Positions 1 through 64,000 of a stretch of DNA of 64,000 bases are shown one piece after another. How positions within the stretch are numbered: the first letter of the stretch is position 1; the number at the start of each line of letters is the position of its first letter. The DNA comes from an uncultured Verrucomicrobia subdivision 3 bacterium. GTDB taxonomy: Bacteria > Verrucomicrobiota > Verrucomicrobiia > Limisphaerales > UBA11358. The translations under genes and the position numbers were made by a program. Location of the stretch: assembly GCA_903858275.1 (NCBI GenBank), contig CAIOIC010000136.1:1-64000 (forward strand). Direction: 5' to 3'. A model generated the notes under the pieces. That model made no database searches. It saw only the letters and a list, made by a program, of their open reading frames with translations, and was not told the origin of the DNA.

Positions 1-577
1 CCCCGTCGTTCTTTTCTACGGCTACAAATGGCTTTATGACATCGGGTATTACGCCATCAAACTGAATTCCGCTGATATCCGGGCCTCGGTGAAGTCCATC
101 GAGGAAGTCTGGAAACAGGTCTATCCCACGGCGCACTTCGAGTATTCGTTCCTCGATGAAGCCTTCGACCGGCAATACCAGAGCGACCGGCAATTCGGGA
201 TTTTATTTACCCTGTTGACCCTGCTGGCGCTGTTCATTGCCGCGCTGGGACTTTACGGTCTCGCGACTTACTCAATCCAGAAGCGCACCAAGGAAATCGG
301 CATCCGCAAGGTCAACGGGGCGACCGCGCGGGAAATCGTCCTGATGCTGACCGGCGAATTTGCGAAGTGGGTGGGCGTGGCGTTTGTCATCGCCTGTCCC
401 ATCGCCTACCTCGTGATGAATCGCTGGCTGCAAAACTTCGCCTACCGCACGGAGCTGTCGTGGGTCACGTTTGCAATCGCCGGAGTTGCAGCGCTGCTCA
501 TTGCCTTGGTGACGGTTTTTTACCAAGCCTACGCCGCCGCCACCCGCAATCCCGTGGCCGCCTTGCGGTATGAATAA
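1..577 (+). CDS. ABC transporter permease, FtsX/MacB family (C-terminal part only)
   Basis: The reading frame is open from base 2, so the gene starts before the window and only about the last 190 residues are seen. These hold three strongly hydrophobic segments, near bases 190-265, 365-420 and 455-525. The motif KEIGIRKVNGA lies in the cytoplasmic loop after the first segment; this is the hallmark of the FtsX domain in MacB-type permeases. The protein ends with NPVAALRYE, as these permeases usually do. MacB-type permeases work with a periplasmic adaptor to export small molecules or peptides, or to act as mechanotransmission systems. An HlyD-type adaptor gene follows 20 bases downstream, so the two are probably co-transcribed. 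The ATPase gene is not in view and the substrate cannot be told. Confidence 0.88.
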   Translation, partial: PVVLFYGYKWLYDIGYYAIKLNSADIRASVKSIEEVWKQVYPTAHFEYSFLDEAFDRQYQSDRQFGILFTLLTLLALFIAALGLYGLATYSIQKRTKEIGIRKVNGATAREIVLMLTGEFAKWVGVAFVIACPIAYLVMNRWLQNFAYRTELSWVTFAIAGVAALLIALVTVFYQAYAAATRNPVAALRYE

Positions 578-597
578 ATCCAAAATAAACTGAACCT

Positions 598-1860
598 ATG
601 GACAAACCGATTGACCTGGGCATCAAACGCAAACAACGCCTCATCCGCTACGCCATCGCCGGAGTGATTGCGCTCGCCGTCCTGGTTTATTGTCTGCGGC
701 TGCAGATGGGTTCACGCGTGAACATTGATGCGGATAAAATCACGCTCGCGAAAATCAAGCAGGACATCTTTCAGGATGAGATCGCGGTCATGGGTTCGGT
801 TGCTCCCATCCAGACCGTTTATCTGGACGCCACCGAAGGCGGACGCATCGAGGAGATTTTCATCCGCGAAGGCACGAAGGTGAAGCCGGGCGACCCCATT
901 TTGCGCATCAGCAATGATAAGTTGCGGCTCGAAATCTCCAGCTACGAAACCGAGGTCGCGCGGGCGGTCAACGACTTGAAGACGCTCCGCATCACGATGG
1001 AAAACCAGCTCTACAACAACCAGTCCCAGCTCGTGCAGTATTACTATGACCTTTCCAAGCTGCGCCGCGACCAGACCAACAACGAGCAGATGTATCAGAC
1101 CAAAATCATGTCGGCGGACGATTATCTCGTCGGCAAGGAAAACTACGAGCGCAAGCAGAAGATGTATGAGCTGCTGCAAACCAAGAGCCTGCAGGATTCC
1201 AACTCCATGACCGCGCGGATGGTGGCCTCCGAGGAAACAGTGGAGAGCATGCAGAAAAATCTCGCCGTCAATCGCGCCCGCCTCGACAAGCTGGTGCTCC
1301 GCGCCCCCGTGGCCGGCGAACTCGCCACGCTGAATCCCGAACTCGGCAAGGTCATCGGCGCGGGCGCGGCCATCGGCACGATCAACATTCTGGACGGCTA
1401 CAAGATCGAGGCCGAGGTGGACGAGCATTTCATTGCACGTGTGAAGCCGAGGCTGCCGGCGTTCTGCGAATTCGGCACCAGGGAATTTCCCGCGACCGTC
1501 GCCAAGATTTTTCCGGAGGTGAAGGACGGCAAGTTTTCCATTCACCTGACCTTCAGTGGGCCGGTGCCGCCCGGCATCCGCATCGGTCAGACCTGCCGCG
1601 TCCGGCTGCAACTCGGCGAATCCCAGCGCGCCGTGCTCGTGCCACGCGGCGGCTTCTATGCATCCACGGGCGGCCAATGGATTTATGTCGTCAATCCGCA
1701 GACGCACGAGGCGGTCCGCCGCAACCTCAAGATCGGCCGGCAGAATCCCGGTTTCTACGAAGTGTTGGAAGGTTTGGAGCCGGGCGAAACGGTGATCACC
1801 TCCGGCTACGATGTCTTTGGCAACCGCGATACCGTGGTTTTAAAAAATGTCCCGCGATGA
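598..1860 (+). CDS. HlyD/MacA-type periplasmic adaptor of an efflux system
   Basis: A 420-residue membrane-fusion protein. Residues 16-36 form a single N-terminal membrane anchor after a basic cytoplasmic start. A lipoyl/barrel-sandwich half follows (near residue 70, DATEGGRIEEIFIREGTKV), then a long alpha-hairpin (about 110-225), the second barrel half (VLRAPVAGEL) and a beta-barrel plus membrane-proximal domain to the end. The long hairpin predicts docking to an outer-membrane TolC-like channel. It sits 20 bases behind an FtsX-type permease gene, which points to a MacAB-like tripartite exporter. No TolC homologue is in the window. The ATG at 598 lacks a clear ribosome binding site but gives the expected anchor at the N-terminus. 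Confidence 0.87.
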   Translation: MDKPIDLGIKRKQRLIRYAIAGVIALAVLVYCLRLQMGSRVNIDADKITLAKIKQDIFQDEIAVMGSVAPIQTVYLDATEGGRIEEIFIREGTKVKPGDPILRISNDKLRLEISSYETEVARAVNDLKTLRITMENQLYNNQSQLVQYYYDLSKLRRDQTNNEQMYQTKIMSADDYLVGKENYERKQKMYELLQTKSLQDSNSMTARMVASEETVESMQKNLAVNRARLDKLVLRAPVAGELATLNPELGKVIGAGAAIGTINILDGYKIEAEVDEHFIARVKPRLPAFCEFGTREFPATVAKIFPEVKDGKFSIHLTFSGPVPPGIRIGQTCRVRLQLGESQRAVLVPRGGFYASTGGQWIYVVNPQTHEAVRRNLKIGRQNPGFYEVLEGLEPGETVITSGYDVFGNRDTVVLKNVPR

Positions 1861-1873
1861 ATGTGAACCAGCC

Positions 1874-2059
1874 ATGAGCCACACGCTCCACATCATTGAC
1901 GCCTTCAGGAACCGGCCCTTCACCGGCAATCCCGCCGCCGTGTGCGTGTTGGCCGCGCCGGCGGCGGAGGCATGGATGAAACCCATTGCACTGGGAATTT
2001 TGCACCTGCCACTGCCGAAATTGAAACAACTGAAATTGAAGCGGGTAAGTAAGCCGTGA
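1874..2059 (+). pseudogene. Truncated N-terminal copy of the PhzF-family gene
   Basis: The first 36 codons match the start of the intact PhzF-family gene at 2596 with 10 differences in 108 aligned bases, all substitutions. Similarity then stops abruptly. The frame continues through unrelated lysine- and leucine-rich sequence for 25 more codons to a TGA at 2057. PhzF proteins need about 260 residues and a catalytic glutamate near residue 46. This copy ends before that residue, so it cannot be an active enzyme. It starts 13 bases after the stop of the adaptor gene. The simplest reading is a partial tandem duplication, with the GNAT gene (2066-2599) lying between the two copies. A short translated peptide of unknown use cannot be excluded. 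Confidence 0.8.
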
Positions 2060-2065
2060 CGTTGT

Positions 2066-2599
2066 ATGCACCAGACTGAAACCTATCAAGCTGGCGTGGA
2101 AGCCACCATTCGTCCGCTCAACGCGGGCGATCAGGATTTTCTCTGGGACGTCTTGTATGAGGCGCTGTGGGATCCACCCGGCGGACTGCGTCGCCCGCGC
2201 AGCGTGCTGGAGAAGCCGCTGATTGCGGCCTATGTCCGGAACTGGGGGAGTGGCACGCATGACTTGGGCTTCGTCGCCACCACGGTCACGGGCACTTGTG
2301 CTGGCGCGGTCTGGAGCCGGTTATTGCTGCCGCCGCTGGGGGGTGGAGCCTTTTTTGACGAGCACACGCCGCAGCTTGGCATCGCGGTGTTTCCATCGTG
2401 GCAGCGCCAAGGGATTGGTGACCGGCTCCTGCGTCATCATCTCGCGGCGGCGCGTGGACTTTCGCCACGCATCTCGCTGGGCGTGCATCCTGAAAATGTC
2501 AGAGCCATCCGGCTTTATGAACGCTGCGGTTTCCGTCAATTCGCCGTCGGTGCGGGTGGCTACTTGAACATGGTTGCCGAAATCGTCCCAAACAAATGA
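2066..2599 (+). CDS. GNAT-family N-acetyltransferase
   Basis: 177 residues with the GNAT core: an N-terminal strand (TIRPLNAGDQDFLWDVL), the central strand with the acetyl-CoA pyrophosphate loop WQRQGIGDRLL near residues 112-122, and the C-terminal VRAIRLYERCGFRQF motif near 146-160. GNAT enzymes move an acetyl group from acetyl-CoA to an amine; the acceptor cannot be predicted. The stop codon overlaps the start of the PhzF gene by four bases (ATGA), so the two are translationally coupled. The gene lies between a truncated and a complete PhzF copy, which suggests it was caught up in a local duplication or insertion. Confidence 0.85.
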   Translation: MHQTETYQAGVEATIRPLNAGDQDFLWDVLYEALWDPPGGLRRPRSVLEKPLIAAYVRNWGSGTHDLGFVATTVTGTCAGAVWSRLLLPPLGGGAFFDEHTPQLGIAVFPSWQRQGIGDRLLRHHLAAARGLSPRISLGVHPENVRAIRLYERCGFRQFAVGAGGYLNMVAEIVPNK

Positions 2600-3387
2600 G
2601 CCAGACCCTCCACATCATTGACGCCTTCACGAACCGGCCCTTCGCCGGCAATCCCGCCGCCGTGTGCGTGCTGGCCGCGCCGGCGGATGAATCGTGGATG
2701 AAACTCGTCGCGCGGGAGATGAATCTTTCCGAGACGGCGTTTCTGCATCCCATCGAGGGCGGCTGGTCGCTGCGCTGGTTCACGCCCACGGTGGAAGTGA
2801 AGCTCTGCGGCCACGCCACGCTCGCCAGCGCGTTCACGCTTTGGGAAACCGGCGTCGTGCTGCCGAATCAAGCCGTGCGGTTCAGCACCTTGAGTGGCGG
2901 GCTCACCTGCCGCCGCGTGGACGACTGGATTGAAATGGATTTTCCCGCGAAGGTTTGCGAGCTGTGCCCGCCGCCAATGGGTCTTGCCGATGCGCTGGGC
3001 TGCGGACTGGTCGCTTGCGGACTCAACGGCATGGATTATCTGGTCGAAGTCGCGGACGAAGAGGTGCTGCGTGGACTGAAGCCCAACTTCACCGCGCTTG
3101 CGGTGTTGCCGGTGCGCGGTGTCATCGTCACCTGCCGAAGCGAGTCGCCGGAGTTTGATTTCATCTCCCGCTTCTTCGCTCCGGCTGCCGGCGTGAATGA
3201 AGATCCGGTGACCGGCTCGGCGCATTGTGCGCTCGGCCCGTATTGGCAGGCGAAACTCGGCCGGGCGGATTTCACGGCCTATCAAGCCAGCGAACGCGGC
3301 GGCCTCGTCAAGGTCGGCGTGCGCGCCGACCGCGTGTTATTGCGCGGTCAGGCGGTGATGATGAGCAAGGTGGAATTACTGCGTTGA
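2596..3387 (+). CDS. PhzF-family isomerase/epimerase-like protein
   Basis: 263 residues, normal for the PhzF (diaminopimelate-epimerase-like fold) family. Features seen are the N-terminal IDAFTNRPFAGNPAAVC, the catalytic glutamate at residue 46 in NLSETAFL, LCGHATLASA near 76-85, and the second-half motif AAGVNEDPVTGSAHCAL. Family members catalyse isomerisation or cyclisation of small acids; PhzF itself acts in phenazine synthesis. No phenazine genes are nearby, so a housekeeping or stray isomerase role is more likely. It overlaps the upstream GNAT gene by four bases. Its last codons (MMSKVELLR) belong to a short sequence that recurs at three further junctions downstream. Confidence 0.87.
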   Translation: MSQTLHIIDAFTNRPFAGNPAAVCVLAAPADESWMKLVAREMNLSETAFLHPIEGGWSLRWFTPTVEVKLCGHATLASAFTLWETGVVLPNQAVRFSTLSGGLTCRRVDDWIEMDFPAKVCELCPPPMGLADALGCGLVACGLNGMDYLVEVADEEVLRGLKPNFTALAVLPVRGVIVTCRSESPEFDFISRFFAPAAGVNEDPVTGSAHCALGPYWQAKLGRADFTAYQASERGGLVKVGVRADRVLLRGQAVMMSKVELLR

Positions 3388-3400
3388 ACCCATGAACTGG
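3355..3400 (+). repeat. Gene-junction repeat, copy 1 (end of PhzF gene / start of double GNAT)
   Basis: The sequence runs from GTGATGATGAGCAAGGTGGA through the PhzF stop codon to the start of the next gene at 3392 (TTGAACCCATGAACTGG). The first part encodes VMMSKVEL. Related sequences occur at 3876, 4415 and 5986, each at the border between two genes. It is coding here, which makes it a plausible source of the other copies. Confidence 0.55.
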
Positions 3401-4447
3401 AACCTTCGACCTGCGACCAACCAAGACTGCGCTGCGGTCCGGCAGCTCGTCTTCGGCGTGCTGGCCGAGTATGGCTTGATGCCAGATCCAGACGGCACAG
3501 ATGCGGACTTGAAGGATATTCAGAACAGCTATCAAGTGGCGGGCGGTTGCTTTGACGTGCTGGTGGACGAAGCCGGACGGATTGTCGGCAGCGTCGGCTT
3601 GTCTCCGGTTGCGCCGGGTGTCTGCGAACTGCGCAAGATGTATTTGAGCCGCTCTGTTCGCGGAAAAGGGCAGGGGCGGCGTTTGTTGGATCACGCCTTG
3701 GCGCAGGCCGCAAAACTTGGGTTCACCCGCGTCGAACTGGAAACGGCTTCCGTTTTAAAAGAAGCCGTCAACCTATATGAGCGCCATGGCTTTCGCCGCT
3801 GCGCCCCCCGCCATCTCGCGGCGCGATGCGACAGCGCTTATTACCTGGACTTGATTCCGGCTGCGCGGTCAGACGGTAATGATGGGTCGAATGAAGTTGA
3901 ACCCATGAACTGGAAACTGCGACTGGCTACAATTGAAGACGTTCCTGCGCTGGAGGAACTAATCCCGCTTTCCGTGCGGGTGTTGCAAGCGCCGTATTAT
4001 TCAACGGAGCAAATGGAGGCTGCGCGTGGCGCGGTGTTTGGCGTGGATCGTCAACTCATCACGGACGGCACTTATTTCGTCGCGGAGGCGGAAAACCGCA
4101 TCGTCGGCTGCGGCGGCTGGAGCAAGCGTAAATCGCTATTTGGCAGTGACGCCGCGCGAGCCGCTGAAGACAACTTGCTTGATCCGGCCACCGATTCCGC
4201 CCGAGTTCGGGCGTTTTTCATTCACCCGGATTGGGCGCGGTGCGGCCTTGGCAAGGCGATTCTCGCCGCCAGTGAATCAGCCATCATTGGCGCCGGCTTC
4301 TCGCGGATAGAACTGGTCGCCACGCTCGCCGGCGAGCCGCTCTATCTGGCTTGCGGCTACAGCGAAGTCGAACGCTATGAAGTCCCCATGAAAGACGGCT
4401 TGAATTTGCCCGTGGTGCGGATGAGCAAAGTTGAATTGAAACACTGA
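3392..4447 (+). CDS. Double GNAT acetyltransferase (two GNAT domains fused in tandem)
   Basis: 351 residues carrying two complete GNAT domains. Domain 1 (1-150) has the acetyl-CoA loop VRGKGQGRRLLDHAL and the VNLYERHGFRR motif. Domain 2 (172-351) has WARCGLGKAILAA and GEPLYLACGYSEVERY. Both domains begin with MNWxLRxAT. Residue 172 is a methionine (ATG at 3905) preceded by the same GTTGAACCC as the true start at 3392. At the first site TGA is the PhzF stop; at the second site the frame reads through it as GTT GAA CCC. This looks like two tandem genes joined by a small frame change that removed the first gene's stop. Internal initiation at 3905 could still yield a free second domain. Confidence 0.85.
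   Translation: MNWNLRPATNQDCAAVRQLVFGVLAEYGLMPDPDGTDADLKDIQNSYQVAGGCFDVLVDEAGRIVGSVGLSPVAPGVCELRKMYLSRSVRGKGQGRRLLDHALAQAAKLGFTRVELETASVLKEAVNLYERHGFRRCAPRHLAARCDSAYYLDLIPAARSDGNDGSNEVEPMNWKLRLATIEDVPALEELIPLSVRVLQAPYYSTEQMEAARGAVFGVDRQLITDGTYFVAEAENRIVGCGGWSKRKSLFGSDAARAAEDNLLDPATDSARVRAFFIHPDWARCGLGKAILAASESAIIGAGFSRIELVATLAGEPLYLACGYSEVERYEVPMKDGLNLPVVRMSKVELKH
3876..3913 (+). repeat. Gene-junction repeat, copy 2 (inside the double GNAT gene)
   Basis: A degenerate copy with GTAATGATGGG followed by GAAGTTGAACCCATGAACTGG, whose last 18 bases are identical to copy 1. It marks the fossil border between the two GNAT domains. The TGA in it is out of frame, so translation continues into the second domain. 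Confidence 0.5.
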
Positions 4448-4452
4448 ATATG
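4415..4452 (+). repeat. Gene-junction repeat, copy 3 (end of double GNAT / start of sulfatase)
   Basis: The core ATGAGCAAAGTTGAATTGAA encodes the last residues of the GNAT protein (RMSKVELKH) and runs up to the sulfatase start codon. It is closest to copy 4 at 5986, sharing GCAAAGTTGAAYTGAAA and the ending TGAATATGAAA. Confidence 0.5.
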
Positions 4453-5958
4453 AAAACTACCATCACTACTATTACCGCCTTGACGCTCGCAGCGTTAGTC
4501 CTGCTGGCGGTGCCTTCCAAGGCAGGAGATCAATCAATCAAACCCAACATCATTCTCGTCATGCCCGACGATCTCGGCTACGGCGACTATTCCTGTTTGG
4601 GTAATCCGGTGATGAAGACGCCCGCCGTGGACGCATTTTCCAGACAAAGCGTGCGCTTCACCGACTTTCATGTGAGCCCCACCTGTTCTCCCACGCGGGC
4701 CGCCTTGCTGACGGGCCGCCACGAGTTCAAGAACGGCGTGACCCACACCATTTTGGAGCGCGAGCGTCTCTCGCTGAAATCCATCACACTCGCGCAGATG
4801 CTGAAATCCGCCGGTTATACCACGGGGATTTTTGGCAAATGGCATTTGGGCGATGAAGCGCCTTACCAGCCCGGTCAGCGCGGATTTGACGAGGTGTTCA
4901 TCCACGGCGGCGGCGGCATCGGGCAGACGTATCCCGGTTCGTGCGGCGATGCGCCCGGGAACCTGTATCTGAACCCGACCCTGCTGCACAACGGACGCTT
5001 CGAGAAAACGCAGGGTTACTGCACGGATGTTTTCTTTGGTCAGGCTTTGAAATGGATGGACGCCAAACGCAAAGGCGGCGCTCCGTTCTTCGCCTACCTC
5101 CCGCTCAACGTCGCGCATGAGCCGCTGCAATGTCCTGAGGAAAATTACCGGCATTACGCCGGCCAGGTGCCGGAAAAAGTCGCGCGGTTTTACGGCATGA
5201 TTGAAACCGTGGACCGCAATTTCGGATTGCTGCTCGCCAAGCTTCAGGAGTGGGGCATCGACCAAAACACGCTCGTCATATTCATTGGCAGCGACAATGG
5301 CGGCTATGCGCCGGCCCTCAAGATTTTTGACGCCGGAATGCGGGGCGGCAAGGGGACGCCGTATCAGGGCGGCACGCGGGTTCCGTGCTTTTGGCGCTGG
5401 CCCGCGCGGTTTACGGAAAGTCGCGATGTCTCCGCGCTGACGGCGCATCTGGACGTTTTTCCCACCCTGGCCGCCATCGCGGGAGTTTCGCTTGCCGGCG
5501 ACTTGGTCAGGCAGGTTGAGGGCCGCAGCCTCATGGCGTTGCTGGCCAATCCCAAAGCCGAATGGCCGGATCGGTTTTTCGTCACCCATGTTGGGCGCTG
5601 GCCTTTGGGCGAAGCGGCGTCCGCCAAGCATGTCAAATGTTCCATCCGCGACCAGCGGTTCACGCTGGTGAACAATCAGGAGCTTTACGACCTGCAGCGG
5701 GATCCTCGTGAAGCCAATAACCTCATCGCCGAACATCCGGAAGAACTCGCCAGATTGCGCGCCGCTTACGATCAGTGGTGGAATGCTGTCCAGCCTCTAC
5801 TGGTCAATGAAACCGTCACGGCCCCGGCCGTCAACCCGTTCAAGGAAAAATTCTGGCATCAATTTGGCGGTGAACCAAGCGCCGAAGACCTCCGCCTCAT
5901 GGACCGGGCGCGCATTCCGGAATTAACCGGTGAAAAAAGTCCGCGGCTTAAAAAATGA
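4450..5958 (+). CDS. Exported sulfatase, arylsulfatase A-like (formylglycine type)
   Basis: 502 residues. An N-terminal signal peptide (1-26, ending PSKAG) precedes the sulfatase fold. Metal-binding aspartates are at 40-41 (MPDDLGYGD). The formylglycine signature CSPTR is at 79-83 followed by AALLTGR, so Cys79 should be converted by a sulfatase-maturing enzyme. Other motifs are GKWHLGD and SDNGGY. The enzyme hydrolyses sulfate esters, and the cysteine form depends on an anaerobic or copper-dependent maturase encoded elsewhere. The substrate is probably a sulfated glycan, judged by the neighbouring glycosidases. The gene begins two bases after the GNAT stop. No sulfatase-modifying factor is present in the window. 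Confidence 0.92.
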   Translation: MKTTITTITALTLAALVLLAVPSKAGDQSIKPNIILVMPDDLGYGDYSCLGNPVMKTPAVDAFSRQSVRFTDFHVSPTCSPTRAALLTGRHEFKNGVTHTILERERLSLKSITLAQMLKSAGYTTGIFGKWHLGDEAPYQPGQRGFDEVFIHGGGGIGQTYPGSCGDAPGNLYLNPTLLHNGRFEKTQGYCTDVFFGQALKWMDAKRKGGAPFFAYLPLNVAHEPLQCPEENYRHYAGQVPEKVARFYGMIETVDRNFGLLLAKLQEWGIDQNTLVIFIGSDNGGYAPALKIFDAGMRGGKGTPYQGGTRVPCFWRWPARFTESRDVSALTAHLDVFPTLAAIAGVSLAGDLVRQVEGRSLMALLANPKAEWPDRFFVTHVGRWPLGEAASAKHVKCSIRDQRFTLVNNQELYDLQRDPREANNLIAEHPEELARLRAAYDQWWNAVQPLLVNETVTAPAVNPFKEKFWHQFGGEPSAEDLRLMDRARIPELTGEKSPRLKK

Positions 5959-5985
5959 GCAGGCAATCGCCGGTTTGCCTGAACC

Positions 5986-6023
5986 GTGATGATGGGCAAA
6001 GTTGAACTGAAAAGTTGAATATG
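5986..6023 (+). repeat. Gene-junction repeat, copy 4 (noncoding, between sulfatase and toroid protein)
   Basis: GTGATGATGGGCAAAGTTGA and its continuation would read VMMGKVELKS-stop if translated, the same tail as the PhzF and GNAT proteins, but here it lies after the sulfatase stop. It leads directly into the next start codon (TTGAATATG). It may be the tail of a lost gene or a copied junction. Confidence 0.5.
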
Positions 6024-8741
6024 AAATCAAACTGGATTCGCATTTTATTACTGGCGTTCGGGGTCGTCACGACCGCGCCGGCGGAAGTCTTGCGTTATCA
6101 CACGCTGGTGGTGGACGGCCAAAACAAAATCCTCCCGTGGTTCACGCCGGTCAGCAACGCCTTCGACAACTATCTCGACCAGTGCTGGGCGTGGGCCTTG
6201 GCCGCGCCGCTTGACGCGCATGGACTGCCGATTTCCTACCTCTATTGCGCGTGGAATCCCGGCAATCCGCCCTCTGCCAACCCCACTTGGGAAAATGACG
6301 TTGGCGAGAAAATTCCCGTGTGGGTTGAAAGTGCGCGGTTGTATTATCAATACACCGGCAATCGCGCGCCGCTGGATTATGTGAAGGGACTCGTCGATTA
6401 CTCGCTCGTGCATGGCCAGACGCCGACGAACCATGTCTGGCCGGATTTTCCCGTCGGCACGGCCAACGCCGGGGACACGGAGTTCCGCGGTTTCACCAAC
6501 GCGCCCAACATGTGGGTCACGTGGGATTGTCACGTGGATCTGGCGGCCGATATCGGGTTCTCCATGTATCGGATGTTTCAAGTTTACGGCGACGCGAAAT
6601 ACCGGGACAAGGCCATCCACGTTGCCGATGTGCTGGCGACGAACATTGTGACCGGCAATGCGAACGACTCGCCGTGGCCCTATGTCATCAATTCGCAGAA
6701 CGGGGCGAACCACTCCCGCTACGCCGCGAGCTGGGATGGTGCGCTGGAATTGTTCGACCTGCTGATTGAAAACAATCAGGGCAACGTGTCCAACTATCTC
6801 AGCGCCCGCGCCACGCTCAAGAACTGGCTGCTGACCTATCCGATGCAGAACGGCAACTGGGTGGACGGCCACAGCGATGTGAACATCAACGGCACGAACA
6901 ACTGGAGCACCACCTGCGCGAGCGACATGTGTTTCTACCTACTGGAGCATCCGGCGTGGGACACGAATTTTCTGACCGACGTGCCCAAATTGCTGAAGTG
7001 GACCGAGGATAACTTCGTCAATGCCAGCTCGGGGGATGGACTCCCCGGCCAATATCACGGCGCCTATGTGCCGGCCGAGCAAACTGCCTACAATATGCGG
7101 ATGGGCTATCAGGCCGCGCGGTTGGGTGCGCAATATGCCCTGTGGTATGAGGTTAGCGGCGATGCCATCTATAAAGATCGCGCCTATCGTTGCTTCGCCT
7201 ACAACACCTACATGATGCAAACGAACGGCCAGTCGTCCGACGGCCCCACGGATGGTGTTGGTTTTTGGTGGTCCGATTGCTATGGCGAGGCGACGCGGAT
7301 GTATTACTACGGCATGGCGGCGGTTCCCGAATGGGCGCCGCCGGATGAAAACCATCTCCTGCGATCGTCCTCCGTGGTGAAAGCCATTGCCTACACGAAC
7401 GCAAATATCACCTACACGATATGGGATAACGCCGCGACGGAATTATTTCGACTCGCTTCAATCCCGACCAATGTGCTCGCGGGCGGCGTGGCCTTGCCGC
7501 ATCTGACGACGCTTACGAACCAAGGCTGGATTTTCGATGGCGCGACCGGCGTGCTGCGCGTGCGGCATGACACGACGAATCAAATTCAGGTGCAACTGGA
7601 CACGGGGAATCTTCCGCCCAGCGTCAGTTTTGCCACGCCAATCAGCGGAGCGAGCTTCGGTGCGCCCGCGTTAGTGACACTAACCGCCAATGCGACGGGT
7701 CTTTCTGGCACGGTGACTAATGTGGTTTTCTTCGTCGGCACCAACCGACTAGCTGCCGATGCGACTGAGCCTTACACGTTCATCTGGCCGAATGTGGCCA
7801 TCGGCAGTTACAACTTTACTGCTACTGTGTTTGATGACAATGGGCGCAGCAACACCTCCGCGCCTGTGACCATCGCCGTCACTGCGCCTGGCGGCATGGC
7901 GACGCTCGGCAACACGAACGAAGGCACGACCACCGACTACATCACTGACGGCAGTGGTGCCTACATCAACGCCTGCCGTTTCCAAGCCACGGCCAATGCG
8001 ACAGTCACGCAGATGCGGGCAAAGGTCGGCGCCATCGCGGGGCGCTATCAATGCGCGATCTATGCCGACAACGGCGGCAACGCCAATGTGCTACTGGCTA
8101 ACACCGTCACACTGACGAACGTGACGACCGGCTGGCAGACGTTTCTGCTCACCAGTTCACTCGCACTCACGAATGGAAATTACTACTGGCTGGCCATCTG
8201 GTCGGATGATGTGAACGCCCGCGTTTCTGCCGATAACAGCGGCACGGTGCGATTTGCGGCTTATCCCTTCAACAACAACTGGCCGAATCCAATCAATCTC
8301 ACCGGCAGCGGCGGGTTCACTTATTGCATTTATGCCACTGGTCCCGCACCGACGGCCTTTCAGCAATGGAAATCCAATTACGGCCTCGCCGCGAACACGC
8401 CGAACACATCGGATGCGAATAGCAACGGCATTCCGCTGCTGCTGGAATACACCTACGGCCTGATTCCGCTGACCAACAGCACCGCCGGTTCACCCGCCGG
8501 TAAGTTACAAAGCAATTGCCTCACGCTGACCTACCAGAAGATCAAAGCCGCTACGGACATCACCTGCGTCGCGGAAGTGTCGAGCAACCTCACCGGCCCG
8601 TGGCTCTCCGGCAGCAACGACGTGGACCAACTCTGGCAGGTCGTGGACGGTCTCACCACGCAAACCATCACCGCGCGCGACAAGATCACTTTGCCCGACA
8701 CCACCAGTCGCTTCATGCGGCTGAAGGTGAGTCAGCCGTAA
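6021..8741 (+). CDS. Exported multidomain protein: alpha/alpha-toroid catalytic-like domain, Ig-like domain, C-terminal beta domains
   Basis: 906 residues from the ATG at 6021; a TTG six bases upstream is in frame but less likely. A signal peptide (1-20, ending APAE) is followed by an alpha-helical domain to about 510 with repeated aromatic-rich helices, as in (alpha/alpha)6-toroid glycosidases and polysaccharide lyases (for example WDCHVDLAADIGFSMYRM and SRYAASWDGALELFD). An Ig-like domain (about 530-625, starting PPSVSFATPISGASF) follows. Next come a beta-sandwich of a type often seen in verrucomicrobial secreted proteins (about 635-770) and a C-terminal module ending SRFMRLKVSQP. I cannot assign an enzyme family. 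Its place before a GH106 gene suggests glycan binding or cleavage. Confidence 0.72.
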   Translation: MKSNWIRILLLAFGVVTTAPAEVLRYHTLVVDGQNKILPWFTPVSNAFDNYLDQCWAWALAAPLDAHGLPISYLYCAWNPGNPPSANPTWENDVGEKIPVWVESARLYYQYTGNRAPLDYVKGLVDYSLVHGQTPTNHVWPDFPVGTANAGDTEFRGFTNAPNMWVTWDCHVDLAADIGFSMYRMFQVYGDAKYRDKAIHVADVLATNIVTGNANDSPWPYVINSQNGANHSRYAASWDGALELFDLLIENNQGNVSNYLSARATLKNWLLTYPMQNGNWVDGHSDVNINGTNNWSTTCASDMCFYLLEHPAWDTNFLTDVPKLLKWTEDNFVNASSGDGLPGQYHGAYVPAEQTAYNMRMGYQAARLGAQYALWYEVSGDAIYKDRAYRCFAYNTYMMQTNGQSSDGPTDGVGFWWSDCYGEATRMYYYGMAAVPEWAPPDENHLLRSSSVVKAIAYTNANITYTIWDNAATELFRLASIPTNVLAGGVALPHLTTLTNQGWIFDGATGVLRVRHDTTNQIQVQLDTGNLPPSVSFATPISGASFGAPALVTLTANATGLSGTVTNVVFFVGTNRLAADATEPYTFIWPNVAIGSYNFTATVFDDNGRSNTSAPVTIAVTAPGGMATLGNTNEGTTTDYITDGSGAYINACRFQATANATVTQMRAKVGAIAGRYQCAIYADNGGNANVLLANTVTLTNVTTGWQTFLLTSSLALTNGNYYWLAIWSDDVNARVSADNSGTVRFAAYPFNNNWPNPINLTGSGGFTYCIYATGPAPTAFQQWKSNYGLAANTPNTSDANSNGIPLLLEYTYGLIPLTNSTAGSPAGKLQSNCLTLTYQKIKAATDITCVAEVSSNLTGPWLSGSNDVDQLWQVVDGLTTQTITARDKITLPDTTSRFMRLKVSQP

Positions 8742-8748
8742 CCAGCGC

Positions 8749-8822
8749 AACTGAGGCAGACAGGTGGGTTTCGCTGGGAAAATCGGTGCCGACTGATTAC
8801 TTTCTTTGGCGCTCCACCATTA
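8749..8822 (+). repeat. 75-base intergenic element, copy A (upstream of GH106)
   Basis: This stretch and 12343-12417 are about three quarters identical by eye, with the shared blocks ACTGAGGC, GGTTTCGCTGG and CTGATTACTTTCYTTGGCGC. Both lie in the gap before an exported glycosidase gene, 47 bases upstream of the start here. Neither is coding on the + strand. A shared promoter or leader, or a mobile short repeat, would both explain it. Confidence 0.6.
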
Positions 8823-8869
8823 CGGGTTTGGCTCCGGTTGTTTCCGGAACGGCATGAATAATTAATTCC

Positions 8870-11800
8870 ATGAGTTACGATAAAAAATATTGGCTGGGTG
8901 CGGGGGTTCTTCTTGTCTGTGTCGCGCGCTTGTTCGCGGTTGATCCGCTGGCGGAAGGTTTTATTACGCCGCCCAAGGATTCCCGGCCTGAAACGTGGTT
9001 TCATCTCATCGGCGGGAATGTTTCCAAACCGGGATTGACGGCGGACTTGGATGCGATTCAAAGCGCTGGACTCTCCGGCATCCAGCTTTTCCACGGCAGT
9101 TCGCGCGGACCGGCGTGGCCGGAGGTGTCGCCGCAGATTCCGTGTCTGAGTCCGGCTTGGGACGACATGATTTCTCATGCGGCCAATGAGTGCGGGCGGC
9201 TCGGCTTGCGCTTCGCGATGCAGAATTGCCCCGGCTGGAGCCAGTCCGGCGGGCCCTGGATCAAGCCCGAAAACGCCATGCGCCATCTGGTGTGGAGTCG
9301 CCTGGATATGAATGGCGGAAGAAATATTTCAACGAATCTGGCAATGCCCGAAAAGACCAAGGAAGACTGGCGTAATTATCAGGAGGTGGCGGTGATCGCT
9401 TTTCCCATGCCCGCCGGTGATGACGGGCAATCCCTGATTCCCAATGCCGTGCGCAGCAATCGCAAGGGGTTGGCTTGGGCAGATTTGTTTGCTGCCAAAA
9501 AGGGTGCGACGGTCAAGATTGCCGCTGGTGGTGAACCAGTCTGGGTGGAGATGACTTTTGCCTCACCGGTGACGCTGCGTTCGCTTGAGCTGCCGCCGGT
9601 TGAGAAATTTACCCTGCGCCGAAACTTTGATCCCGGTGTGGCGATTTGCATACAAGCTTTAAGCAATACAGGATTGGTTGAAGTGGCGCGCCGCGAAATA
9701 CCGCGCAGCAACTGGCAGGATGACCAGCCGCTCACCTTGGCATTGCCGGAAACCACCGCGGCTGGTTTCCGCATTACTTTTGAGAACAAAACGCCGTTGG
9801 ACTTTTCTTTTCTGCGTCTTTCCTCCTCCGCCCGCATGGATGATTGGGAAGGACAGGCGGGGTTTGTTCTTCGCAGTTTGGATCGCAGTTTTCTGCCGAG
9901 GCAAGACCGTGCGGCGTGGGTCTCGGCCGGGCGCATCCTTGATCTCACCGGAAAGATGGATGCCGAGGGCAATTTGAAATGGAAGGCTCCCGCCGGAAAC
10001 TGGACGGTGCTGCGCTTCGGCCATGTTAACACGGGTGCGAAAAATGCGCCGGCCCCGCCGGAGGCCACCGGTTTCGAGTGCGACAAACTTTCGGCCAAGG
10101 GTGCCGACGCAAGTTTTGCCGGCTATATCGGGCGCATCTCGGCGCCGGGATGCCCGGCGGATGGTGGTCGTTTACAGGGCATGGTGATTGACAGTTGGGA
10201 GTGTCACACGCAGACGTGGACGCCGGAGATGGAAAAGGAATTCGCCACGCGTCGCGGCTATGCGCTGCGCCAATGGTTACCCGCGGTGGCGGGTTGGGTG
10301 GTGGATGATCCGCTCACGAGCGAACGTTTTTTGCGTGACTGGCGCGCGACCATCAGCGATCTGCTGGTGGCCAATTATTATGGCCGGCTGGCGGCGCTGG
10401 GGCGGGAACGCGGGATGCGGCTTTCATTTGAAACCGGTCCGGGGGATGTGGCGGTTGGCGACATCCTGCAATATTTCGGCCAGGCGGATATCCCGATGTG
10501 CGAGTTCTGGCAGCCGAACGATCCCCACTGGGGCGGGCTGGAGACCAAGCCGATTTTGCCCGCCGTTTCCGCCGCGCACATTTACGGAAAAAAGCGGGTG
10601 GCTGCGGAGGCTTTCACCAACATCGGTCTGCGCTGGGATGAATATCCGTTCATGCTGAAACATCTGGCGGATCTCCATTTTTCGATGGGCTTGAACCGTC
10701 TGGTCTTTCATACCTACACGCACAACCCGCGCCTGAAGGTCGTGCCGGGAACCTCGTTTGGCGGCGGCATCGGCACGCCCTTTCTGCGCGGGCAGACGTG
10801 GTGGCCTTATATGCCGCAATTTACGGATTATATCGCGCGGTGCAGTTATATGCTCGAGCAAGGCCAGCCGGTGGCGGACGTGCTGTGGTATCTGGGCGAC
10901 GATGTGGATCACAAGCCGCGCCAGGACGAAGCGTTTCCGAAAGGCTACAAGTTCGATTACCTGAATGCCGACGCGCTGGTTAACCGTATCACGGTGACCA
11001 ATGGGCTGCTCAAAACGCCCGAGGGTGCCATGTGGAAAATTCTGTGGCTGCCGAAGAGCCCGCGGCTCACGCCGGCAACGCTTACCCGGCTGCGCGATCT
11101 GGTGAAGCAGGGCGCGACCGTGGTGGGGCTCCCTTCATTGCAAAACCCCACGCTCAGTGGTGGAAATAAAATGGATAAGCAGTTCGCAGCTTTGTTAAGT
11201 GATTTGTGGGGCAAGGTTCCATCCGCTCGTGGCGACCGCCGTTTCGGGACCGGACGTTTGCTATGGGGCCAGGAACTGGATGCGACGCTGACGCAACTGG
11301 GCATCATGCCGGACGTGACCGGTGCGAGTGCCGCCACCTGGTGCCATCGCCAAACAGACCGGACGGATATTTATTTCATCGCCGCCGACCGTCGGGCGCC
11401 GCTCAATGCCAACCTCAGCTTCCGCGCGCAGGGTCAGCCGGAATGGTGGGACCCGCTTACGGGCTTGAGCAAGCCGGTCGCGGTCTTCCAACGCCAGGGC
11501 GATCGCACGATTGTTCCGCTCGACTTGCCGGCGGCGGGCTCGGTGTTTGTCATTTTCCGTCCGGGCAAAAGCGGGCCGGCTTTCACCGGCTTCCGGCATA
11601 ATGGGATTTCCTTGATGGATGTGACCGATGCTAGTCGTGTGGACCAGGGCGAGTCGCAGGCAGTGCAAGGTTTGAAGCATGGTGAAGAAGTGCAGCCGTG
11701 GGTGGAATATCCTATGGCTGCGGGTGAGATTCTGGATGGTGGCAAGCGGCTTCTGGCTTGGGAAAGAGGCGACTACAAGCTCACGCGCTCCGACCAAACG

Positions 11801-12319
11801 GTCGCGAAGGTGACGGCGTCCCAGCCCCGCGCAATTTCTGTGACCGGTCCTTGGAGTTTGTCGTTTCCCGCCGGTTGGGGCGCACCGGAACAACTTGATT
11901 TACCTTCGCTCAAACCGTGGTCGGAACTTGGCGATCCGGAGACGCGGGCGTTTTCCGGCTCGGCCACCTACACCTGCACGGTGAATCTCGACGCGGTTGC
12001 TCCCGACACGCGGCTGATGCTCGATCTCGGGCGGGTGGCGGTGATGGCGGAAGTTTCGGTGAATGGAAAATCAGTTGGCAGGTTGTGGACGGCCCCGTTC
12101 CGCATGGACATAACCCCCTTTGTCACCGCTGGCAGCAATGGCATCGCGGTGAAAGTTACCAGCACCTGGTTTAACCGGCTGGCCTATGATGCTTCGCTGC
12201 CGGAAGCCCAGCGCAAAACTTGGACCATCAAGGCGCCAGCCGGCAACTCGCCGCTGCAACCAGCCGGGATCATTGGTCCGGTGGTGTTGCGTCAGGGGCA
12301 GGTTGTGAAATTGCCCTAG
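8870..12319 (+). CDS. Alpha-L-rhamnosidase, GH106 family
   Basis: 1149 residues, the usual size for GH106. A signal peptide covers about 1-23. The family start pattern RPETWFHLIGGNVSKPGL is at 41-58 and a TIM-barrel core follows. Conserved acidic motifs are GMVIDSWECHTQTW and VAAEAFTNIGLRW, whose glutamates match the proposed catalytic residues of GH106. C-terminal beta-sandwich domains carry a GH2-like sugar-binding part (ATYTCTVNL through VSVNGKSVGRLWTAPF). GH106 enzymes remove terminal alpha-L-rhamnose, known from rhamnogalacturonan I and II side chains, in the periplasm or outside the cell. The gene is preceded by a 75-base element that recurs before the next gene, hinting at shared control. 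Confidence 0.88.
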   Translation: MSYDKKYWLGAGVLLVCVARLFAVDPLAEGFITPPKDSRPETWFHLIGGNVSKPGLTADLDAIQSAGLSGIQLFHGSSRGPAWPEVSPQIPCLSPAWDDMISHAANECGRLGLRFAMQNCPGWSQSGGPWIKPENAMRHLVWSRLDMNGGRNISTNLAMPEKTKEDWRNYQEVAVIAFPMPAGDDGQSLIPNAVRSNRKGLAWADLFAAKKGATVKIAAGGEPVWVEMTFASPVTLRSLELPPVEKFTLRRNFDPGVAICIQALSNTGLVEVARREIPRSNWQDDQPLTLALPETTAAGFRITFENKTPLDFSFLRLSSSARMDDWEGQAGFVLRSLDRSFLPRQDRAAWVSAGRILDLTGKMDAEGNLKWKAPAGNWTVLRFGHVNTGAKNAPAPPEATGFECDKLSAKGADASFAGYIGRISAPGCPADGGRLQGMVIDSWECHTQTWTPEMEKEFATRRGYALRQWLPAVAGWVVDDPLTSERFLRDWRATISDLLVANYYGRLAALGRERGMRLSFETGPGDVAVGDILQYFGQADIPMCEFWQPNDPHWGGLETKPILPAVSAAHIYGKKRVAAEAFTNIGLRWDEYPFMLKHLADLHFSMGLNRLVFHTYTHNPRLKVVPGTSFGGGIGTPFLRGQTWWPYMPQFTDYIARCSYMLEQGQPVADVLWYLGDDVDHKPRQDEAFPKGYKFDYLNADALVNRITVTNGLLKTPEGAMWKILWLPKSPRLTPATLTRLRDLVKQGATVVGLPSLQNPTLSGGNKMDKQFAALLSDLWGKVPSARGDRRFGTGRLLWGQELDATLTQLGIMPDVTGASAATWCHRQTDRTDIYFIAADRRAPLNANLSFRAQGQPEWWDPLTGLSKPVAVFQRQGDRTIVPLDLPAAGSVFVIFRPGKSGPAFTGFRHNGISLMDVTDASRVDQGESQAVQGLKHGEEVQPWVEYPMAAGEILDGGKRLLAWERGDYKLTRSDQTVAKVTASQPRAISVTGPWSLSFPAGWGAPEQLDLPSLKPWSELGDPETRAFSGSATYTCTVNLDAVAPDTRLMLDLGRVAVMAEVSVNGKSVGRLWTAPFRMDITPFVTAGSNGIAVKVTSTWFNRLAYDASLPEAQRKTWTIKAPAGNSPLQPAGIIGPVVLRQGQVVKLP

Positions 12320-12342
12320 TTACCTCATTGCCAAACGAGTGT

Positions 12343-12417
12343 GACTGAGGCGGACTGGAAGGTTTCGCTGGAAAATTCCCTGCAAGCTGATTACTTTCCT
12401 TGGCGCAACCCCATTTA
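12343..12417 (+). repeat. 75-base intergenic element, copy B (upstream of toroid glycosidase)
   Basis: Second copy of the element at 8749-8822, starting GACTGAGGCGGACTGGAAGG and ending near CTTGGCGCAACCCCATTTA. It lies 16 bases upstream of the next start codon. The longest unbroken match between the copies is CTGATTACTTTC. No further copy was noticed in this window. Confidence 0.6.
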
Positions 12418-12433
12418 ACCCTGAAGTAAATTT

Positions 12434-14359
12434 ATGGAATCCATGAACCGCAAAAGCTATGCATTGATTTTGGCTGTCATGGCCATTGCGGTCGCTACGG
12501 TCGCCGCACCCTCGGCAGTTCCTTTGAATGGTGCAACCTCGCCCGACTACCAATCAAAATATCTGGCGGTCGGATTGTCGCCATTGCGGCCGGCGTTCAC
12601 CTGGTTTGCGGTGGACTCGCTGGGACAGGGGAAACTGGCGCAGAATCCGGTGCTGCTGGAGACCAATGCCGCCGCCGTGCCGGGGTTGGAACTAAAAGGG
12701 CAATTCACTTACATTCTGAACGGCAAACCGGCCTGGCGGGTGACGTGTCGCGAGGGAACGCTGACATTGCGTTCAGATTATGTCGCGGGCGGGGAAGTGC
12801 CGCCGTTCGTGCTGGCGTTCAACCAGAAAACCAACCACGCCACGCTGCTCGGCCTGATGAAGCCGGGTGAGCGCCGGGTCAGTCTGCCGTGCGTGTTGCA
12901 CCTGCCGGACATGGGTTCGCTCCGGATCACCGCCACCACCAAAACGGTGATGCTCGACTACGACGCCCGGCGGAGGGTGCGGGTGCCGTTTCCGCCGCAC
13001 ACATTTGTGCGCGTCGCGTTTCCGGCGGCCACGGCGCAACAGCGGCATGTCGAATACCGGTTGGAAGTGGCGGCCATCTATCCCAAACTCGCCGGCCTCG
13101 AGAAGGATGCGCGCTACGACGGGTTCCGGCGCGATTACCTGAACATTTTTCAAATCAATCCGCGCGTGCAGATGCTGGCCAACAATTCTTCCAGTGATCC
13201 GTGTTCGTTCACGCTGTTCAAGTATTCTGATTTGGCGCTGCACGCGCCGCCATTGGCGGATGGGCTTACCTGTCTCGACCTGGTGCGCATGACGCTCGAT
13301 CGCTATCTTGCCGGCGCGAAGGGCTACGGGCAGATTGGTTTTGGCTGCGAGCCGACGGAAGCTGATCTGGTTCCCTGGAAAACGCCGTGGACCACGTCCG
13401 ACACGTTGCCTTCGTTTCTCATCGCCGCGTGTAACTATGCCAATGGCGCTCGCGACTGGAAATGGGCGCAGGCTAACTATGATAAACTGGTTGCGTGGGG
13501 ACGTGAGATGTTTGCCACGGACAAAGATGGCAATGGACTCATCGAATATCCCGGCACCGGCAATTTTGGCGACCGTCCGCTGCGGGATAAGCGGCCTTCA
13601 AACTGGTGGGACACGATCAACTTCGGCCACGAAGACGCCTTCTCCAATGCGCTGGCTTACCGGGCAGCCACGATGTTCGCTGATCTAGCTCGCAAGCTGA
13701 AGCATCCGGACGATGCGCAATTCTTCACCGAAAAAGCCGCAAAGCTTCGCGCCGCCTACGCGCCGGCGTTCCTGAATCCGGCGACCGGTGTGCTCGCCGG
13801 TTGGAAAAGCGCCGACGGTAAGCTCCACGACTATTGGTTCACGTTTGTGCAGGGCGTCGCAATCACTTTTGGTCTCCTCGATGATCCGACGGCCAACGCG
13901 GTCATGGACCGGCTGTTGGCGAAGATGAACGCGGTTGGCTACACGCGGTTCGACCTCGGTTTGCCGGGCAATCTGGTGCCGATCAAAAAAGGTGATTACG
14001 TCTTTCACGACAATCCGCCGGAGCAAAATGGCGTGCCGCGTCTGGATGACGGCAGCGACGGCTTCCAGTTCTACGAGAACGGCGGCGCCACCGGCTGCTG
14101 GGCTTACTACACGCTCAAAGCGCTCTACCAGCTCGGCCGGATCGGGGATGCGCGTCGGATTTTTGACCCGATGCTGGCTGGCTACGCGGCGGGTAAATTC
14201 CAAGGCTTTGATGTTACCGGCAGGTCGCTCGACTGGCGCGACTGGAAAGGGGGTGGCCACGGCTATGAAGGTTTGCTCGTGGACAACTACCACGCGCTGC
14301 TGGCCGTGCTGGACGATGTAAAGGCGCCGCGCCCGGCCGGAACTAAATCTTCGCCCTGA
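12434..14359 (+). CDS. Exported six-hairpin (alpha/alpha-toroid) glycosidase-like protein
   Basis: 641 residues; ATG at 12434, or at 12443 without MES. A hydrophobic signal peptide lies within about 1-25. An N-terminal beta-sandwich (30-230) precedes an alpha-helical toroid with motifs typical of clan-GH-L-like and GH63/GH78-like enzymes: DKDGNGLIEYPGTGNFGD, NWWDTINFGHEDAFSNAL, YENGGATGCWAYYTLKAL and GGGHGYEGLLVDNYHAL. The acidic residues in NFGHED and the tail WRDWKGGGHGYEG resemble catalytic sites of inverting enzymes, but I cannot name the family. Its position between GH106 and GH97 suggests an exo-acting role on a branched glycan. The 75-base element is just upstream. Confidence 0.7.
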   Translation: MESMNRKSYALILAVMAIAVATVAAPSAVPLNGATSPDYQSKYLAVGLSPLRPAFTWFAVDSLGQGKLAQNPVLLETNAAAVPGLELKGQFTYILNGKPAWRVTCREGTLTLRSDYVAGGEVPPFVLAFNQKTNHATLLGLMKPGERRVSLPCVLHLPDMGSLRITATTKTVMLDYDARRRVRVPFPPHTFVRVAFPAATAQQRHVEYRLEVAAIYPKLAGLEKDARYDGFRRDYLNIFQINPRVQMLANNSSSDPCSFTLFKYSDLALHAPPLADGLTCLDLVRMTLDRYLAGAKGYGQIGFGCEPTEADLVPWKTPWTTSDTLPSFLIAACNYANGARDWKWAQANYDKLVAWGREMFATDKDGNGLIEYPGTGNFGDRPLRDKRPSNWWDTINFGHEDAFSNALAYRAATMFADLARKLKHPDDAQFFTEKAAKLRAAYAPAFLNPATGVLAGWKSADGKLHDYWFTFVQGVAITFGLLDDPTANAVMDRLLAKMNAVGYTRFDLGLPGNLVPIKKGDYVFHDNPPEQNGVPRLDDGSDGFQFYENGGATGCWAYYTLKALYQLGRIGDARRIFDPMLAGYAAGKFQGFDVTGRSLDWRDWKGGGHGYEGLLVDNYHALLAVLDDVKAPRPAGTKSSP

Positions 14360-14370
14360 AAGTTTTTCAG

Positions 14371-15795
14371 ATGATGAACAAAGTTCAAAACGTATCCCGT
14401 CGCAGTTTTATCCGCACCGCCGGACTGGGGGCGGCAGGGATCAGTGCTCTAACTCTGGCTCGCGACGAAGCGTTCGCCGCCCCCGTGGATGCCGCTTTGT
14501 TTTCGGAGCCAGCCCGTGCAGTGCCGCTGGCGGGCACGGCGGAGGTGATTGTCTGCGGGGCGGGTCCGGCCGGCGTTACGGCGGCCATCACCGCCGCGCG
14601 CGCGGGGGCGAAGGTGCGCTTGTTTGAAGCTCACGGCGCGCTCGGCGGGGTGTGGACTTCAAGTCTGCTTGGCTATCTGCTGGATTTCGACAAGCCGGGA
14701 TTTAATCAGGAACTCGTTCGTAAACTGGATCAGCGCGATGCCCGCGCCATCAAGGGTTCGGTGGCGATGACGTATGAACCCGAGGAAATGAAGGTGCTGC
14801 TCGATGAGCTTTGCACCGCCGCCGCGGTCACGGTGCAATTTCACACCCGCGTCGTCGCGGCTTATCGCGCTGGCCGCCGCCTCTCGACGATTGTCACGGA
14901 ATCGAAATCGGGCCGGCAGGCGTGGCGGGCGCCGGTGTTCATTGATGCGACCGGAGACGGTGACCTGGGTGCCCAGGCGGGCTGTGAATGGGAAATCGGC
15001 GAAAGCAAGGGCTGTCCCTGTCAGCCGTTGTCCATGGATGTGCTGCTGGTGGTCAAGGATCACACGCAGTTGCGTGATTTCCTCCGCGTCCAAGGCGGCG
15101 ACTCGAAGACCAATGAAGCCAAGAAATGCGCCTTTCTCGCCGAAATCAAACGCGCCGGGGTCACGCCCTCCTACGCGATGCCCACGCTCTTTCCCGTTCG
15201 GGATAACCTTTTGCTGGCGATGATGAATCATCAATACGGTGTGCTGGCCTATGACGCCGCCGCGGTCAGCGAGGCGACCACTCAGGCGCGCGCCGAACTG
15301 CACCAGATTGTGCGGGCGTTGCGGAAGCTTGGCGGGCCGTGGGAAGGAATTCAAATCGCCGCCACGCCGGAACAAATCGGCATCCGTGACGGACGCCGTC
15401 TTCGCGGCCGCTACGTCATGACGCGTGACGATCTGATCAACGGCGCGCGATTCGATGACGCCGTGGTGCGTCCGACTTTCCCGGTGGACATCCACGCCTA
15501 TGACCGCAGTCACGCCGGTGGCGGATATACGAGCAGTGGCGTGAAGGTGAAGCCTTACGACGTTCCGCTCCGTGCGTTGATCGCGAAGGATGTGGATGGA
15601 TTGATGATGGCAGGCCGCTGCATCAGCGGTGACTACATTGCCCATGCCAGCTACCGTGTCACCGGCAACGCCGTGGCCATGGGCGAAGCGGCGGGGGCGG
15701 TTGCCGCCGTTGCGGCGCAGACCAAACGCGCCCCGCATGATGTGCCGTGGAGCGAAGGTCAGGTGGCCATCGAAAAAGCCCGGCGTCAGGCGTGA
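14371..15795 (+). CDS. Tat-exported FAD-dependent oxidoreductase (FAD_oxidored family)
   Basis: 474 residues with a twin-arginine signal: SRRSFIRTAGLGAAGISAL (9-27), then cleavage near AFAAP. The FAD Rossmann motif is VIVCGAGPAGVTAAITAARAG (from about residue 59), followed by LGGVWTSSLLGYL. The C-terminal part has GLMMAGRCISGDYIAHASYR and GNAVAMGEAAGAVAAVAA, typical of the family. Tat export implies folding with FAD in the cytoplasm before transport. The reaction is unknown; family members are common in glycan loci of Verrucomicrobia and Planctomycetes and are suspected to oxidise sugars or aglycones. A 6-3-6 inverted repeat (CTGAAA/TTTCAG, 14356-14370) ends directly at the start codon. Confidence 0.88.
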   Translation: MMNKVQNVSRRSFIRTAGLGAAGISALTLARDEAFAAPVDAALFSEPARAVPLAGTAEVIVCGAGPAGVTAAITAARAGAKVRLFEAHGALGGVWTSSLLGYLLDFDKPGFNQELVRKLDQRDARAIKGSVAMTYEPEEMKVLLDELCTAAAVTVQFHTRVVAAYRAGRRLSTIVTESKSGRQAWRAPVFIDATGDGDLGAQAGCEWEIGESKGCPCQPLSMDVLLVVKDHTQLRDFLRVQGGDSKTNEAKKCAFLAEIKRAGVTPSYAMPTLFPVRDNLLLAMMNHQYGVLAYDAAAVSEATTQARAELHQIVRALRKLGGPWEGIQIAATPEQIGIRDGRRLRGRYVMTRDDLINGARFDDAVVRPTFPVDIHAYDRSHAGGGYTSSGVKVKPYDVPLRALIAKDVDGLMMAGRCISGDYIAHASYRVTGNAVAMGEAAGAVAAVAAQTKRAPHDVPWSEGQVAIEKARRQA

Positions 15796-15820
15796 CCTTT
15801 ATTTGAACCCGATTTTAATC

Positions 15821-17758
15821 ATGAAAAAACTTAACCTCATTTGGATGCTTAACAAAATGGCCGTTGTGCTGGTGCTTCTTGCCGCCGTCACGTCGTCCGC
15901 CTTGGCGGTGGAATTGAAATCGCCCGATGGCAAAGTGGTGGTGAACTTCGATTTGAAGGATGTCAGGGCGGCGAAAGGCTGCCCGGTTTACAACGTCAGT
16001 TTTCAAGGTCGTGCGGTGCTGGCCGATTCGCGGCTTGGTTTGGAACTGCGCGGCAGCGCTCTGAACAGTGATTTTAAGATTGCCGGACAGAAAACCAGTG
16101 CCAGCGACACAAGTTGGAAGCCGTTGCTCGGCGAGCGCGCCCTAATTCGCGACCAATACAACCAGCTCGTTGTGGAGTTGCAGGAAACCCGCCCGCCGCA
16201 GCGGAAATTGCAGCTGACTTTTCGCGCCTACAACGAAGGCGTGGCGTTTTGCTACACGCTGCCGGCGCAGGCTGGGCTGGCCGATTTTGTCATTACCCGC
16301 GAGACCACGCAGTTCGCCTTCACCGGCGATCACACGGCGTGGGCGGTTTATGCGGCGCAGGGAAATTACAATCCGGATGATCCGCGCCGCCAGCCGAAGG
16401 ACCGCAAACAGGGCCCGGTGGCGTTGAGTGAATTGAAACCGGGCGTGGAGCGGCCGCTGACCGTGCGGGTGGCGGATGACCTTTATGCGGCGGTCACCGA
16501 GGCGCGGCTGGTGGATTATGCGCGGATGAAATTGCGTCCGGCCACGAACGCGTTGCATGCGGTGGAGGCCTTTCTGGATGCCGAGCGCAATGTGAACGGC
16601 GAAGTTTCCGGCCAGGCTCCGTTCGCTTCGCCATGGCGCGTCGTGATGCTGGCCAATTCGCCCGGAAAATTGCTGGAGCAAAATTATCTGGTCCTTAACC
16701 TGAACGATCCATGCGCGCTGGCCGATACCGCGTGGATCAAGCCCGGGAAAGTGATTCGCGAAGCCACCTTGACGACCGTTGGCGGCAAGGCGTGCGTGGA
16801 TTTTGCGGTGCGACAGGGCCTGCAGTTCATCGAGTATGACGCCGGCTGGTATGGGCATGAATATGATCCGGCGGCGGATGCGCGGGATGTGCATCTGGAT
16901 CCCAAGCGCAATCCCGTTCCCGATTCGCTCAACCTGCGGGAGGTGATTGACTACGCGAATTCAAAAGGCATCGGTGTGATTCTCTATGTGAACCAGCGTG
17001 CGTTGACCAAACAATTGGATGAAATCCTGCCTATCTACGAAAAGTGGGGCGTCAAAGGGGTGAAGTATGGTTTCGTGAACGTGGGCAGCCAGAAAGCCAC
17101 GGCGTGGTTGCACGAAGCCATCCGCAAGGCGGCAGCGCATCATTTGATGGTGGATATCCATGACGAATTTCGCAGCACCGGCTACCAGCGGACCTATCCC
17201 AACTTGATGACGGTCGAGGGCATCAGCGGCAATGAGGAATTTCCAACGCCGGTTCATAATGCCACGCTGCCGTTCACGCGTTTTCTGACCGGCCCTGGGG
17301 ATTACACCTATTGCTGGAACGATGGTCGGCTTAAAGTTACCAAGGCGCATCAAATGGCGCTCTCAACCATTTATTTCAGCCCCTGGCAGTTTTTATTTTG
17401 GTATGATCGCCCCACTGCCGTGAAGGATGAGCCGGCGTTGGATTATTGGCGGCATCTGCCGACGACTTGGGATGAAACGCGCGTGCTGCAAGGCGAACTC
17501 GGCCGTCGCGCCGTGGTGGCGCGGCGCAAAGGGGCGGAATGGTTCGTGGGCGCGATTGCGCCGGTGGATGGGAAATTTCAAATTCCGCTGGCGTTTCTTG
17601 AATCCGGGAAAAAATTCACCGCCAAGATTTATTCCGACGCGGCGGATGGCAAGTCCGTGAAAACTGAGGAGAAGCCGGTAAGCGGCAGTTCCACACTTGA
17701 TGCGGATATTCCGGCGAATGGCGGGTTGGCTATCCGGATCACGCCTTCAACTCCGTAA
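15821..17758 (+). CDS. GH97 family alpha-glycosidase
   Basis: 645 residues from the ATG at 15821; upstream in-frame codons lie inside the FAD gene and are rejected because MKKLNLIWMLNKMAVVLVLL gives a good signal peptide. The N-terminal GH97 beta-sandwich starts with ELKSPDGKVVVNFDL. The TIM barrel contains IEYDAGWYGHEYDP, GIGVILYVNQRALTKQ, GVKGVKYGFVN, HHLMVDIHDEFRSTG and TVEGISGNEEF. Retaining GH97 galactosidases carry an aspartate nucleophile after the KxD strand. Here that strand reads KYGF, so an inverting, SusB-like alpha-glucosidase mode is favoured; this is inference from motif position. The product is probably exported to the periplasm. The gene starts 25 bases after the FAD gene. 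Confidence 0.9.
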   Translation: MKKLNLIWMLNKMAVVLVLLAAVTSSALAVELKSPDGKVVVNFDLKDVRAAKGCPVYNVSFQGRAVLADSRLGLELRGSALNSDFKIAGQKTSASDTSWKPLLGERALIRDQYNQLVVELQETRPPQRKLQLTFRAYNEGVAFCYTLPAQAGLADFVITRETTQFAFTGDHTAWAVYAAQGNYNPDDPRRQPKDRKQGPVALSELKPGVERPLTVRVADDLYAAVTEARLVDYARMKLRPATNALHAVEAFLDAERNVNGEVSGQAPFASPWRVVMLANSPGKLLEQNYLVLNLNDPCALADTAWIKPGKVIREATLTTVGGKACVDFAVRQGLQFIEYDAGWYGHEYDPAADARDVHLDPKRNPVPDSLNLREVIDYANSKGIGVILYVNQRALTKQLDEILPIYEKWGVKGVKYGFVNVGSQKATAWLHEAIRKAAAHHLMVDIHDEFRSTGYQRTYPNLMTVEGISGNEEFPTPVHNATLPFTRFLTGPGDYTYCWNDGRLKVTKAHQMALSTIYFSPWQFLFWYDRPTAVKDEPALDYWRHLPTTWDETRVLQGELGRRAVVARRKGAEWFVGAIAPVDGKFQIPLAFLESGKKFTAKIYSDAADGKSVKTEEKPVSGSSTLDADIPANGGLAIRITPSTP

Positions 17759-17807
17759 ATTCACATTCAAGTCAAGCATCGAACCAAATGATTCAGACAC
17801 TGTCACT

Positions 17808-20270
17808 ATGAAACCATTCATCCACGGTCAGAAACTAACCCGGCCGCTTTTGTTGTTGGCTGCCATTTCATTCACGGCGGTCGGCAATCAAACGGGCGCG
17901 GCTCTGCCGATTGATTCAAAGAAGGCGGAAATCTACCACGAAGGCTGGATTGATTTTAACAAGAACGGTCGCAAGGACGTTTTTGAAGATCCGAAGCAAC
18001 CCACGGAAAAGCGGGTCGAGGATTTGCTTGCGCAGATGAACGTCGAGGAAAAAACCTGCCAGCTCGCCACGCTCTACGGTTATCGGCGCGTGCTCAAAGA
18101 TCCGCTGCCGACCGCCAATTGGAAAAATGAAATCTGGAAGGATGGCATAGCGAACATTGACGAGATGCATAACGGCGTCGGGAAGTCCGGCAATGCGGAC
18201 AATCCGCACATTGCGACGCCGGCGGCGACGATCAAGGCGCTCAATGAGGTGCAGCGCTGGTTCATTGAGGAAACGCGACTCGGTATTCCCGCCGAATTTT
18301 CCAACGAAGGCGTGCGGGGAGCTTGCTATCGCAACTCAGTGAATTTTCCCGCCAACATCAGTCTTGGCGCGACGTGGAATCGCGATCTCGTCAGCCGGGT
18401 GGGTGATGTCGTGGCGCGGGAATCGAAAGTCATTGGCTATCGCAACGTCTATGCGCCGCTGCTCGACCTTGCGCGCGATCCACGCTGGGGGCGCGTGGTG
18501 GAATGTTACGGAGAAGACCCGTATCACGTTGGCGAACTGGGCGTGCGCATGTCGCAGGCGATCCGGGCGCATGGATTGGTTTCCACCTGCAAACATTTTG
18601 CGGTTTACAGCGAGCCGAAGGGCGGGCGCGATGGCAATGCCCGCACCGATCCGCACGTTGCGCCGCGGGAGATGGAAATGCTCCACCTGCGTCCGTGGGA
18701 ACGCGTTGTGCGCGAGGCGGGTTTGCTCGGCGTGATGAGTTCTTATAACGACTACGACGGCGTGGCCATCTCCGGCAGTTCGGAGTTCATGGTGGACCGG
18801 CTCCGCCGGCAATGGGGTTTTCGCGGGTTTGTGGTGTCCGACAGCGATGCGGTGGAATTTCTTTTTGCCAAGCATCACGTGGCGGCTTCGGCGGACGAAG
18901 GGGCGGCGATGTTTATTCGCGAAGGGGGAAATGTCCGCACCACGTTCAATGCGCCGGAAAACTTTATTCTGCCCGTGCGGCGGGAAATCGCGGCGGGAAG
19001 GCTTTCTCTGGACGTGGTGAATGAGCGGGTGCGCGATGTGTTGCGCGTAAAATTCATCGAGGGTTTGTTTGATTCGCCTTACGGAAACCCGGATGCGGTG
19101 GCGAAAGAATTCCGCCGTCCGGAATCCGTGGCGCTGGCGCTGCAAGCCGCGCGGGAATCGCTCGTGCTGCTGAAGAATGAAAACCATGCACTGCCGTTGA
19201 GCAAAAAACTCAAGCGCATCCTTGTTTGCGGCCCGACCGCGAAGATGAAGGAAACCTCGCTTGACCGCTATGGATCGAATGGCGGCGAAGTGGTCACGCC
19301 GCTGGAGGGAATTCAGGCGCTGCTGAAAAACACCGGCACGGAAGTGGTGTTTGCCCAGGGCTGCGAGGTGAAAGACAAGCGCTGGCCGGAATCGGAGTTG
19401 TTTCCGGAACCGCCATCATCTGCGGAAGCTGCGCAGATTGCCGCGGCGGTGGAGCAGGGGAAGGGGGCTGACGCCATCGTTGTTTTTCTCGGTGATTCGG
19501 ACGCGACCATTGGTGAGTCCAAGAGCCGGACGAGTCTGGATTTGCCGGGTTATCAAACCGATCTGGCTCGCGCGCTCGTGGCCACGGGTAAGCCGGTCGT
19601 CGTGGTGCTGCTCGCCGGTCATCCGGCCACGATCAACTGGATCAATCGTCATGTGCCGGCGGTGTTGCAGGCGTGGTTTCCCGGCGAGTCGGGCGGCACC
19701 GCCATCGCCGAGGCGCTGTTTGGCGATTATAACCCCGGCGGCAAATTGCCGGTGACGTTCCCCAAGACGGTCGGGCAGGTGCCGTTTAATTTTCCGTTCA
19801 AACCGGCCAGTCAGGCCTCGCAAAGCAAGAAGGTGGATCCGAACGGGTTCGGTAACACGATGGCGGAGGGCGCGCTTTATCCCTTCGGCTTTGGCTTGAG
19901 CTACACCACGTTTGAATATGGCGGGCTGAGTGTTTCGCCCGCGCAGATTCCGACGAACGGCCAGGTCACGGTGACCTGCCAGATCAAAAACACCGGCGGC
20001 CGCGCGGGCGATGAAGTCGTGCAGCTATATTTTCATCAAGAAACGAGCAGCGTGACGACCTATGAGTTGAATCTCTGCGGATTTGAACGCGTGTCGCTGC
20101 AGCCGGGGGCAACCAAGACCGTGAGCTTCAAACTGCCCGCCTCCGCTTTGGAGTTGATTAATCGTGCAGGCAAACACGTTGTTGAACCCGGGAAATTTCA
20201 AGTGATGCTCGGTGCTTCCTCCGAGGATATCCGGCTCAAAGGAACATTCACCGTTGCTCCTGCCCGTTAA
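17808..20270 (+). CDS. GH3 family beta-glycosidase
   Basis: 820 residues from the ATG at 17808, chosen because it begins a signal peptide (basic start, RPLLLLAAISFTAVG) and lies just after the GH97 stop. The segment FNKNGRKDVFEDPKQPTEKR is the calcium-loop-like lead-in seen in many GH3 enzymes. The nucleophile is Asp345 in VVSDSDAVEF. Other GH3 motifs are NVYAPLLDLARDPRWGR, KHFAVYSEPKGGRDGN and SSYNDYDGV. The second alpha/beta domain (about 470-650) and the C-terminal fibronectin III-like domain (GDEVVQLYFHQE) are complete. Substrates of GH3 are terminal beta-linked glucose, xylose, arabinose or N-acetylglucosamine; the exact one cannot be told. Confidence 0.92.
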   Translation: MKPFIHGQKLTRPLLLLAAISFTAVGNQTGAALPIDSKKAEIYHEGWIDFNKNGRKDVFEDPKQPTEKRVEDLLAQMNVEEKTCQLATLYGYRRVLKDPLPTANWKNEIWKDGIANIDEMHNGVGKSGNADNPHIATPAATIKALNEVQRWFIEETRLGIPAEFSNEGVRGACYRNSVNFPANISLGATWNRDLVSRVGDVVARESKVIGYRNVYAPLLDLARDPRWGRVVECYGEDPYHVGELGVRMSQAIRAHGLVSTCKHFAVYSEPKGGRDGNARTDPHVAPREMEMLHLRPWERVVREAGLLGVMSSYNDYDGVAISGSSEFMVDRLRRQWGFRGFVVSDSDAVEFLFAKHHVAASADEGAAMFIREGGNVRTTFNAPENFILPVRREIAAGRLSLDVVNERVRDVLRVKFIEGLFDSPYGNPDAVAKEFRRPESVALALQAARESLVLLKNENHALPLSKKLKRILVCGPTAKMKETSLDRYGSNGGEVVTPLEGIQALLKNTGTEVVFAQGCEVKDKRWPESELFPEPPSSAEAAQIAAAVEQGKGADAIVVFLGDSDATIGESKSRTSLDLPGYQTDLARALVATGKPVVVVLLAGHPATINWINRHVPAVLQAWFPGESGGTAIAEALFGDYNPGGKLPVTFPKTVGQVPFNFPFKPASQASQSKKVDPNGFGNTMAEGALYPFGFGLSYTTFEYGGLSVSPAQIPTNGQVTVTCQIKNTGGRAGDEVVQLYFHQETSSVTTYELNLCGFERVSLQPGATKTVSFKLPASALELINRAGKHVVEPGKFQVMLGASSEDIRLKGTFTVAPAR

Positions 20271-20297
20271 AATGTTAATTAAACCAAATTCCAAATT

Positions 20298-21137
20298 ATG
20301 AAAAAACACCTCGCAAACATCGTGTTCTTCGCTCTCGCATTGACCAGTGCTGCTCATGCAGCTCCCGCTGGTGAGCCGACCAATGCCAAGGAAGCCGCAG
20401 AGAAAAAGATAGCTCAGGACAAACGCACCGACGAACTCTACCAGCAGAAGTTCGCGACCCTTTCACCCGAGCGCCAGGCCTGGGAAAAAGTCCTCCAGGA
20501 AAACCTCGGCAATGGTTTCTACCTGCCGGCCCACAAGCGCGATTTCGTTGCCGGCAGATCCACCGCCTGGGATTTTGTCGCCGACGATCCAAAGCTTCCG
20601 CGCGCCCTCATTATCGGCGATTCCATTTCCCGCGGCTACACTTTGGCCACGCGAAGCGCTCTGGCGGGAAAAGTGAATGTCCATCGCGCGCCGGAGAACT
20701 GCGGTCCGACTGCCAACGGCCTGAAAAAAGTTGATGTCTGGCTCGGCAACGGCAAGTGGGATGTCATCACTTGGAATTTTGGCATTCATGATCGCAATAC
20801 CCAGCCCGCGACCTATAAAGCCAACTTGGAGGCGCTGCTCAAACGGCTTCAGCAGTCGGGGGCGAAAATAATCTGGGTGCGCACGACGCCGGCGCCGACT
20901 GGCACTAATAATGAAAAGTTCACCGATGCCCAATGCGACCTGCTCAATGCCACGGCCGACGAAGTGATGAAAGCCAACCACATTCCTGAAGTGGATCTCT
21001 TTGCTTTGGTCAAACCCAAGCTGGCCGAATTGCAGTTGGCCAACAACGTGCATTTCAAAGAGGAAGGTTATCAATTAATGGGCGGGGAAATGGCCAAGGC
21101 GATTCTTGGTGAGGCGAAGAAATCCGGTTCGAAATGA
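20298..21137 (+). CDS. Exported SGNH/GDSL hydrolase (esterase-like)
   Basis: 279 residues with a signal peptide (1-21, ending AAHA). Block I is LIIGDSISRGY with Ser109 as nucleophile, block III is WNFGIHD (Asn160), and the C-terminal block is NNVHFKEEGYQLMGGEMA with His253. Such enzymes often remove acetyl groups from pectin or xylan, which fits the surrounding glycosidases. The aspartate usually found two or three residues before the histidine is replaced by asparagine (AANNVH pattern: Asn250, Asn251), so the triad may be incomplete or use another acid. The gene ends in a four-base overlap with the GH38-like gene. Deacetylase role is inference. Confidence 0.85.
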   Translation: MKKHLANIVFFALALTSAAHAAPAGEPTNAKEAAEKKIAQDKRTDELYQQKFATLSPERQAWEKVLQENLGNGFYLPAHKRDFVAGRSTAWDFVADDPKLPRALIIGDSISRGYTLATRSALAGKVNVHRAPENCGPTANGLKKVDVWLGNGKWDVITWNFGIHDRNTQPATYKANLEALLKRLQQSGAKIIWVRTTPAPTGTNNEKFTDAQCDLLNATADEVMKANHIPEVDLFALVKPKLAELQLANNVHFKEEGYQLMGGEMAKAILGEAKKSGSK

Positions 21138-23809
21138 ATGTGAAGGATTTCCTAAATAAGAAACTGTTCGCCGTCACCTTCACGCTTTGCATGGCAATCT
21201 CGTTCGCCATTGGTGGCGAGCCGAAACGCATTTACATCGCGAACGACGATCACACGGACTTCATGTGGTCTGCCGACGCGGACACTTACGCGAACGCCTT
21301 CATCGGGATGATCGATTTCCATCTCAAGCTGGCGGACGAGACCGCGACCAACCCGCCGGCTTTCCGCAATCGGTTCAACTGCGACGGCAGTTATTGGCTG
21401 TGGACTTATGAGCAGAAAAAATCCCCGGCGGAGTTTGCGCGGCTCATCGGACGCGTTAAGGACGGCACAATCAGCGCGCCGTTGAATACGCTCGTGTCGT
21501 GCTACGGCGGCCAGCCGGCGGAAGCGGTGCTGCGTGGAATGTATTACTCGGGTCGGTTGGAGCGGCGTTATAATCTGCGTTTCCCATTGGTGGCGGCGAT
21601 GGAAAATCAAACCCTGCCGCTCGGTCTCGCGTCACTCTTTGCCGGGGCTGGGGCGGAGTATTCCTGGCGCGGCGTCTGCGGCTGTGCCAGTAAAATTAAT
21701 AACAACGTGCTGGGCGAACGCCCGCGCGAAATCTATTGGTGGACGGGACACGACGGCCGACGGTTGTTGTTGAAATGGTATTCGCTCGGTGGCCCGGGCG
21801 TCGGCGGTTATTGGGAGGCGGGTTCGCCGGCCTCGGCCATCCGGTATGTGGACAGTAATCCGGATTTTCTCAGACGATACCGCGATCCGAAAACTCACGA
21901 ACCCTACAACATCATTGGCCTTTTTGGTTTCGGTGGTGACGACCTCGCACGCAAGACCGGCATCGCGCCGCCGCCGGTGATTCCCGGCGTGCCGTGGTTG
22001 CAGCAGGTCGTTTCCTCGCCCTACTGTGACCACTTCTTCGACATCGCGCAGCAGGAAAGCAACGACCAGCGCAAGATCATCGTCTCGAACGAACAGGATT
22101 TCTTCGAGGACTTTGAGAAGAATTACGGCACCTCGCTTGATTCGCAAACGGTGACCTACGGCAACGAATGGGATCTCTATTCCGCCTCGATGTCGGAGAC
22201 TTCGGCGCGGGCGAAGCGCGCGGTGGAAAAACTGCGTTCCGCCGAACTACTCGCCGCGCTCGTGAGTTTGAAATACCCGCGCTTCATGGCCAACCATGTG
22301 GCGGCGCGCGATCGGGCTTTCAATGACCTTGGAATTTTCTGGGAGCACAACTGGACGGCCGATGGTCCGGTCTCGCGTCCGCAACGCGCAGCCTGGGAGG
22401 AAATGCTCGTCAGCGAGATTGAATACTATGTGAACTCCATTCAGGGCGAGGCGATAATACGTCTCGGCGGCATGATTCCCCGCCCCGAAAAAGCCAATCG
22501 CTTCTTCGTGCTGAATCCGCTCGGCTGGGCGCGCACGGGCGCAGCGGACTTCGCCTACACTGATTCGACCAACATCCACGTCCGCGATCTCACCACCGGA
22601 CAGGATGTGCCGCATCAGATTGTGAAATTGGACGGTGCGCGACATCTGCGGATTCTGGCGAGCGATGTGCCTTCCGCCGGCTACAAGGTTTTTGAAATCC
22701 AATCTGGAGCTGGCACTGCGCCCACGGATGAAGCCGCATCGGTCAGCGGCGAGGGCAGTTCCATTTTTGAAAATGAGTCGGTGAAACTCGTCGTTGAACG
22801 CGACGGTGCGATCCGCAGCTTCATTGACAAAACGCGCGGCAATACCGAACTCGCCGCGACCATCGGCGATTTGAAATTGAATGACTTTGCCACGAAGTCT
22901 GATGAAGGCGAGGCGTTGCGCGTGGAGAATCGCGGCCCGGTTTCCGTGACCGTGCGCGCCCGCAGCGAGGCGGGGTTGCCGCACACCACGGCCATCACGC
23001 TTTATCGTGGCTCCGACCGCGTGGACATCCGCAACGAACTGAACGCGAATTTCAGCGACGTGCGTTACTGGACATTCAGTTTTGCGTTGAGTGAACCGTC
23101 GTTGCGCACCGAGGAAGTTGGCGCGATCAATCTCAACCAACTCAAATCCGCCGGTGGTGATTACGCCGACTCCCATGCGCGCTACGATCACATCACGGTG
23201 AATCATTTCGCGGATTTCACGGATGGTTTGGGCAAGAAGGGTGTGACGATTTCCAATCCCGACCTTGCGTTCGCCCGGCTCGGCAACAGCTCGATTACGA
23301 AGCTCGACACGACGACTCCGCAACTCAACATGCTCGCCGGTGGTCAGGTGGATGGTTCGTGGCTCGGCATTCAGAGGCAAAATGGCAACACCCATTTCCT
23401 TCAACGCTTCGCTTTGCGTCCACATGGCGACTACGACCAGACGGCGGCAATGAAGTTTGCGTTGGAACATCAAAATCCGTTTGTGACCGGAGCCGTCATC
23501 AGTGAGAAGGATGGCGGTGCCTATCCTGAAACCAATTTCTCGCTGCTCACCGTCAACAATCCCAATGTGCTGCTTTGGACACTGAAAGCGCACGATGACG
23601 GCATCGAAAAAGGTCTGGTGGCGCGGCTGTGGAATTTATCCGATGCGACCGCCCAGGCTGAGATTGCTGTCGCGCCTGGCATCAGCGGCGCACATCGCAC
23701 CACGCACATTGAAACGGACTTGGAAACCATTTCGCTCACCGGCAATGGCAAGTTTCTAGCCACTTTTACTAGCCAACAAATGCAGACTTACCGGCTCAAT
23801 CTTAAATGA
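21134..23809 (+). CDS. GH38-like alpha-mannosidase family protein, exported
   Basis: 891 residues starting in an ATGA overlap with the SGNH gene; a second ATG lies two codons on. A signal peptide covers about 1-27. The N-terminal catalytic-like part begins IYIANDDHTDFMWSADADTY, where the HxD pair matches the zinc-binding start of GH38 enzymes, and continues with RFNCDGSYWLWTYEQ. The C-terminal half has the GH38 C-domain pattern SIFENESVKLVVERDGAIRS followed by IDKTRGN. GH38 enzymes release alpha-mannose using a zinc ion. The sequence is divergent from classical members, so the linkage is uncertain. It overlaps the next gene by four bases as well, forming a translationally coupled trio. Confidence 0.75.
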   Translation: MNVKDFLNKKLFAVTFTLCMAISFAIGGEPKRIYIANDDHTDFMWSADADTYANAFIGMIDFHLKLADETATNPPAFRNRFNCDGSYWLWTYEQKKSPAEFARLIGRVKDGTISAPLNTLVSCYGGQPAEAVLRGMYYSGRLERRYNLRFPLVAAMENQTLPLGLASLFAGAGAEYSWRGVCGCASKINNNVLGERPREIYWWTGHDGRRLLLKWYSLGGPGVGGYWEAGSPASAIRYVDSNPDFLRRYRDPKTHEPYNIIGLFGFGGDDLARKTGIAPPPVIPGVPWLQQVVSSPYCDHFFDIAQQESNDQRKIIVSNEQDFFEDFEKNYGTSLDSQTVTYGNEWDLYSASMSETSARAKRAVEKLRSAELLAALVSLKYPRFMANHVAARDRAFNDLGIFWEHNWTADGPVSRPQRAAWEEMLVSEIEYYVNSIQGEAIIRLGGMIPRPEKANRFFVLNPLGWARTGAADFAYTDSTNIHVRDLTTGQDVPHQIVKLDGARHLRILASDVPSAGYKVFEIQSGAGTAPTDEAASVSGEGSSIFENESVKLVVERDGAIRSFIDKTRGNTELAATIGDLKLNDFATKSDEGEALRVENRGPVSVTVRARSEAGLPHTTAITLYRGSDRVDIRNELNANFSDVRYWTFSFALSEPSLRTEEVGAINLNQLKSAGGDYADSHARYDHITVNHFADFTDGLGKKGVTISNPDLAFARLGNSSITKLDTTTPQLNMLAGGQVDGSWLGIQRQNGNTHFLQRFALRPHGDYDQTAAMKFALEHQNPFVTGAVISEKDGGAYPETNFSLLTVNNPNVLLWTLKAHDDGIEKGLVARLWNLSDATAQAEIAVAPGISGAHRTTHIETDLETISLTGNGKFLATFTSQQMQTYRLNLK

Positions 23810-25050
23810 AACACATGTTTCCAGAATCCAATATGAATCGAACTATCAGCCGTATTATCGTGAGTGCTTTGGTGCTCGTCGCTTCTGCCACGGCTGTAAC
23901 TGCCGCTGCTTTCAACGGTCTGGACAGCAATCTGGGCAACCTCTACCGAACCTCCCCGGCGCAGTCGCGTTCCATTTCGCCGGAGAATTTTACCGGCGAA
24001 AAGGGCGCGGCGGGCATGGCGACCAATGGCACCGGCAAAAATGCGGCCAGTGAACTGGGTCGCGGTTGGAAGGTTTCGCCCTCCATTATAATCAGATCCG
24101 GCGAGACGTTCACCTTGGCTGAAATCAAAGGCTCCGGTTGCATTCAGCAAATCTGGATGACGCCGACCGGCAACTGGCGGAATTCCATCATCCGATTTTA
24201 CTGGGACGACGAAACGACGCCGTCGGTGGAGTGTCCGGTCGGGGATTTCTACGCGTGCGGTTGGGGCAAATATGCCCAGATCAATTCACTGGCCGTCTGC
24301 GTCAATCCCGGCAGCGCGTTCAACTGCTACTGGCAGATGCCGTTTCATAAACGCGCCCGTATCACCATTGAGAACCGCGACGCCAAAGACATGACGCTTT
24401 ATTATCAGGTCAATTATACACTCACCGAAGTGCCTGCCGACGCCGGATTGTTCCATGCCCAGTTCCGCCGCGAATCGCCGCTGAAAAACAAGGGCACTTA
24501 TACGATTCTCGATGGCGTGCAAGGGCGGGGACAATACGTTGGCACCTACCTTGCCTGGGAAGTGCACAGCCCCGGCTGGTGGGGTGAGGGCGAGATTAAA
24601 TTCTTCCTCGATGGCGACCGCGAGTGGCCGACGATCTGCGGGACCGGCACGGAGGATTATTTTTGCGGCAGCTACAATTTTGAAGTCCGCGAATCCCGTC
24701 CTCCAATTTCCACCAACGGCGAACCGGTGGTCGTGAAAAAATATCAAACCTTCACTACCCCTTATGTGGGACTGGCTCAAGTCCTGCCGCCCGAACAGAT
24801 TTATCTTCCGGGTCAGCGCTTCGGCCTCTACCGCTGGCATATCGTTGATCCCGTGCGCTTCCAGAAAGATTTGCGCGTGACCATTCAGGCGCTCGGCTGG
24901 CAGAAAGGCGGAAAATACCTGCAATTGGATGATGATATTTCATCTGTCGCCTTCTGGTATCAAAAGGAACCGCACGCGCCGTTCCCGCCGCTGCCATCCC
25001 GGAAAGAACTGGAAATCGCACCGCAAACGCTGTTGATGGAAAAGAAATGA
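23806..25050 (+). CDS. GH172 (DUF2961) family glycosidase, exported
   Basis: 414 residues from the ATG overlapping the previous stop; the ATG at 23833 (MNRTISRII) gives a shorter and more typical signal peptide ending VTAAA. DUF2961 hallmarks are GSGCIQQIWMTPTGNWRNSI, DDETTPSVECPVGDFYACGWG, the GTGTEDYFCGSYNF motif and the C-terminal YRWHIVDPVRFQKDLRVTIQ. DUF2961 proteins form GH172, whose known members include difructose-dianhydride synthase/hydrolase and alpha-D-arabinofuranosidases acting on bacterial arabinan. The glutamate in GTGTEDYF is probably catalytic. Here the likely task is release of an arabinofuranose or fructofuranose unit. It is 19 bases from the GH36 gene. Confidence 0.9.
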   Translation: MKHMFPESNMNRTISRIIVSALVLVASATAVTAAAFNGLDSNLGNLYRTSPAQSRSISPENFTGEKGAAGMATNGTGKNAASELGRGWKVSPSIIIRSGETFTLAEIKGSGCIQQIWMTPTGNWRNSIIRFYWDDETTPSVECPVGDFYACGWGKYAQINSLAVCVNPGSAFNCYWQMPFHKRARITIENRDAKDMTLYYQVNYTLTEVPADAGLFHAQFRRESPLKNKGTYTILDGVQGRGQYVGTYLAWEVHSPGWWGEGEIKFFLDGDREWPTICGTGTEDYFCGSYNFEVRESRPPISTNGEPVVVKKYQTFTTPYVGLAQVLPPEQIYLPGQRFGLYRWHIVDPVRFQKDLRVTIQALGWQKGGKYLQLDDDISSVAFWYQKEPHAPFPPLPSRKELEIAPQTLLMEKK

Positions 25051-25069
25051 AGCGAAACGCCATTCGTTT

Positions 25070-27202
25070 ATGAAGAATATGAACAAGCTAACATTCCTCA
25101 AAACATTCCTTCTGGTAGCTGCGGGTTTTATTTTTTCTGCGCAGTCAGGGGCTTCTGCGCCGTTCGCTCATTGGACGAAGTCCGAGCTGACACTGGACAA
25201 CGGACTGGTGAAGCGGACGATCAAACTGCCATCCCCGACGGGCAGTTTCCTGACGAAGTCCTACCAACCGGTGACAGGTGAGTTTAAGTATTTTCTGCCG
25301 GCCAACACCGATTTTCAGTTTGAAATCAACGGCGCAATTTTCTCCGGCAAGAGTGAATGGAGCTTGTCGGCGGTGACGGCCATCAGCGATGCGCGCGGTG
25401 GCGATGGGGCGGCGGTCACCTTGTTGAGCGCGAATAAGAGGGTCGAAGTCACGGTGAAATATCTCCTTTATCCCAACTTGCCGGTGGTCCGCAAAAATCT
25501 GGTGGTGAAAAATCTGGACGATGCGGAAGTGTCTTTGGAATCCATGGACGTGGAGAGGTTTCAGGTCACCGCGTATAACAGCACAACCTTCAGTTGGATT
25601 TGTGGTGATTATGGTCGGCGGCGCTCCATCGGGCCTTATGACGGAAACATGCAGGACGCGCTGGTCATCGTCCACAATATGGACTGGCAAGCGGGCATCG
25701 TCATCGGCAACGAAGCGGCGGGCGTGATGAAACACACTTCGGTGTTCTGGGACAGCCCCACAATTTGCAGCGGTCTGACGCACAAGGATGCGCGCTTTCC
25801 GTTTCGCAAATGGCTCAAGCCCGGCGAATTGTTTGAAACGCCGCAGGTGTTCACCATGGTTTACAATGGCCACAAAGATCCCGATGCAATGCTGAATACC
25901 GCCGTGCCGGACTTTGTCCGCAAACATCTGGGTATCCGCCTCTCGGAACTGAAGGAGAAGCCGACTTTCGTTTACAATACTTGGAATCCGTTCAAGAAGG
26001 ACATCAACGAAAAACTCATCATGGAACTGGCCAAGGCGGCGGCGGCGGCGGGCATGAAGGAGTTTGTGATTGATGACGGCTGGCAGGATAGCTACGGCGA
26101 TTGGGGCATTGATAAAAAGAAATTTCCCAACGGTCTGAAACCGGTTTTCGATTACATCAAATCGCTGGGGATGAAACCCGGCCTGTGGGTTAGCGTCGGA
26201 TCGGCCGCCCCGGACAGCAAAGTATTTCGGCAACACCCGGAATGGTTCGTGAAAGATAAAAACGGAAAGCTGACTTCATTGCATGGCGAAGCGGACAAAT
26301 CCACGGCCTGTTTCAGCACCGGCTGGCGGGATTACATCCAAGGCGTGCTGACGAAGTTGATGCTGGAAAACGGGTTGGAATATCTGAAGCTCGATTTTGC
26401 GGTGGTCACGAGTCCTTACGTTTTCGATTCCAATACCTCTGGCTGCTACGCCACCAATCATGCGGCGCACAAGGACCATGCGGAGTCGTTGTATGTCAAT
26501 TACGAACCTTTGTGGAAGCTGTTTGACGCGCTGCATGAGTTGAAACCAAGCCTGTTTATTGATTGCACGTTTGAGACCATGGGCGGTTTGCAGTTGATTG
26601 ATTATGCGATGTTGAAACACGCCGAGGGCAACTGGCTGGCGAACTTTTATGGGCCGGACGAGCAAGGTGATTTGCGCGTGCGGAACATGGCGTGGTGGCG
26701 TTCGCCCGCCATGTCGGCCACCGCGCTCGTGATTGGCAATCTCCAAATGGACGACAAGGGTTGGGAAACCCACATCAAGTCCTTGGCTGGCGCTCTGCCC
26801 ATCATGCTGGGCGATCCCCGGAAATTATCGCCCGAGCAGTTTAAGAAATACCGGAGTTATTCCGACTGGTTGCAGTCCATGGCAAACCAGTATGACATCA
26901 TGAGCTTCCGACAAGACCTCCTCGGCTTTGGCGAACCCAAGGAAGGCGCTTGGGATGGTTTCCAGCGCATCAACACCGACACGAAACAGGGCGGCATCAT
27001 CGGTGTGTTTCGTCACGGCGCGCTCGAAACTGAACGAATCGTGTCTGTGAATTTTCTCGATCCGGCGAAAACCTACCGTGTGAAAACGATGGGTGGAAAA
27101 GTGATTGTCACTGCCACCGGCCACGAACTGGCAACCAAAGGCTTTGAAGTTCAAATCGAGGGTTTGTATGCCGGACAACTGTTTGAGGTAAGTCCTCGTT
27201 AA
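25070..27202 (+). CDS. GH36-type alpha-galactosidase, exported
   Basis: 710 residues; the ATG at 25070 or the one at 25079 (MNKLTFLKT) gives a signal peptide ending near SGASA. The N-terminal beta-supersandwich occupies about 35-280. The TIM barrel holds VYNTWNPFKKDINEKLI, EFVIDDGWQDSYGDWGID and EYLKLDFAVV, where Asp442 matches the nucleophile of clan GH-D. The C-terminal part has RVRNMAWWRSPAMSATALVIGN. It should remove terminal alpha-galactose from galactomannan, raffinose-type sugars or pectic side chains. It is the last gene before a 147-base gap and the LacI regulator, so it may end the transcript that begins upstream. Confidence 0.88.
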   Translation: MKNMNKLTFLKTFLLVAAGFIFSAQSGASAPFAHWTKSELTLDNGLVKRTIKLPSPTGSFLTKSYQPVTGEFKYFLPANTDFQFEINGAIFSGKSEWSLSAVTAISDARGGDGAAVTLLSANKRVEVTVKYLLYPNLPVVRKNLVVKNLDDAEVSLESMDVERFQVTAYNSTTFSWICGDYGRRRSIGPYDGNMQDALVIVHNMDWQAGIVIGNEAAGVMKHTSVFWDSPTICSGLTHKDARFPFRKWLKPGELFETPQVFTMVYNGHKDPDAMLNTAVPDFVRKHLGIRLSELKEKPTFVYNTWNPFKKDINEKLIMELAKAAAAAGMKEFVIDDGWQDSYGDWGIDKKKFPNGLKPVFDYIKSLGMKPGLWVSVGSAAPDSKVFRQHPEWFVKDKNGKLTSLHGEADKSTACFSTGWRDYIQGVLTKLMLENGLEYLKLDFAVVTSPYVFDSNTSGCYATNHAAHKDHAESLYVNYEPLWKLFDALHELKPSLFIDCTFETMGGLQLIDYAMLKHAEGNWLANFYGPDEQGDLRVRNMAWWRSPAMSATALVIGNLQMDDKGWETHIKSLAGALPIMLGDPRKLSPEQFKKYRSYSDWLQSMANQYDIMSFRQDLLGFGEPKEGAWDGFQRINTDTKQGGIIGVFRHGALETERIVSVNFLDPAKTYRVKTMGGKVIVTATGHELATKGFEVQIEGLYAGQLFEVSPR

Positions 27203-27269
27203 ATCAGTAATTGGCTAAAGATTTGCCGCAGGTTTCAGCAGCAAAAAACAGCGTCCTTGCAAATTGAAT

Positions 27270-27307
27270 TTGACTGTTCACGCTCCAAGACGGTAGTTTT
27301 GCGCAAA
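27270..27307 (+). promoter_or_regulatory. Putative promoter with overlapping LacI-type operator
   Basis: A -35-like TTGACT (27270-27275) is followed, 18 bases on, by TAGTTT (27294-27299). Overlapping it is the perfect 10-base palindrome TTTGCGCAAA (27298-27307), with the central CG typical of LacI-family operators. A second symmetric pair, GCGCAA ACCA TTGCGC, spans 27301-27316. The position just before the LacI gene suggests self-repression. No mapped start supports this; it is sequence inspection only. Confidence 0.45.
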
Positions 27308-27349
27308 CCATTGCGCTAGCTAAGCATTTGTGTGAACTCCGTTATGTAA

Positions 27350-28444
27350 ATGCAAAAGAACAAACCTTTGCGCCGCAAAAAAACTTCGCCGCCGGTATCA
27401 GGCATTCTTTCGAATGGGGAGTCGTCGCGCAGTCATACCACGCTCAAGCGAATCGCGAACCAATTGAACGTTTCCATGAGCACGGTTTCGCGAGTGCTCA
27501 GCGGTCAAGCCCGTAGCCATCGGATCAGCCAGCAAACGGAAGCGGCGGTCAGCAATCTTGCCCGCCAGTTCAACTTCGTGCCCAACCAGCTCGCGCGTGG
27601 CTTGCGCTTGAAGAAGACCCTCACCATTGGTTTGGTCATTCCGGACATCTCTAATCCGTTTTTTGCTGGCATCGCGCATCAGGTGGCGTTGGGGGCGCAT
27701 CAGCACGGGTATTCGATTTTGCTCTGTGACAGCCAGGAGGATATTGAACTTGAAATCCAGTCGCTGGGGTTGCTCCGTCATCGGCACGTCGATGGACTGG
27801 CGATTTGTCCCGTCGGCACCTCGGCAAAACATCTGGTGGATTTGGTTCAGGCGCATCTGCCCATCGTGCTGGTGGATCGCTATTTCCAGGACTTGCCGCT
27901 TCCCTATGTTGGCTCGGACAACCTCGCCGGGGCGGTGGAGGCGACGAATTATCTCATTGCGAACGGCCACCGACGCATCGCCTGTCTGCAGGGGCTTCGC
28001 GGAAGTTCGCCGAACGAATTCCGGCTGCGCGGCTATCGGGAGGCGCTTGCGAAAAATCATTTGCCGGAGGATCCGGCGCTGATTGTGGGCTACAGCTTCG
28101 GCGAGCAGAGTGGCTACATTGAAACCAGGCTCCTGTTGCGAGCCCGGAAAGATGTGACGGCCATACTCGCCTTCAGCAATTTGATCGCGCTGGGCGCGTT
28201 GCGGGCGCTGGCGGAGGAGAAGCTGCGGATTCCCGATGATATTTCCATCATCGCCTTTGATGACCAACCTTACGCCGCCCATCTGGCCACACCGATGACC
28301 ACGGTGGCCCAGCCATTCAGCGAGATGGGGGAGGTTGCCGTGAAATTATTGTTTGACCAGATCCAGTCACCCCAACAACAGCCCAAGGGCGGCATTTTGC
28401 TGCCCACCCAGCTGATTGTCAGAAATTCGGTAAAGAAACTTTAG
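27350..28444 (+). CDS. LacI-family transcriptional regulator
   Basis: 364 residues. A basic N-terminal extension of about 30 residues precedes the helix-turn-helix LKRIANQLNVSMSTVSRVLSG (about 32-52). The hinge is NQLARGLRLKKT and the periplasmic-binding-protein-like effector domain starts TIGLVIPDISNPFFAGI. Family members bind palindromic operators and release or bind DNA on sensing a sugar. The gene lies between six glycosidase genes and the FAD-SLH-propeller gene, seven bases from the latter, all on one strand. It is the only recognisable transcription factor in the window and so the best candidate to control this locus. An in-frame later start would cut into the DNA-binding helix, so the ATG at 27350 is kept. 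Confidence 0.9.
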   Translation: MQKNKPLRRKKTSPPVSGILSNGESSRSHTTLKRIANQLNVSMSTVSRVLSGQARSHRISQQTEAAVSNLARQFNFVPNQLARGLRLKKTLTIGLVIPDISNPFFAGIAHQVALGAHQHGYSILLCDSQEDIELEIQSLGLLRHRHVDGLAICPVGTSAKHLVDLVQAHLPIVLVDRYFQDLPLPYVGSDNLAGAVEATNYLIANGHRRIACLQGLRGSSPNEFRLRGYREALAKNHLPEDPALIVGYSFGEQSGYIETRLLLRARKDVTAILAFSNLIALGALRALAEEKLRIPDDISIIAFDDQPYAAHLATPMTTVAQPFSEMGEVAVKLLFDQIQSPQQQPKGGILLPTQLIVRNSVKKL

Positions 28445-28451
28445 AAGTGTT

Positions 28452-31400
28452 ATGAAACATATTTTCAACTTGCTCAAAGTCGCCTCCAGAAAATCACTCC
28501 AATTCTCCGGGCGGATTTTCTCCCTCGCGATTCTTCAGCCACTCCTTCTCTTTTCGCCGTTCGGCCGTGCCGAGACCATCGAAGCCGATCTGCTCATTGT
28601 CGGCGGTGATGAATCCGGTTGCGCCGCTGCGGTGCAAGCCGCGCGGCTCGGCGTGAAGCGGATTGTGCTGGTGAATGACATTCAATGGCTCGGCGGACAG
28701 TTCTGCACGCAAGGCATCGGGCCGATGGATGAATGGACGGTGGTCGATGGGAAGCGCGTGAATTTCCCGCGCAGCGGTGCCTTTGCGGAAATCATCGCCC
28801 GCATCCGCGCGTACAATCGCCAGACTTATGGCGTGGCCACGCCGGGGAATAGCTGGTGTGGCACCGATACCATCGAACCCCGGGCGGCAGCGCGGATTTT
28901 TGAGGAATGGCTGGCGCCTTACACGGAAAAAGGCAGCGGGCAGATTCGCGTTTTGCGGCCGTGGGCACCGGTGAAAGTTGTTGTCGAAAAAAGTCGCGTG
29001 GTGGGAGTGGAATTCTCCCGTCCCGATGCGTCGCGATCCGCGTCGGCTTCGTATCTCGTGGTGAAAGCCGCGCTCACCATTGATTCCTCCGACTGGGGCG
29101 ACATCATCCGCATGAGCGGCGCGGGCTACATGGCCGGGCCGGATTTGCGCGCACGTTTTGGCGAGGCCAGTGCGCCGGGAACATTGTCGGCAGACGGGCG
29201 GCAGGAGATGAACCCGATTTCGTGGTGTCCGTTGCTGCGTGAAGCCGGCAAAGACAGCACCATTCCGAAACCGGCCCGCTACGACGAGCGTTCCTTCTCC
29301 GATTGGGAAAACGTGCCGCCGTGGCGCGACTGGGACGGGAGTGGCGGCATTTATAATTTTGCCGGCTGGTGTGTTTACACCCACCGCCGCATCGTGGATC
29401 GCTATCACTTCGGCCTCGCCTCCGGCACCGAGGCGGTGATGCTCAACTGGCCCGCCCACGATTATCCGCTTGGCACGTTACCGCAGCCGGTCGCCGCCGC
29501 GCTGGAGAAAACCGGGGTTGGGGCTTCGAGAAAGAATATTGTGGATCTTACGCCGGAACAGCGCCGCATCATTTTTGAGGACGCGAAACAGCGGGCGCTG
29601 GAGTTCCTGTATTTCCTGCAAACTTCGGCGCACGAACGCGTGGGGGATTTTCCCCAGAGTTTCCGCTACATGAAACTCGCCGATGACTATGGCACCATGG
29701 ATCATCTGCCGCCGAAACCTTACATTCGCGAAGGGTTGCGGCTTGAGGCGCTTTATGTGTTGCGCGAACAAGATGTGCGCACGGAGGCTGATCATCCGCT
29801 TTGGGCGCGGGTTATGGTTCCCGATGGGGTCTTTGGTTATCAGTTCAACATTGATTTCCACCCCACGCGCCGGTTGTTTGCAAACGAGGATCGGACCCAG
29901 CCGTGGCAGGGCAAGCACGTTGGCGCGCGCAATTGGTCGGCGGATACCGACCGTGCCATGTTCCCACTGCGCGGCTTGGTGCCGGTGAAAATGGATGGGC
30001 TGCTCGGCGCGTCGAAAAACATCGGCGTCACCAGCATGGTGCAATCTTCGCTGCGCCTGCACGGCCAGATGATGCACGTCGGCACCGCCGCCGGCACGGT
30101 GGCGGCGGTGGCGTTGCGCGATGGGGTGTCGCCCCGCGAGATTGCGTCATCGGTAAAACGCATTCGCGAAGTGCAAGTGCGCCTCGTGCGCGGTGCGGGC
30201 GGGCCGGGCACGCTGATTTGGCCGTGGCATGATGTGTCACCGGAGGAGGCGCATTTTGAAGCGGCGAATCTGCTCACGCTCGCCGGCATCTGGCGGGCGG
30301 ACAAGGACAGTGTTTTCTTTTTGCCCCGTCAAAACGTCACTCGGCGCGAACTCGCCGCCGCCCTGGCTCGGCTCGTCCGGGCTTTGCCTGACGCACCGGA
30401 ATGGCCGGACTTTCCTGAAAAGCCGCGTTTCACGGATGTGCCTTCGACTGACGTTGACCGGGCCAGCATTGAAGCGCTTCTGACATGGGGTGATTTCGGA
30501 AAACAGGAATCGAGTTTTCAGCCGGATGCTCCGGCATCGTGGGGCACGTTGCATCGCTGGTTAATGGCGTTGAAATTACCGGAATTTCCATCGCTCGTTG
30601 TAAAAACTTCGAAAGAGAATTTCGCCGGGCGGCCGCTGACTCGTGCCGAGTGTGTTGATTATCTCTACCGCGTCCTTCAACAGCGTGGAGAATGGTTTCC
30701 TGCTGACAAAGCCTGGCTGCAGCCGGGCGGCGATGATGATGGGGATGGTCGCAATGACTACAACGATGCACTGCCGTTCGACCGCGACAACAACAATGTG
30801 CCCGACCGGATTCAGGCGCCAAATCTCGCGTTGGTCGCCAAGCCGTTTGGCCGGCGCGCGCTGGTCAGTGACTACGGTGGCAATAAAGTTGCCATCGTTG
30901 CTGCCGATGGCCGCGTGGAATGGCATTTCCCCGCCGAAAAACCGCAGGACGTGTGGCTGCTCAAAAATGGGAACATCCTGTTCAGCCATATCCGAGGAGC
31001 GCAGGAGGTGACGCTGGAAAAGAAAATTGTTTGGGAATATCGCAGTCCCGAGGGCACGGAGGTTCATGGCTGCCAGCCGCTGCCGGACGGCAAGGTGCTG
31101 GTCGTCGAGTGCGGAACGAAACGTCTCGTCGAAGTCGGACGCAATGGAAAAATCTCCCGTGAAATTTCAGTGCCGGTGAAAACTGTCAGCACCCACAATC
31201 AAATGCGCGGCAGCCGCCGCACCACGGACGGACGCTACCTCATCTGCGCGAAAGGCGACCGGGCGATTCTTGAGCTGGCGCCGGATGGCAGCCTGTTGCG
31301 TTCGGTTAAAACTCCCGGCGATCCGCATGAAGTCCGTGAACTCGCGAACGGCCACTTGCTCATTGCCTGCGGCGAAGGTGAGGCGTTGCTGGAAGTCAAC

Positions 31401-31676
31401 CAGACCGGCGAAACCGTTTGGAAACTCAGCCCCGGTGACGTGCCCAACAATCCGCTTCGTCTCATCAGCGGATTTCAGCGCCTGCCCGATGGTCATACGC
31501 TCGTGGTGAACTGGCTGGGGCACGGCTACCTCGCCTCCACCGGCCAGTTTTTTGAATTGGATGCGGCCAAGAAGATAGTCCGCCAGTTCACCGACCACAG
31601 CCGTTTTACCAGCATCAACAAAGTGCAACTCCTCGATGTGCCCGGGGATCCGTCGCAAAACGAAATCCTCCGCTAA
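28452..31676 (+). CDS. FAD-dependent oxidoreductase fused to S-layer-like repeats and a beta-propeller
   Basis: 1074 residues in three parts. Residues 1-40 are a long signal peptide. Residues 41-590 form an FAD_oxidored domain (LLIVGGDESGCAAAVQAARLG, LGGQFCTQGIGPMDEW, and the family's GTAAGTVAAVALRDGV near 540). Residues 600-755 resemble S-layer homology repeats (NVTRRELAAALARLV, RFTDVPSTDVDRASIEALL, PLTRAECVDYLYRVL). An acidic loop (GGDDDGDGRNDYNDALPFD, about 757-775) looks calcium-binding and resembles thrombospondin-3 repeats. From 790 to the end is a propeller of repeated (V/I)xxLxNGNxL-type blades (WLLKNGNILFS, PLPDGKVLVVECG, ELANGHLLIACGEG). The fusion suggests an enzyme fixed to the cell envelope. 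The substrate is unknown. Confidence 0.82.
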   Translation: MKHIFNLLKVASRKSLQFSGRIFSLAILQPLLLFSPFGRAETIEADLLIVGGDESGCAAAVQAARLGVKRIVLVNDIQWLGGQFCTQGIGPMDEWTVVDGKRVNFPRSGAFAEIIARIRAYNRQTYGVATPGNSWCGTDTIEPRAAARIFEEWLAPYTEKGSGQIRVLRPWAPVKVVVEKSRVVGVEFSRPDASRSASASYLVVKAALTIDSSDWGDIIRMSGAGYMAGPDLRARFGEASAPGTLSADGRQEMNPISWCPLLREAGKDSTIPKPARYDERSFSDWENVPPWRDWDGSGGIYNFAGWCVYTHRRIVDRYHFGLASGTEAVMLNWPAHDYPLGTLPQPVAAALEKTGVGASRKNIVDLTPEQRRIIFEDAKQRALEFLYFLQTSAHERVGDFPQSFRYMKLADDYGTMDHLPPKPYIREGLRLEALYVLREQDVRTEADHPLWARVMVPDGVFGYQFNIDFHPTRRLFANEDRTQPWQGKHVGARNWSADTDRAMFPLRGLVPVKMDGLLGASKNIGVTSMVQSSLRLHGQMMHVGTAAGTVAAVALRDGVSPREIASSVKRIREVQVRLVRGAGGPGTLIWPWHDVSPEEAHFEAANLLTLAGIWRADKDSVFFLPRQNVTRRELAAALARLVRALPDAPEWPDFPEKPRFTDVPSTDVDRASIEALLTWGDFGKQESSFQPDAPASWGTLHRWLMALKLPEFPSLVVKTSKENFAGRPLTRAECVDYLYRVLQQRGEWFPADKAWLQPGGDDDGDGRNDYNDALPFDRDNNNVPDRIQAPNLALVAKPFGRRALVSDYGGNKVAIVAADGRVEWHFPAEKPQDVWLLKNGNILFSHIRGAQEVTLEKKIVWEYRSPEGTEVHGCQPLPDGKVLVVECGTKRLVEVGRNGKISREISVPVKTVSTHNQMRGSRRTTDGRYLICAKGDRAILELAPDGSLLRSVKTPGDPHEVRELANGHLLIACGEGEALLEVNQTGETVWKLSPGDVPNNPLRLISGFQRLPDGHTLVVNWLGHGYLASTGQFFELDAAKKIVRQFTDHSRFTSINKVQLLDVPGDPSQNEILR

Positions 31677-31711
31677 CTGGATCAATCGCAACTGACCAAC
31701 ATCCTTGCTAA

Positions 31712-34072
31712 ATGTCCATGAATACGAACCTGAACAAAAACACCCTGGGCGGGCTTCGCTTTGCCCTCCTGACCCTGATTGCAGTCGCCTTGCTGACTGG
31801 AAGCGTGAACGCCGCCATAACTCCCATCCCGGAAAAAATCCCGTTAGCGGTTTCCGACAAACAGGATTTTCAAATTCCGGATCGCGTGCAATTGACCGGC
31901 TGGCTCGGCACGCGCATCAACGCCAATGAAGCCAACCGCCTCGTGAAAATTGACACGGACCGCCTGCTGGAGGGCTATCGCAAGCGTCCCGGCCGCCAGT
32001 CGTGGGAAGGTGAACACGTTGGTAAATGGCTGCACGCCGCCACGCTCGCGTGGGTCAACACCGGCGATCCCGCGCTCCGCGCCAAACTCGACCTGACCGC
32101 CGCCGAACTCGCCAAATGCCAGCTCGATGACGGCTATCTCGGCACTTATCTGCCGAAAGAGTATTGGACCTCGTGGGATGTCTGGGCGCACAAATACAAT
32201 CTCATCGGCCTCGTCACTTACATGCGTTACACCGGCAATCTCACGCCTATGCCGACCTGCCGGCGCATGGCCGATTTGCTTTGCAAAAACTTTGGCGACG
32301 GCCCGGGCCAGCGTGATTTGCTCACCGCCGGGGCACAGCACGCCGGCATGGCGTCGAGCAGTGTGCTGGAGCCGATGGTGCTGCTCTATCGCCTGACCGG
32401 TGAGCCGCGCTACTTGGATTTCTGCAATTACATCATCCGTGCTTGGGAGAATCCGAATGGCCCGCACATCGTCTCCACCTTGCTTGGCGTCAAGCGGGTG
32501 GACAAGGTGGGCAATGCGAAAGCCTACGAGATGCTTTCCTGCCTCAACGGTGCGCTGGAACTCTACCGCACCACGGGCAACACCAATTTATTTAACGCCT
32601 GCCTCAACGCGTGGCGGGATATCGTGGACCATCGGCTCTACCTCACCGGCGCGGCCAGCAGCCGCGAGCATTTTCTTGATGACTATGATCTGCCGAACAA
32701 CAACAACGTCGGCGAAACCTGCGTCACCGTCACCTGGCTCCAGTTCAACGCGCAACTCCTGCGGCTGACCGGCGAGGCGCGTTTTGCCGAGCAGCTCGAG
32801 CATGTTGCGCTCAATCAGCTGCTCGGCGCGCAGCAGCCCGATGGCGCGGCTTGGGGCTACTACGTTCAGATGGAGGGAAAGAAGCCTTACAGTGCCACGC
32901 TCACCGGTCACTGCTGTCTTTCCAGCGGTCCGCGCGGCATCGCCTTGCTCCCGACTTTCGCCATTACGACCGATGCCGACGGCGCGGTGATCAATCTTTT
33001 TGACGCCGGCACCGCGCAGCTCACCTTGCGCGATGGCGCGCCGCTGAAGCTGAAAATTGAAACCCTTTATCCCGCCGACGGAAAAATTCGCATCCGCGTT
33101 GAGACGCCTGCGCCAAAAGAATTTTCCCTCAAGCTGCGTCTCCCGGCATGGTGCCAGGAAAGTTCTCTCAAACCTTTCCCGGCTGGAAAACCCGGCGGCG
33201 ATGGCTACACCAGCTTGCGCCGGACGTGGAAAACCGGCGATGTCATCGAATTGAATTTGAAGCTCGAACCCCGCGTCATCGCTGGCGATCACTTGAATCA
33301 GGGCAAAGTCGCCGTGTGCTACGGCCCGCTCGTGCTTGCGGCGGACGAGGCCTTGCTGGCGGAAGCCAGGCAGTCGTTCAACGCCCTCGCCCTGCCCAAG
33401 ACCGACCTCGCCAAGCTCGCCATCGCGTCGGAGCCGGCCATCGTTGGTTGGACCACCTGGCCGGGCGCAAAACTTTTCCGCATCAACGCCACCACGAGGT
33501 CCGGCGATGCGCAATTCGCCACCCGCCTGGTGCCGTTTGCCGATGCCGGCAGCACCGGCGCGCGCTACAAAGTCTGGCTGCCGCTGGCCGGTCAGCCGAA
33601 CGCCAATGTGTTGCTCGACGGCCGCGAAAGTCGTTCGCGATCGGGCAACCTGACCAGTTCCATCAACGACGACGATGTGCAAAGTTTTGTCGTCACGTTC
33701 GATGGCAAGCTGGCTGCCGAAGATTGGTTCGCCGTCACGCTCGCCAAGCCGGTGACGGTCAGTCGCGTGGTGTTTGTGGCCGGGAAAGTCTTTCACGACG
33801 GCGGCTGGTTTGACGCCAGCAAGGGCAAACCGCGCGTGCAAATCCAGCGCACCGCCGGCTCACAATGGGAGACGGTCGGTGAACTCGCGGAATATCCGGC
33901 GACCACGGCCACTGATTTCAAAGGCCTGAAGTGGGGCGGCAACCAGTTCACGCTTAAACTTGCCGCGCCCGTAAACGCTATTGCCGTGCGCGTCAGCGGC
34001 GTGCCCGCCAGCGGCGACAATCCGAAACAGGCGTTTTCTTCGTGCGCGGAACTGCAGGCCTTTGCTGATTAA
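31712..34072 (+). CDS. GH127 beta-L-arabinofuranosidase, exported
   Basis: 786 residues; a signal peptide ends near residue 34 (GSVNAA). The alpha/alpha barrel has the GH127 patterns SWEGEHVGKWLHAATLAW, QLDDGYLGTYLP and NVGETCVTVTW. All four zinc ligands known from GH127 are visible: Glu335 and Cys337 in GETC, and Cys401 and Cys402 in GHCC, one of the latter pair being the nucleophile. The C-terminal 150 residues form a discoidin-like beta-sandwich (QSFVVTFDGKLAAEDWFAV to the end), a likely carbohydrate-binding module. The enzyme removes beta-L-arabinofuranose from plant glycans such as extensins or pectic side chains. It is 24 bases upstream of the first ADP-ribosylglycohydrolase-like gene. 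Confidence 0.91.
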   Translation: MSMNTNLNKNTLGGLRFALLTLIAVALLTGSVNAAITPIPEKIPLAVSDKQDFQIPDRVQLTGWLGTRINANEANRLVKIDTDRLLEGYRKRPGRQSWEGEHVGKWLHAATLAWVNTGDPALRAKLDLTAAELAKCQLDDGYLGTYLPKEYWTSWDVWAHKYNLIGLVTYMRYTGNLTPMPTCRRMADLLCKNFGDGPGQRDLLTAGAQHAGMASSSVLEPMVLLYRLTGEPRYLDFCNYIIRAWENPNGPHIVSTLLGVKRVDKVGNAKAYEMLSCLNGALELYRTTGNTNLFNACLNAWRDIVDHRLYLTGAASSREHFLDDYDLPNNNNVGETCVTVTWLQFNAQLLRLTGEARFAEQLEHVALNQLLGAQQPDGAAWGYYVQMEGKKPYSATLTGHCCLSSGPRGIALLPTFAITTDADGAVINLFDAGTAQLTLRDGAPLKLKIETLYPADGKIRIRVETPAPKEFSLKLRLPAWCQESSLKPFPAGKPGGDGYTSLRRTWKTGDVIELNLKLEPRVIAGDHLNQGKVAVCYGPLVLAADEALLAEARQSFNALALPKTDLAKLAIASEPAIVGWTTWPGAKLFRINATTRSGDAQFATRLVPFADAGSTGARYKVWLPLAGQPNANVLLDGRESRSRSGNLTSSINDDDVQSFVVTFDGKLAAEDWFAVTLAKPVTVSRVVFVAGKVFHDGGWFDASKGKPRVQIQRTAGSQWETVGELAEYPATTATDFKGLKWGGNQFTLKLAAPVNAIAVRVSGVPASGDNPKQAFSSCAELQAFAD

Positions 34073-34096
34073 TTCCAAATCCAGATTAAACCCGAC

Positions 34097-35317
34097 ATGA
34101 AAACTAAAATCATTCTTGCTGTCATTGTCATTGCGAGCTGGTTTGCTGCAACGACTACCACTTTCGGCCAGGATGCCAAGGTCAGCCCCACGCCGTGGGA
34201 GATTTCCCGCGAGCAGTTGCTCGACCAAATCTACGGCGGCTGGGTCGGGATGCTAATCGGCGGCATCGAAGGATTGCCGCATGAATGGAAATATACGAAC
34301 CAGCCGCGTGCGACTCTGCCGGATTTCACCTTTTTGGAAAAGGGCGCGCGGTCGGATGACGATAACGACTTCGAATGGACGCACCTGTGGTTCATGGACA
34401 AGGAAAACGTGCTCAAGCTGCCGTATCCGCGCATCGTCGAAATCTGGAAGGCCAACATGAACCGCGGCATCTGGGTGGCGAACAAAAATGCGCGCAAGTT
34501 GATGGATGAAGGCGTGGTGCCATCCGAAACCGGCAGCGTGGCCCGCAATCCCGCTGCGTGGTTCAATCTCTCCGGCCAGTTCTGCGTCGAGTCCTACGGC
34601 CTGATCGCGCCCGGGATGCCGCAGGCGGCGGCGGACATCGGTCTGCATTACGCGCGCATCGCCGTTTCCGAAGAACCGCTGCAGGCGGCGCAATTCTGGA
34701 CCAGCATCATCAGTCTCCGTGCCTTTCATAACGGTTCAATGGAAGCTGCGCTGCAGCTGGCGCTGGCCGCCGTGGATTCGAGGAGTTGCATGGCCGAAGT
34801 CGTAGCCGATGCGCGCCGGTTATATCATGCGCATCCCGAAGATTGGAAGGCCGCCCGCCAGGAATTTGATAAGAAATGGCGTCTGGAGCGCCGGTGGAAT
34901 AACAATTCCACTCCGGTCAATGGCGGTTTCGTCTGTCTGGCGCTGCTCTACGGTGGCGATGATTTCTATCGCACGATGCAACTGGCGATGGCGATGGGGC
35001 ACGACGCCGACTGCAATGCCGCCACGGCGGGCACGGTGGTTGGCGTTCGCGTCGGCTTCAAGCGCATCGCTGCCATGCCGCAGTTCAAAATGCCCGACCT
35101 TTATGTGAATAAGACGCGCCCTCAGTTGCCCGCTGAAAGCAAGGTAAGTGAGCAGGCGGAAACGCTCTTGCGCGTCGCCGAGCGCGTCATTCTCGCCAAC
35201 GGCGGCGAGCGCGTGACGATTGACGGGAAACCCGGCTACCGAATCAAACTCCAAACACCGCAAGTGTTGGAACGGTTGCCGGAAAATCCCCACGGGCCGC
35301 TCAATAAACCAAAGTAA
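34097..35317 (+). CDS. Exported ADP-ribosylglycohydrolase-like protein 1
   Basis: 406 residues with a signal peptide (1-24, ending TTFGQ). The ADP-ribosylglycohydrolase fold starts with QIYGGWVGMLIGGIEGLPHEW. Metal-site regions are SDDDNDFEWTHLW (about 94-106) and AMGHDADCNAATAG (about 295-308), the latter matching the GxDxDxN signature of the family. ADP-ribosylglycohydrolases cleave N- or O-ribosyl bonds with two magnesium ions. Exported forms accompany ribose-utilisation genes in Bacteroidetes. Together with the transporter, nucleoside hydrolase and ribokinase that follow, a role in freeing ribose from nucleotide sugars outside the cytoplasm is likely, though not proven by sequence. Confidence 0.85.
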   Translation: MKTKIILAVIVIASWFAATTTTFGQDAKVSPTPWEISREQLLDQIYGGWVGMLIGGIEGLPHEWKYTNQPRATLPDFTFLEKGARSDDDNDFEWTHLWFMDKENVLKLPYPRIVEIWKANMNRGIWVANKNARKLMDEGVVPSETGSVARNPAAWFNLSGQFCVESYGLIAPGMPQAAADIGLHYARIAVSEEPLQAAQFWTSIISLRAFHNGSMEAALQLALAAVDSRSCMAEVVADARRLYHAHPEDWKAARQEFDKKWRLERRWNNNSTPVNGGFVCLALLYGGDDFYRTMQLAMAMGHDADCNAATAGTVVGVRVGFKRIAAMPQFKMPDLYVNKTRPQLPAESKVSEQAETLLRVAERVILANGGERVTIDGKPGYRIKLQTPQVLERLPENPHGPLNKPK

Positions 35318-35361
35318 CTCTGAAACAACTCGCCAAACAATCAAACAACGAAACTAATAAA

Positions 35362-36372
35362 ATGCAAATCGTAGAATCTTATCCCATGGCGGTCGCCATG
35401 TGTGTCATCACGATGTTCTGCTGGGGCTCGTGGGCCAACACCCAGAAACTCGCCAGCAAAGAATGGCGTTTCCAGCTTTTCTACTGGGACTATGCCATCG
35501 GCGTGTTCTTGCTCTCATTGCTGCTCGCCTTCACGCTCGGCAGCACCGGCAGCGGCGGACGTGGCTTTCTCGCCGACCTGCACCAGGCCGACAGCAAATG
35601 GCTTTTATCGGCTTTTGTCGGCGGCGTAATTTTCAACCTTTCCAACATCCTGCTCGTCGCGGCGATTGATATCGCGGGCATGGCGGTTGCGTTTCCCGTC
35701 GGCGTCGGGCTGGCGCTCGTGCTGGGCGTCATCACGACTTACATTGCCAAACCCGAAGGCAATGCGCCGATGCTCACAGCGGGAGTGGCGGCGGTGGTCG
35801 TGGCCGTGGTGCTGGATGCGCTCGCCTACAAAAAATTGGCCGCCGCCGGCAAAAAGACGCCGGTGAAAGGCATTGTTCTTTCCGTCGTTGCGGGCGTGCT
35901 GATGGGCTTCTTCTACAGTTTCGTCGCGCAGACGATGGGAAAAATTGACGGCGCAACGCACTTGCTCGAACCTGGAAAATTGAGTCCTTACACGGCCATC
36001 GTGCTGTTCAGCGCCGGGCTGCTCGCATCCAACTTCATCTGGAACAGCATCGTCATGGCGAAGCCGTTCAGCGGCGAGCCGGTGACTTACCGTGATTATT
36101 TCACGAAGGGAAATGTGCGGCTGCACCTCATCGGCATTCTCGGCGGCATGATTTGGAACGTCGGCATGAGCTTCAGCATCATCGCCAGTACCAAGGCGGG
36201 CGCGGCGCTTTCTTACGGCCTCGGTCAGGGCGCGACGATGATTGGCGCGCTTTGGGGTGTGTTCATCTGGAAGGAATTCAAAGGCGCACCGACCGGGACA
36301 AACAAGCTGCTCGCCGCCATGTTTTTGTTCTACCTGATCGGTCTGGCGGTCTTGATCGCATCCAAATCGTAA
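35362..36372 (+). CDS. Sugar/nucleobase uptake permease of the ureide-permease/GRP type (DMT superfamily)
   Basis: 336 residues with about ten membrane segments. The start VESYPMAVAMCVITMFCWGS and the loop YWDYAIGVFLLSLLLAFTLG resemble plant ureide permeases and bacterial glucose/ribose porters of the drug/metabolite transporter superfamily. Further motifs are GGVIFNLSNILLVAAIDIAG, VGVGLALVLG and GLGQGATMIGALWGVFIWKE. It sits between an exported ADP-ribosylglycohydrolase-like gene and an exported nucleoside hydrolase gene, so ribose or nucleosides are the best guess for its cargo. Rhamnose transport (RhaT is a distant relative) is an alternative, given the GH106 gene upstream. No SusC/D pair accompanies it. 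Confidence 0.82.
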   Translation: MQIVESYPMAVAMCVITMFCWGSWANTQKLASKEWRFQLFYWDYAIGVFLLSLLLAFTLGSTGSGGRGFLADLHQADSKWLLSAFVGGVIFNLSNILLVAAIDIAGMAVAFPVGVGLALVLGVITTYIAKPEGNAPMLTAGVAAVVVAVVLDALAYKKLAAAGKKTPVKGIVLSVVAGVLMGFFYSFVAQTMGKIDGATHLLEPGKLSPYTAIVLFSAGLLASNFIWNSIVMAKPFSGEPVTYRDYFTKGNVRLHLIGILGGMIWNVGMSFSIIASTKAGAALSYGLGQGATMIGALWGVFIWKEFKGAPTGTNKLLAAMFLFYLIGLAVLIASKS

Positions 36373-36394
36373 ACCAAAAGCGCGTGCACATATT

Positions 36395-37414
36395 ATGATT
36401 AACCACGTCGTGATTATCTTACTGCTTGCCGCTTCGCTTGTGCAGGCTGAACCCATAAAGCTTATCTTCGACACCGACATGGGCAACGATGTGGACGATG
36501 TCATGGCGCTGTGCATGATTCATAATCTGGTGAATCGTGGCGCGGTGGAACTGCTCGCTGTGACGATCACCAAGGATCATCCGCAGGCGGCGGTTTTCGT
36601 GGGTGCGGTGAACACCTTCTATGGCCATCCCGATGTGCCTATCGGTGTCGTGACCAACGGCGCGACGCCGGAAGCCGGCAAGTTCAACCGGCTGGCCGAC
36701 GCCAGGAACGAAGACGGTTCGCTGCGTTATCCGCACAAGCTCCAGAGCGGTAAATACGCTCCCGAAGCGGTCGGCTTAATCCGCAAGCTGCTTGCCGCGC
36801 AGCCGGACAATAGCGTCACGCTGGTGCAGGTGGGTTTTTTCACGAATTTCCGGCGGTTGTTGGAATCGCCGCCGGACAAACACTCGCCGCTCACCGGTCG
36901 CGAGTTGATCGCGAAGAAAGTCAAGTTGCTCTCGATTATGGCCGGGGCTTTCCAGACCGTGAAGGGGGATAATCGGTATCTGGAATACAACGTCGTCAAA
37001 GACATCCCCGCTGCGCAGTCATTGGTCAGGAACTGGCCCGCGCCGGTGGTCTGGAGCGGCTTCGAGATCGGCGTGGCCGCCGCGTTTCCCCATACGGTGA
37101 TTGAGCATGACTTTGAATATGTGAAGCATCATCCGCTCAAGGAAGCCTACTGCCTCTACGAACCGCCGCCGCACGACCGCCCGACTTGGGATCCGACGGC
37201 GCTGTTGTATGCGGTGTATCCGGAGCGCGGCTACTTTGATCTCTCGCCCTCTGGCACTGTTGCCGTTGAGGACAACGGTGCCACTTGGTTTCGCCCGTCA
37301 CAGAATATCAAGAGTAGCCACCGCTATTTATTGATGAGTGCCGCGCAGGCTGCCCGCGTGCGTGAAGCCATTGTGCAACTCTGCGTTGAACCCGTCATCA
37401 AAGCAAAACTATGA
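36395..37414 (+). CDS. Exported nucleoside hydrolase (IUNH family)
   Basis: 339 residues with a short signal peptide (MINHVVIILLLAASLVQAEP). The calcium-binding signature DTDMGNDVDD is at 26-35. The C-terminal acidic motif is RPTWDPTALLYA near 262-273. Enzymes of this family split nucleosides into ribose and base. Most are cytoplasmic; this one has an export signal, so nucleosides would be cleaved in the periplasm or outside before uptake by the permease encoded 22 bases upstream. Its stop overlaps the ribokinase start by four bases (ATGA), which ties ribose release to ribose phosphorylation. Confidence 0.9.
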   Translation: MINHVVIILLLAASLVQAEPIKLIFDTDMGNDVDDVMALCMIHNLVNRGAVELLAVTITKDHPQAAVFVGAVNTFYGHPDVPIGVVTNGATPEAGKFNRLADARNEDGSLRYPHKLQSGKYAPEAVGLIRKLLAAQPDNSVTLVQVGFFTNFRRLLESPPDKHSPLTGRELIAKKVKLLSIMAGAFQTVKGDNRYLEYNVVKDIPAAQSLVRNWPAPVVWSGFEIGVAAAFPHTVIEHDFEYVKHHPLKEAYCLYEPPPHDRPTWDPTALLYAVYPERGYFDLSPSGTVAVEDNGATWFRPSQNIKSSHRYLLMSAAQAARVREAIVQLCVEPVIKAKL

Positions 37415-38334
37415 ACCCACGTTCCAAAATCGTTGTCGTTGGTAGTTCCAATACCGACATGATCATCCAGCTCGACCGCATTCCGCGTCCGGGCGAAACC
37501 CTCCTCGGCGGCGAGTTCACCAGCGCGGCGGGCGGCAAAGGCGCGAACCAGGCCGTTGGCGCAGCCAGGGCAGGGGGGGATGTCACGTTCATCGCCCGCG
37601 TTGGAAAAGATATTTTTGGTGATCAAGCCGTCGCTGGTTTTCGGAAAGACGGCATCAACGTGAACCATGTGTTCCGTGATGCCGCCGCGCCGTCGGGCGT
37701 AGCGCTCATTTTTGTGGCGAAGGATGGCGAGAACAGCATCGCTGTTGCCGGCGGCGCGAATGGCAAACTTTCGCCAGCCGATGTGAAGCGCGCAGCCAAG
37801 GTCATCCGCTCCGCTGCCGTGCTGGTGGCGCAACTGGAAACGCCGCTGGCGACCGTTCAAGCCGCCGCTGACATCGCCGCGAAAGCCGGGGTGCGTTTCA
37901 TTCTCAATCCCGCACCCGCACGGCTTTTGCCGGACAAATTGTTGAAACGCGTTTCCATTCTCACGCCGAACGAAACCGAGGCGGAACTGCTCACCGGCAT
38001 CAAGGTCATCAACGAAGCCGCCGCCGCGAAAGCCGCGGCCAAATTGCGTTCGCGTGGCGTGCAGACGGTCATCCTCACGCTCGGTTCGCGCGGCGCCTTC
38101 ATCGCTGATGACAGCGGCAATCAACTCGTGGCCGGATTCAAGGTCAAAGCCTTGGACACGACGGCAGCCGGGGATATTTTCAACGGCGCACTGGCCGTCG
38201 CGCTCGCCGAGGGAAAGGCATTGCCCGCTGCCGTGCTTTTTGCCAATGCCGCCGCCGCCATCTCCGTCACGCGCCTCGGCGCGCAACCTTCCGTGCCGGG
38301 TCGAAAGGAAATTGAGAAATTCCTGTTGATATAA
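37411..38334 (+). CDS. rbsK: Ribokinase
   Basis: 307 residues, the normal length. The substrate motif AAGGKGANQAVGAARAG is at 39-55 and the pfkB signature DTTAAGDIFNGALAVAL near 249-265, with the catalytic base Asp255 at the same number as in E. coli RbsK. It phosphorylates ribose at O-5 with ATP in the cytoplasm, feeding the pentose phosphate pathway. It starts in the stop codon of the nucleoside hydrolase gene and is followed 20 bases on by a second ADP-ribosylglycohydrolase-like gene. A decayed copy of its last 22 codons lies at 39958-40026. Other pfkB kinases are possible, but the motifs and neighbours favour ribose. Confidence 0.92.
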   Translation: MNPRSKIVVVGSSNTDMIIQLDRIPRPGETLLGGEFTSAAGGKGANQAVGAARAGGDVTFIARVGKDIFGDQAVAGFRKDGINVNHVFRDAAAPSGVALIFVAKDGENSIAVAGGANGKLSPADVKRAAKVIRSAAVLVAQLETPLATVQAAADIAAKAGVRFILNPAPARLLPDKLLKRVSILTPNETEAELLTGIKVINEAAAAKAAAKLRSRGVQTVILTLGSRGAFIADDSGNQLVAGFKVKALDTTAAGDIFNGALAVALAEGKALPAAVLFANAAAAISVTRLGAQPSVPGRKEIEKFLLI

Positions 38335-38354
38335 AACTAAGAAAAACAAACTTG

Positions 38355-39926
38355 ATGACCAAAAAATATTTTTGTCGGCTTACCGCGCTTGCCGCCGTGG
38401 GCTTGCTCGTCGCCCAAAGCAGCATCGCCCAGTCCGGGCCGCGCACGCTTTCGCGGGAAGTATTGCTCGACAAAATTCGCGGCGCCTGGGCTGGACAGAT
38501 GATTGGCGTGACTTATGGCGCGCCCACGGAGTTTAAATCGCTTGGCAAAATTAACGAACGCCAGATCAAGCCCTACCTGCTCGACAACGCCATTGTTCAG
38601 GACGACCTCTATGTCGAAATGACGTTCGCGCAGGTGATGGACACCGTGGGCCTCGCCGCCACCAGCGCCGACTACGGCGAGGCGTTCAAGCATTCCAAAT
38701 ACAAACTCTGGCACGCCAACGCCGGTGCGCGGCGCAATCTGGATCGTGGCCTCGCCGCACCGTTGTCCGGCGATCCGCGTTACAACATCCATGCGGACGA
38801 TATTGATTTCCAGATCGAAGCCGATTTCATCGGCATCATGTGCCCCGGTCTGCCGCGCATCTCGAATCTATACTGCGACCGCGTGGGCCGCGTGATGAAT
38901 TATGGCGACGGACTTTACGGCGGGATGTTTGTCTGCGGCATGTATTCAGCCGCGTATTTCGAGACCGACCCGCGCAAGGTGGTCGAGGCCGGCCTCGCCT
39001 GCATCCCGGCCAAAAGCCCCTACGCGTTACTCATCCGTGACCTGCTCGCCTGGTCGGCGCAGGAGCCGAATGACTGGCGTAAAGTCTGGCAGCAGGTTGA
39101 AGCGAAGTGGGACAATGATAAGGTCTGTTCCGACGCTGCGTTTCGCAGCTTCAACATTGACGCCAAACTGAACGGCGCCTACCTCGCCTTCGGCCTGCTC
39201 TATGGCAAGGGCGACTGGCAGCAGACCATGGAAATGGCGACGCGCTGCGGTCAGGACTCGGATTGCAATCCCTCTAGCGCGATGGGGATCATGGGCGCGA
39301 TGATTGGCTACGGGAAAATTCCCGGGCAATACAAGCCCGATTTAGACCGGCTCGCCAACACTAAATTCAAATACACCGAATACTCCTACAACGACATCGT
39401 GACATCCACCGAGGTCCGGGCGCACAAAGTCATCCAACAAGCTGGCGGCAAGGTGAGCGACACCGAAGTAGTGATCCCCAGGCAATCGCCCGAGGCGCCG
39501 AAGCTGGAATTGTCCAATTTCGGCGTGCCGGTGAAACTGATTTGGGTGGCGGACGCGGAATGGAATTGGCAGGGCAACTGGGGCGAGAAGACCATAGACC
39601 TCTGGGGCGACAAGGTTCGCATCAAGCAGGCGAACGGCGCGGGCAGTGAAGCCACGCTCAAGTTCAGCGGCACCGGCGTGGCCTTGGTGGGCGATGATCT
39701 TACCACGGATGGCGGACGTGCGGACGTTTATGTGGATGGCAGGAAATGCGAACTGGTGGCCGAGGCCTACATCATGCCGAACACCGTTGATACCGACCTG
39801 TGGCGCATGCACGGCCTGAAGCCGGGCGAGCATACCTTGCGCCTCGTCATGCGCGACGATGCGGACGCACGGAGTAAAGGCAAGAAACTCACCATCAGCC
39901 GGGCCGTCATCTATCAGGCGAAGTAG
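38355..39926 (+). CDS. Exported ADP-ribosylglycohydrolase-like protein 2 with C-terminal beta-sandwich
   Basis: 523 residues from the ATG at 38355; a TTG just before it is in frame but unnecessary. A signal peptide ends at SSIAQS. The catalytic fold (30-360) has KIRGAWAGQMIGVTYGAPTE, the metal motif QDDLYVEMTF near 82 and RCGQDSDCNPSSAMGIMG near 294. A beta-sandwich tail (about 385-523; GDKVRIKQANGAGSEATLKF, GRADVYVDGRKCELV, EHTLRLVMRDD) resembles galactose-binding-like modules and may bind the ribosylated substrate. The two paralogues share fold and export but differ in the first metal motif (QDDLYVE here, SDDDNDFEW in protein 1), suggesting distinct substrates. Activity on ADP-ribose is inferred from family and context. 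Confidence 0.85.
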   Translation: MTKKYFCRLTALAAVGLLVAQSSIAQSGPRTLSREVLLDKIRGAWAGQMIGVTYGAPTEFKSLGKINERQIKPYLLDNAIVQDDLYVEMTFAQVMDTVGLAATSADYGEAFKHSKYKLWHANAGARRNLDRGLAAPLSGDPRYNIHADDIDFQIEADFIGIMCPGLPRISNLYCDRVGRVMNYGDGLYGGMFVCGMYSAAYFETDPRKVVEAGLACIPAKSPYALLIRDLLAWSAQEPNDWRKVWQQVEAKWDNDKVCSDAAFRSFNIDAKLNGAYLAFGLLYGKGDWQQTMEMATRCGQDSDCNPSSAMGIMGAMIGYGKIPGQYKPDLDRLANTKFKYTEYSYNDIVTSTEVRAHKVIQQAGGKVSDTEVVIPRQSPEAPKLELSNFGVPVKLIWVADAEWNWQGNWGEKTIDLWGDKVRIKQANGAGSEATLKFSGTGVALVGDDLTTDGGRADVYVDGRKCELVAEAYIMPNTVDTDLWRMHGLKPGEHTLRLVMRDDADARSKGKKLTISRAVIYQAK

Positions 39927-39957
39927 TCAAAAATCGCACATATCTAACACTTCGGAC

Positions 39958-40026
39958 ACGCGCTTTGTCGCGCAACCTTCCGCGTCGACTCGAATTGAAA
40001 TTGAGTATTTTCTTAAGACTCACTGA
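39958..40026 (+). pseudogene. Decayed C-terminal remnant of a second ribokinase gene
   Basis: Read in frame, this stretch gives TRFVAQPSASTRIEIEYFLK and then TH-stop. The ribokinase at 37411 ends TRLGAQPSVPGRKEIEKFLL. The DNA also matches: 39958-40005 and the end of rbsK share about 40 of 49 bases, including an unbroken GCGCAACCTTCCG. No start or body of the gene remains. It marks a former ribokinase copy behind the second ADP-ribosylglycohydrolase-like gene. The stop codon is preserved at 40024. Confidence 0.7.
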
Positions 40027-40039
40027 AGTTTAGACTTCA
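40024..40039. promoter_or_regulatory. Inverted repeat in the gap before cstA-like gene
   Basis: TGAAGT TTAG ACTTCA is a perfect 6-4-6 inverted repeat, 76 bases upstream of the CstA-like start codon. It has no T-run after it, so it is more likely a protein-binding site than a terminator. Its function is not known. Confidence 0.3.
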
Positions 40040-40114
40040 ACGAAATTCCCTGTCGCGTTTTAGGGCGTGTTGCGGCATTTTTCGTACAAACAATTCACTG
40101 AACACATTTGATTA

Positions 40115-42457
40115 ATGAAAAAAACTTTATCCATATTGCAATGGGTGGGGATTTCCATCCTGGGGGCGTTCGCTTACGCCACGATTGCCTTGCGACGGGG
40201 CGAGTCGATTAATTCCGCCTATCTGCTCATCGCGGCGATCTGCACGTTTGTGATCGGCTGGCGGTTTTATTCAAAATGGATTGCGGCGCGGGTGCTGATG
40301 CTGGATGACCGGCGGGCCACGCCGTGTGAGGTGCATGATGACGGCAAGGATTTTGTCCGGACCAATAAATGGATTGTGTTCGGGCATCACTTCGCGGCGA
40401 TCGCCGGACCGGGGCCGTTGGTGGGGCCGGTGCTGGCGGCACAGTTCGGTTACTTGCCGGGATTGCTTTGGATTTTAATCGGGGTGGTGCTGGGCGGCGC
40501 GGTGCAGGACTTTGTTATTTTGTTCGCTTCGATGCGGCGGGATGGCAAGTCGCTCGGCCAAATGGTGAAGGACGAATTGAATTCCACGGCCGGACTGCTC
40601 GCCTCCGTCGCCATTCTGGCCATTCTCACCATCTTGCTGGCGGTGCTGGCGCTGGTGGTGGTGAAAGTTTTGGCGGAAAGTCCATGGGGCGTGTTCACCG
40701 TGGCGGCCACCATTCCGATCGCACTCACGATGGGATGTTATTTGCGTTATGTGCGGATCGGGAAAGTGCTGGAAGCTTCCGCGTTTGGCGTCGCGTTTCT
40801 GTTGCTGGCGGTTTGGGGTGGGAAACTGGTTTATCAAAGTCCGCATTGGTCGGAAATTTTGGGTTTGCATGACATCACGGTGGCTTGGGTCATCATCGGC
40901 TATGGTATCATTTCCAGCAGCCTCCCGGTCTGGCTGCTGCTCGCGCCGCGGGACTACTTGAGCACATTCATGAAGTTGGGCACGATTGCCGCGCTGGCCT
41001 TGGGAATTTTCTTTGTGCTGCCGGATCTGGCCATGCCGGCGGTCAGCCGTTTTGTGGACGGCTCGGGGCTGGTGGTGGCGGGGAAGCTGTTTCCATTTTG
41101 TTTTATCACGATTGCCTGCGGTGCCATCAGCGGGTTTCACACGCTCATTGCCAGCGGCACGACGCCGAAGATGATTACCCGCGAGAGTTACTCCCGTCAT
41201 ATCGGCTATGGCGCGATGTGCTGCGAAGCGTTTGTGGCAGTCATGGCGCTGGTGGCCGCTTGCACCCTTGAGCCGGGCGTTTACTTGAGCATGAATGTCA
41301 AAGGCGACCCCGCCGCGACCGTGGCGAAAGTCACCGAATTGGGTTTTCCCGTAACCGTCGCGCAGATGGATTCGCTGGCGGGCGAGCTTGGTGAAAAAAC
41401 CTTGTTTGGCCGCACCGGCGGCGCAGCGACGCTGGCCGTGGGCATGGCCCACATCTTTTCAAAAGTGACCAACGGCCGGTGGCTCGATCTCTGGTATCAC
41501 TTTGCGATCATGTTCGAGGCGTTGTTTATTTTGACCACGCTGGACGCGGGCACGCGCGTGGGGCGTTATCTGATTCAGCAGGTGCTGGCGAAAATCTGGC
41601 GGCCGCTCGGCGATACAAAAAATGTCCGCGTCATTCCGCTGGCCAGCGCAATCATGGTTGGCGCCTGGGGATATTTCTTGATTCAAGGCGTGCGTGATCC
41701 GCTGGGCGGTATCAATTCGCTCTGGCCGTTGTTCGGAATCGCCAACCAGATGCTGGCGGCGATGGCGTTGTGTTTGGCCACCACCATCATTCTTAAAAAA
41801 CAGCTGCTGCCGGGCGATGAAACCCGTCGTCGGTATCCGGCCTTCATGCTGATCACGCTGGTGCCGCTGGTTTGGCTGCTGGCGGTCACGATGACGGCGG
41901 GCGTGGAAAAAATGTTCCATTCCGATCCGCGCATCGGCTTCTTGGCGCAGGCCCGGGTCTTGAATGATAAGCTTCCCGCGCTTCAATCCGCCGTCGCCGT
42001 CGCCGTGTCGGCGCATGATGCCGAAGCCGTCGCGTCGGCGCAGAAAGCGGTCAAGGCGAACCGCACCTTGCATTTCAACAACGTGCTGGATGCCGTCGTC
42101 ACGGGAATTTTTCTGACGCTGGCGGCGGTGATTGTGGTGATCAGTGTCCGGGAATGGGTTTTGCTATTGCGGCGCAAAAAGGTGGCGCTGCTCTCGGAGA
42201 CCGAACCGGTCTGGCTGCCGGGTTATGCCATCAAAGAGGCCGGGCAGGATTTGCGGCCGATTGCCGGGGCGGCGGCGATGACGCTGATGCTGGCCAAAGA
42301 GTTGTCCGGTGAGGCGAGCCTCGATCGCGCCCGCCAGCAATCAACCACCTGTGTCTGCGATGCTGCCAAGCATTCGTCCAGTGCGACCAAGACCGAAGGA
42401 CAGCTTTATTTGGAAACTACCGAGCATCGTTTCAACGGCGTGCGGAGATGTTGCTGA
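40115..42457 (+). CDS. CstA/BtsT-family transporter (carbon starvation protein)
   Basis: 780 residues, somewhat longer than the roughly 700 of E. coli CstA and BtsT. Many membrane segments are evident. Family motifs are FGHHFAAIAGPGPLVGPVLA (about 88-107), VQDFVILFASMRRDGKSLGQ, SGFHTLIASGTTPKMI and the C-terminal-half ANQMLAAMALCLATTIILKK. Family members import pyruvate or peptides when carbon is scarce. The last 80 residues are a hydrophilic tail ending in two cysteines (GVRRCC), with CVC further up; this is not usual for the family. The start has no ribosome binding site, only TTTGATTAATG. Its position between ribose and xylan genes fits control by nutrient supply. Confidence 0.9.
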   Translation: MKKTLSILQWVGISILGAFAYATIALRRGESINSAYLLIAAICTFVIGWRFYSKWIAARVLMLDDRRATPCEVHDDGKDFVRTNKWIVFGHHFAAIAGPGPLVGPVLAAQFGYLPGLLWILIGVVLGGAVQDFVILFASMRRDGKSLGQMVKDELNSTAGLLASVAILAILTILLAVLALVVVKVLAESPWGVFTVAATIPIALTMGCYLRYVRIGKVLEASAFGVAFLLLAVWGGKLVYQSPHWSEILGLHDITVAWVIIGYGIISSSLPVWLLLAPRDYLSTFMKLGTIAALALGIFFVLPDLAMPAVSRFVDGSGLVVAGKLFPFCFITIACGAISGFHTLIASGTTPKMITRESYSRHIGYGAMCCEAFVAVMALVAACTLEPGVYLSMNVKGDPAATVAKVTELGFPVTVAQMDSLAGELGEKTLFGRTGGAATLAVGMAHIFSKVTNGRWLDLWYHFAIMFEALFILTTLDAGTRVGRYLIQQVLAKIWRPLGDTKNVRVIPLASAIMVGAWGYFLIQGVRDPLGGINSLWPLFGIANQMLAAMALCLATTIILKKQLLPGDETRRRYPAFMLITLVPLVWLLAVTMTAGVEKMFHSDPRIGFLAQARVLNDKLPALQSAVAVAVSAHDAEAVASAQKAVKANRTLHFNNVLDAVVTGIFLTLAAVIVVISVREWVLLLRRKKVALLSETEPVWLPGYAIKEAGQDLRPIAGAAAMTLMLAKELSGEASLDRARQQSTTCVCDAAKHSSSATKTEGQLYLETTEHRFNGVRRCC

Positions 42458-42474
42458 ACTTCGGTTTTATTTTT

Positions 42475-44073
42475 ATGAAACAATTAATCATATCACTATT
42501 CCTTGTGCAGGCCGTTCTTGCGGCTCCATCAACGACGAATCACGACATCGTTGTCTATTCCGGCGTGCCGTGCGGCATCGCGGCTTCCATCACGGCGGCG
42601 CGCGAAGGCGCGAAGGTTGTGCTCATCGAGCCGACTAAGCATGTTGGTGGACTTAGCACGAGCGGCATCAACACCGCCGAAACCGAGCACATGCTGAAGT
42701 GGACCATCGGCGGGTTTGCCGATGAGTTTTATCGGCGTATGGGGAAGATATATGGCACCGGACAGCCGGCGTATTACTTTGAATCGAGCGTCGCGGAGAA
42801 GGTTTATCTTGAAATGCTCAAGGAAGCCGGCGTGGAGGTGCGCTACGGCGCGAGCGTGGATAAAGTGACGAAGGACGGAGCGGAGATTACAAGCATCACC
42901 TTGACCGATGACACAATGCTCACGGCGAAGGTGTTTGTGGATGCGAGCTATGAAGGCGATCTCATGGCGCGGGCGGGTGTGAAGTATGCAGTGGGTCGCG
43001 AGTCGAAGGCGGAGTTTGGCGAGGAAGCGGCGGGAATTCGTTTTGATAAAACACCGCGCAAAGCCCGCACGGTGGACGCCAACGGCAGGTTGCTCCCCGG
43101 CATCAGCGCGTGGGCAAAAGACTTGAAGGAGGGTGAAGCGCATCGCGCGCCGATGAACTACAACTTTCGTCTCACCGTTGCGAAGGACCCGAAGCTGCAA
43201 GTTCCCATTCCCGCGCCGAAGCACTATGACGCTACGAGATATTCATTGCTCGGCGATTGGCTGCGCGATCGGGCAATGCAGAAGAAGCCGGTGAAGCTTT
43301 ACGATATAATCGATCTCTATCCGCAGCGGAACGGCAAGTTCGAATTGAATAACAAGCAGTCGGCCATCTTTTCGCTCGGGCATTTCGGCGGGCAGTTTGA
43401 TTGGCCGGATGCTAGCTATGAGCAGCGCGCCCGAATCTACGGGGACCACCTGGACTACACGCTTGGTTTGCTCCAATTTCTTGCTACCGATGCCTCCGTG
43501 CCCACGAACGTTCAGGCGGAGATGAAGATGATTGGCCTGCACAAAGAAGAATTCGCCGACAATGGTAATCTGCCTTACCAGCTCTACGTCCGCGAAGCCC
43601 GCCGCATGCGAGGCGAGTATGTGATGACGCAGTCAGATGTGCAGACCGACCGCCGCAAGCCCGACAGCATCGGCATGGGCAGCCACTTCATTGATTCTCA
43701 TCATGTCCAGCGCGTCGCTCTGAACGAAAACGAGTTTGTCAACGAAGGCCGCATCTGGCGCATCGGCTGGGCAAATCAGATTCCGTATCGCGCCCTTACG
43801 CCGAAGCCCGCCGAGTGCTCCAATCTTCTCGTCCCCGGAGCCGCCAGTTATTCGCACGTCGCCTTCTGCACCCTTCGCCTCGAAAGCACCTGGATGGTCG
43901 TTGGTCAGGCGGCTGGCGTAGCCGCCGCGATGGCTGCGAAAGATGACCTCGATGTCCAAAAGGTGAGCGTCCCGGCCTTGCAAGCCAAACTGCGCACCGG
44001 TCAACAAGTCATCGACTTCATCCCGGGCCAACCCGAGAGGTGCGAGCGCCTGAACGGGCCGCCGGAGTTTTAA
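42475..44073 (+). CDS. Sec-exported FAD-dependent oxidoreductase (FAD_oxidored family)
   Basis: 532 residues from the ATG at 42475, which begins a clean signal peptide (MKQLIISLFLVQAVLAAP). An in-frame ATG at 42448 overlaps the CstA gene and would bury the signal, so it is rejected. The FAD region reads DIVVYSGVPCGIAASITAAR then LIEPTKHVGGLSTSGINTAE. Family motifs are VFVDASYEGDLMARAGVKYA, QLYVREARRMRGEYVMTQSD, PYRALTPKPAECSNLLVPGA and STWMVVGQAAGVAAAMAA. No Tat motif is present, unlike the homologue at 14371. The substrate is unknown; it precedes a GH10 xylanase gene. The gene is separated from that one by 168 bases. Confidence 0.87.
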   Translation: MKQLIISLFLVQAVLAAPSTTNHDIVVYSGVPCGIAASITAAREGAKVVLIEPTKHVGGLSTSGINTAETEHMLKWTIGGFADEFYRRMGKIYGTGQPAYYFESSVAEKVYLEMLKEAGVEVRYGASVDKVTKDGAEITSITLTDDTMLTAKVFVDASYEGDLMARAGVKYAVGRESKAEFGEEAAGIRFDKTPRKARTVDANGRLLPGISAWAKDLKEGEAHRAPMNYNFRLTVAKDPKLQVPIPAPKHYDATRYSLLGDWLRDRAMQKKPVKLYDIIDLYPQRNGKFELNNKQSAIFSLGHFGGQFDWPDASYEQRARIYGDHLDYTLGLLQFLATDASVPTNVQAEMKMIGLHKEEFADNGNLPYQLYVREARRMRGEYVMTQSDVQTDRRKPDSIGMGSHFIDSHHVQRVALNENEFVNEGRIWRIGWANQIPYRALTPKPAECSNLLVPGAASYSHVAFCTLRLESTWMVVGQAAGVAAAMAAKDDLDVQKVSVPALQAKLRTGQQVIDFIPGQPERCERLNGPPEF

Positions 44074-44241
44074 GGCGATTTTTCCCCGATGCAGGTTTTA
44101 TTGATCCGATCGTCGTTGTTTGCACTTTCCATCACGCATAAGCCCGCCGACTGCGTCACGCATTCACTGCGGGTTAAAACAGACTTCGATTGCGCCTCGA
44201 CGGCGCTGCTTCGCTGTGAATAATATTTCCCCTCACGCACC

Positions 44242-46110
44242 ATGAAACACACCATCGCACTCATCATCTTTCTGGCTGTGTCCATTTGCGCCACTTTTGC
44301 CGCCGGGGCTTCCGCCGTGTCTGTTCCGGTGCCGGAACCGGCGGTTCTTCCCGCCGTGGGCGCTGCTCCGTGGGGCAATGACCCGCTCAGTCGGGCGAAA
44401 TTGATTGGGGCGAAGGATGGCAGGTTCACCCTGGCCAAGGTGGCGAATCATGGCACGCGGCTGGCCACGGTGCTGGAGTTTCGCGCGGAACAGGCGTTTG
44501 ATGGCGAGCCTTGGGCATTACAAATAAACATTCCTTCCACCGCCGATCTGAAAAAGGGGAGCACTTTGTTTTTTGAGCTTTATATCCGCACCATCGGTAC
44601 CAAGGCGGAAAACGGCGAGGGACGGGCGGTTTTTAGCATGGAGCAACACGGGCCGCCTTACACAAAATCGGTTTCAAAAAATGTCACCGCACCACCGGGC
44701 GGGGGCTGGGTGCGCCGTTGTTACTCTGGAGTGGTGAAGGGAAACTATCCCGCCGGCGGTGCGCAGATCAATTTTATGCTCGGCTTCGATCGTGCCCAGA
44801 CCATCCAAATTGGAGGCTTGCGGGTGGTGGACTTGGGAGCGGGTGTGCCGCCGCAATCATTGCCGGTGGAAACTGTGACTTACCCCGGGCGCGAGGCGAA
44901 TGCCGCGTGGCGGGTCAGGGCCGCCCAGCGGATTGAACAATATCGCAAGGGTGACCTGACCGTCGCGGTGGTGGACGCCGCCGGTAAACCGGTGAGTGGT
45001 GCCAAAATTCAGGTGGCTATGACCAAGCCCGACTTTGCTTTCGGCAGCGCCGTGGCTCCGGATGTGATCATGGAAAAAAACGCTGATGGCGACCGCTACC
45101 GGGCTTGGATCAAGGAGAACTGCACACGGGTGGTCATTGAAAATCATTTGAAGTGGCCATCGTGGGAAAATGGCCTCAGTCCCAATGCTCCGGCAAAATG
45201 GAAGAATAGCACCACTTTGGATAGTCTGGCCTGGCTAAATAAGGAAGGTATTGAAATCAAAGGGCACAATCTCATCTGGCCATCCTGGCGTAATTCTCCG
45301 AAGCGCCTCGAAGCTTTGGTGAACGATCCCGCAGCTTTGCGCAAAGCTTGCGAAGACCGGATTGCTAGCGCGCTGAAGGCGACCGCCCCTTACCATCTCG
45401 TGTCATGGGATGTGGTCAACGAAGCCTACGCCAATCATAACATTCTGGATATTCTCGGCCCCGGAATCATGGCTGACTGGTTCAAGCAGGCGCGGCGGGA
45501 ATTTTCCCAGGGAGATTTGCTATACAATGATTACGCCCACCTGACATCCTCCGGAACTTCCAAGTTCAAGAGCGCGGTGGAAAAAATCGTCAAAGACCTG
45601 AAAGCGAGCGGCGCGCCGATCAGCGGCATGGGCATCCAGTCCCATGTGGGTGAAAGCATGATCAACCCGGCGGATGTCGTGGCGGAATTGGATCGGCTGG
45701 CGGCCGAGTTGCAAATGAATCTTTCGATCACCGAGTTTGACTTGAAGATGAGCGACGACAAGGTTCACGCGGATTTCACTCGGGATTTTATCACTGCCTG
45801 CTTTGCCAATCCTCGTGTCACCAGCTTTCTTGCATGGGGCTTTTGGGAATCCCGACACTGGATTCCCGAAGCCGCGATGTTGAGAAAGGATTGGACGGAA
45901 CGCCCGGCTGCCAAGGTTTGGCATGACCTTTTCAAACGCGACTGGTGGACAAACCTGAGCGGCGCGACGGATGCCAAAGGCACTTGGCAAGGGCGCGGAT
46001 TCCGAGGACTCCACACCATCACCGTCACCGTCGCTGGAAAATCCACGACTATGCCGGCGCAAATTAACGGACAACCGCAAACGGTGACGGTGAGAGTCAG
46101 TAATCAATGA
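44242..46110 (+). CDS. GH10 endo-1,4-beta-xylanase-like enzyme, exported
   Basis: 622 residues. A signal peptide (1-22) is followed by a CBM4/9-like beta-sandwich (about 40-205; LQINIPSTADLKKGSTLFFE), a short Ig-like linker (DLTVAVVDAAGKPVSGAKI), and the GH10 barrel (265-570). The acid/base is Glu394 in WDVVNEAYANH and the nucleophile is Glu498 in LSITEFDL. Substrate-binding motifs include ENHLKWPSWENG and KGHNLIWPSW. It should cleave internal xylan bonds outside the cell. A beta-strand tail follows the barrel (ITVTVAGKSTTMPAQ). It precedes a GH105-like gene by 19 bases, so xylan and pectin attack appear linked. The 168-base gap upstream holds nothing I recognise. Confidence 0.91.
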   Translation: MKHTIALIIFLAVSICATFAAGASAVSVPVPEPAVLPAVGAAPWGNDPLSRAKLIGAKDGRFTLAKVANHGTRLATVLEFRAEQAFDGEPWALQINIPSTADLKKGSTLFFELYIRTIGTKAENGEGRAVFSMEQHGPPYTKSVSKNVTAPPGGGWVRRCYSGVVKGNYPAGGAQINFMLGFDRAQTIQIGGLRVVDLGAGVPPQSLPVETVTYPGREANAAWRVRAAQRIEQYRKGDLTVAVVDAAGKPVSGAKIQVAMTKPDFAFGSAVAPDVIMEKNADGDRYRAWIKENCTRVVIENHLKWPSWENGLSPNAPAKWKNSTTLDSLAWLNKEGIEIKGHNLIWPSWRNSPKRLEALVNDPAALRKACEDRIASALKATAPYHLVSWDVVNEAYANHNILDILGPGIMADWFKQARREFSQGDLLYNDYAHLTSSGTSKFKSAVEKIVKDLKASGAPISGMGIQSHVGESMINPADVVAELDRLAAELQMNLSITEFDLKMSDDKVHADFTRDFITACFANPRVTSFLAWGFWESRHWIPEAAMLRKDWTERPAAKVWHDLFKRDWWTNLSGATDAKGTWQGRGFRGLHTITVTVAGKSTTMPAQINGQPQTVTVRVSNQ

Positions 46111-46129
46111 CCAGTATTTCCGAATCACC

Positions 46130-48649
46130 ATGAAGCCTTTGATTCATCTTCTCCTTCTAACTTCGTGTTGCGCGTCAGCCATTGCGCAGTCGGACAAATC
46201 CAAGCCTCAAGCCGTTGGTGCGATCAAAATGGCGCAGCACTTTCCGGCGCAGGTTGTTTCTTCTGCTGGACTGGCGATTCCGGCTAAACAGCGTGCGCCC
46301 TTTGGTTGGGAGTGCGCGACCATCACCTCGGGGGATAAACCACCGCTGGTGCTGAAATGGGATGCTTTGCCAGAAGGCGCGATGCCTACTCACTTTCGCA
46401 TCGCGGTCGGATTGGATGAACGCGATGAAAAACAGGTTGAGTTTTTTCTGCCGAAGTCCGGTCGCGTTGTCGGCACAATGGACTTGCGGTTCGTGAGCCA
46501 GTTTCAGCTTTATCAAGTGGCGCTGACCGCTGCGGACGTGGCGGACATCCGGCGCGAAGGCGTTGCGCTGCGGCTTACAAAAGGAAGTGACTTGGAGATT
46601 TTCACCGGTGGCGCGGACATCCCCGCAGCGCTGTTGCCGCATCTGCTCGTGCCGGGAACCGCGAGTCCGATGGAAGAATTTTTCGCCCGCATGAATTCAC
46701 TGGCCTGCGTGCAGCAGTTTGGCTGGATGGAAGGTTGCGTGCTTGATGGGCTGATGGATCTTTCCATGCGACCGGCCCACGCCGGGTTGCGGAAGTCGGC
46801 GGAGCGGCACCTCGCGCTTTTTTTTAAGGATGGCCGGTTGATCTATGAAAATCATGTATCCGCGCCGAGCGACGGGAAGCTTTACGGCATCGAAGGCGGC
46901 ACGCCTTTTGGAGCATTGGTGCGCCTCCAGCCGCAAAGTCCGCTGCCGGACCTCGCCATCGAGTTTTGGAAATCGCGGAAGCGCCCAACGGGTTCGATTC
47001 AAGACGGCGGTCACATGTCGAGTGAGGGATCTTACACAATTGGTTATGCGCTGGCCGAGATTGCCAAGGCAAGGAAGTCGGAGTCGCTGATGAATGAGGC
47101 TCTTAATCAGGTGCGCCTCAGGCAGGCGCGTTTTTTTGACGGTCGGGAATTTTGGCGGACCTATAGCGACGACGGCAAACGCGGTAACCGAAATTGGGCG
47201 CGCGGGATTGCGTGGCAAATTCTCGGGCTTGCCCGCACGCTGGAGGTGGCCAAGGAGCGTCAGGATATCCAGGATTTTGTCGTCCAACTACAGCGTCTGG
47301 CCGCATGGGTCATCCCCATGCAGCGCGCGGATGGTCTTTGGAGCGTCTTTGCCGATGAGCCGACACTCACGCCGGACACCGCCGGGAGCGCGGGCATTGC
47401 TGCTGCGCTGGCCATCGGTGTGAAGAACGGCTGGCTGGATGCCAAAGCCGAGGCGGCGGCGCGGAAGACGCTCGCCGGTTTGCAAACACATCTTACTTCT
47501 GATGGATTTCTTGGCGGAGTTTCGCAATCCAACAAAGGCGGCGAAGCTCTCCAGCGTGGCGACTATCGCAGCATCTACCAAATGGGCATGGGCCTAATGG
47601 CGCAGCACATCGCAGCTCTGGAATCCAGTGAAAGACCAGTCAAACAGGCGGTTCGCGACCCTTGGCGCTGGCCCTTCGCTTCGGATTCCATTTGGAACAT
47701 GCCCATTGGCTCGCGTGCGGTGTATCAGCCGGCGAATCTCCAGCCGGCGAAGCATGTCGGTGTTGACACTCAGATTCTCCTGCGAACACGCGCCACAGAC
47801 CCCGAGGTCGAAGTCATCGGGAGTCCTTCATTCAAATCGCGTTCCACCGGCTCCAATTCACTGGGTTTCAAACTGCGCGTGCCAAGTGCTTGGACCGTTC
47901 CCGACGCGGGCAAAGGTAATCCCTACGGCCTAACGCCCAACGCCTGCTATGCGATGCTGTTGCCGGATGGAGTCAGTGTGTTGCAAGGTTGTTGCATCTG
48001 CCGTCCGCAGCCCGGCGGGCCTGTCTATTTGCCCGCGTATATGAAGTTCAGCGATAATCGCAAGCCAGTGAATCTCACGGGTGATGGTATCGGCAAGATG
48101 GGGCAGGGAGCCTCCGGCATGTCCACTCTCGGCGGCACGCTCCGCCTCGGTGAACTTGTCGGCGATGAGCCTATACGACATGTCATCAAGCTTAATCCCT
48201 TTGCGGCACGATACTGTTTCTACTCGAAGGAAATTCCCGGCTGGCGTTGGCCCGCGCACAGGGCCGACAGTTATGCGCCGGAAAAATACAAGGGCACTAA
48301 TCCAGCCTTGGTGATGGGCACGCTGCTCGCCCTCAAACCCGATGCCACGCCCGAGTCGCTCGGCCTTCAGACCAAGGTGGGACGCAAGCTCTTTCAAGTG
48401 CTGCAGGACTACGGCGCGTATTTCACCGAGGACGCCGCCTGGGATACTTGGGATTTGGTTGTCGAACGCGATGCGGAAAAGGAATTCGAGCAAGTCCACG
48501 GTTTCTCCATGAAAAGTCCCAAGTGGTGCGAGGAAGTAAACCGCCTTGTCGTTGCCCTGCAGATCGTGGAAAACAACTGCCCGCAAACACCCGGTGGCGG
48601 CGGTAAGCCTCGTCGCCCGCTTGCGCCTGCATTTTCGCAAGAGCAATGA
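46130..48649 (+). CDS. GH105-like unsaturated glucuronyl hydrolase fused to an unrecognised C-terminal domain
   Basis: 839 residues. A signal peptide covers 1-19 and a beta-rich N-terminal part about 20-180. Residues 190-495 look like a GH88/GH105 alpha/alpha barrel (GSYTIGYALAEIAKARKSE, NRNWARGIAWQILGLARTLE, PDTAGSAGIAAALAIGVKNG). From about 502 a different domain begins, RDPWRWPFASDSIWNMPIGS, and runs to the end with conserved-looking GGTLRLGELVGDEPIRHVIK and PGWRWPAHRADSY. I know this pattern only as that of hypothetical secreted proteins and cannot name a function. GH105 enzymes act on the unsaturated ends left by pectin lyases. No lyase gene is recognised here, unless the protein at 6021 is one. 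Confidence 0.78.
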   Translation: MKPLIHLLLLTSCCASAIAQSDKSKPQAVGAIKMAQHFPAQVVSSAGLAIPAKQRAPFGWECATITSGDKPPLVLKWDALPEGAMPTHFRIAVGLDERDEKQVEFFLPKSGRVVGTMDLRFVSQFQLYQVALTAADVADIRREGVALRLTKGSDLEIFTGGADIPAALLPHLLVPGTASPMEEFFARMNSLACVQQFGWMEGCVLDGLMDLSMRPAHAGLRKSAERHLALFFKDGRLIYENHVSAPSDGKLYGIEGGTPFGALVRLQPQSPLPDLAIEFWKSRKRPTGSIQDGGHMSSEGSYTIGYALAEIAKARKSESLMNEALNQVRLRQARFFDGREFWRTYSDDGKRGNRNWARGIAWQILGLARTLEVAKERQDIQDFVVQLQRLAAWVIPMQRADGLWSVFADEPTLTPDTAGSAGIAAALAIGVKNGWLDAKAEAAARKTLAGLQTHLTSDGFLGGVSQSNKGGEALQRGDYRSIYQMGMGLMAQHIAALESSERPVKQAVRDPWRWPFASDSIWNMPIGSRAVYQPANLQPAKHVGVDTQILLRTRATDPEVEVIGSPSFKSRSTGSNSLGFKLRVPSAWTVPDAGKGNPYGLTPNACYAMLLPDGVSVLQGCCICRPQPGGPVYLPAYMKFSDNRKPVNLTGDGIGKMGQGASGMSTLGGTLRLGELVGDEPIRHVIKLNPFAARYCFYSKEIPGWRWPAHRADSYAPEKYKGTNPALVMGTLLALKPDATPESLGLQTKVGRKLFQVLQDYGAYFTEDAAWDTWDLVVERDAEKEFEQVHGFSMKSPKWCEEVNRLVVALQIVENNCPQTPGGGGKPRRPLAPAFSQEQ

Positions 48650-48727
48650 CATGAAAAACGAGCATGGATTTCAATGAGCGGGCCATTATCAATCTCGAAA
48701 GAAAGTAATTTCATCAATCAAGTATTC

Positions 48728-50359
48728 ATGAAATGCACCCTCATCGTTCTCTTCCCGCTATTCATCACACCATCCTCAGCGGCACCGATTGAGGCCGATG
48801 TGTGCATCTACGGCGGCACCAGTGCGGGAGTGATCGCAGCGGTGCAGGCGGCGAAGATGGGCAAGCGGGTTGCGCTCGTGGAAGCCGGGCAGCATCTCGG
48901 CGGCATGAGTGTGGAGGGGTTGGGTGGCACGGACATCGACAATCAGCCATTTCAGAACAGCCCGGCCGTCGGAGGACTGGCGCTGGAGTTTTACCGCCGG
49001 GTGAATGCGCGCTACGGGCCCTCGGAGAAATTTGAAGCCATGCTTGCTGCTCGCGGCAAGGACACCTCGCTCTGGCGATTCGAGCCGCATATTGCCGAGG
49101 CGGTTTTCGACGCGTGGGTCGCGGAGGCAGGTTTGAAAGTGCTGCGCGGGCATCGTTTGAAGGAAAAGGCTGGAGTGACGAAAGAAGGTGCTCGCATCAC
49201 GGCGCTGCATTTCGAGAACGGAGCCGAGGTGCGGGCGAAGGTATTCATCGACGCGACTTACGAGGGCGATCTGCTCGCATTCGCCGGAATCAGCTTCGCA
49301 GTGGGGCGTGAGGGCAATGCTAAGTATGGCGAAACCAGCAACGGCATCCGCACGGATACGAGGCACAAGCAATTCGACAAACCTATCAATCCCTACAAAG
49401 TCCCGGGCGATGCTAATAGCGGTGTGATTTACGGCGTGCAGAATGTGCCGCTGGGCGAGCATGGCGCGGCAGATGAAAGCATTCAGGGCTACTGTTTCCG
49501 GCTATGTCTCACCCGGACCGCCACCAACCGCATGGAGATCGAGAAGCCTGCGGGCTACGATCCGGCCCATTACGAGATGCAACGCCGATATCTGGCTGCG
49601 GGAGGCGTCATCACCGCACCTGGAAGGGCTGTGCCGAATGACAAGACCGACCCCGGCACGTGGCACTCCTTGGCGGGCAACTTCACGGGCTGGAATCATC
49701 GCTTCCCCATTGCCAGCTACGCCGAGCGCGAGGCGATGCTGCGCATGAGCCGCAATCACATCCATGGCTTGTATTGGTTCATGGCGCATGACGCAGCTGT
49801 GCCTGCGAAGCAACGCGAGGCATGGGCCGCATGGGGCTTGTGCAAAGACGAGTTCACCGACAACGGCGGCTGGCCGCGTGCCTTTTATGTGCGCAACGGA
49901 CGCCGTATGGTGGGCGATTTTGTTCTGACCGAGGCCCAGTTGCGCAAAGTGAACCCCGAGCCTGTGAACGATAGCGTGGGGATGATCTGGTGGCCGCCGG
50001 ACTTTCACAGTGCCCGCTGCATGGTGAAGGACGGGCGTGTTTGGAATGAGGGCGCGGTCTTTAATGTGTCCAAGGAGCCTGACTGGATTCCTTGCGGCAT
50101 TCCGTATCGCTGCCTCGTGCCAAAGGCCGCCGAATGCACCAATCTCCTGTCGCCGACCTGCCTATCATCGAGCTACGTCGCTTATGGCGCTTACCGCATT
50201 GAGTTCACTTTCATGGTTGCGGCGCAGTCGGCAGCGACGGCTGCGGTGATGGCATTGGATGGAGGCTTGCGGGTGCAAGATGTTCCTTATCCGAAACTAC
50301 GCACTGCGCTGCTCGCCGAAGGACAGGTGTTGAAAGTTCCCTCAGCCGCAAATTATTAA
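48728..50359 (+). CDS. Sec-exported FAD-dependent oxidoreductase (FAD_oxidored family)
   Basis: 543 residues from the ATG at 48728; an upstream in-frame ATG at 48674 adds 18 polar residues before the signal peptide MKCTLIVLFPLFITPSSAAP and is rejected. The FAD motif is VCIYGGTSAGVIAAVQAAKM followed by HLGGMSVEGLGGTDIDN. Later motifs are VFIDATYEGDLLAFAGISFA, YVRNGRRMVGDFVLTEAQL and PYRCLVPKAAECTNLLSPTC. It is clearly homologous to the protein at 42475 along its length, sharing the order of motifs, but differs enough to be an old paralogue. The reaction is unknown. An NHL-repeat gene follows 11 bases on, and the two may form one transcript with the GH105-like gene. Confidence 0.87.
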   Translation: MKCTLIVLFPLFITPSSAAPIEADVCIYGGTSAGVIAAVQAAKMGKRVALVEAGQHLGGMSVEGLGGTDIDNQPFQNSPAVGGLALEFYRRVNARYGPSEKFEAMLAARGKDTSLWRFEPHIAEAVFDAWVAEAGLKVLRGHRLKEKAGVTKEGARITALHFENGAEVRAKVFIDATYEGDLLAFAGISFAVGREGNAKYGETSNGIRTDTRHKQFDKPINPYKVPGDANSGVIYGVQNVPLGEHGAADESIQGYCFRLCLTRTATNRMEIEKPAGYDPAHYEMQRRYLAAGGVITAPGRAVPNDKTDPGTWHSLAGNFTGWNHRFPIASYAEREAMLRMSRNHIHGLYWFMAHDAAVPAKQREAWAAWGLCKDEFTDNGGWPRAFYVRNGRRMVGDFVLTEAQLRKVNPEPVNDSVGMIWWPPDFHSARCMVKDGRVWNEGAVFNVSKEPDWIPCGIPYRCLVPKAAECTNLLSPTCLSSSYVAYGAYRIEFTFMVAAQSAATAAVMALDGGLRVQDVPYPKLRTALLAEGQVLKVPSAANY

Positions 50360-50370
50360 TATATACGACT

Positions 50371-51450
50371 ATGAAACACATCTTTGCAATCGTCATACTG
50401 CTCGCGCTTTTCACTATCGCGGTGCCAGCCGCGAGCGTCACCACCATTGCCGGCACCGGCACCAAGGGTTTTAGCGGCGACGGCGGACCGGCGACCAAGG
50501 CGGAACTCAACAATGTCTTCGGGGTCGCGCGCGGACCGGACGGCTTCCTTTATATCTGCGACATGGATAACGCCCGCGTTCGTCGCGTCGGGCCGGATGG
50601 AAAGATCGAGACATATGCGGGCAATGGCGTGCGCGGGCGCAAAGGCGACGGTGGCCCGGCGGATAAGGCCTCGCTGAACATGCCTTATGAATTAACGTGG
50701 GACAAAGCAGGCAATTTGTTCATTGTCGAACTCGCGAATAATTGCGTGCGCCGGGTGGATGCGAAGACGCGCATTATCACCACCATGGCCGGCACTGGCA
50801 TCAAGGGTTTTTCCGGCGATGGCGGACCGGCGACGCAGGCGCAGTTTAATCAGCCGCACAGCCTTGCCTTCGATGGAGCTGGGGATCTCTACGTTTGCGA
50901 CATCATGAATCATCGCATCCGTAAGATTGACATTAAGACCGGCATCATCACGACATGGAGCGGCACCGGCGAAGCGAAAACCGCACCCGATGGTTCGCCT
51001 ATCGCGGGTTCGTCTCTGCACGGCCCGCGTGCACTCGCCTTTGGACCGGATGGCAAATGTTACCTCGCCCTGCGCGAAGGCAACGCGCTGCTCCTGCTTG
51101 ACCCGAAAACAAACCAGCTCAAGCGTATCGCCGGCACTGGCAAAAAAGGTTTTACTGGCAACGGTGGTCCCGCGCTGCAAGCCACGCTTTCCGGTCCGAA
51201 ATGCGTGAGCCTCGCGGCTAATGGCAATGTCTATCTCGCCGACACGGAATCGCATTCCATTCGCTACCTTGATGTGAAGAAGGGCACGATTGAAGTTCTG
51301 GTCGGCAATGGCCAGAAAGGTGACGGTCCGGACGGCAGTGATCCGCTTAATTGCCTACTCGCCCGTCCTCACGGCGTCTTCGTGGACAAAGACGGCTCCG
51401 TCTACATCGGCGACAGCGAAACGCACCGCGTGCGGGTATGGCGGAAGTAG
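50371..51450 (+). CDS. Exported NHL-repeat beta-propeller protein
   Basis: 359 residues with a signal peptide (1-21, ending VPAAS). Repeats of about 55 residues carry the pattern IAGTGxKGFSGDGGPA, seen at about 25, 130 and 255, with a shorter GNGVRGRKGDGGPA at about 82. Each is followed by a blade with (L/Y)xxDxxNxRxRxxD (for example YICDMDNARVRRV, YVCDIMNHRIRKI, YLADTESHSIRYL). Six blades would form a complete propeller. Such proteins bind ligands or act as lyases or lactonases; no catalytic site is evident. Its place after an FAD oxidoreductase gene recalls the fused propeller of the protein at 28452, so the pair may work together. Confidence 0.87.
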   Translation: MKHIFAIVILLALFTIAVPAASVTTIAGTGTKGFSGDGGPATKAELNNVFGVARGPDGFLYICDMDNARVRRVGPDGKIETYAGNGVRGRKGDGGPADKASLNMPYELTWDKAGNLFIVELANNCVRRVDAKTRIITTMAGTGIKGFSGDGGPATQAQFNQPHSLAFDGAGDLYVCDIMNHRIRKIDIKTGIITTWSGTGEAKTAPDGSPIAGSSLHGPRALAFGPDGKCYLALREGNALLLLDPKTNQLKRIAGTGKKGFTGNGGPALQATLSGPKCVSLAANGNVYLADTESHSIRYLDVKKGTIEVLVGNGQKGDGPDGSDPLNCLLARPHGVFVDKDGSVYIGDSETHRVRVWRK

Positions 51451-51451
51451 C

Positions 51452-51485
51452 GCTTTCCATCAGGTAATATTTCTTGCTGGAAAGC
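51452..51485 (+). terminator. Possible hairpin terminator after the NHL-repeat gene
   Basis: GCTTTCCA and TGGAAAGC form an 8-bp stem with an 18-base loop directly after the stop codon. The sequence after it, AGCCCTGTTTT, has only a short T-run, so termination is uncertain. It separates the glycan genes from the pyruvate dehydrogenase genes. Confidence 0.35.
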
Positions 51486-51519
51486 AGCCCTGTTTTGCGG
51501 CAAGCTTCCGCCTTAATTT

Positions 51520-52806
51520 ATGGATGTAAAACTCCCCAAACTCGGCGAAGGCTCGGATTCCGGCGTTGTGGTCGGCATTTTTGTAAAGGTGGGCGATACC
51601 GTCGCCAAGGATCAGCCGATTCTCGAGCTGGAAAACGAGAAGGCGGTGGCCTCGATTCCCTCCAGTGATGCCGGGGTCGTGGAAAAAATTCACGTCAAGT
51701 CCGGTGACAAGGTGAGCGTTGGGCAGCGCTTGATTACTTTGTCGGGTGGCGGTGCCGCTGCTGCCACACCTGCGCCTGCGGCAAAACCAGCCGCGAAAAA
51801 AGCTGTGAAGGCTGCGCCGGAACCGGCGGAATTGGAAGAAGTTGAAGCCGAAGCGGAATCGGTCGAAGAAAATTTCACGCCTGTGGCTGCGCCGGTGGCG
51901 TCGCCGTCGTTGCGCCGGATGGCGCGCGAACTGGGTATTGATTTATCCAAAGTTCGTGGCACCGAAGCCGGCGGACGTATCACCACCAACGACGTCCGCC
52001 TTTATCTTGCCAAGCTGGCAAAAGCCGCCGCCAAACCCGCACCCGCTCCGGCTGGCGCGGCTCCGGCTAAGCCTGCCGCTGTGCCGATTGATTTCTCGCA
52101 ATGGGGTCCGATTCTCAAGAAGCCGGTCACGCAGTTGCGCAAGGTCATTGCCCGCCGCATGAGCGAAAGCTGGAACAACGTCGCCCGCGTGACGCAGTTT
52201 GATGACATTGACTTCACCAAGCTTGGTGAATTGCAGAAAAAGTTCGCGCCCGAATACGAAAAGAAGGGCGTCAAGCTCACGCTTACGCCGTTCGTGCTCA
52301 AAGCGGTGGCTGCCACGTTGAAGGCGCATCCCATCTTCAATTCCAGCCTCGACGAAGTGGCGAATGAAATCATCCTCAAGGAATATGTCCACCTCGGCAT
52401 TGCGGTGGACACGGACCAAGGATTGATGGTCCCGGTCATCCGTGACGTGGATAAAAAATCTCTGTTTGATCTGGCCAAGGAGCTGGAACAACTCGCCGCG
52501 AAGGCGCGCGACCGCAAAATCACCGCTGATGAAATGAAAGGCGGCACGTTCACCATCTCCAACCAGGGCGCCATTGGTGGTGCGCATTTCACACCCATCA
52601 TCAATCTGCCCGAAGTTGCCATTCTCGGTCTCGGTCGCGGTGCGCTGAAGCCGGTCGTGCGCGACGGCAAGATCGAGGCGCGCCTGCTCACGCCTATCGC
52701 GTTGAGCTATGACCATCGTGTGATTGACGGCGGCAGCGCCGCGCGGTTCACGGTGGATTTGGTCAAGGCGTTTGAAAACTTCGACGAAAGCGCTGTGAAA
52801 ATCTAA
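51520..52806 (+). CDS. aceF: Dihydrolipoyl acetyltransferase, pyruvate dehydrogenase E2
   Basis: 428 residues. The lipoyl domain (1-76) has the modified lysine at 41 in LENEKAVASIP. An Ala/Pro/Lys-rich linker (78-125) leads to the E1/E3-binding domain (128-164; SPSLRRMARELGIDLSKVRG). A second linker leads to the catalytic domain (195-428), with the CoA-transferase motif DHRVIDGG near 398-405. It moves acetyl groups from E1 to coenzyme A and builds the core of the complex. One lipoyl domain is present, whereas E. coli has three. The gene is followed by the E3 gene 85 bases on; no E1 gene is in view. A succinyltransferase (SucB) assignment is less likely because of the lipoyl and linker type. 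Confidence 0.88.
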   Translation: MDVKLPKLGEGSDSGVVVGIFVKVGDTVAKDQPILELENEKAVASIPSSDAGVVEKIHVKSGDKVSVGQRLITLSGGGAAAATPAPAAKPAAKKAVKAAPEPAELEEVEAEAESVEENFTPVAAPVASPSLRRMARELGIDLSKVRGTEAGGRITTNDVRLYLAKLAKAAAKPAPAPAGAAPAKPAAVPIDFSQWGPILKKPVTQLRKVIARRMSESWNNVARVTQFDDIDFTKLGELQKKFAPEYEKKGVKLTLTPFVLKAVAATLKAHPIFNSSLDEVANEIILKEYVHLGIAVDTDQGLMVPVIRDVDKKSLFDLAKELEQLAAKARDRKITADEMKGGTFTISNQGAIGGAHFTPIINLPEVAILGLGRGALKPVVRDGKIEARLLTPIALSYDHRVIDGGSAARFTVDLVKAFENFDESAVKI

Positions 52807-52891
52807 TCCGCTAATTGCGCGAATTGACGCTAAATGAAATCAAAGATTATTCGTGGAAATTGGCGAAATTCGCGGAAAGAAATTTAAGAAC

Positions 52892-54313
52892 ATGGAAACT
52901 ATCAAAACGGAAATCGTGGTGGTCGGTGCCGGTCCCGGCGGATATGCCGCGGCCTTTTATGCCGCCGACCTTGGCAAGAAAGTCGTTCTCATCGAGCGCG
53001 AAAAACGCCTCGGCGGCGTTTGTCTCAACTGGGGCTGCATCCCGTCCAAAGCGCTGCTGTATGCCACGCACCAGCTCGTCGTCGCCCGTGAATCCGCCCA
53101 TCGCGGCATCACGTTCGCCGAGCCGAAGGTGGATTTGAACCAGATGCGCGCGTGGAAAGAATCCATTTTGGAAAAACTTGCCAATGGCGTCGCCGCGCTG
53201 GCGAAGATGCGCAATGTGACCGTCATCAAAGGCCGCGCCTATTTTGAAGGCTCGCAGAAGCTGCGGGTTGAGACCGAAGCCGGCCAGCAATTTGTGGAAT
53301 ACGAGACGGCCATTCTCGCCGCCGGCTCCAACGCGGCCATGCCCAAAGCTTTTGACCTGGGCAATCCGCGCGTGATGACCGCCACCGAGGCGCTCAACAT
53401 CGAGGACGTTCCCGAAAATCTGCTCGTCATCGGCGGTGGATTTATCGGCATGGAAATGGGCACCGTCTATGCCGCCCTCGGCAGCAAGGTGACGCTGGCC
53501 GAGGCGTTGGACAACATTCTCTCCATTGCCGATCCCGACCTCGCGCGTCCGGTGGTGGCTGTGGCGAAAAAGGCGTTCAAGGAAATCCGCCTCAAGACGC
53601 GTGTCAACAAGATGTCCACCGTCGGCAAGCATATCAAAGTGGAGATGGAATATAACGGCCAGAAGGTTGAGGAGCTTTACGACCGCGTGCTTGTGGCGCT
53701 CGGTCGCGTGCCCAACAGCACCGACATCGGTCTCGAAAACACCGGTGTGCAGTTGGATGAAAAAGGTTTCGTCAAGGTCAACAATCAGCAGAAAACTGAC
53801 GACCCGAATATTTACGCCATCGGCGACATTGTCGGGGGCGCGTTGCTGGCGCACAAGGCGCACAAGGAAGCGCGCATCGCCGTGGAAAACATCAATGGCG
53901 AACATGTGGTGAACGAAAACATCGTCATTCCAGCGGTTGCCTTCACCGATCCCGAACTGGCGTGGTGTGGTTTGACCGAGCAGGAAGCAAAGGCAAAGGG
54001 GATTCCATACGAAGTCGCCAAGTTCCCGTGGAGCGCCTCCGGTCGCGCGTTGTCGTTTGACCGCACGGACGGCATCACCAAGATGCTGATTGATCCGGAG
54101 AGCGAACGCGTGCTGGGCGTGGGCATCTGCGGTTCCAACGCCGGCGAACTCATCGGTGAAGCGACGCTCGCAATGGAAATGGGCGCGACCGCCGAGGATA
54201 TTGCGCTGACGGTGCACCCGCATCCGACGCTTTCCGAAACATTGATGGAATGTGCCGAGGCTTTTTACGGGCACGCCACTCACACCATCGCGCGCAAGAA
54301 ACCGATGCTGTAA
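52892..54313 (+). CDS. lpdA: Dihydrolipoamide dehydrogenase (E3)
   Basis: 473 residues from the ATG at 52892; a GTG at 52853 would add 13 residues not found in the family. The FAD motif is VVVGAGPGGYAAAFYAADLG and the redox-active disulfide is Cys44/Cys49 in GGVCLNWGCIPSKAL. The NAD motif is LLVIGGGFIGMEMGTVYAAL, and the catalytic His-Glu pair is in HPHPTLSETLME near the end. It reoxidises the lipoyl groups of E2 and passes electrons to NAD. It is 85 bases behind the E2 gene, so probably on the same transcript. A strong bidirectional terminator lies just after it. The leader holds TTCGCGGAAA, also seen before glnS. Confidence 0.94.
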   Translation: METIKTEIVVVGAGPGGYAAAFYAADLGKKVVLIEREKRLGGVCLNWGCIPSKALLYATHQLVVARESAHRGITFAEPKVDLNQMRAWKESILEKLANGVAALAKMRNVTVIKGRAYFEGSQKLRVETEAGQQFVEYETAILAAGSNAAMPKAFDLGNPRVMTATEALNIEDVPENLLVIGGGFIGMEMGTVYAALGSKVTLAEALDNILSIADPDLARPVVAVAKKAFKEIRLKTRVNKMSTVGKHIKVEMEYNGQKVEELYDRVLVALGRVPNSTDIGLENTGVQLDEKGFVKVNNQQKTDDPNIYAIGDIVGGALLAHKAHKEARIAVENINGEHVVNENIVIPAVAFTDPELAWCGLTEQEAKAKGIPYEVAKFPWSASGRALSFDRTDGITKMLIDPESERVLGVGICGSNAGELIGEATLAMEMGATAEDIALTVHPHPTLSETLMECAEAFYGHATHTIARKKPML

Positions 54314-54328
54314 TTCTTATCTAAAACT

Positions 54329-54362
54329 AAACCCGCCATCGGCATAGGCTGATGGCGGGTTT
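54329..54362. terminator. Bidirectional rho-independent terminator between lpdA and glnS
   Basis: AAACCCGCCATC and GATGGCGGGTTT form a perfect 12-bp stem with a 10-base loop, followed by TTATTGTTTC on the + strand and preceded by A-rich sequence that gives T residues on the minus strand. It lies between two convergent genes, so it can stop transcription from both sides. Confidence 0.9.
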
Positions 54363-54397
54363 ATTGTTTCAAAATCCCGTTACCGAAAAATGGCGGA

Positions 54398-56200
54398 TCA
54401 CTTTTTCTGCGCCTCTTTCGCCCACGCGTCTTTCAGGGTAATGGTGCGATTGAAGACGAGCTTGCCCGGCTGGGCATCCAAGTCCAACGCGAAGTAGGCG
54501 AGCCGCTCAAATTGATAGCGTTCCGCCACCGTTGCGCCTTTTAAACACGGTTCGCACTTCGCGGTGATGACTTCGAGCGAGTGCGGGTTGAGATGCTTCT
54601 TGAAATCGCCATCGGCATCCGGTTCCGCCACCGTGAAGAGCCGGTCATAGAGGCGCACTTCCGCGTCCACGGCGTGCGCGGCGCTGACCCAATGGATGGT
54701 GCCCTTGACCTTGCGCGCGGAAGTCGCGCCGCCCATCTTGCTGTCCAGATCCGCCGTGCAGCGCAGTTCCATCAGGTTGCCGCTGGCGTCCTTGACCACT
54801 TCCTCGCACTTGATGATGTAGGCGTATTTCAAGCGCACTTCGCCGCCCGGCTTGAGGCGGAAAAACTTCGGCGGCGGCACCTCGGCAAAATCGTCGCGCT
54901 CGATGTAAAGTTCCCGGCTGAACGGGACTTTGCGTTTGCCCGCGGTTTCGTCCTCGGGATTGTTCGTGGCGTCGAGTTCCTCTACCTTGCCCTCGGGAAA
55001 ATTCGTGATGACGATCTTGATGGGCCGCAGCACGGCGAGGCGGCGCTGGGAGCGTTTGTTCAAATCCTCGCGGATGGCGAATTCCAGCACGCTCACGTCC
55101 GTGATGCCGTTGTATTTCGTGATGCCGATGTTGTAAGCGAAGTTGCGCAAGGCTTGCGCCGTTACTCCGCGGCGGCGGATGCCGCAGATGGTCGGCATGC
55201 GCGGATCATCCCAGCCGGTGACGAGATGTTCGTCCACCAGTTGCATGAGCTTGCGCTTGCTCAACACGGTGTAACCAAGCGCGAGCCGGGCAAACTCATA
55301 TTGATGGGGCAGGGGGCGCGGCAGTGCGAGGCTTTCCAAAATCCAGTCGTAAAGCGGGCGATGCACCTCAAATTCCAGTGTGCAAATCGAGTGCGTGATG
55401 CCTTCGATGTAATCGCTCAAACAATGCGCGAAGTCATACATCGGGTAGATGCACCATTTCTTGCCGGTCTGGTGATGCTCGACGTGCTTGATGCGGTAGA
55501 GTAGGGGATCGCGCAGCCAGATGTTCGGCGCGGAGGCGTCAATCTTGGCGCGCAGGGTGCGGATTCCGTCGGCGAACTCGCCCGCCTTCATGCGCTGGAA
55601 GAGGTCGAGGTTTTCCTCGGCGGTGCGGTTGCGGAAGGGGCTTTCCAAGCCGTTACGCCGGTATTCGTCGGTCTGATCCGGCGTCAGGTCGCAGACAAAG
55701 GCTTTGCCTTTCTCAATCAACTCCTCGGCGTAATCGTAAATCTGGTCGAAATAATCCGAGGCGTAAAAGGGCTCGAAGTTTTCGCCTTGGCGTTGTTCGC
55801 GGTCTGCCTGGGTGGCGGCCGGCAAATAGAAATCGCGTTTGCCGTCTTCGGCCAGCGTCTCGGGCGACATGCCTTTCGCCTTGAGGCCAAGCTGGTCGTC
55901 CGCCCACGCGCTGATGAGCCAGTTCACGTCCGCCTGGATGGACTCGACGTATTCGATGTCTTCCTTCGCCGGATTCGTGTCGTCCATGCGCAGATTACAG
56001 ATGCCGCCGAACTCGCGGGCGATGCCGAAGTTGAGGCAGATGCTTTTCGCGTGGCCGATGTGGAGATAGCCGTTCGGCTCCGGCGGAAAGCGCGTGTGGA
56101 TGCGCGGATATTTCTGTTTCGCCACGTGCGCGGCGACGATGTCGCGGATGAAATCAGACGGCGCGGCGGGTGCGGTGGAATCTTCGTTTTCCAGACTCAT
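54398..56200 (-). CDS. glnS: Glutaminyl-tRNA synthetase
   Basis: 600 residues. The class I signature [15 protein letters not shown] is at 39-53 and the KMSKS-like loop is VLSKRKL. The anticodon-binding beta-barrels fill the C-terminal third. It charges tRNA-Gln with glutamine. Compared with E. coli GlnRS there are about 42 extra residues (roughly 97-146) between DVNWLI and YASDYFDQ, at the position of a short loop in the acceptor-binding region. The insert contains [20 protein letters not shown]. It seems to be a lineage trait rather than an error, as the frame is clean. A direct GlnRS implies the indirect amidation route may be unnecessary for Gln. The start ATG follows a GGAA. Confidence 0.95.
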
Positions 56201-56272
56201 AAATTTCCGCGAAGGTTAACAAAGAAAACCGCGCTTGTCCAAAAATGTCGTCCTCCCTCTGTGGCGGAACTT

Positions 56273-56342
56273 GGTGAGGCGAGCGTCCTCGCGAGTTGGG
56301 CATTGCCTTGATCATGCGGCTCGCGAGGACGCTCGCCCCACC
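56273..56342. repeat. Large inverted repeat (23-bp arms) between glnS and a GNAT gene
   Basis: The left arm 56273-56295 (GGTGAGGCGAGCGTCCTCGC then GAG) and the right arm 56320-56342 are reverse complements with one mismatch in 23 bases. The spacer is 24 bases. It lies upstream of glnS and downstream of the GNAT gene, both on the minus strand. It lacks a T-run, so it is more like a dispersed REP-type element than a terminator. I believe similar GCGAGCGTCCTCGCGAG units recur in related genomes, but have not checked. Confidence 0.8.
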
Positions 56343-56375
56343 GGTTTTCCAAATTGAGCCTCTACTTGCGCCCGG

Positions 56376-56966
56376 TCACCCGCCCACGCCGGCGTATTCC
56401 TCATCTGTCTTGAGTTCGAGGCCCATGAGGACGTAATCGTGCGTGATGGCCTGCATGTCCTTGACGTAGTCGTCGAGCCGAACAAGTTGGTTAAAGCCGA
56501 GCATGGCAAACATTTTCATTGCCGCTTCCTGTTCGGCGATGAAGGCCGCCTCGACTTTTTCCAGGCCGGCGCGGCGGGCGATGTCGAGGGTTTCGTTGAC
56601 AAGCGCTCGCGCCAGACCGATGCCGCGAAAATCCGGGTGCACCAGCACGCTGACGCGACCGATATGCCGCTTCCAGCCGCCGAGCCGCTGATGCAGCGTG
56701 GCCACGCCCACAATTTTTCCGTCAATCACGCCGAGCAGTGGCAGGTTGCGGCCCACGTCAATGTTCTTGCACCAGTCGCGGATGAGCTTGATGTCCTGCA
56801 CGCGGTGCTTGATGAACATCCGTTCGCGCTCCGGGATATCGAGGAACAACTGGTGAAAAGCCTTCTCATCGTCCGCCTTGAGCGGCCGCAGCACGGCTTT
56901 TTTGCCGTCCTTCAATTTGATGGTTTTGGGGAATTTCTGGAGTTCAAGTTCGATACTGAATGACAT
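56376..56966 (-). CDS. GNAT-family N-acetyltransferase
   Basis: 196 residues from the ATG at 56966, which has a good ribosome binding site (AAAGGAAAC) eight bases before it, one of few in the window; a further upstream in-frame start at 57014 adds an arginine-rich stretch and is rejected. After a short lead-in the GNAT fold runs from AVLRPLKADDEKAFHQLFLD. The acetyl-CoA loop is VSVLVHPDFRGIGLARALVN (about 118-137). MKMFAMLGFNQL is the last core strand. Several bacterial homologues fused to CoA-ligase domains acetylate proteins, but this one is single-domain. The substrate is unknown. Confidence 0.85.
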   Translation of the reverse strand: MSFSIELELQKFPKTIKLKDGKKAVLRPLKADDEKAFHQLFLDIPERERMFIKHRVQDIKLIRDWCKNIDVGRNLPLLGVIDGKIVGVATLHQRLGGWKRHIGRVSVLVHPDFRGIGLARALVNETLDIARRAGLEKVEAAFIAEQEAAMKMFAMLGFNQLVRLDDYVKDMQAITHDYVLMGLELKTDEEYAGVGG

Positions 56967-57225
56967 AAGTTTCCTTTGCTGACGAACTTTGCGCCGGAAG
57001 CGCTCTTCGCGCAATCAAAATATTCAGCCTCGCGCCGGCATGGTGATGGTTGATTCAGGGGGCGGTGGCGGGGGAAAACTGGGTCGCGCGAAGTCCGCGA
57101 AGGAAACGAAGAAAATAACTGCGGACGATGTTTATTAAACCGGCGGGAGTGCTTCCGCATTGCCCCGTCATTTCTCCGGCCTGGCTTCGACTTCGTCCCC
57201 TTCGCATGACATCTGCAAGGTTTTG

Positions 57226-57561
57226 TCATTTGGTCTGGCGGCAACTGGCCGCCAGCCAGGTGAGATATTTTTGATTGCCCGCCGCGAGCGGCAGCACCAG
57301 AAACTCCGGCGTGTCGTAGGGATGCCGGGCGAGCACCAGCTTTTCCAACGCCGCGAGCCTGGACTTTTGGGTTTTGAGTACCAGCAAAACCTCCGGGCCG
57401 GATTCCATTTTCCCCTGCCACCAGTAATGCGACTCGATTTTGGGGATGAGATTGGCGCAGGCGATGAGTTTGGCCGCCAAGGCCGCCTTGGCCAGCGCGC
57501 GGGCCGTTTTCAAATCCGGCGCGGTGACGAGGACGAGGGCAAAGCTGGTGGCAGGTTTCAT
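57226..57561 (-). CDS. cutA: CutA1-type divalent-cation tolerance protein
   Basis: 111 residues, the usual size of a CutA trimer subunit. The ferredoxin-like fold shows LVLVTAPDLKTARALAKAAL, then the signature CANLIPKIESHYWWQGKMES (about 35-54), EVLLVLKTQKSRLAALEKLV and HPYDTPEFLVLPLAAGNQKY. CutA is linked to copper tolerance in E. coli, though its real role is unclear. The gene stands alone between a GNAT gene and an AT-rich small gene. The 259 bases between its end and the GNAT start hold no gene that I can see. Confidence 0.93.
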   Translation of the reverse strand: MKPATSFALVLVTAPDLKTARALAKAALAAKLIACANLIPKIESHYWWQGKMESGPEVLLVLKTQKSRLAALEKLVLARHPYDTPEFLVLPLAAGNQKYLTWLAASCRQTK

Positions 57562-57606
57562 TTGGCGAAATTAAACGTATTTTTTAAAAAATCACTAAAT
57601 ACACCA

Positions 57607-57888
57607 TTACTCATTCGTTTTGTTCCATGCTCTCAAATAAAAAAGCATACTTACGCCAAACGTTATTAAAATAATGCTAAGACTTGGAATTACGCGGTAT
57701 AGAAACGATTTAATTATATTCACTAAGCTGGCAATAACTTCGGGGCTAGGTTTTAAATGGATAATGTTTTCAAGCCAGCTTTGGATATTGAAATAAAAAA
57801 GAGCTATCATCAAAAGGAAGACTGCGCCGGCAAATATTGAAGACACAGACAAGAATATCGCATGCTTGCGTGCTTTGTTAACATTCAT
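57607..57888 (-). CDS. Small membrane protein of unknown function
   Basis: 93 residues with two hydrophobic segments, about 10-33 (AIFLSVSSIFAGAVFLLMIA) and 66-86 (VIPSLSIILITFGVSMLFYL), and a loop containing SPEVIASLVNIIKSFLYRV between them. I do not recognise a family. The DNA from about 57560 to 57890 is clearly richer in A and T than its neighbours, and the codon use differs in kind (many ATA, TTA and AAA codons), which hints at transfer from elsewhere. A weak ribosome binding site (GGCGAG) precedes the ATG. It diverges from rsmI. Confidence 0.6.
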   Translation of the reverse strand: MNVNKARKHAIFLSVSSIFAGAVFLLMIALFYFNIQSWLENIIHLKPSPEVIASLVNIIKSFLYRVIPSLSIILITFGVSMLFYLRAWNKTNE

Positions 57889-57979
57889 ATTGCTCGCCTT
57901 CGTTAATCTGAGTTTGTCCGTGGTATTTCATTCAACAAATCCGGTTTATTTCACGCCGGTTTTCTGTTTAAGTCAAGCC

Positions 57980-58681
57980 ATGGACGCCGCCTCATTGCCG
58001 CCGCTCACCGCAAGCACGCTTTACCTCGTCGCCACGCCTATCGGCAATCTGGAGGACATCACGCTCCGCGCCCTCCGCGTCCTACGCGAGTGCGATGTGG
58101 TGGCCGCCGAGGACACGCGCCGCTCCGGCCAGTTGCTGAAACATTTTGAAATCTCCAAACCGCTGTTGAGCTATTTCCAGTTCAACGAGGCCAAGCGCAG
58201 CGAGGAAATCATCGAGCGCCTCCGGCGGGGCGAGAAGGTTGCGCTGGTCACGGACGCCGGCAGTCCCGGCATCAGCGATCCCGGCGAACGCGTGGTGAAA
58301 GCCGCCATCGCCGCCGGTTTCCGCGTGGAAGCGGTGGTCGGCGCCTGCGCGCTGGTCGGCGCGCTCACGGCGAGCGGCCTGCCGACGGAGGAATTCCATT
58401 TCGTCGGTTTTCTCCCGCATAAATCCGGCCAGCGGCGGAATCAGTTGGAATCGCTCAAGACGGTTCCCGGCACTTTGGTGTTCTATGAATCACCGTATCG
58501 CATCGAGAAGCTGCTGGGCGAATTGAACGAGGTCTATCCCGAACGCGACGTGGTGCTGGCGCGGGAGCTGACGAAGAAGTTCGAGGAATTTCTGCATGGC
58601 AAACCAGCGGAGCTGCTGGCCATTGCCCAAAAGCGAAGTCTGAAAGGGGAGTTCGTGGTGCTGGTGTCCGGGCAGAGTTGA
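57980..58681 (+). CDS. rsmI: 16S rRNA (cytidine-1402-2'-O)-methyltransferase RsmI
   Basis: 233 residues from the ATG at 57980; an upstream in-frame ATG at 57866 would overlap the divergent gene and add a non-family hydrophobic stretch, so it is rejected. The tetrapyrrole-methylase fold shows TLYLVATPIGNLEDITLRAL, VVAAEDTRRSGQLLKHF, VALVTDAGSPGISDPG and the SAM-binding region FVGFLPHKSGQRRNQL. It methylates the ribose of C1402 in 16S rRNA with SAM, together with RsmH. It is slightly shorter than the E. coli protein (286), lacking some of the C-terminal part. It converges on the alpha/beta hydrolase gene with five bases between them. Confidence 0.93.
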   Translation: MDAASLPPLTASTLYLVATPIGNLEDITLRALRVLRECDVVAAEDTRRSGQLLKHFEISKPLLSYFQFNEAKRSEEIIERLRRGEKVALVTDAGSPGISDPGERVVKAAIAAGFRVEAVVGACALVGALTASGLPTEEFHFVGFLPHKSGQRRNQLESLKTVPGTLVFYESPYRIEKLLGELNEVYPERDVVLARELTKKFEEFLHGKPAELLAIAQKRSLKGEFVVLVSGQS

Positions 58682-58686
58682 GCGGA

Positions 58687-59448
58687 CTATTTGGAAACCC
58701 ATTCCAGAATCTGTTCCGCCGATGCTTTCGAGGCGGTGCCGAGGACGTTGTGGTCGGCGCGGCCGATGATTTTGTAAGCGCGCAGGGCGGGACAGTTTTT
58801 CTTCACCCAACTCCGCACCAGCGGCCACGGCACAATCGGATCCAGCCAGCCGGTCAGGCAAAAGATGGGCACCGTGGTTTTTCTGGCCGCCTCGCGCGGG
58901 TCGTTCTCAGCAATCAAATGCAGGCGATGCTGCGCAGCCCGGCGGTCAAGCTCTGTCCGGCGCGACACAAATTCATCAATGGCGGCCAGTGCTTGAGGCG
59001 AACGACGGTAACGGTAGCGCGCGATTTTCGTCCAACTGAACAGAACCCACACCACGATTGCCAGCGGGATTGTCCCGATCAGGATTTCCATCAGCCGGAT
59101 GGCCCCATGCAGCGGATGCTTCACGAAGCCGCCGGCCAGAATCATGCCCTGCGCCGGAAATTTTCCGCGCGCGATCAGTGGCCAGACGATCTGTGAGCCG
59201 TAGGATTCGCCGAGCAGCCAGCCGGTGGTGATGCCGTTTTTCTCCAGCGCGGATTCGATGGCCGCCGCGTAATCGTCCAGCGACCAGTCCAGCGTGCGGG
59301 GATAGGTGAACTCCACAAACCGCGCCCGGCCGGCGAGTGCCCGGCGGAAACCGCCGATGATCGTCCAGTCGCCGTGCAGGCCGGGCAGGTAAATCAATGT
59401 CGGCAGCGAGGCGTCGCCGTGGATACGGAGTTGAAGTTCTTCTGGCAT
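58687..59448 (-). CDS. Alpha/beta-hydrolase
   Basis: 253 residues. The oxyanion region is YLPGLHGDWTIIGGF, the nucleophile elbow GESYGS near 80-85, the acid probably Asp in GWLDPIVPW and the histidine in GRADHNVLG. The lid region contains a hydrophobic stretch (LMEILIGTIPLAIVVWVLF, about 119-137) that could touch the membrane. The substrate cannot be predicted. It is the last of four genes on the minus strand with gaps of 1, 4 and 4 bases, so it is very likely translated from the same mRNA as tatD. Confidence 0.85.
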   Translation of the reverse strand: MPEELQLRIHGDASLPTLIYLPGLHGDWTIIGGFRRALAGRARFVEFTYPRTLDWSLDDYAAAIESALEKNGITTGWLLGESYGSQIVWPLIARGKFPAQGMILAGGFVKHPLHGAIRLMEILIGTIPLAIVVWVLFSWTKIARYRYRRSPQALAAIDEFVSRRTELDRRAAQHRLHLIAENDPREAARKTTVPIFCLTGWLDPIVPWPLVRSWVKKNCPALRAYKIIGRADHNVLGTASKASAEQILEWVSK

Positions 59449-59452
59449 AACC

Positions 59453-60256
59453 TCACAGTTTCGGGAAAAATTCTTCCGCCGTCCGGCAGGTCGCGTCGCT
59501 CAACTCATCGAGCGAACACAGTTTCACTTGCGCGATGGTTTCGGAGATTTCCTTCACGAAGGCCGGTTCGCAACGTTTGCCGCGATGCGGCACCGGCGCG
59601 AGATACGGGCAATCCGTTTCCAGCATGAATTTGTCCAGCGGCGTCGCGGCCACGGCGTCCCGGATATTCTGGCCGTTCTTGAAGGTGACGATGCCGGTGT
59701 AGCTGACGAGCGAGCCGATCTCCAAAATCTGTTTCAGCCTTTCCAAGCTTTCGCCATAGCAATGAAAAACGCCGCGCGTTTTGCCGGCGAAAGTTTTGAG
59801 CTGCGCCAGGGTGTCATCGAACGAAGCGCGCTGGTGGATGATGCAGTTCAATCCAAGTTCGGCGGCGATTTCGAGCTGTTGCTGGAAAATATCCGCCTGC
59901 CGGTTTTTGAAGTGGGTGTCGTCAGCCGCCGTGCCGCCGTTTGCGCTCGGCATCCGGAAATAATCGAGCCCGGTTTCGCCGATGGCGACGACCTTGGGGT
60001 GCCGGGCGAGTTCGCGCAGGGCGGGGCGGAGGTCGGCGGGAGCTTCGAGCGCTTCGTTCGGATGCCAGCCGACCGCGGCGTAGATGGCCGGATATTTTTC
60101 GGCGAGCGCCACCGCGCGGCGGCTGCTGTCGAGGCTGGTGCCGATGGAAATGATTCTGGCAATCCCGGCGGCTTGGGCGCGGGCGATGACTTCGGGGAAA
60201 TCCTTCTCGTATTCGGGATAATCCAGATGCGCGTGAGTGTCGAAAAATACGGCCAT
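59453..60256 (-). CDS. tatD: TatD-family metal-dependent DNase
   Basis: 267 residues from the ATG at 60256; an earlier in-frame start at 60382 would lie inside the upstream gene. TatD signatures are FFDTHAHLDYPEYE at the start, AVGWHPNEA, AIGETGLDY near 90-98, and MLETDCPYLAPVPHRGKRC with the metal-binding aspartate. The histidines in IIHQRA and GVFHCYG complete the two-metal site. These enzymes have 3'-5' exonuclease activity and have been linked to repair after oxidative damage. It is third in the four-gene minus-strand operon, four bases after the TIGR03790-type gene. Confidence 0.92.
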   Translation of the reverse strand: MAVFFDTHAHLDYPEYEKDFPEVIARAQAAGIARIISIGTSLDSSRRAVALAEKYPAIYAAVGWHPNEALEAPADLRPALRELARHPKVVAIGETGLDYFRMPSANGGTAADDTHFKNRQADIFQQQLEIAAELGLNCIIHQRASFDDTLAQLKTFAGKTRGVFHCYGESLERLKQILEIGSLVSYTGIVTFKNGQNIRDAVAATPLDKFMLETDCPYLAPVPHRGKRCEPAFVKEISETIAQVKLCSLDELSDATCRTAEEFFPKL

Positions 60257-60260
60257 GGTA

Positions 60261-61877
60261 TCAGGGCTTTTTTGCGGCGAGCTTTGCTTCCAGCGATTTA
60301 AGCTTGGCGGCGATGGAGTCTTTTCCCGGATAATCAGGTTTCTCGGCGAGCAGTGCGTAGTAATTTTCCATAGCTTCGGCATCGCGCTGTTGTGAAAGCA
60401 GTTTTTCGCCGAGCGCCAGCCGGAGGCGAATGCGTTGTTGCGGTGACGGGTGAAGCTTTAATGCCGTCTGCCAGGCGTTGATGGCGGAACCCGGCTTGCC
60501 GAGCGTGGCATAAAGCTGGCCGAGCTTTTCGGTGAGCACGGCGCTGCGCTCCGTTTCGGGGATGCTCTGGAGGAACTGGGCCAGTTGCGGTTCGCGCAGG
60601 CCGCGGGCGAGATCGAGGCAGATGAGCCGGTCAAACGACCATTCGATGAGCGGATTTTTGGTGCGCGCCAGTTGCGCGTGAAGTTCCGGCAGGGATTTTT
60701 TCAGAAAGGGCTGATACAGCGGGTCGCCGATGACGGTGTTTTGCCAGGACAACGCCATTTGCGACGCCCACGCGGCTTCGCCGAACGTGAAGCCGTTGCC
60801 CAGCGCCTGCAAAAAGAAGGCGATGTTCGGCGTGAACTGAAGATAGGGTTCGTAAACGCAGCCCATCGTGCAGGTCGCGCCCTTGGCCAGCAGCGGCCCG
60901 CACCAGTAGCAGTTGGTGCTGCGCAAAGTGTCGGCGCTGAACGAATGCAGGTGATACGCAAATGCGCCGGGCATGAATTCCACCTGCGGCTGCGCAAACG
61001 GCCCGTCCGCATTGCCGTCATACCAGCCGGCGTAAATGGCGATGTGGCTCATCGCAAACGAAGCTGGCAGCGTTGCCACGTTGGTGTCGGTTTCAACTTC
61101 AAAGCCGAGTTGACGGGAAATTTCCGCTCCGCCAAGGAGCCATTCATCGCCCAAAAAATAATTGGTGTTCGTTTTACTCAACCCGCGCGCATCAAAATAA
61201 GCGCGACCCCACAAGCCATCCCGCTCGGCGGCCAGCGCTTTGTCCACCAGCCTCATGGCGATGTCCGCCGTCGGCCCGTCCAGGCGAGAGACGAGCAGAA
61301 TGCCGTTGGTGGGATTCATCAAAGCGTGGTTGGTGACAGCGTAAAACCGGTTGGGCAGCGGTCCAGTCAGCGGCACTTTCATCTTGATGAGCGGCAGCCA
61401 TGCTAGTTCGGAGTCCACGGCCGCTTCGTTGTGATGAAATTCTTTGCGGGTGTTGGCGTTGGTCGTTTCATCTACTGTGGAGGACGGAGCAATTTTCAGC
61501 GGCACGCCATAGCACAAAACTGCGTAGCGGATTTTTGATTCGATCACGCGATGTTCCACCTGCGACGGACCGCCATTGGTGGCCGGAGGGAAAGTCATGT
61601 TGCCAAACTTCCACAATTTGGCCGCTGTGAGTTTTTCGGCCAGCGGCTTTTGCAGCAAATCCGTGAAGTCCTGGCGGGTCATCACCTCGTTGGTGGTCAG
61701 CGCAAAACCGAAAATCCGACTGGCCGGCACCGCGCGCGCGGCGGCGTAATGCTCGGCAACGGCTTTCGATTCCGGCAGCTTGGAATTGTAAACCACCACG
61801 ACTTCCTCGCCGCCGGCGTAAAGCAACAGCGGCAGGAGCCAGACAAACAAATTTCCCCAAAGGATGATTATTTTCAT
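60261..61877 (-). CDS. TIGR03790-type exported protein with C-terminal TPR-like helices
   Basis: 538 residues with a signal peptide (1-22, ending LLYAGG). The first 385 residues match the TIGR03790 pattern: VVVYNSKLPESKAVAEHYAA, IRYAVLCYGVPLKI, LLVSRLDGPTADIAMRLVDKA and GATCTMGCVYEPYLQFTPN. That family has no known function and is common in Verrucomicrobia and other environmental bacteria. The last 130 residues form helical repeats like TPR (LGKPGSAINAWQTALKLHPS, QRDAEAMENYYALLAEKPDY). It lies one base from the end of the MBL-fold gene and four bases before tatD. An envelope role is inferred only from the signal peptide. Confidence 0.82.
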   Translation of the reverse strand: MKIIILWGNLFVWLLPLLLYAGGEEVVVVYNSKLPESKAVAEHYAAARAVPASRIFGFALTTNEVMTRQDFTDLLQKPLAEKLTAAKLWKFGNMTFPPATNGGPSQVEHRVIESKIRYAVLCYGVPLKIAPSSTVDETTNANTRKEFHHNEAAVDSELAWLPLIKMKVPLTGPLPNRFYAVTNHALMNPTNGILLVSRLDGPTADIAMRLVDKALAAERDGLWGRAYFDARGLSKTNTNYFLGDEWLLGGAEISRQLGFEVETDTNVATLPASFAMSHIAIYAGWYDGNADGPFAQPQVEFMPGAFAYHLHSFSADTLRSTNCYWCGPLLAKGATCTMGCVYEPYLQFTPNIAFFLQALGNGFTFGEAAWASQMALSWQNTVIGDPLYQPFLKKSLPELHAQLARTKNPLIEWSFDRLICLDLARGLREPQLAQFLQSIPETERSAVLTEKLGQLYATLGKPGSAINAWQTALKLHPSPQQRIRLRLALGEKLLSQQRDAEAMENYYALLAEKPDYPGKDSIAAKLKSLEAKLAAKKP

Positions 61878-61878
61878 G

Positions 61879-62667
61879 TCACGGGTTGGTCGTTACCTTC
61901 AGTCCGTCCCACGCCAGCGTCACTCCCGGCGGTAGTTCCGCCTGCGACTTGTCGTGGTCGTAATCGTGTGTCAGGTGGGTGAAGCATGTCCGTCCGGCGC
62001 CGATGCGTCGCGCCGCAGTCAGCGCCTCGTCGAGGCACATGTGCGTTGGATGTGGTTTGTGGCGCAGCGCATCCAGCACGGCGATTTCCACGCCGCGGAT
62101 TTTTTCCATGGTGTCGTCGGGGATTTCTTTGCAGTCGCTCAAATAGGCGAGGCGCTTGATGCCGTTTTGCTCAAAGAGAAAGCCAGTGGCCGTCATTCGT
62201 CCGTGTGGCAAATCGAACGGCGTGATTTTCAAGTCGCCGATTTCAAACGATCCCGTGATGATCCGTTCTTCCGGCATGAAATAGCCTTTCGGCCACGGGC
62301 CTTGGTGAAACGCATAAACGAATACGCGCCGCAGATGAACCATCGTTTCCTCGGTCGCGTAAATCGGCAATGTTTTGCCGCCGCGCAGGTCGCAGAAGCG
62401 CCGGCAATCATCCATGCCGAGAATGTGGTCGGCATGCGCATGGGTAACCAGCACGGCGTCGAGGTGGTTTATTTTTTCCCGTAAACATTGGAGTCGAAAT
62501 TCTGGCGGGGTGTCCACTACGAGCTTCACTTCGTCCGTGGCGATGTAGATGGCTGGGCGCGTGCGCCAATTCTTGGGGTTGGCCAGATATTCCGGCGGAT
62601 AATCGACGCCGATTAGCGGCACGCCCTGCGATGTGCCGCTGCCGAGAAAGGTGAATTCAAACGCCAT
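61879..62667 (-). CDS. MBL-fold metallo-hydrolase, PhnP-like phosphodiesterase
   Basis: 262 residues. The start [16 protein letters not shown] and the zinc motif [13 protein letters not shown] (about 75-87) are those of the PhnP branch of the metallo-beta-lactamase fold, near RNase Z. Later ligands are in FDLPHGRMT and LSDCKEI. PhnP cleaves cyclic ribose phosphates formed during phosphonate breakdown. No phn genes are present, so another cyclic phosphodiester or a nucleotide is possible. It heads the four-gene minus-strand operon. It is divergent from recN, with only 42 bases between the starts. Confidence 0.88.
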
Positions 62668-62709
62668 GTGTGTTTTTTTCTTTTACCGAGCGCCGCGAAC
62701 CGCTCAAAT

Positions 62710-64000
62710 ATGCCGACGAATGTAGCCATGTTGACGACGCTGCGCATTAAAAACCTTGCACTCGTGAGCGACCTGACGCTGGAACTCCAGCCTGGGTGCA
62801 ACGCCATCACTGGCGAAACCGGCGCGGGCAAATCCATCATTCTTGGCGCGCTGAATCTTGTCCTTGGTGAACGCGCGGACCGCACCCTGATCCGCAGCGG
62901 CGAGGAAAGCTGCTCGGTCGAGGCGGTGTTTGACGTAAGGAAGCTTCGGACGCCGCTGAAAAGTTTTCTGGAAGAGAACGGCTTGGAGCCATGCGAGGAT
63001 AGCCAGCTTGTCCTCAAGCGCACTTTCACCAGCGCCGGAACCAATCGCCAGTTTATCAACGGTTCGCCCACGACCCTCGCCACGCTCGCCGCGCTCGGCG
63101 AATCGCTGGTGGATATGCACGGCCCACATGATCATCAGTCGCTGCTGCATCCGGCGAAGCAGCTTTTGATTTTGGATGCGTTCGGAAAACTGGAAAGCCA
63201 GCGCGAAGCCTTTGCCGAGCTCGTCCGCCGCCGCGCCGAGCTTCTGGCAGAAAAGTCCGCGCTCATCGTGGACGAAAAAACCTACGCGCAGCAGCTTGAT
63301 TTGCTCCGCTTTCAGGTGCAGGAGATTTCTGCGGCTCGCCTGAAGGAAGGCGAGGATGCCGAAGTGGAAGTTGAATTTCATCGCGCCAGCAACGCGGCAA
63401 AGCTGCTCCAACTGAGTCAGACCGCGCTCGAAGCCTTGAGCGAGAGCGAGAGTTCGCTGCTCACGCAATCCGGCGTGGTCGGGCGCGTGCTCACGGAACT
63501 TCAGCGAGTGGATGCCGGGGCCGCGAGCCTGGTCGAGACGCATGCGCAGGTCAGTGAATCATTGCGTGAGTTGCAGTCCGCCGTTTCGCATTACGCCGAC
63601 AAGGTGGACGTGGATCCGGCTCGGCTGGCGGAACTGGAGGAGCGGCTGAATCTGCTGAACACGCTCAAGCGCAAATACGGCGCGACCATCGCGGAAGTCA
63701 TCGCCTTCGGTGACGAGGTGAAGCGTAAATTACAATCACTTGAAAGCCGCGACGCGGAACTTGCCCGGCTGAATGCGGCATTGGAAAAGCTTGATGCCGA
63801 GCTATTGGTAACCGGTAAAAAACTTTCCGCGGCGCGCAGGAAAATCATTCCGCAATTGGCCAAAGCGGTGGGCAAACAGCTTGATGATTTGGGTTTCAAG
63901 CAGAGCAAGTATGATGTGGCAATCAGTAGTGCTGTCGAATTGTCAGCTTCGGGTATGGATGTGATCGAATTCCAGTTCGCCCCCAACCTCGGCGAGCCGG
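62710..64000 (+). CDS. recN: DNA repair protein RecN (N-terminal part; runs off the window)
   Basis: The reading frame opens at an ATG at 62710 and continues to the window end, giving 430 residues; a second ATG at 62728 (MLTTLRIKNLALVSDL) fits the usual RecN N-terminus better. The Walker A motif GETGAGKSIILGALNLVLG lies near the start, followed by the Q-loop-like QFINGSPTTLATLAALGESL and DMHGPHDHQSLL. A long coiled coil follows (about 150-400). RecN is an SMC-like ATPase acting on DNA double-strand ends. The C-terminal ATPase half lies beyond the window. Confidence 0.93.
   Translation, partial: MPTNVAMLTTLRIKNLALVSDLTLELQPGCNAITGETGAGKSIILGALNLVLGERADRTLIRSGEESCSVEAVFDVRKLRTPLKSFLEENGLEPCEDSQLVLKRTFTSAGTNRQFINGSPTTLATLAALGESLVDMHGPHDHQSLLHPAKQLLILDAFGKLESQREAFAELVRRRAELLAEKSALIVDEKTYAQQLDLLRFQVQEISAARLKEGEDAEVEVEFHRASNAAKLLQLSQTALEALSESESSLLTQSGVVGRVLTELQRVDAGAASLVETHAQVSESLRELQSAVSHYADKVDVDPARLAELEERLNLLNTLKRKYGATIAEVIAFGDEVKRKLQSLESRDAELARLNAALEKLDAELLVTGKKLSAARRKIIPQLAKAVGKQLDDLGFKQSKYDVAISSAVELSASGMDVIEFQFAPNLGEP

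What the first reader, a model, noticed from the sequence alone, without database searches (positions are those of the whole stretch)
34097..39926. Ribose/ADP-ribose scavenging operon outside Bacteroidetes, with every release step exported
Five consecutive genes encode two exported ADP-ribosylglycohydrolase-like proteins, a ureide-permease/GRP-type transporter, an exported nucleoside hydrolase and ribokinase, with gaps of 20-44 bases and one overlap. Established knowledge: Bacteroides ribose-utilisation (rus) loci combine a ribose transporter, ribokinases, nucleoside hydrolase and ADP-ribosylglycohydrolases. Seen here: the same roles but no SusC/D, and three signal peptides. Inference: nucleosides and ADP-ribose-like compounds are cleaved in the periplasm, and ribose is imported through an unusual permease type.
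Basis: partly seen in the sequence, partly recalled or inferred. Interest (0 to 1): 0.72.

Follow-up and report, generated by a model that had tools for sequence, protein, structure and literature searches.

The report
Ribose-release and uptake operon
A bacterium of the phylum Verrucomicrobiota carries a LacI-controlled operon that appears to cut ribose off larger molecules outside the cytoplasm, import it and phosphorylate it; it is a wider relative of a system described in Bacteroidetes, and its unusual exported ADP-ribosylglycohydrolase-like enzymes look built for sugar polymers rather than for ADP-ribose.

Summary
The operon is larger than described: it starts at a LacI-type regulator (27350) with a conserved palindromic operator (27301-27316) and includes an FAD-oxidoreductase and a GH127 gene before the first ARH gene. 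The conserved core is permease plus ribokinase. It recurs across many phyla, Bacteroidota included, so neither the permease nor a non-Bacteroidetes occurrence is exceptional. Ribokinase passes both curated equivalog cut-offs. Nucleoside hydrolase (NH) and ARH-like genes are optional, non-randomly linked partners, and the sister genome lacks ARH2. The ADP-ribose part is not supported: ARH2 keeps the catalytic Glu/Asp set, but two metal-site threonines are replaced in 28 of 28 relatives. Its ARH-fold domain is joined to a CBM35-like module, and relatives share a module with, or are fused to, GH127. The NH carries the variant aspartate motif of HopQ1/XopQ, which showed no activity on standard nucleosides. 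Best reading: a RUS-like ribose operon whose exported enzymes release ribose from ribosides, probably ribofuranosyl glycans. Substrates were not tested. New variant of a known kind.

The parts
27301..27316 (.). predicted LacI-type operator GCGCAAACCATTGCGC (6-base arms), overlapping promoter-like TTGACT (27270) / TAGTTT (27294); a second weaker copy at 27358-27373
   Evidence: Same 16-mer in sister L010. The palindrome GCRCAAACGTTTGCGC (up to 2 mismatches) occurs in 1.7 Mb of loci only at six LacI-by-permease loci (L010, L046, L047, L086, L095, L125); 1 hit in a block shuffle. Within the window alone the pattern is not above chance at 2 mismatches.
27350..28444 (+). LacI-family regulator, first gene of the operon, probable ribose (RbsR-like) repressor
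   Evidence: PF00356 and PF13377; homologues beside the permease in L046 (79%), L047, L051, L083, L086, L095, L096, L103
28452..31676 (+). FAD-dependent oxidoreductase with beta-propeller; lineage-specific insertion, role unknown
   Evidence: PF12831 plus PF22701; absent at this place in sister G016
31712..34072 (+). exported GH127-family glycosidase (beta-L-arabinofuranosidase-like) with a C-terminal accessory module (635-786)
   Evidence: PF07944 and PF20736; 24-base gap to ARH1; its module is 64-68% identical to the C-terminal modules of ARH2-type proteins in L045, L085, L046; fused to ARH2 in L046
34097..35317 (+). ARH1: exported ARH-fold (PF03747) hydrolase, 406 aa
   Evidence: orthologues 91% in L010, 72% in L085
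35362..36372 (+). ribose permease candidate, PF07168/GRP (DMT superfamily), 336 aa
   Evidence: near ribokinase in 71 of 80 named loci
36395..37414 (+). exported nucleoside-hydrolase-fold protein with variant motif DTDMGNDVDD
   Evidence: PF01156; model pLDDT 81.8, Z about 29 to nucleoside hydrolases and 28.4 to XopQ-ADP-ribose 4p5f
37411..38334 (+). ribokinase
   Evidence: above both curated ribokinase cut-offs
38352..39926 (+). ARH2: exported ARH-fold domain (33-373) plus CBM35/CE2-N-like beta-sandwich (391-523)
   Evidence: PF03747; model pLDDT 88.7, ARH3 Z 30.8 and CBM35 2w1w Z 12.3
40115..42457 (+). CstA-family transporter, downstream neighbour; may be co-transcribed
   Evidence: PF02554; follows ribokinase by about 100 bases in sister L010, 188 bases after ARH2 here

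Best explanation
This is a LacI-regulated ribose-acquisition operon, a non-Bacteroidota cousin of the RUS (ribose utilization) loci. GH127, ARH1, NH and ARH2 are exported. They hydrolyse ribofuranosyl bonds (NH an N-glycosidic or related riboside bond; the ARH-fold enzymes more likely O-ribofuranosyl bonds in glycans or glycoconjugates) and release free D-ribose in the periplasm. The PF07168/GRP permease carries ribose across the inner membrane, and ribokinase makes ribose-5-phosphate for the pentose phosphate pathway. A LacI-type repressor on the operator at 27301-27316 switches the unit on when ribose or a derivative is present. Shown here by sequence: the gene content, the true ribokinase, the recurrent permease-kinase pairing, non-random linkage of the ARH genes, the conserved operator, and the ARH fold joined to a sugar-binding-like module. 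Inferred: ribose as the transported sugar, export, the substrates, and induction.
For: Ribokinase above two curated cut-offs. Permease near ribokinase in 71 of 80 named loci from many phyla. PF03747 genes cluster with the permease: 7 of 30 within 10 kb against 0.14 expected, P about 1.5e-10; 4 against 0.12 without the window and its sister, P about 8e-6. Operator conserved from Verrucomicrobiota to Bacteroidota at LacI-permease loci. Bacteroidales locus L195 is RK-NH-permease-SusC-SusD with 53%, 37% and 58% identity to the window's proteins. The RusR regulon of B. thetaiotaomicron includes RusT, proposed to import free ribose (PMC12596196). Glycan link: CBM35-like module on ARH2, module sharing and fusion with GH127, esterases, AXE1, GH78 and GH172-type (DUF2961) genes next to related permease loci.
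Against: No biochemistry for any member. ADP-ribosylated substrates are not excluded by sequence, and a PF01663 nucleotide-pyrophosphatase-type gene lies near two related loci (L015, L141), though not here. Sister G016 has no ARH2, so ARH2 is not needed for the core. The B. thetaiotaomicron rus proteins themselves could not be obtained for comparison.
Confidence: 0.66

Rival explanations
1. One reading: ADP-ribose-like compounds and nucleosides are the food. ARH1 and ARH2 remove ADP-ribose from exported or dead-cell proteins and nucleic acids, NH cleaves nucleosides, and ribose is imported.
For: ARH and NH folds are sound. The catalytic Glu and four Asp are invariant in 28 of 28 ARH2 relatives. 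XopQ, which shares the NH aspartate motif, binds ADP-ribose (PMC8910321).
Against: ARH cleavage yields ADP-ribose, not ribose, and no pyrophosphatase or phosphatase was seen in the operon. The two metal-site Thr are replaced in all ARH2 relatives. The CBM-like module and the GH127 fusion point to glycans.
Confidence: 0.2
2. Plain nucleoside scavenging: NH is a normal periplasmic nucleosidase (as Nuh of Pseudomonas aeruginosa) supplying ribose. The ARH genes and GH127 belong to the neighbouring polysaccharide gene cluster and are there by proximity.
For: NH fold match is close to nucleosidases (Z 29). Trp265-Asp266 resembles the Trp-Asp of purine-specific NHs (from memory). Sister G016 lacks ARH2. 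A periplasmic adenosine hydrolase precedent exists (PMC5522865).
Against: ARH2-type genes recur near permease/kinase in 30 of 80 loci against 12 of 80 for NH, and clustering is far above chance. NH carries the DxxxDxDD motif of proteins without standard nucleosidase activity.
Confidence: 0.2
3. The operon serves another pentofuranose (for example D-arabinofuranose or apiose units) from a plant or microbial polysaccharide. GH127 and GH172-type enzymes release it and the PfkB kinase phosphorylates it.
For: GH127 in the operon; DUF2961 (GH172-type) genes next to permease-kinase in L014, L015 and upstream in the window; a large glycosidase cluster around the operon.
Against: Kinase scores above curated ribokinase cut-offs with no other kinase family near cut-off; N-ribosyl-hydrolase-like genes are repeatedly linked.
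Confidence: 0.12

Closest known systems
RUS / rus loci of Bacteroidetes (BT2803-2809, Glowacki et al. 2020; RusR regulon in PMC12596196)
   Same: ribokinase, candidate ribose permease, exported NH-type and ARH-type hydrolases, ribose-specific operon
   Different: LacI-type regulator with its own operator, no SusC/D, single ribokinase, GH127 included. The B. thetaiotaomicron proteins were not compared directly; an unnamed Bacteroidales RK-NH-permease-SusC-SusD locus was (L195).
ARH / DraG ADP-ribosylhydrolase family (ARH3, DraG)
   Same: fold (Z 30.8 to ARH3), catalytic Glu and both Asp pairs in place
   Different: exported; CBM35-like module; metal-site Thr replaced by Gln/Tyr/Asn and Cys; only 14% identity to ARH3 over the aligned structure
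Nucleoside hydrolases (Rih/IU-NH) and the XopQ/HopQ1 branch
   Same: fold (Z about 29), Asp-rich metal site
   Different: DTDxGxDxDD in place of DTDxGxDD; signal peptide; substrate unknown
Sde_0182-type NH-like proteins (PF07632)
   Same: NH-like proteins tied to carbohydrate use; one lies inside the homologous operon of Cecembia lonarensis (L105)
   Different: the window's protein is a plain PF01156 member without the Sde_0182 C-terminal domain

Membership tests
Ribokinase (RbsK) | score above curated equivalog cut-offs | tested here: met
   NF008353 387.9/341; TIGR02152 365.1/299.65
RUS/rus ribose-utilization locus | ribokinase + ribose permease + NH and/or ARH hydrolase in one operon | tested here: met
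   same set in Bacteroidota L101, L105, L137, L140, L141, L189, L195
RUS/rus ribose-utilization locus | SusC/SusD pair and RusR-type regulator as in B. thetaiotaomicron | tested here: not met
   no SusC/D among the Pfam-scanned genes at 28452-44073; the regulator is LacI-type. Some Bacteroidota relatives also show no SusC/D in the parts examined.
RUS/rus ribose-utilization locus | homology to the B. thetaiotaomicron RusT/RusNH/RusGH proteins | not tested
   those sequences were not reached; homology to a Bacteroidales SusC/D-bearing locus was found
ADP-ribosylhydrolase (ARH/DraG) | PF03747 fold | tested here: met
ADP-ribosylhydrolase (ARH/DraG) | metal-site Glu, T-D-D and D-x-D-T residues | tested here: not met
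   E60, D84, D85, D302, D304 kept 28 of 28; both Thr replaced 28 of 28 (ARH2 family). ARH1 has S-D-D and D-A-D-C.
ADP-ribosylhydrolase (ARH/DraG) | hydrolysis of an ADP-ribosyl bond | not testable with these tools
   needs assay
Nucleoside hydrolase | NH fold | tested here: met
   PF01156 above cut-off; Z about 29
Nucleoside hydrolase | canonical N-terminal DXDXXXDD motif with no insertion | tested here: not met
   DTDMGNDVDD; from Asp28 it reads DxxxDxDD as in HopQ1
GH127 | PF07944 + PF20736 above cut-off | tested here: met
   NCBIfam aceric acid hydrolase far below its cut-off

The most novel reading that the evidence does not exclude
The exported ARH-fold proteins with carbohydrate-binding-like modules (ARH2 family) are a new glycosidase family that removes ribofuranosyl residues from glycans, working with GH127, and the ADP-ribosylglycohydrolase label on them in many phyla is wrong.
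Probability: 0.35. Interest if true: 0.7.

Novelty: new variant of a known kind. Interest (0 to 1): 0.46.

Why it matters
It widens ribose scavenging from gut Bacteroidetes to a multi-phylum system with one shared permease-kinase core and interchangeable exported hydrolases. It also names a testable protein family (PF03747 domain, [Q/Y/N]-D-D-x-Y and G-x-D-x-D-C-N-P motifs, CBM-like module) whose database name probably misleads. If these enzymes release ribose from glycans, a missing activity in polysaccharide breakdown would gain candidate genes.

Tried and rejected
The Glowacki 2020 paper on rus is not in the library, and searches for BT2807-2809 found nothing useful. The literature search for exported ARH proteins in polysaccharide loci returned no paper; the one for ribofuranosidases gave no listed paper holding the word 'ribofuranosidase'. 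Anti-phage defence (ART/ARH or NADase type) was considered and dropped: no PADLOC hit for ARH1, NH or ARH2, and the proteins look exported. A solved relative of the permease: none by sequence. Direct PDB sequence hits for ARH1 and ARH2 were insignificant, so fold comparison was used. The operator pattern in the window alone is not above chance at 2 mismatches; it counts only because it is conserved across loci. No other genome of the same genus was seen to carry both ARH genes.
Full report
WHAT IS THERE. The five genes exist as described with Pfam families above cut-off: ARH1 and ARH2 PF03747, permease PF07168, nucleoside hydrolase (NH) PF01156, kinase PF00294. The kinase is a ribokinase by two curated NCBIfam cut-offs. 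The window lies in a 3.66 Mb, 94% complete assembly. The order-mates that share the permease include a contig titled Verrucomicrobia (L068 matches G050 in contig length), so the phylum is taken as Verrucomicrobiota.

THE UNIT IS LARGER. Just before LacI sits TTGACT (27270) / TAGTTT (27294), overlapped by GCGCAAACCATTGCGC at 27301. Scanning 1.7 Mb of fetched loci for GCGCAAACGTTTGCGC with up to 2 mismatches gave hits only at six loci where a LacI gene lies beside or near the permease. These span sister G016, other members of the phylum and Bacteroidota (Maribacter L086, Mariniphaga L095, Prolixibacteraceae L125); one hit appeared in a block shuffle. In the window alone the pattern is not significant. 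The reading is an inference: a conserved operator of a ribose-type LacI regulator.

CORE AND PARTNERS. A permease search found it in 6 of 58 close relatives beside the window's own genome (patchy even within the genus) and 28 of 388 genomes of the phylum, counting the window's genome and some partial matches. A scan of named genomes gave 567 confirmed relatives, with more beyond the limit; the best 80 come from Bacteroidota, Verrucomicrobiota, Planctomycetota, Gemmatimonadota, Marinimicrobia, KSB1, Ignavibacteria, Acidobacteriota and others. In these 80 loci, ribokinase lies within 10 kb in 71, ARH2-type in 30, NH in 12, GH127 in 7 and LacI in 7. So permease + ribokinase is the conserved core and the hydrolases are modular. 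The sister G016 has LacI-GH127-ARH1-permease-NH-RK-CstA with no ARH2 and no FAD oxidoreductase. G176 has LacI-ARH2/GH127 fusion-permease-RK. Linkage of PF03747 genes to the permease is far above chance: 7 of 30 within 10 kb, 0.14 expected; without the window and its sister 4, 0.12 expected, P 8e-6. The count includes related genomes, so treat P as indicative.

RELATION TO RUS. Bacteroidota loci with the same genes include L101, L137, L140 and L141 (RK, ARH2 and NH beside the permease), Cecembia lonarensis L105 (RK-ARH2-Sde182-NH-NH-permease) and a locus from the order of L101 with RK-NH-permease-SusC-SusD (L195), whose proteins are 53, 37 and 58% identical to the window's. RusT in B. thetaiotaomicron is proposed to import free ribose and is induced on ribose (PMC12596196). 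The original rus paper and sequences could not be read here, so identity of this permease with RusT is an inference.

ARH PROTEINS. The ARH2 model (pLDDT 88.7) has an ARH3-like domain at 33-373 (Z 30.8, 2.8 A over 296 residues) and a beta-sandwich at 391-523 like CBM35 (2w1w, Z 12.3) and the CE2 N-domain (2waa, Z 13.5); Pfam also sees CE2_N weakly there. In 28 aligned relatives Glu60, Asp84, Asp85, Asp302 and Asp304 are invariant, while the position of the first metal-site Thr is Gln (15), Tyr (12) or Asn (1), and the second is Cys in all. Alignment to MJ1187 and DraG places these at T-D-D and D-x-D-[ST]. The C-terminal module of the operon's GH127 is 64-68% identical to C-terminal modules of ARH2-type proteins in L045, L085 and L046, and in L046 ARH2 and GH127 are one 1200-residue protein. 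Related permease loci carry three ARH genes with two esterases (L185; L188 and L192 show the same gene order), AXE1 and GH78 (L193), or GH172-type DUF2961 (L014, L015). Together this points to sugar polymers. ARH action on ADP-ribosyl bonds would also yield ADP-ribose, for which the operon shows no gene that would free the ribose.

NH PROTEIN. The model (pLDDT 81.8) has the NH fold, Z about 29 to nucleosidases and 28.4 to XopQ with ADP-ribose. Its motif DTDMGNDVDD holds DxxxDxDD, the variant of HopQ1, for which no activity on standard nucleosides was found (PMC3608555); XopQ is inactive on common nucleosides but binds ADP-ribose (PMC8910321). The plain NH genes aligned from these operons, Bacteroidota included, share the variant spacing. 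So 'cleaves nucleosides' is plausible, not shown.

VERDICT. Observation confirmed; interpretation partly supported. Ribose acquisition is well supported by sequence. 'Outside Bacteroidetes', 'unusual permease', 'no SusC/D' and 'exported release' are all common in this wider family. The ADP-ribose assignment rests on a family name. The more interesting and testable point is that the exported ARH2 family may be a glycan-acting ribosidase.

Noticed in passing
L054 and L061 (about 11960-12964 and 4260-5270): NH is 80-82% identical to the window's NH although permease, ribokinase and ARH2 in the same loci are only 43-60% identical, suggesting separate horizontal transfer of the NH gene.
   Followed up: partly
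window 28452-31676, 42448-44073, 46130-50359 versus L010: FAD-oxidoreductase (PF12831) genes and a GH88-family gene are present here but absent from the same places in the otherwise syntenic sister genome G016.
   Followed up: no
window 1-52000: The operon sits in a long run of glycosidase and related genes (GH106, GH97, GH3, DUF2961/GH172-type, GH36-like, GH10, GH88, sulfatase) mostly on the + strand.
   Followed up: no
L185, L188, L192: Bacteroidales-order permease loci with three tandem PF03747-type genes and two further genes (putative esterases in L185) but no ribokinase detected within about 10 kb.
   Followed up: partly
L046 4405-8007: Single 1200-residue ORF joining an ARH2-type domain to a complete GH127.
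   Followed up: yes
L100, L106, L098: Arrays of several NH-like genes, some about 600-730 aa, partly with an ETDMCxDVDD-type motif, next to the permease.
   Followed up: no
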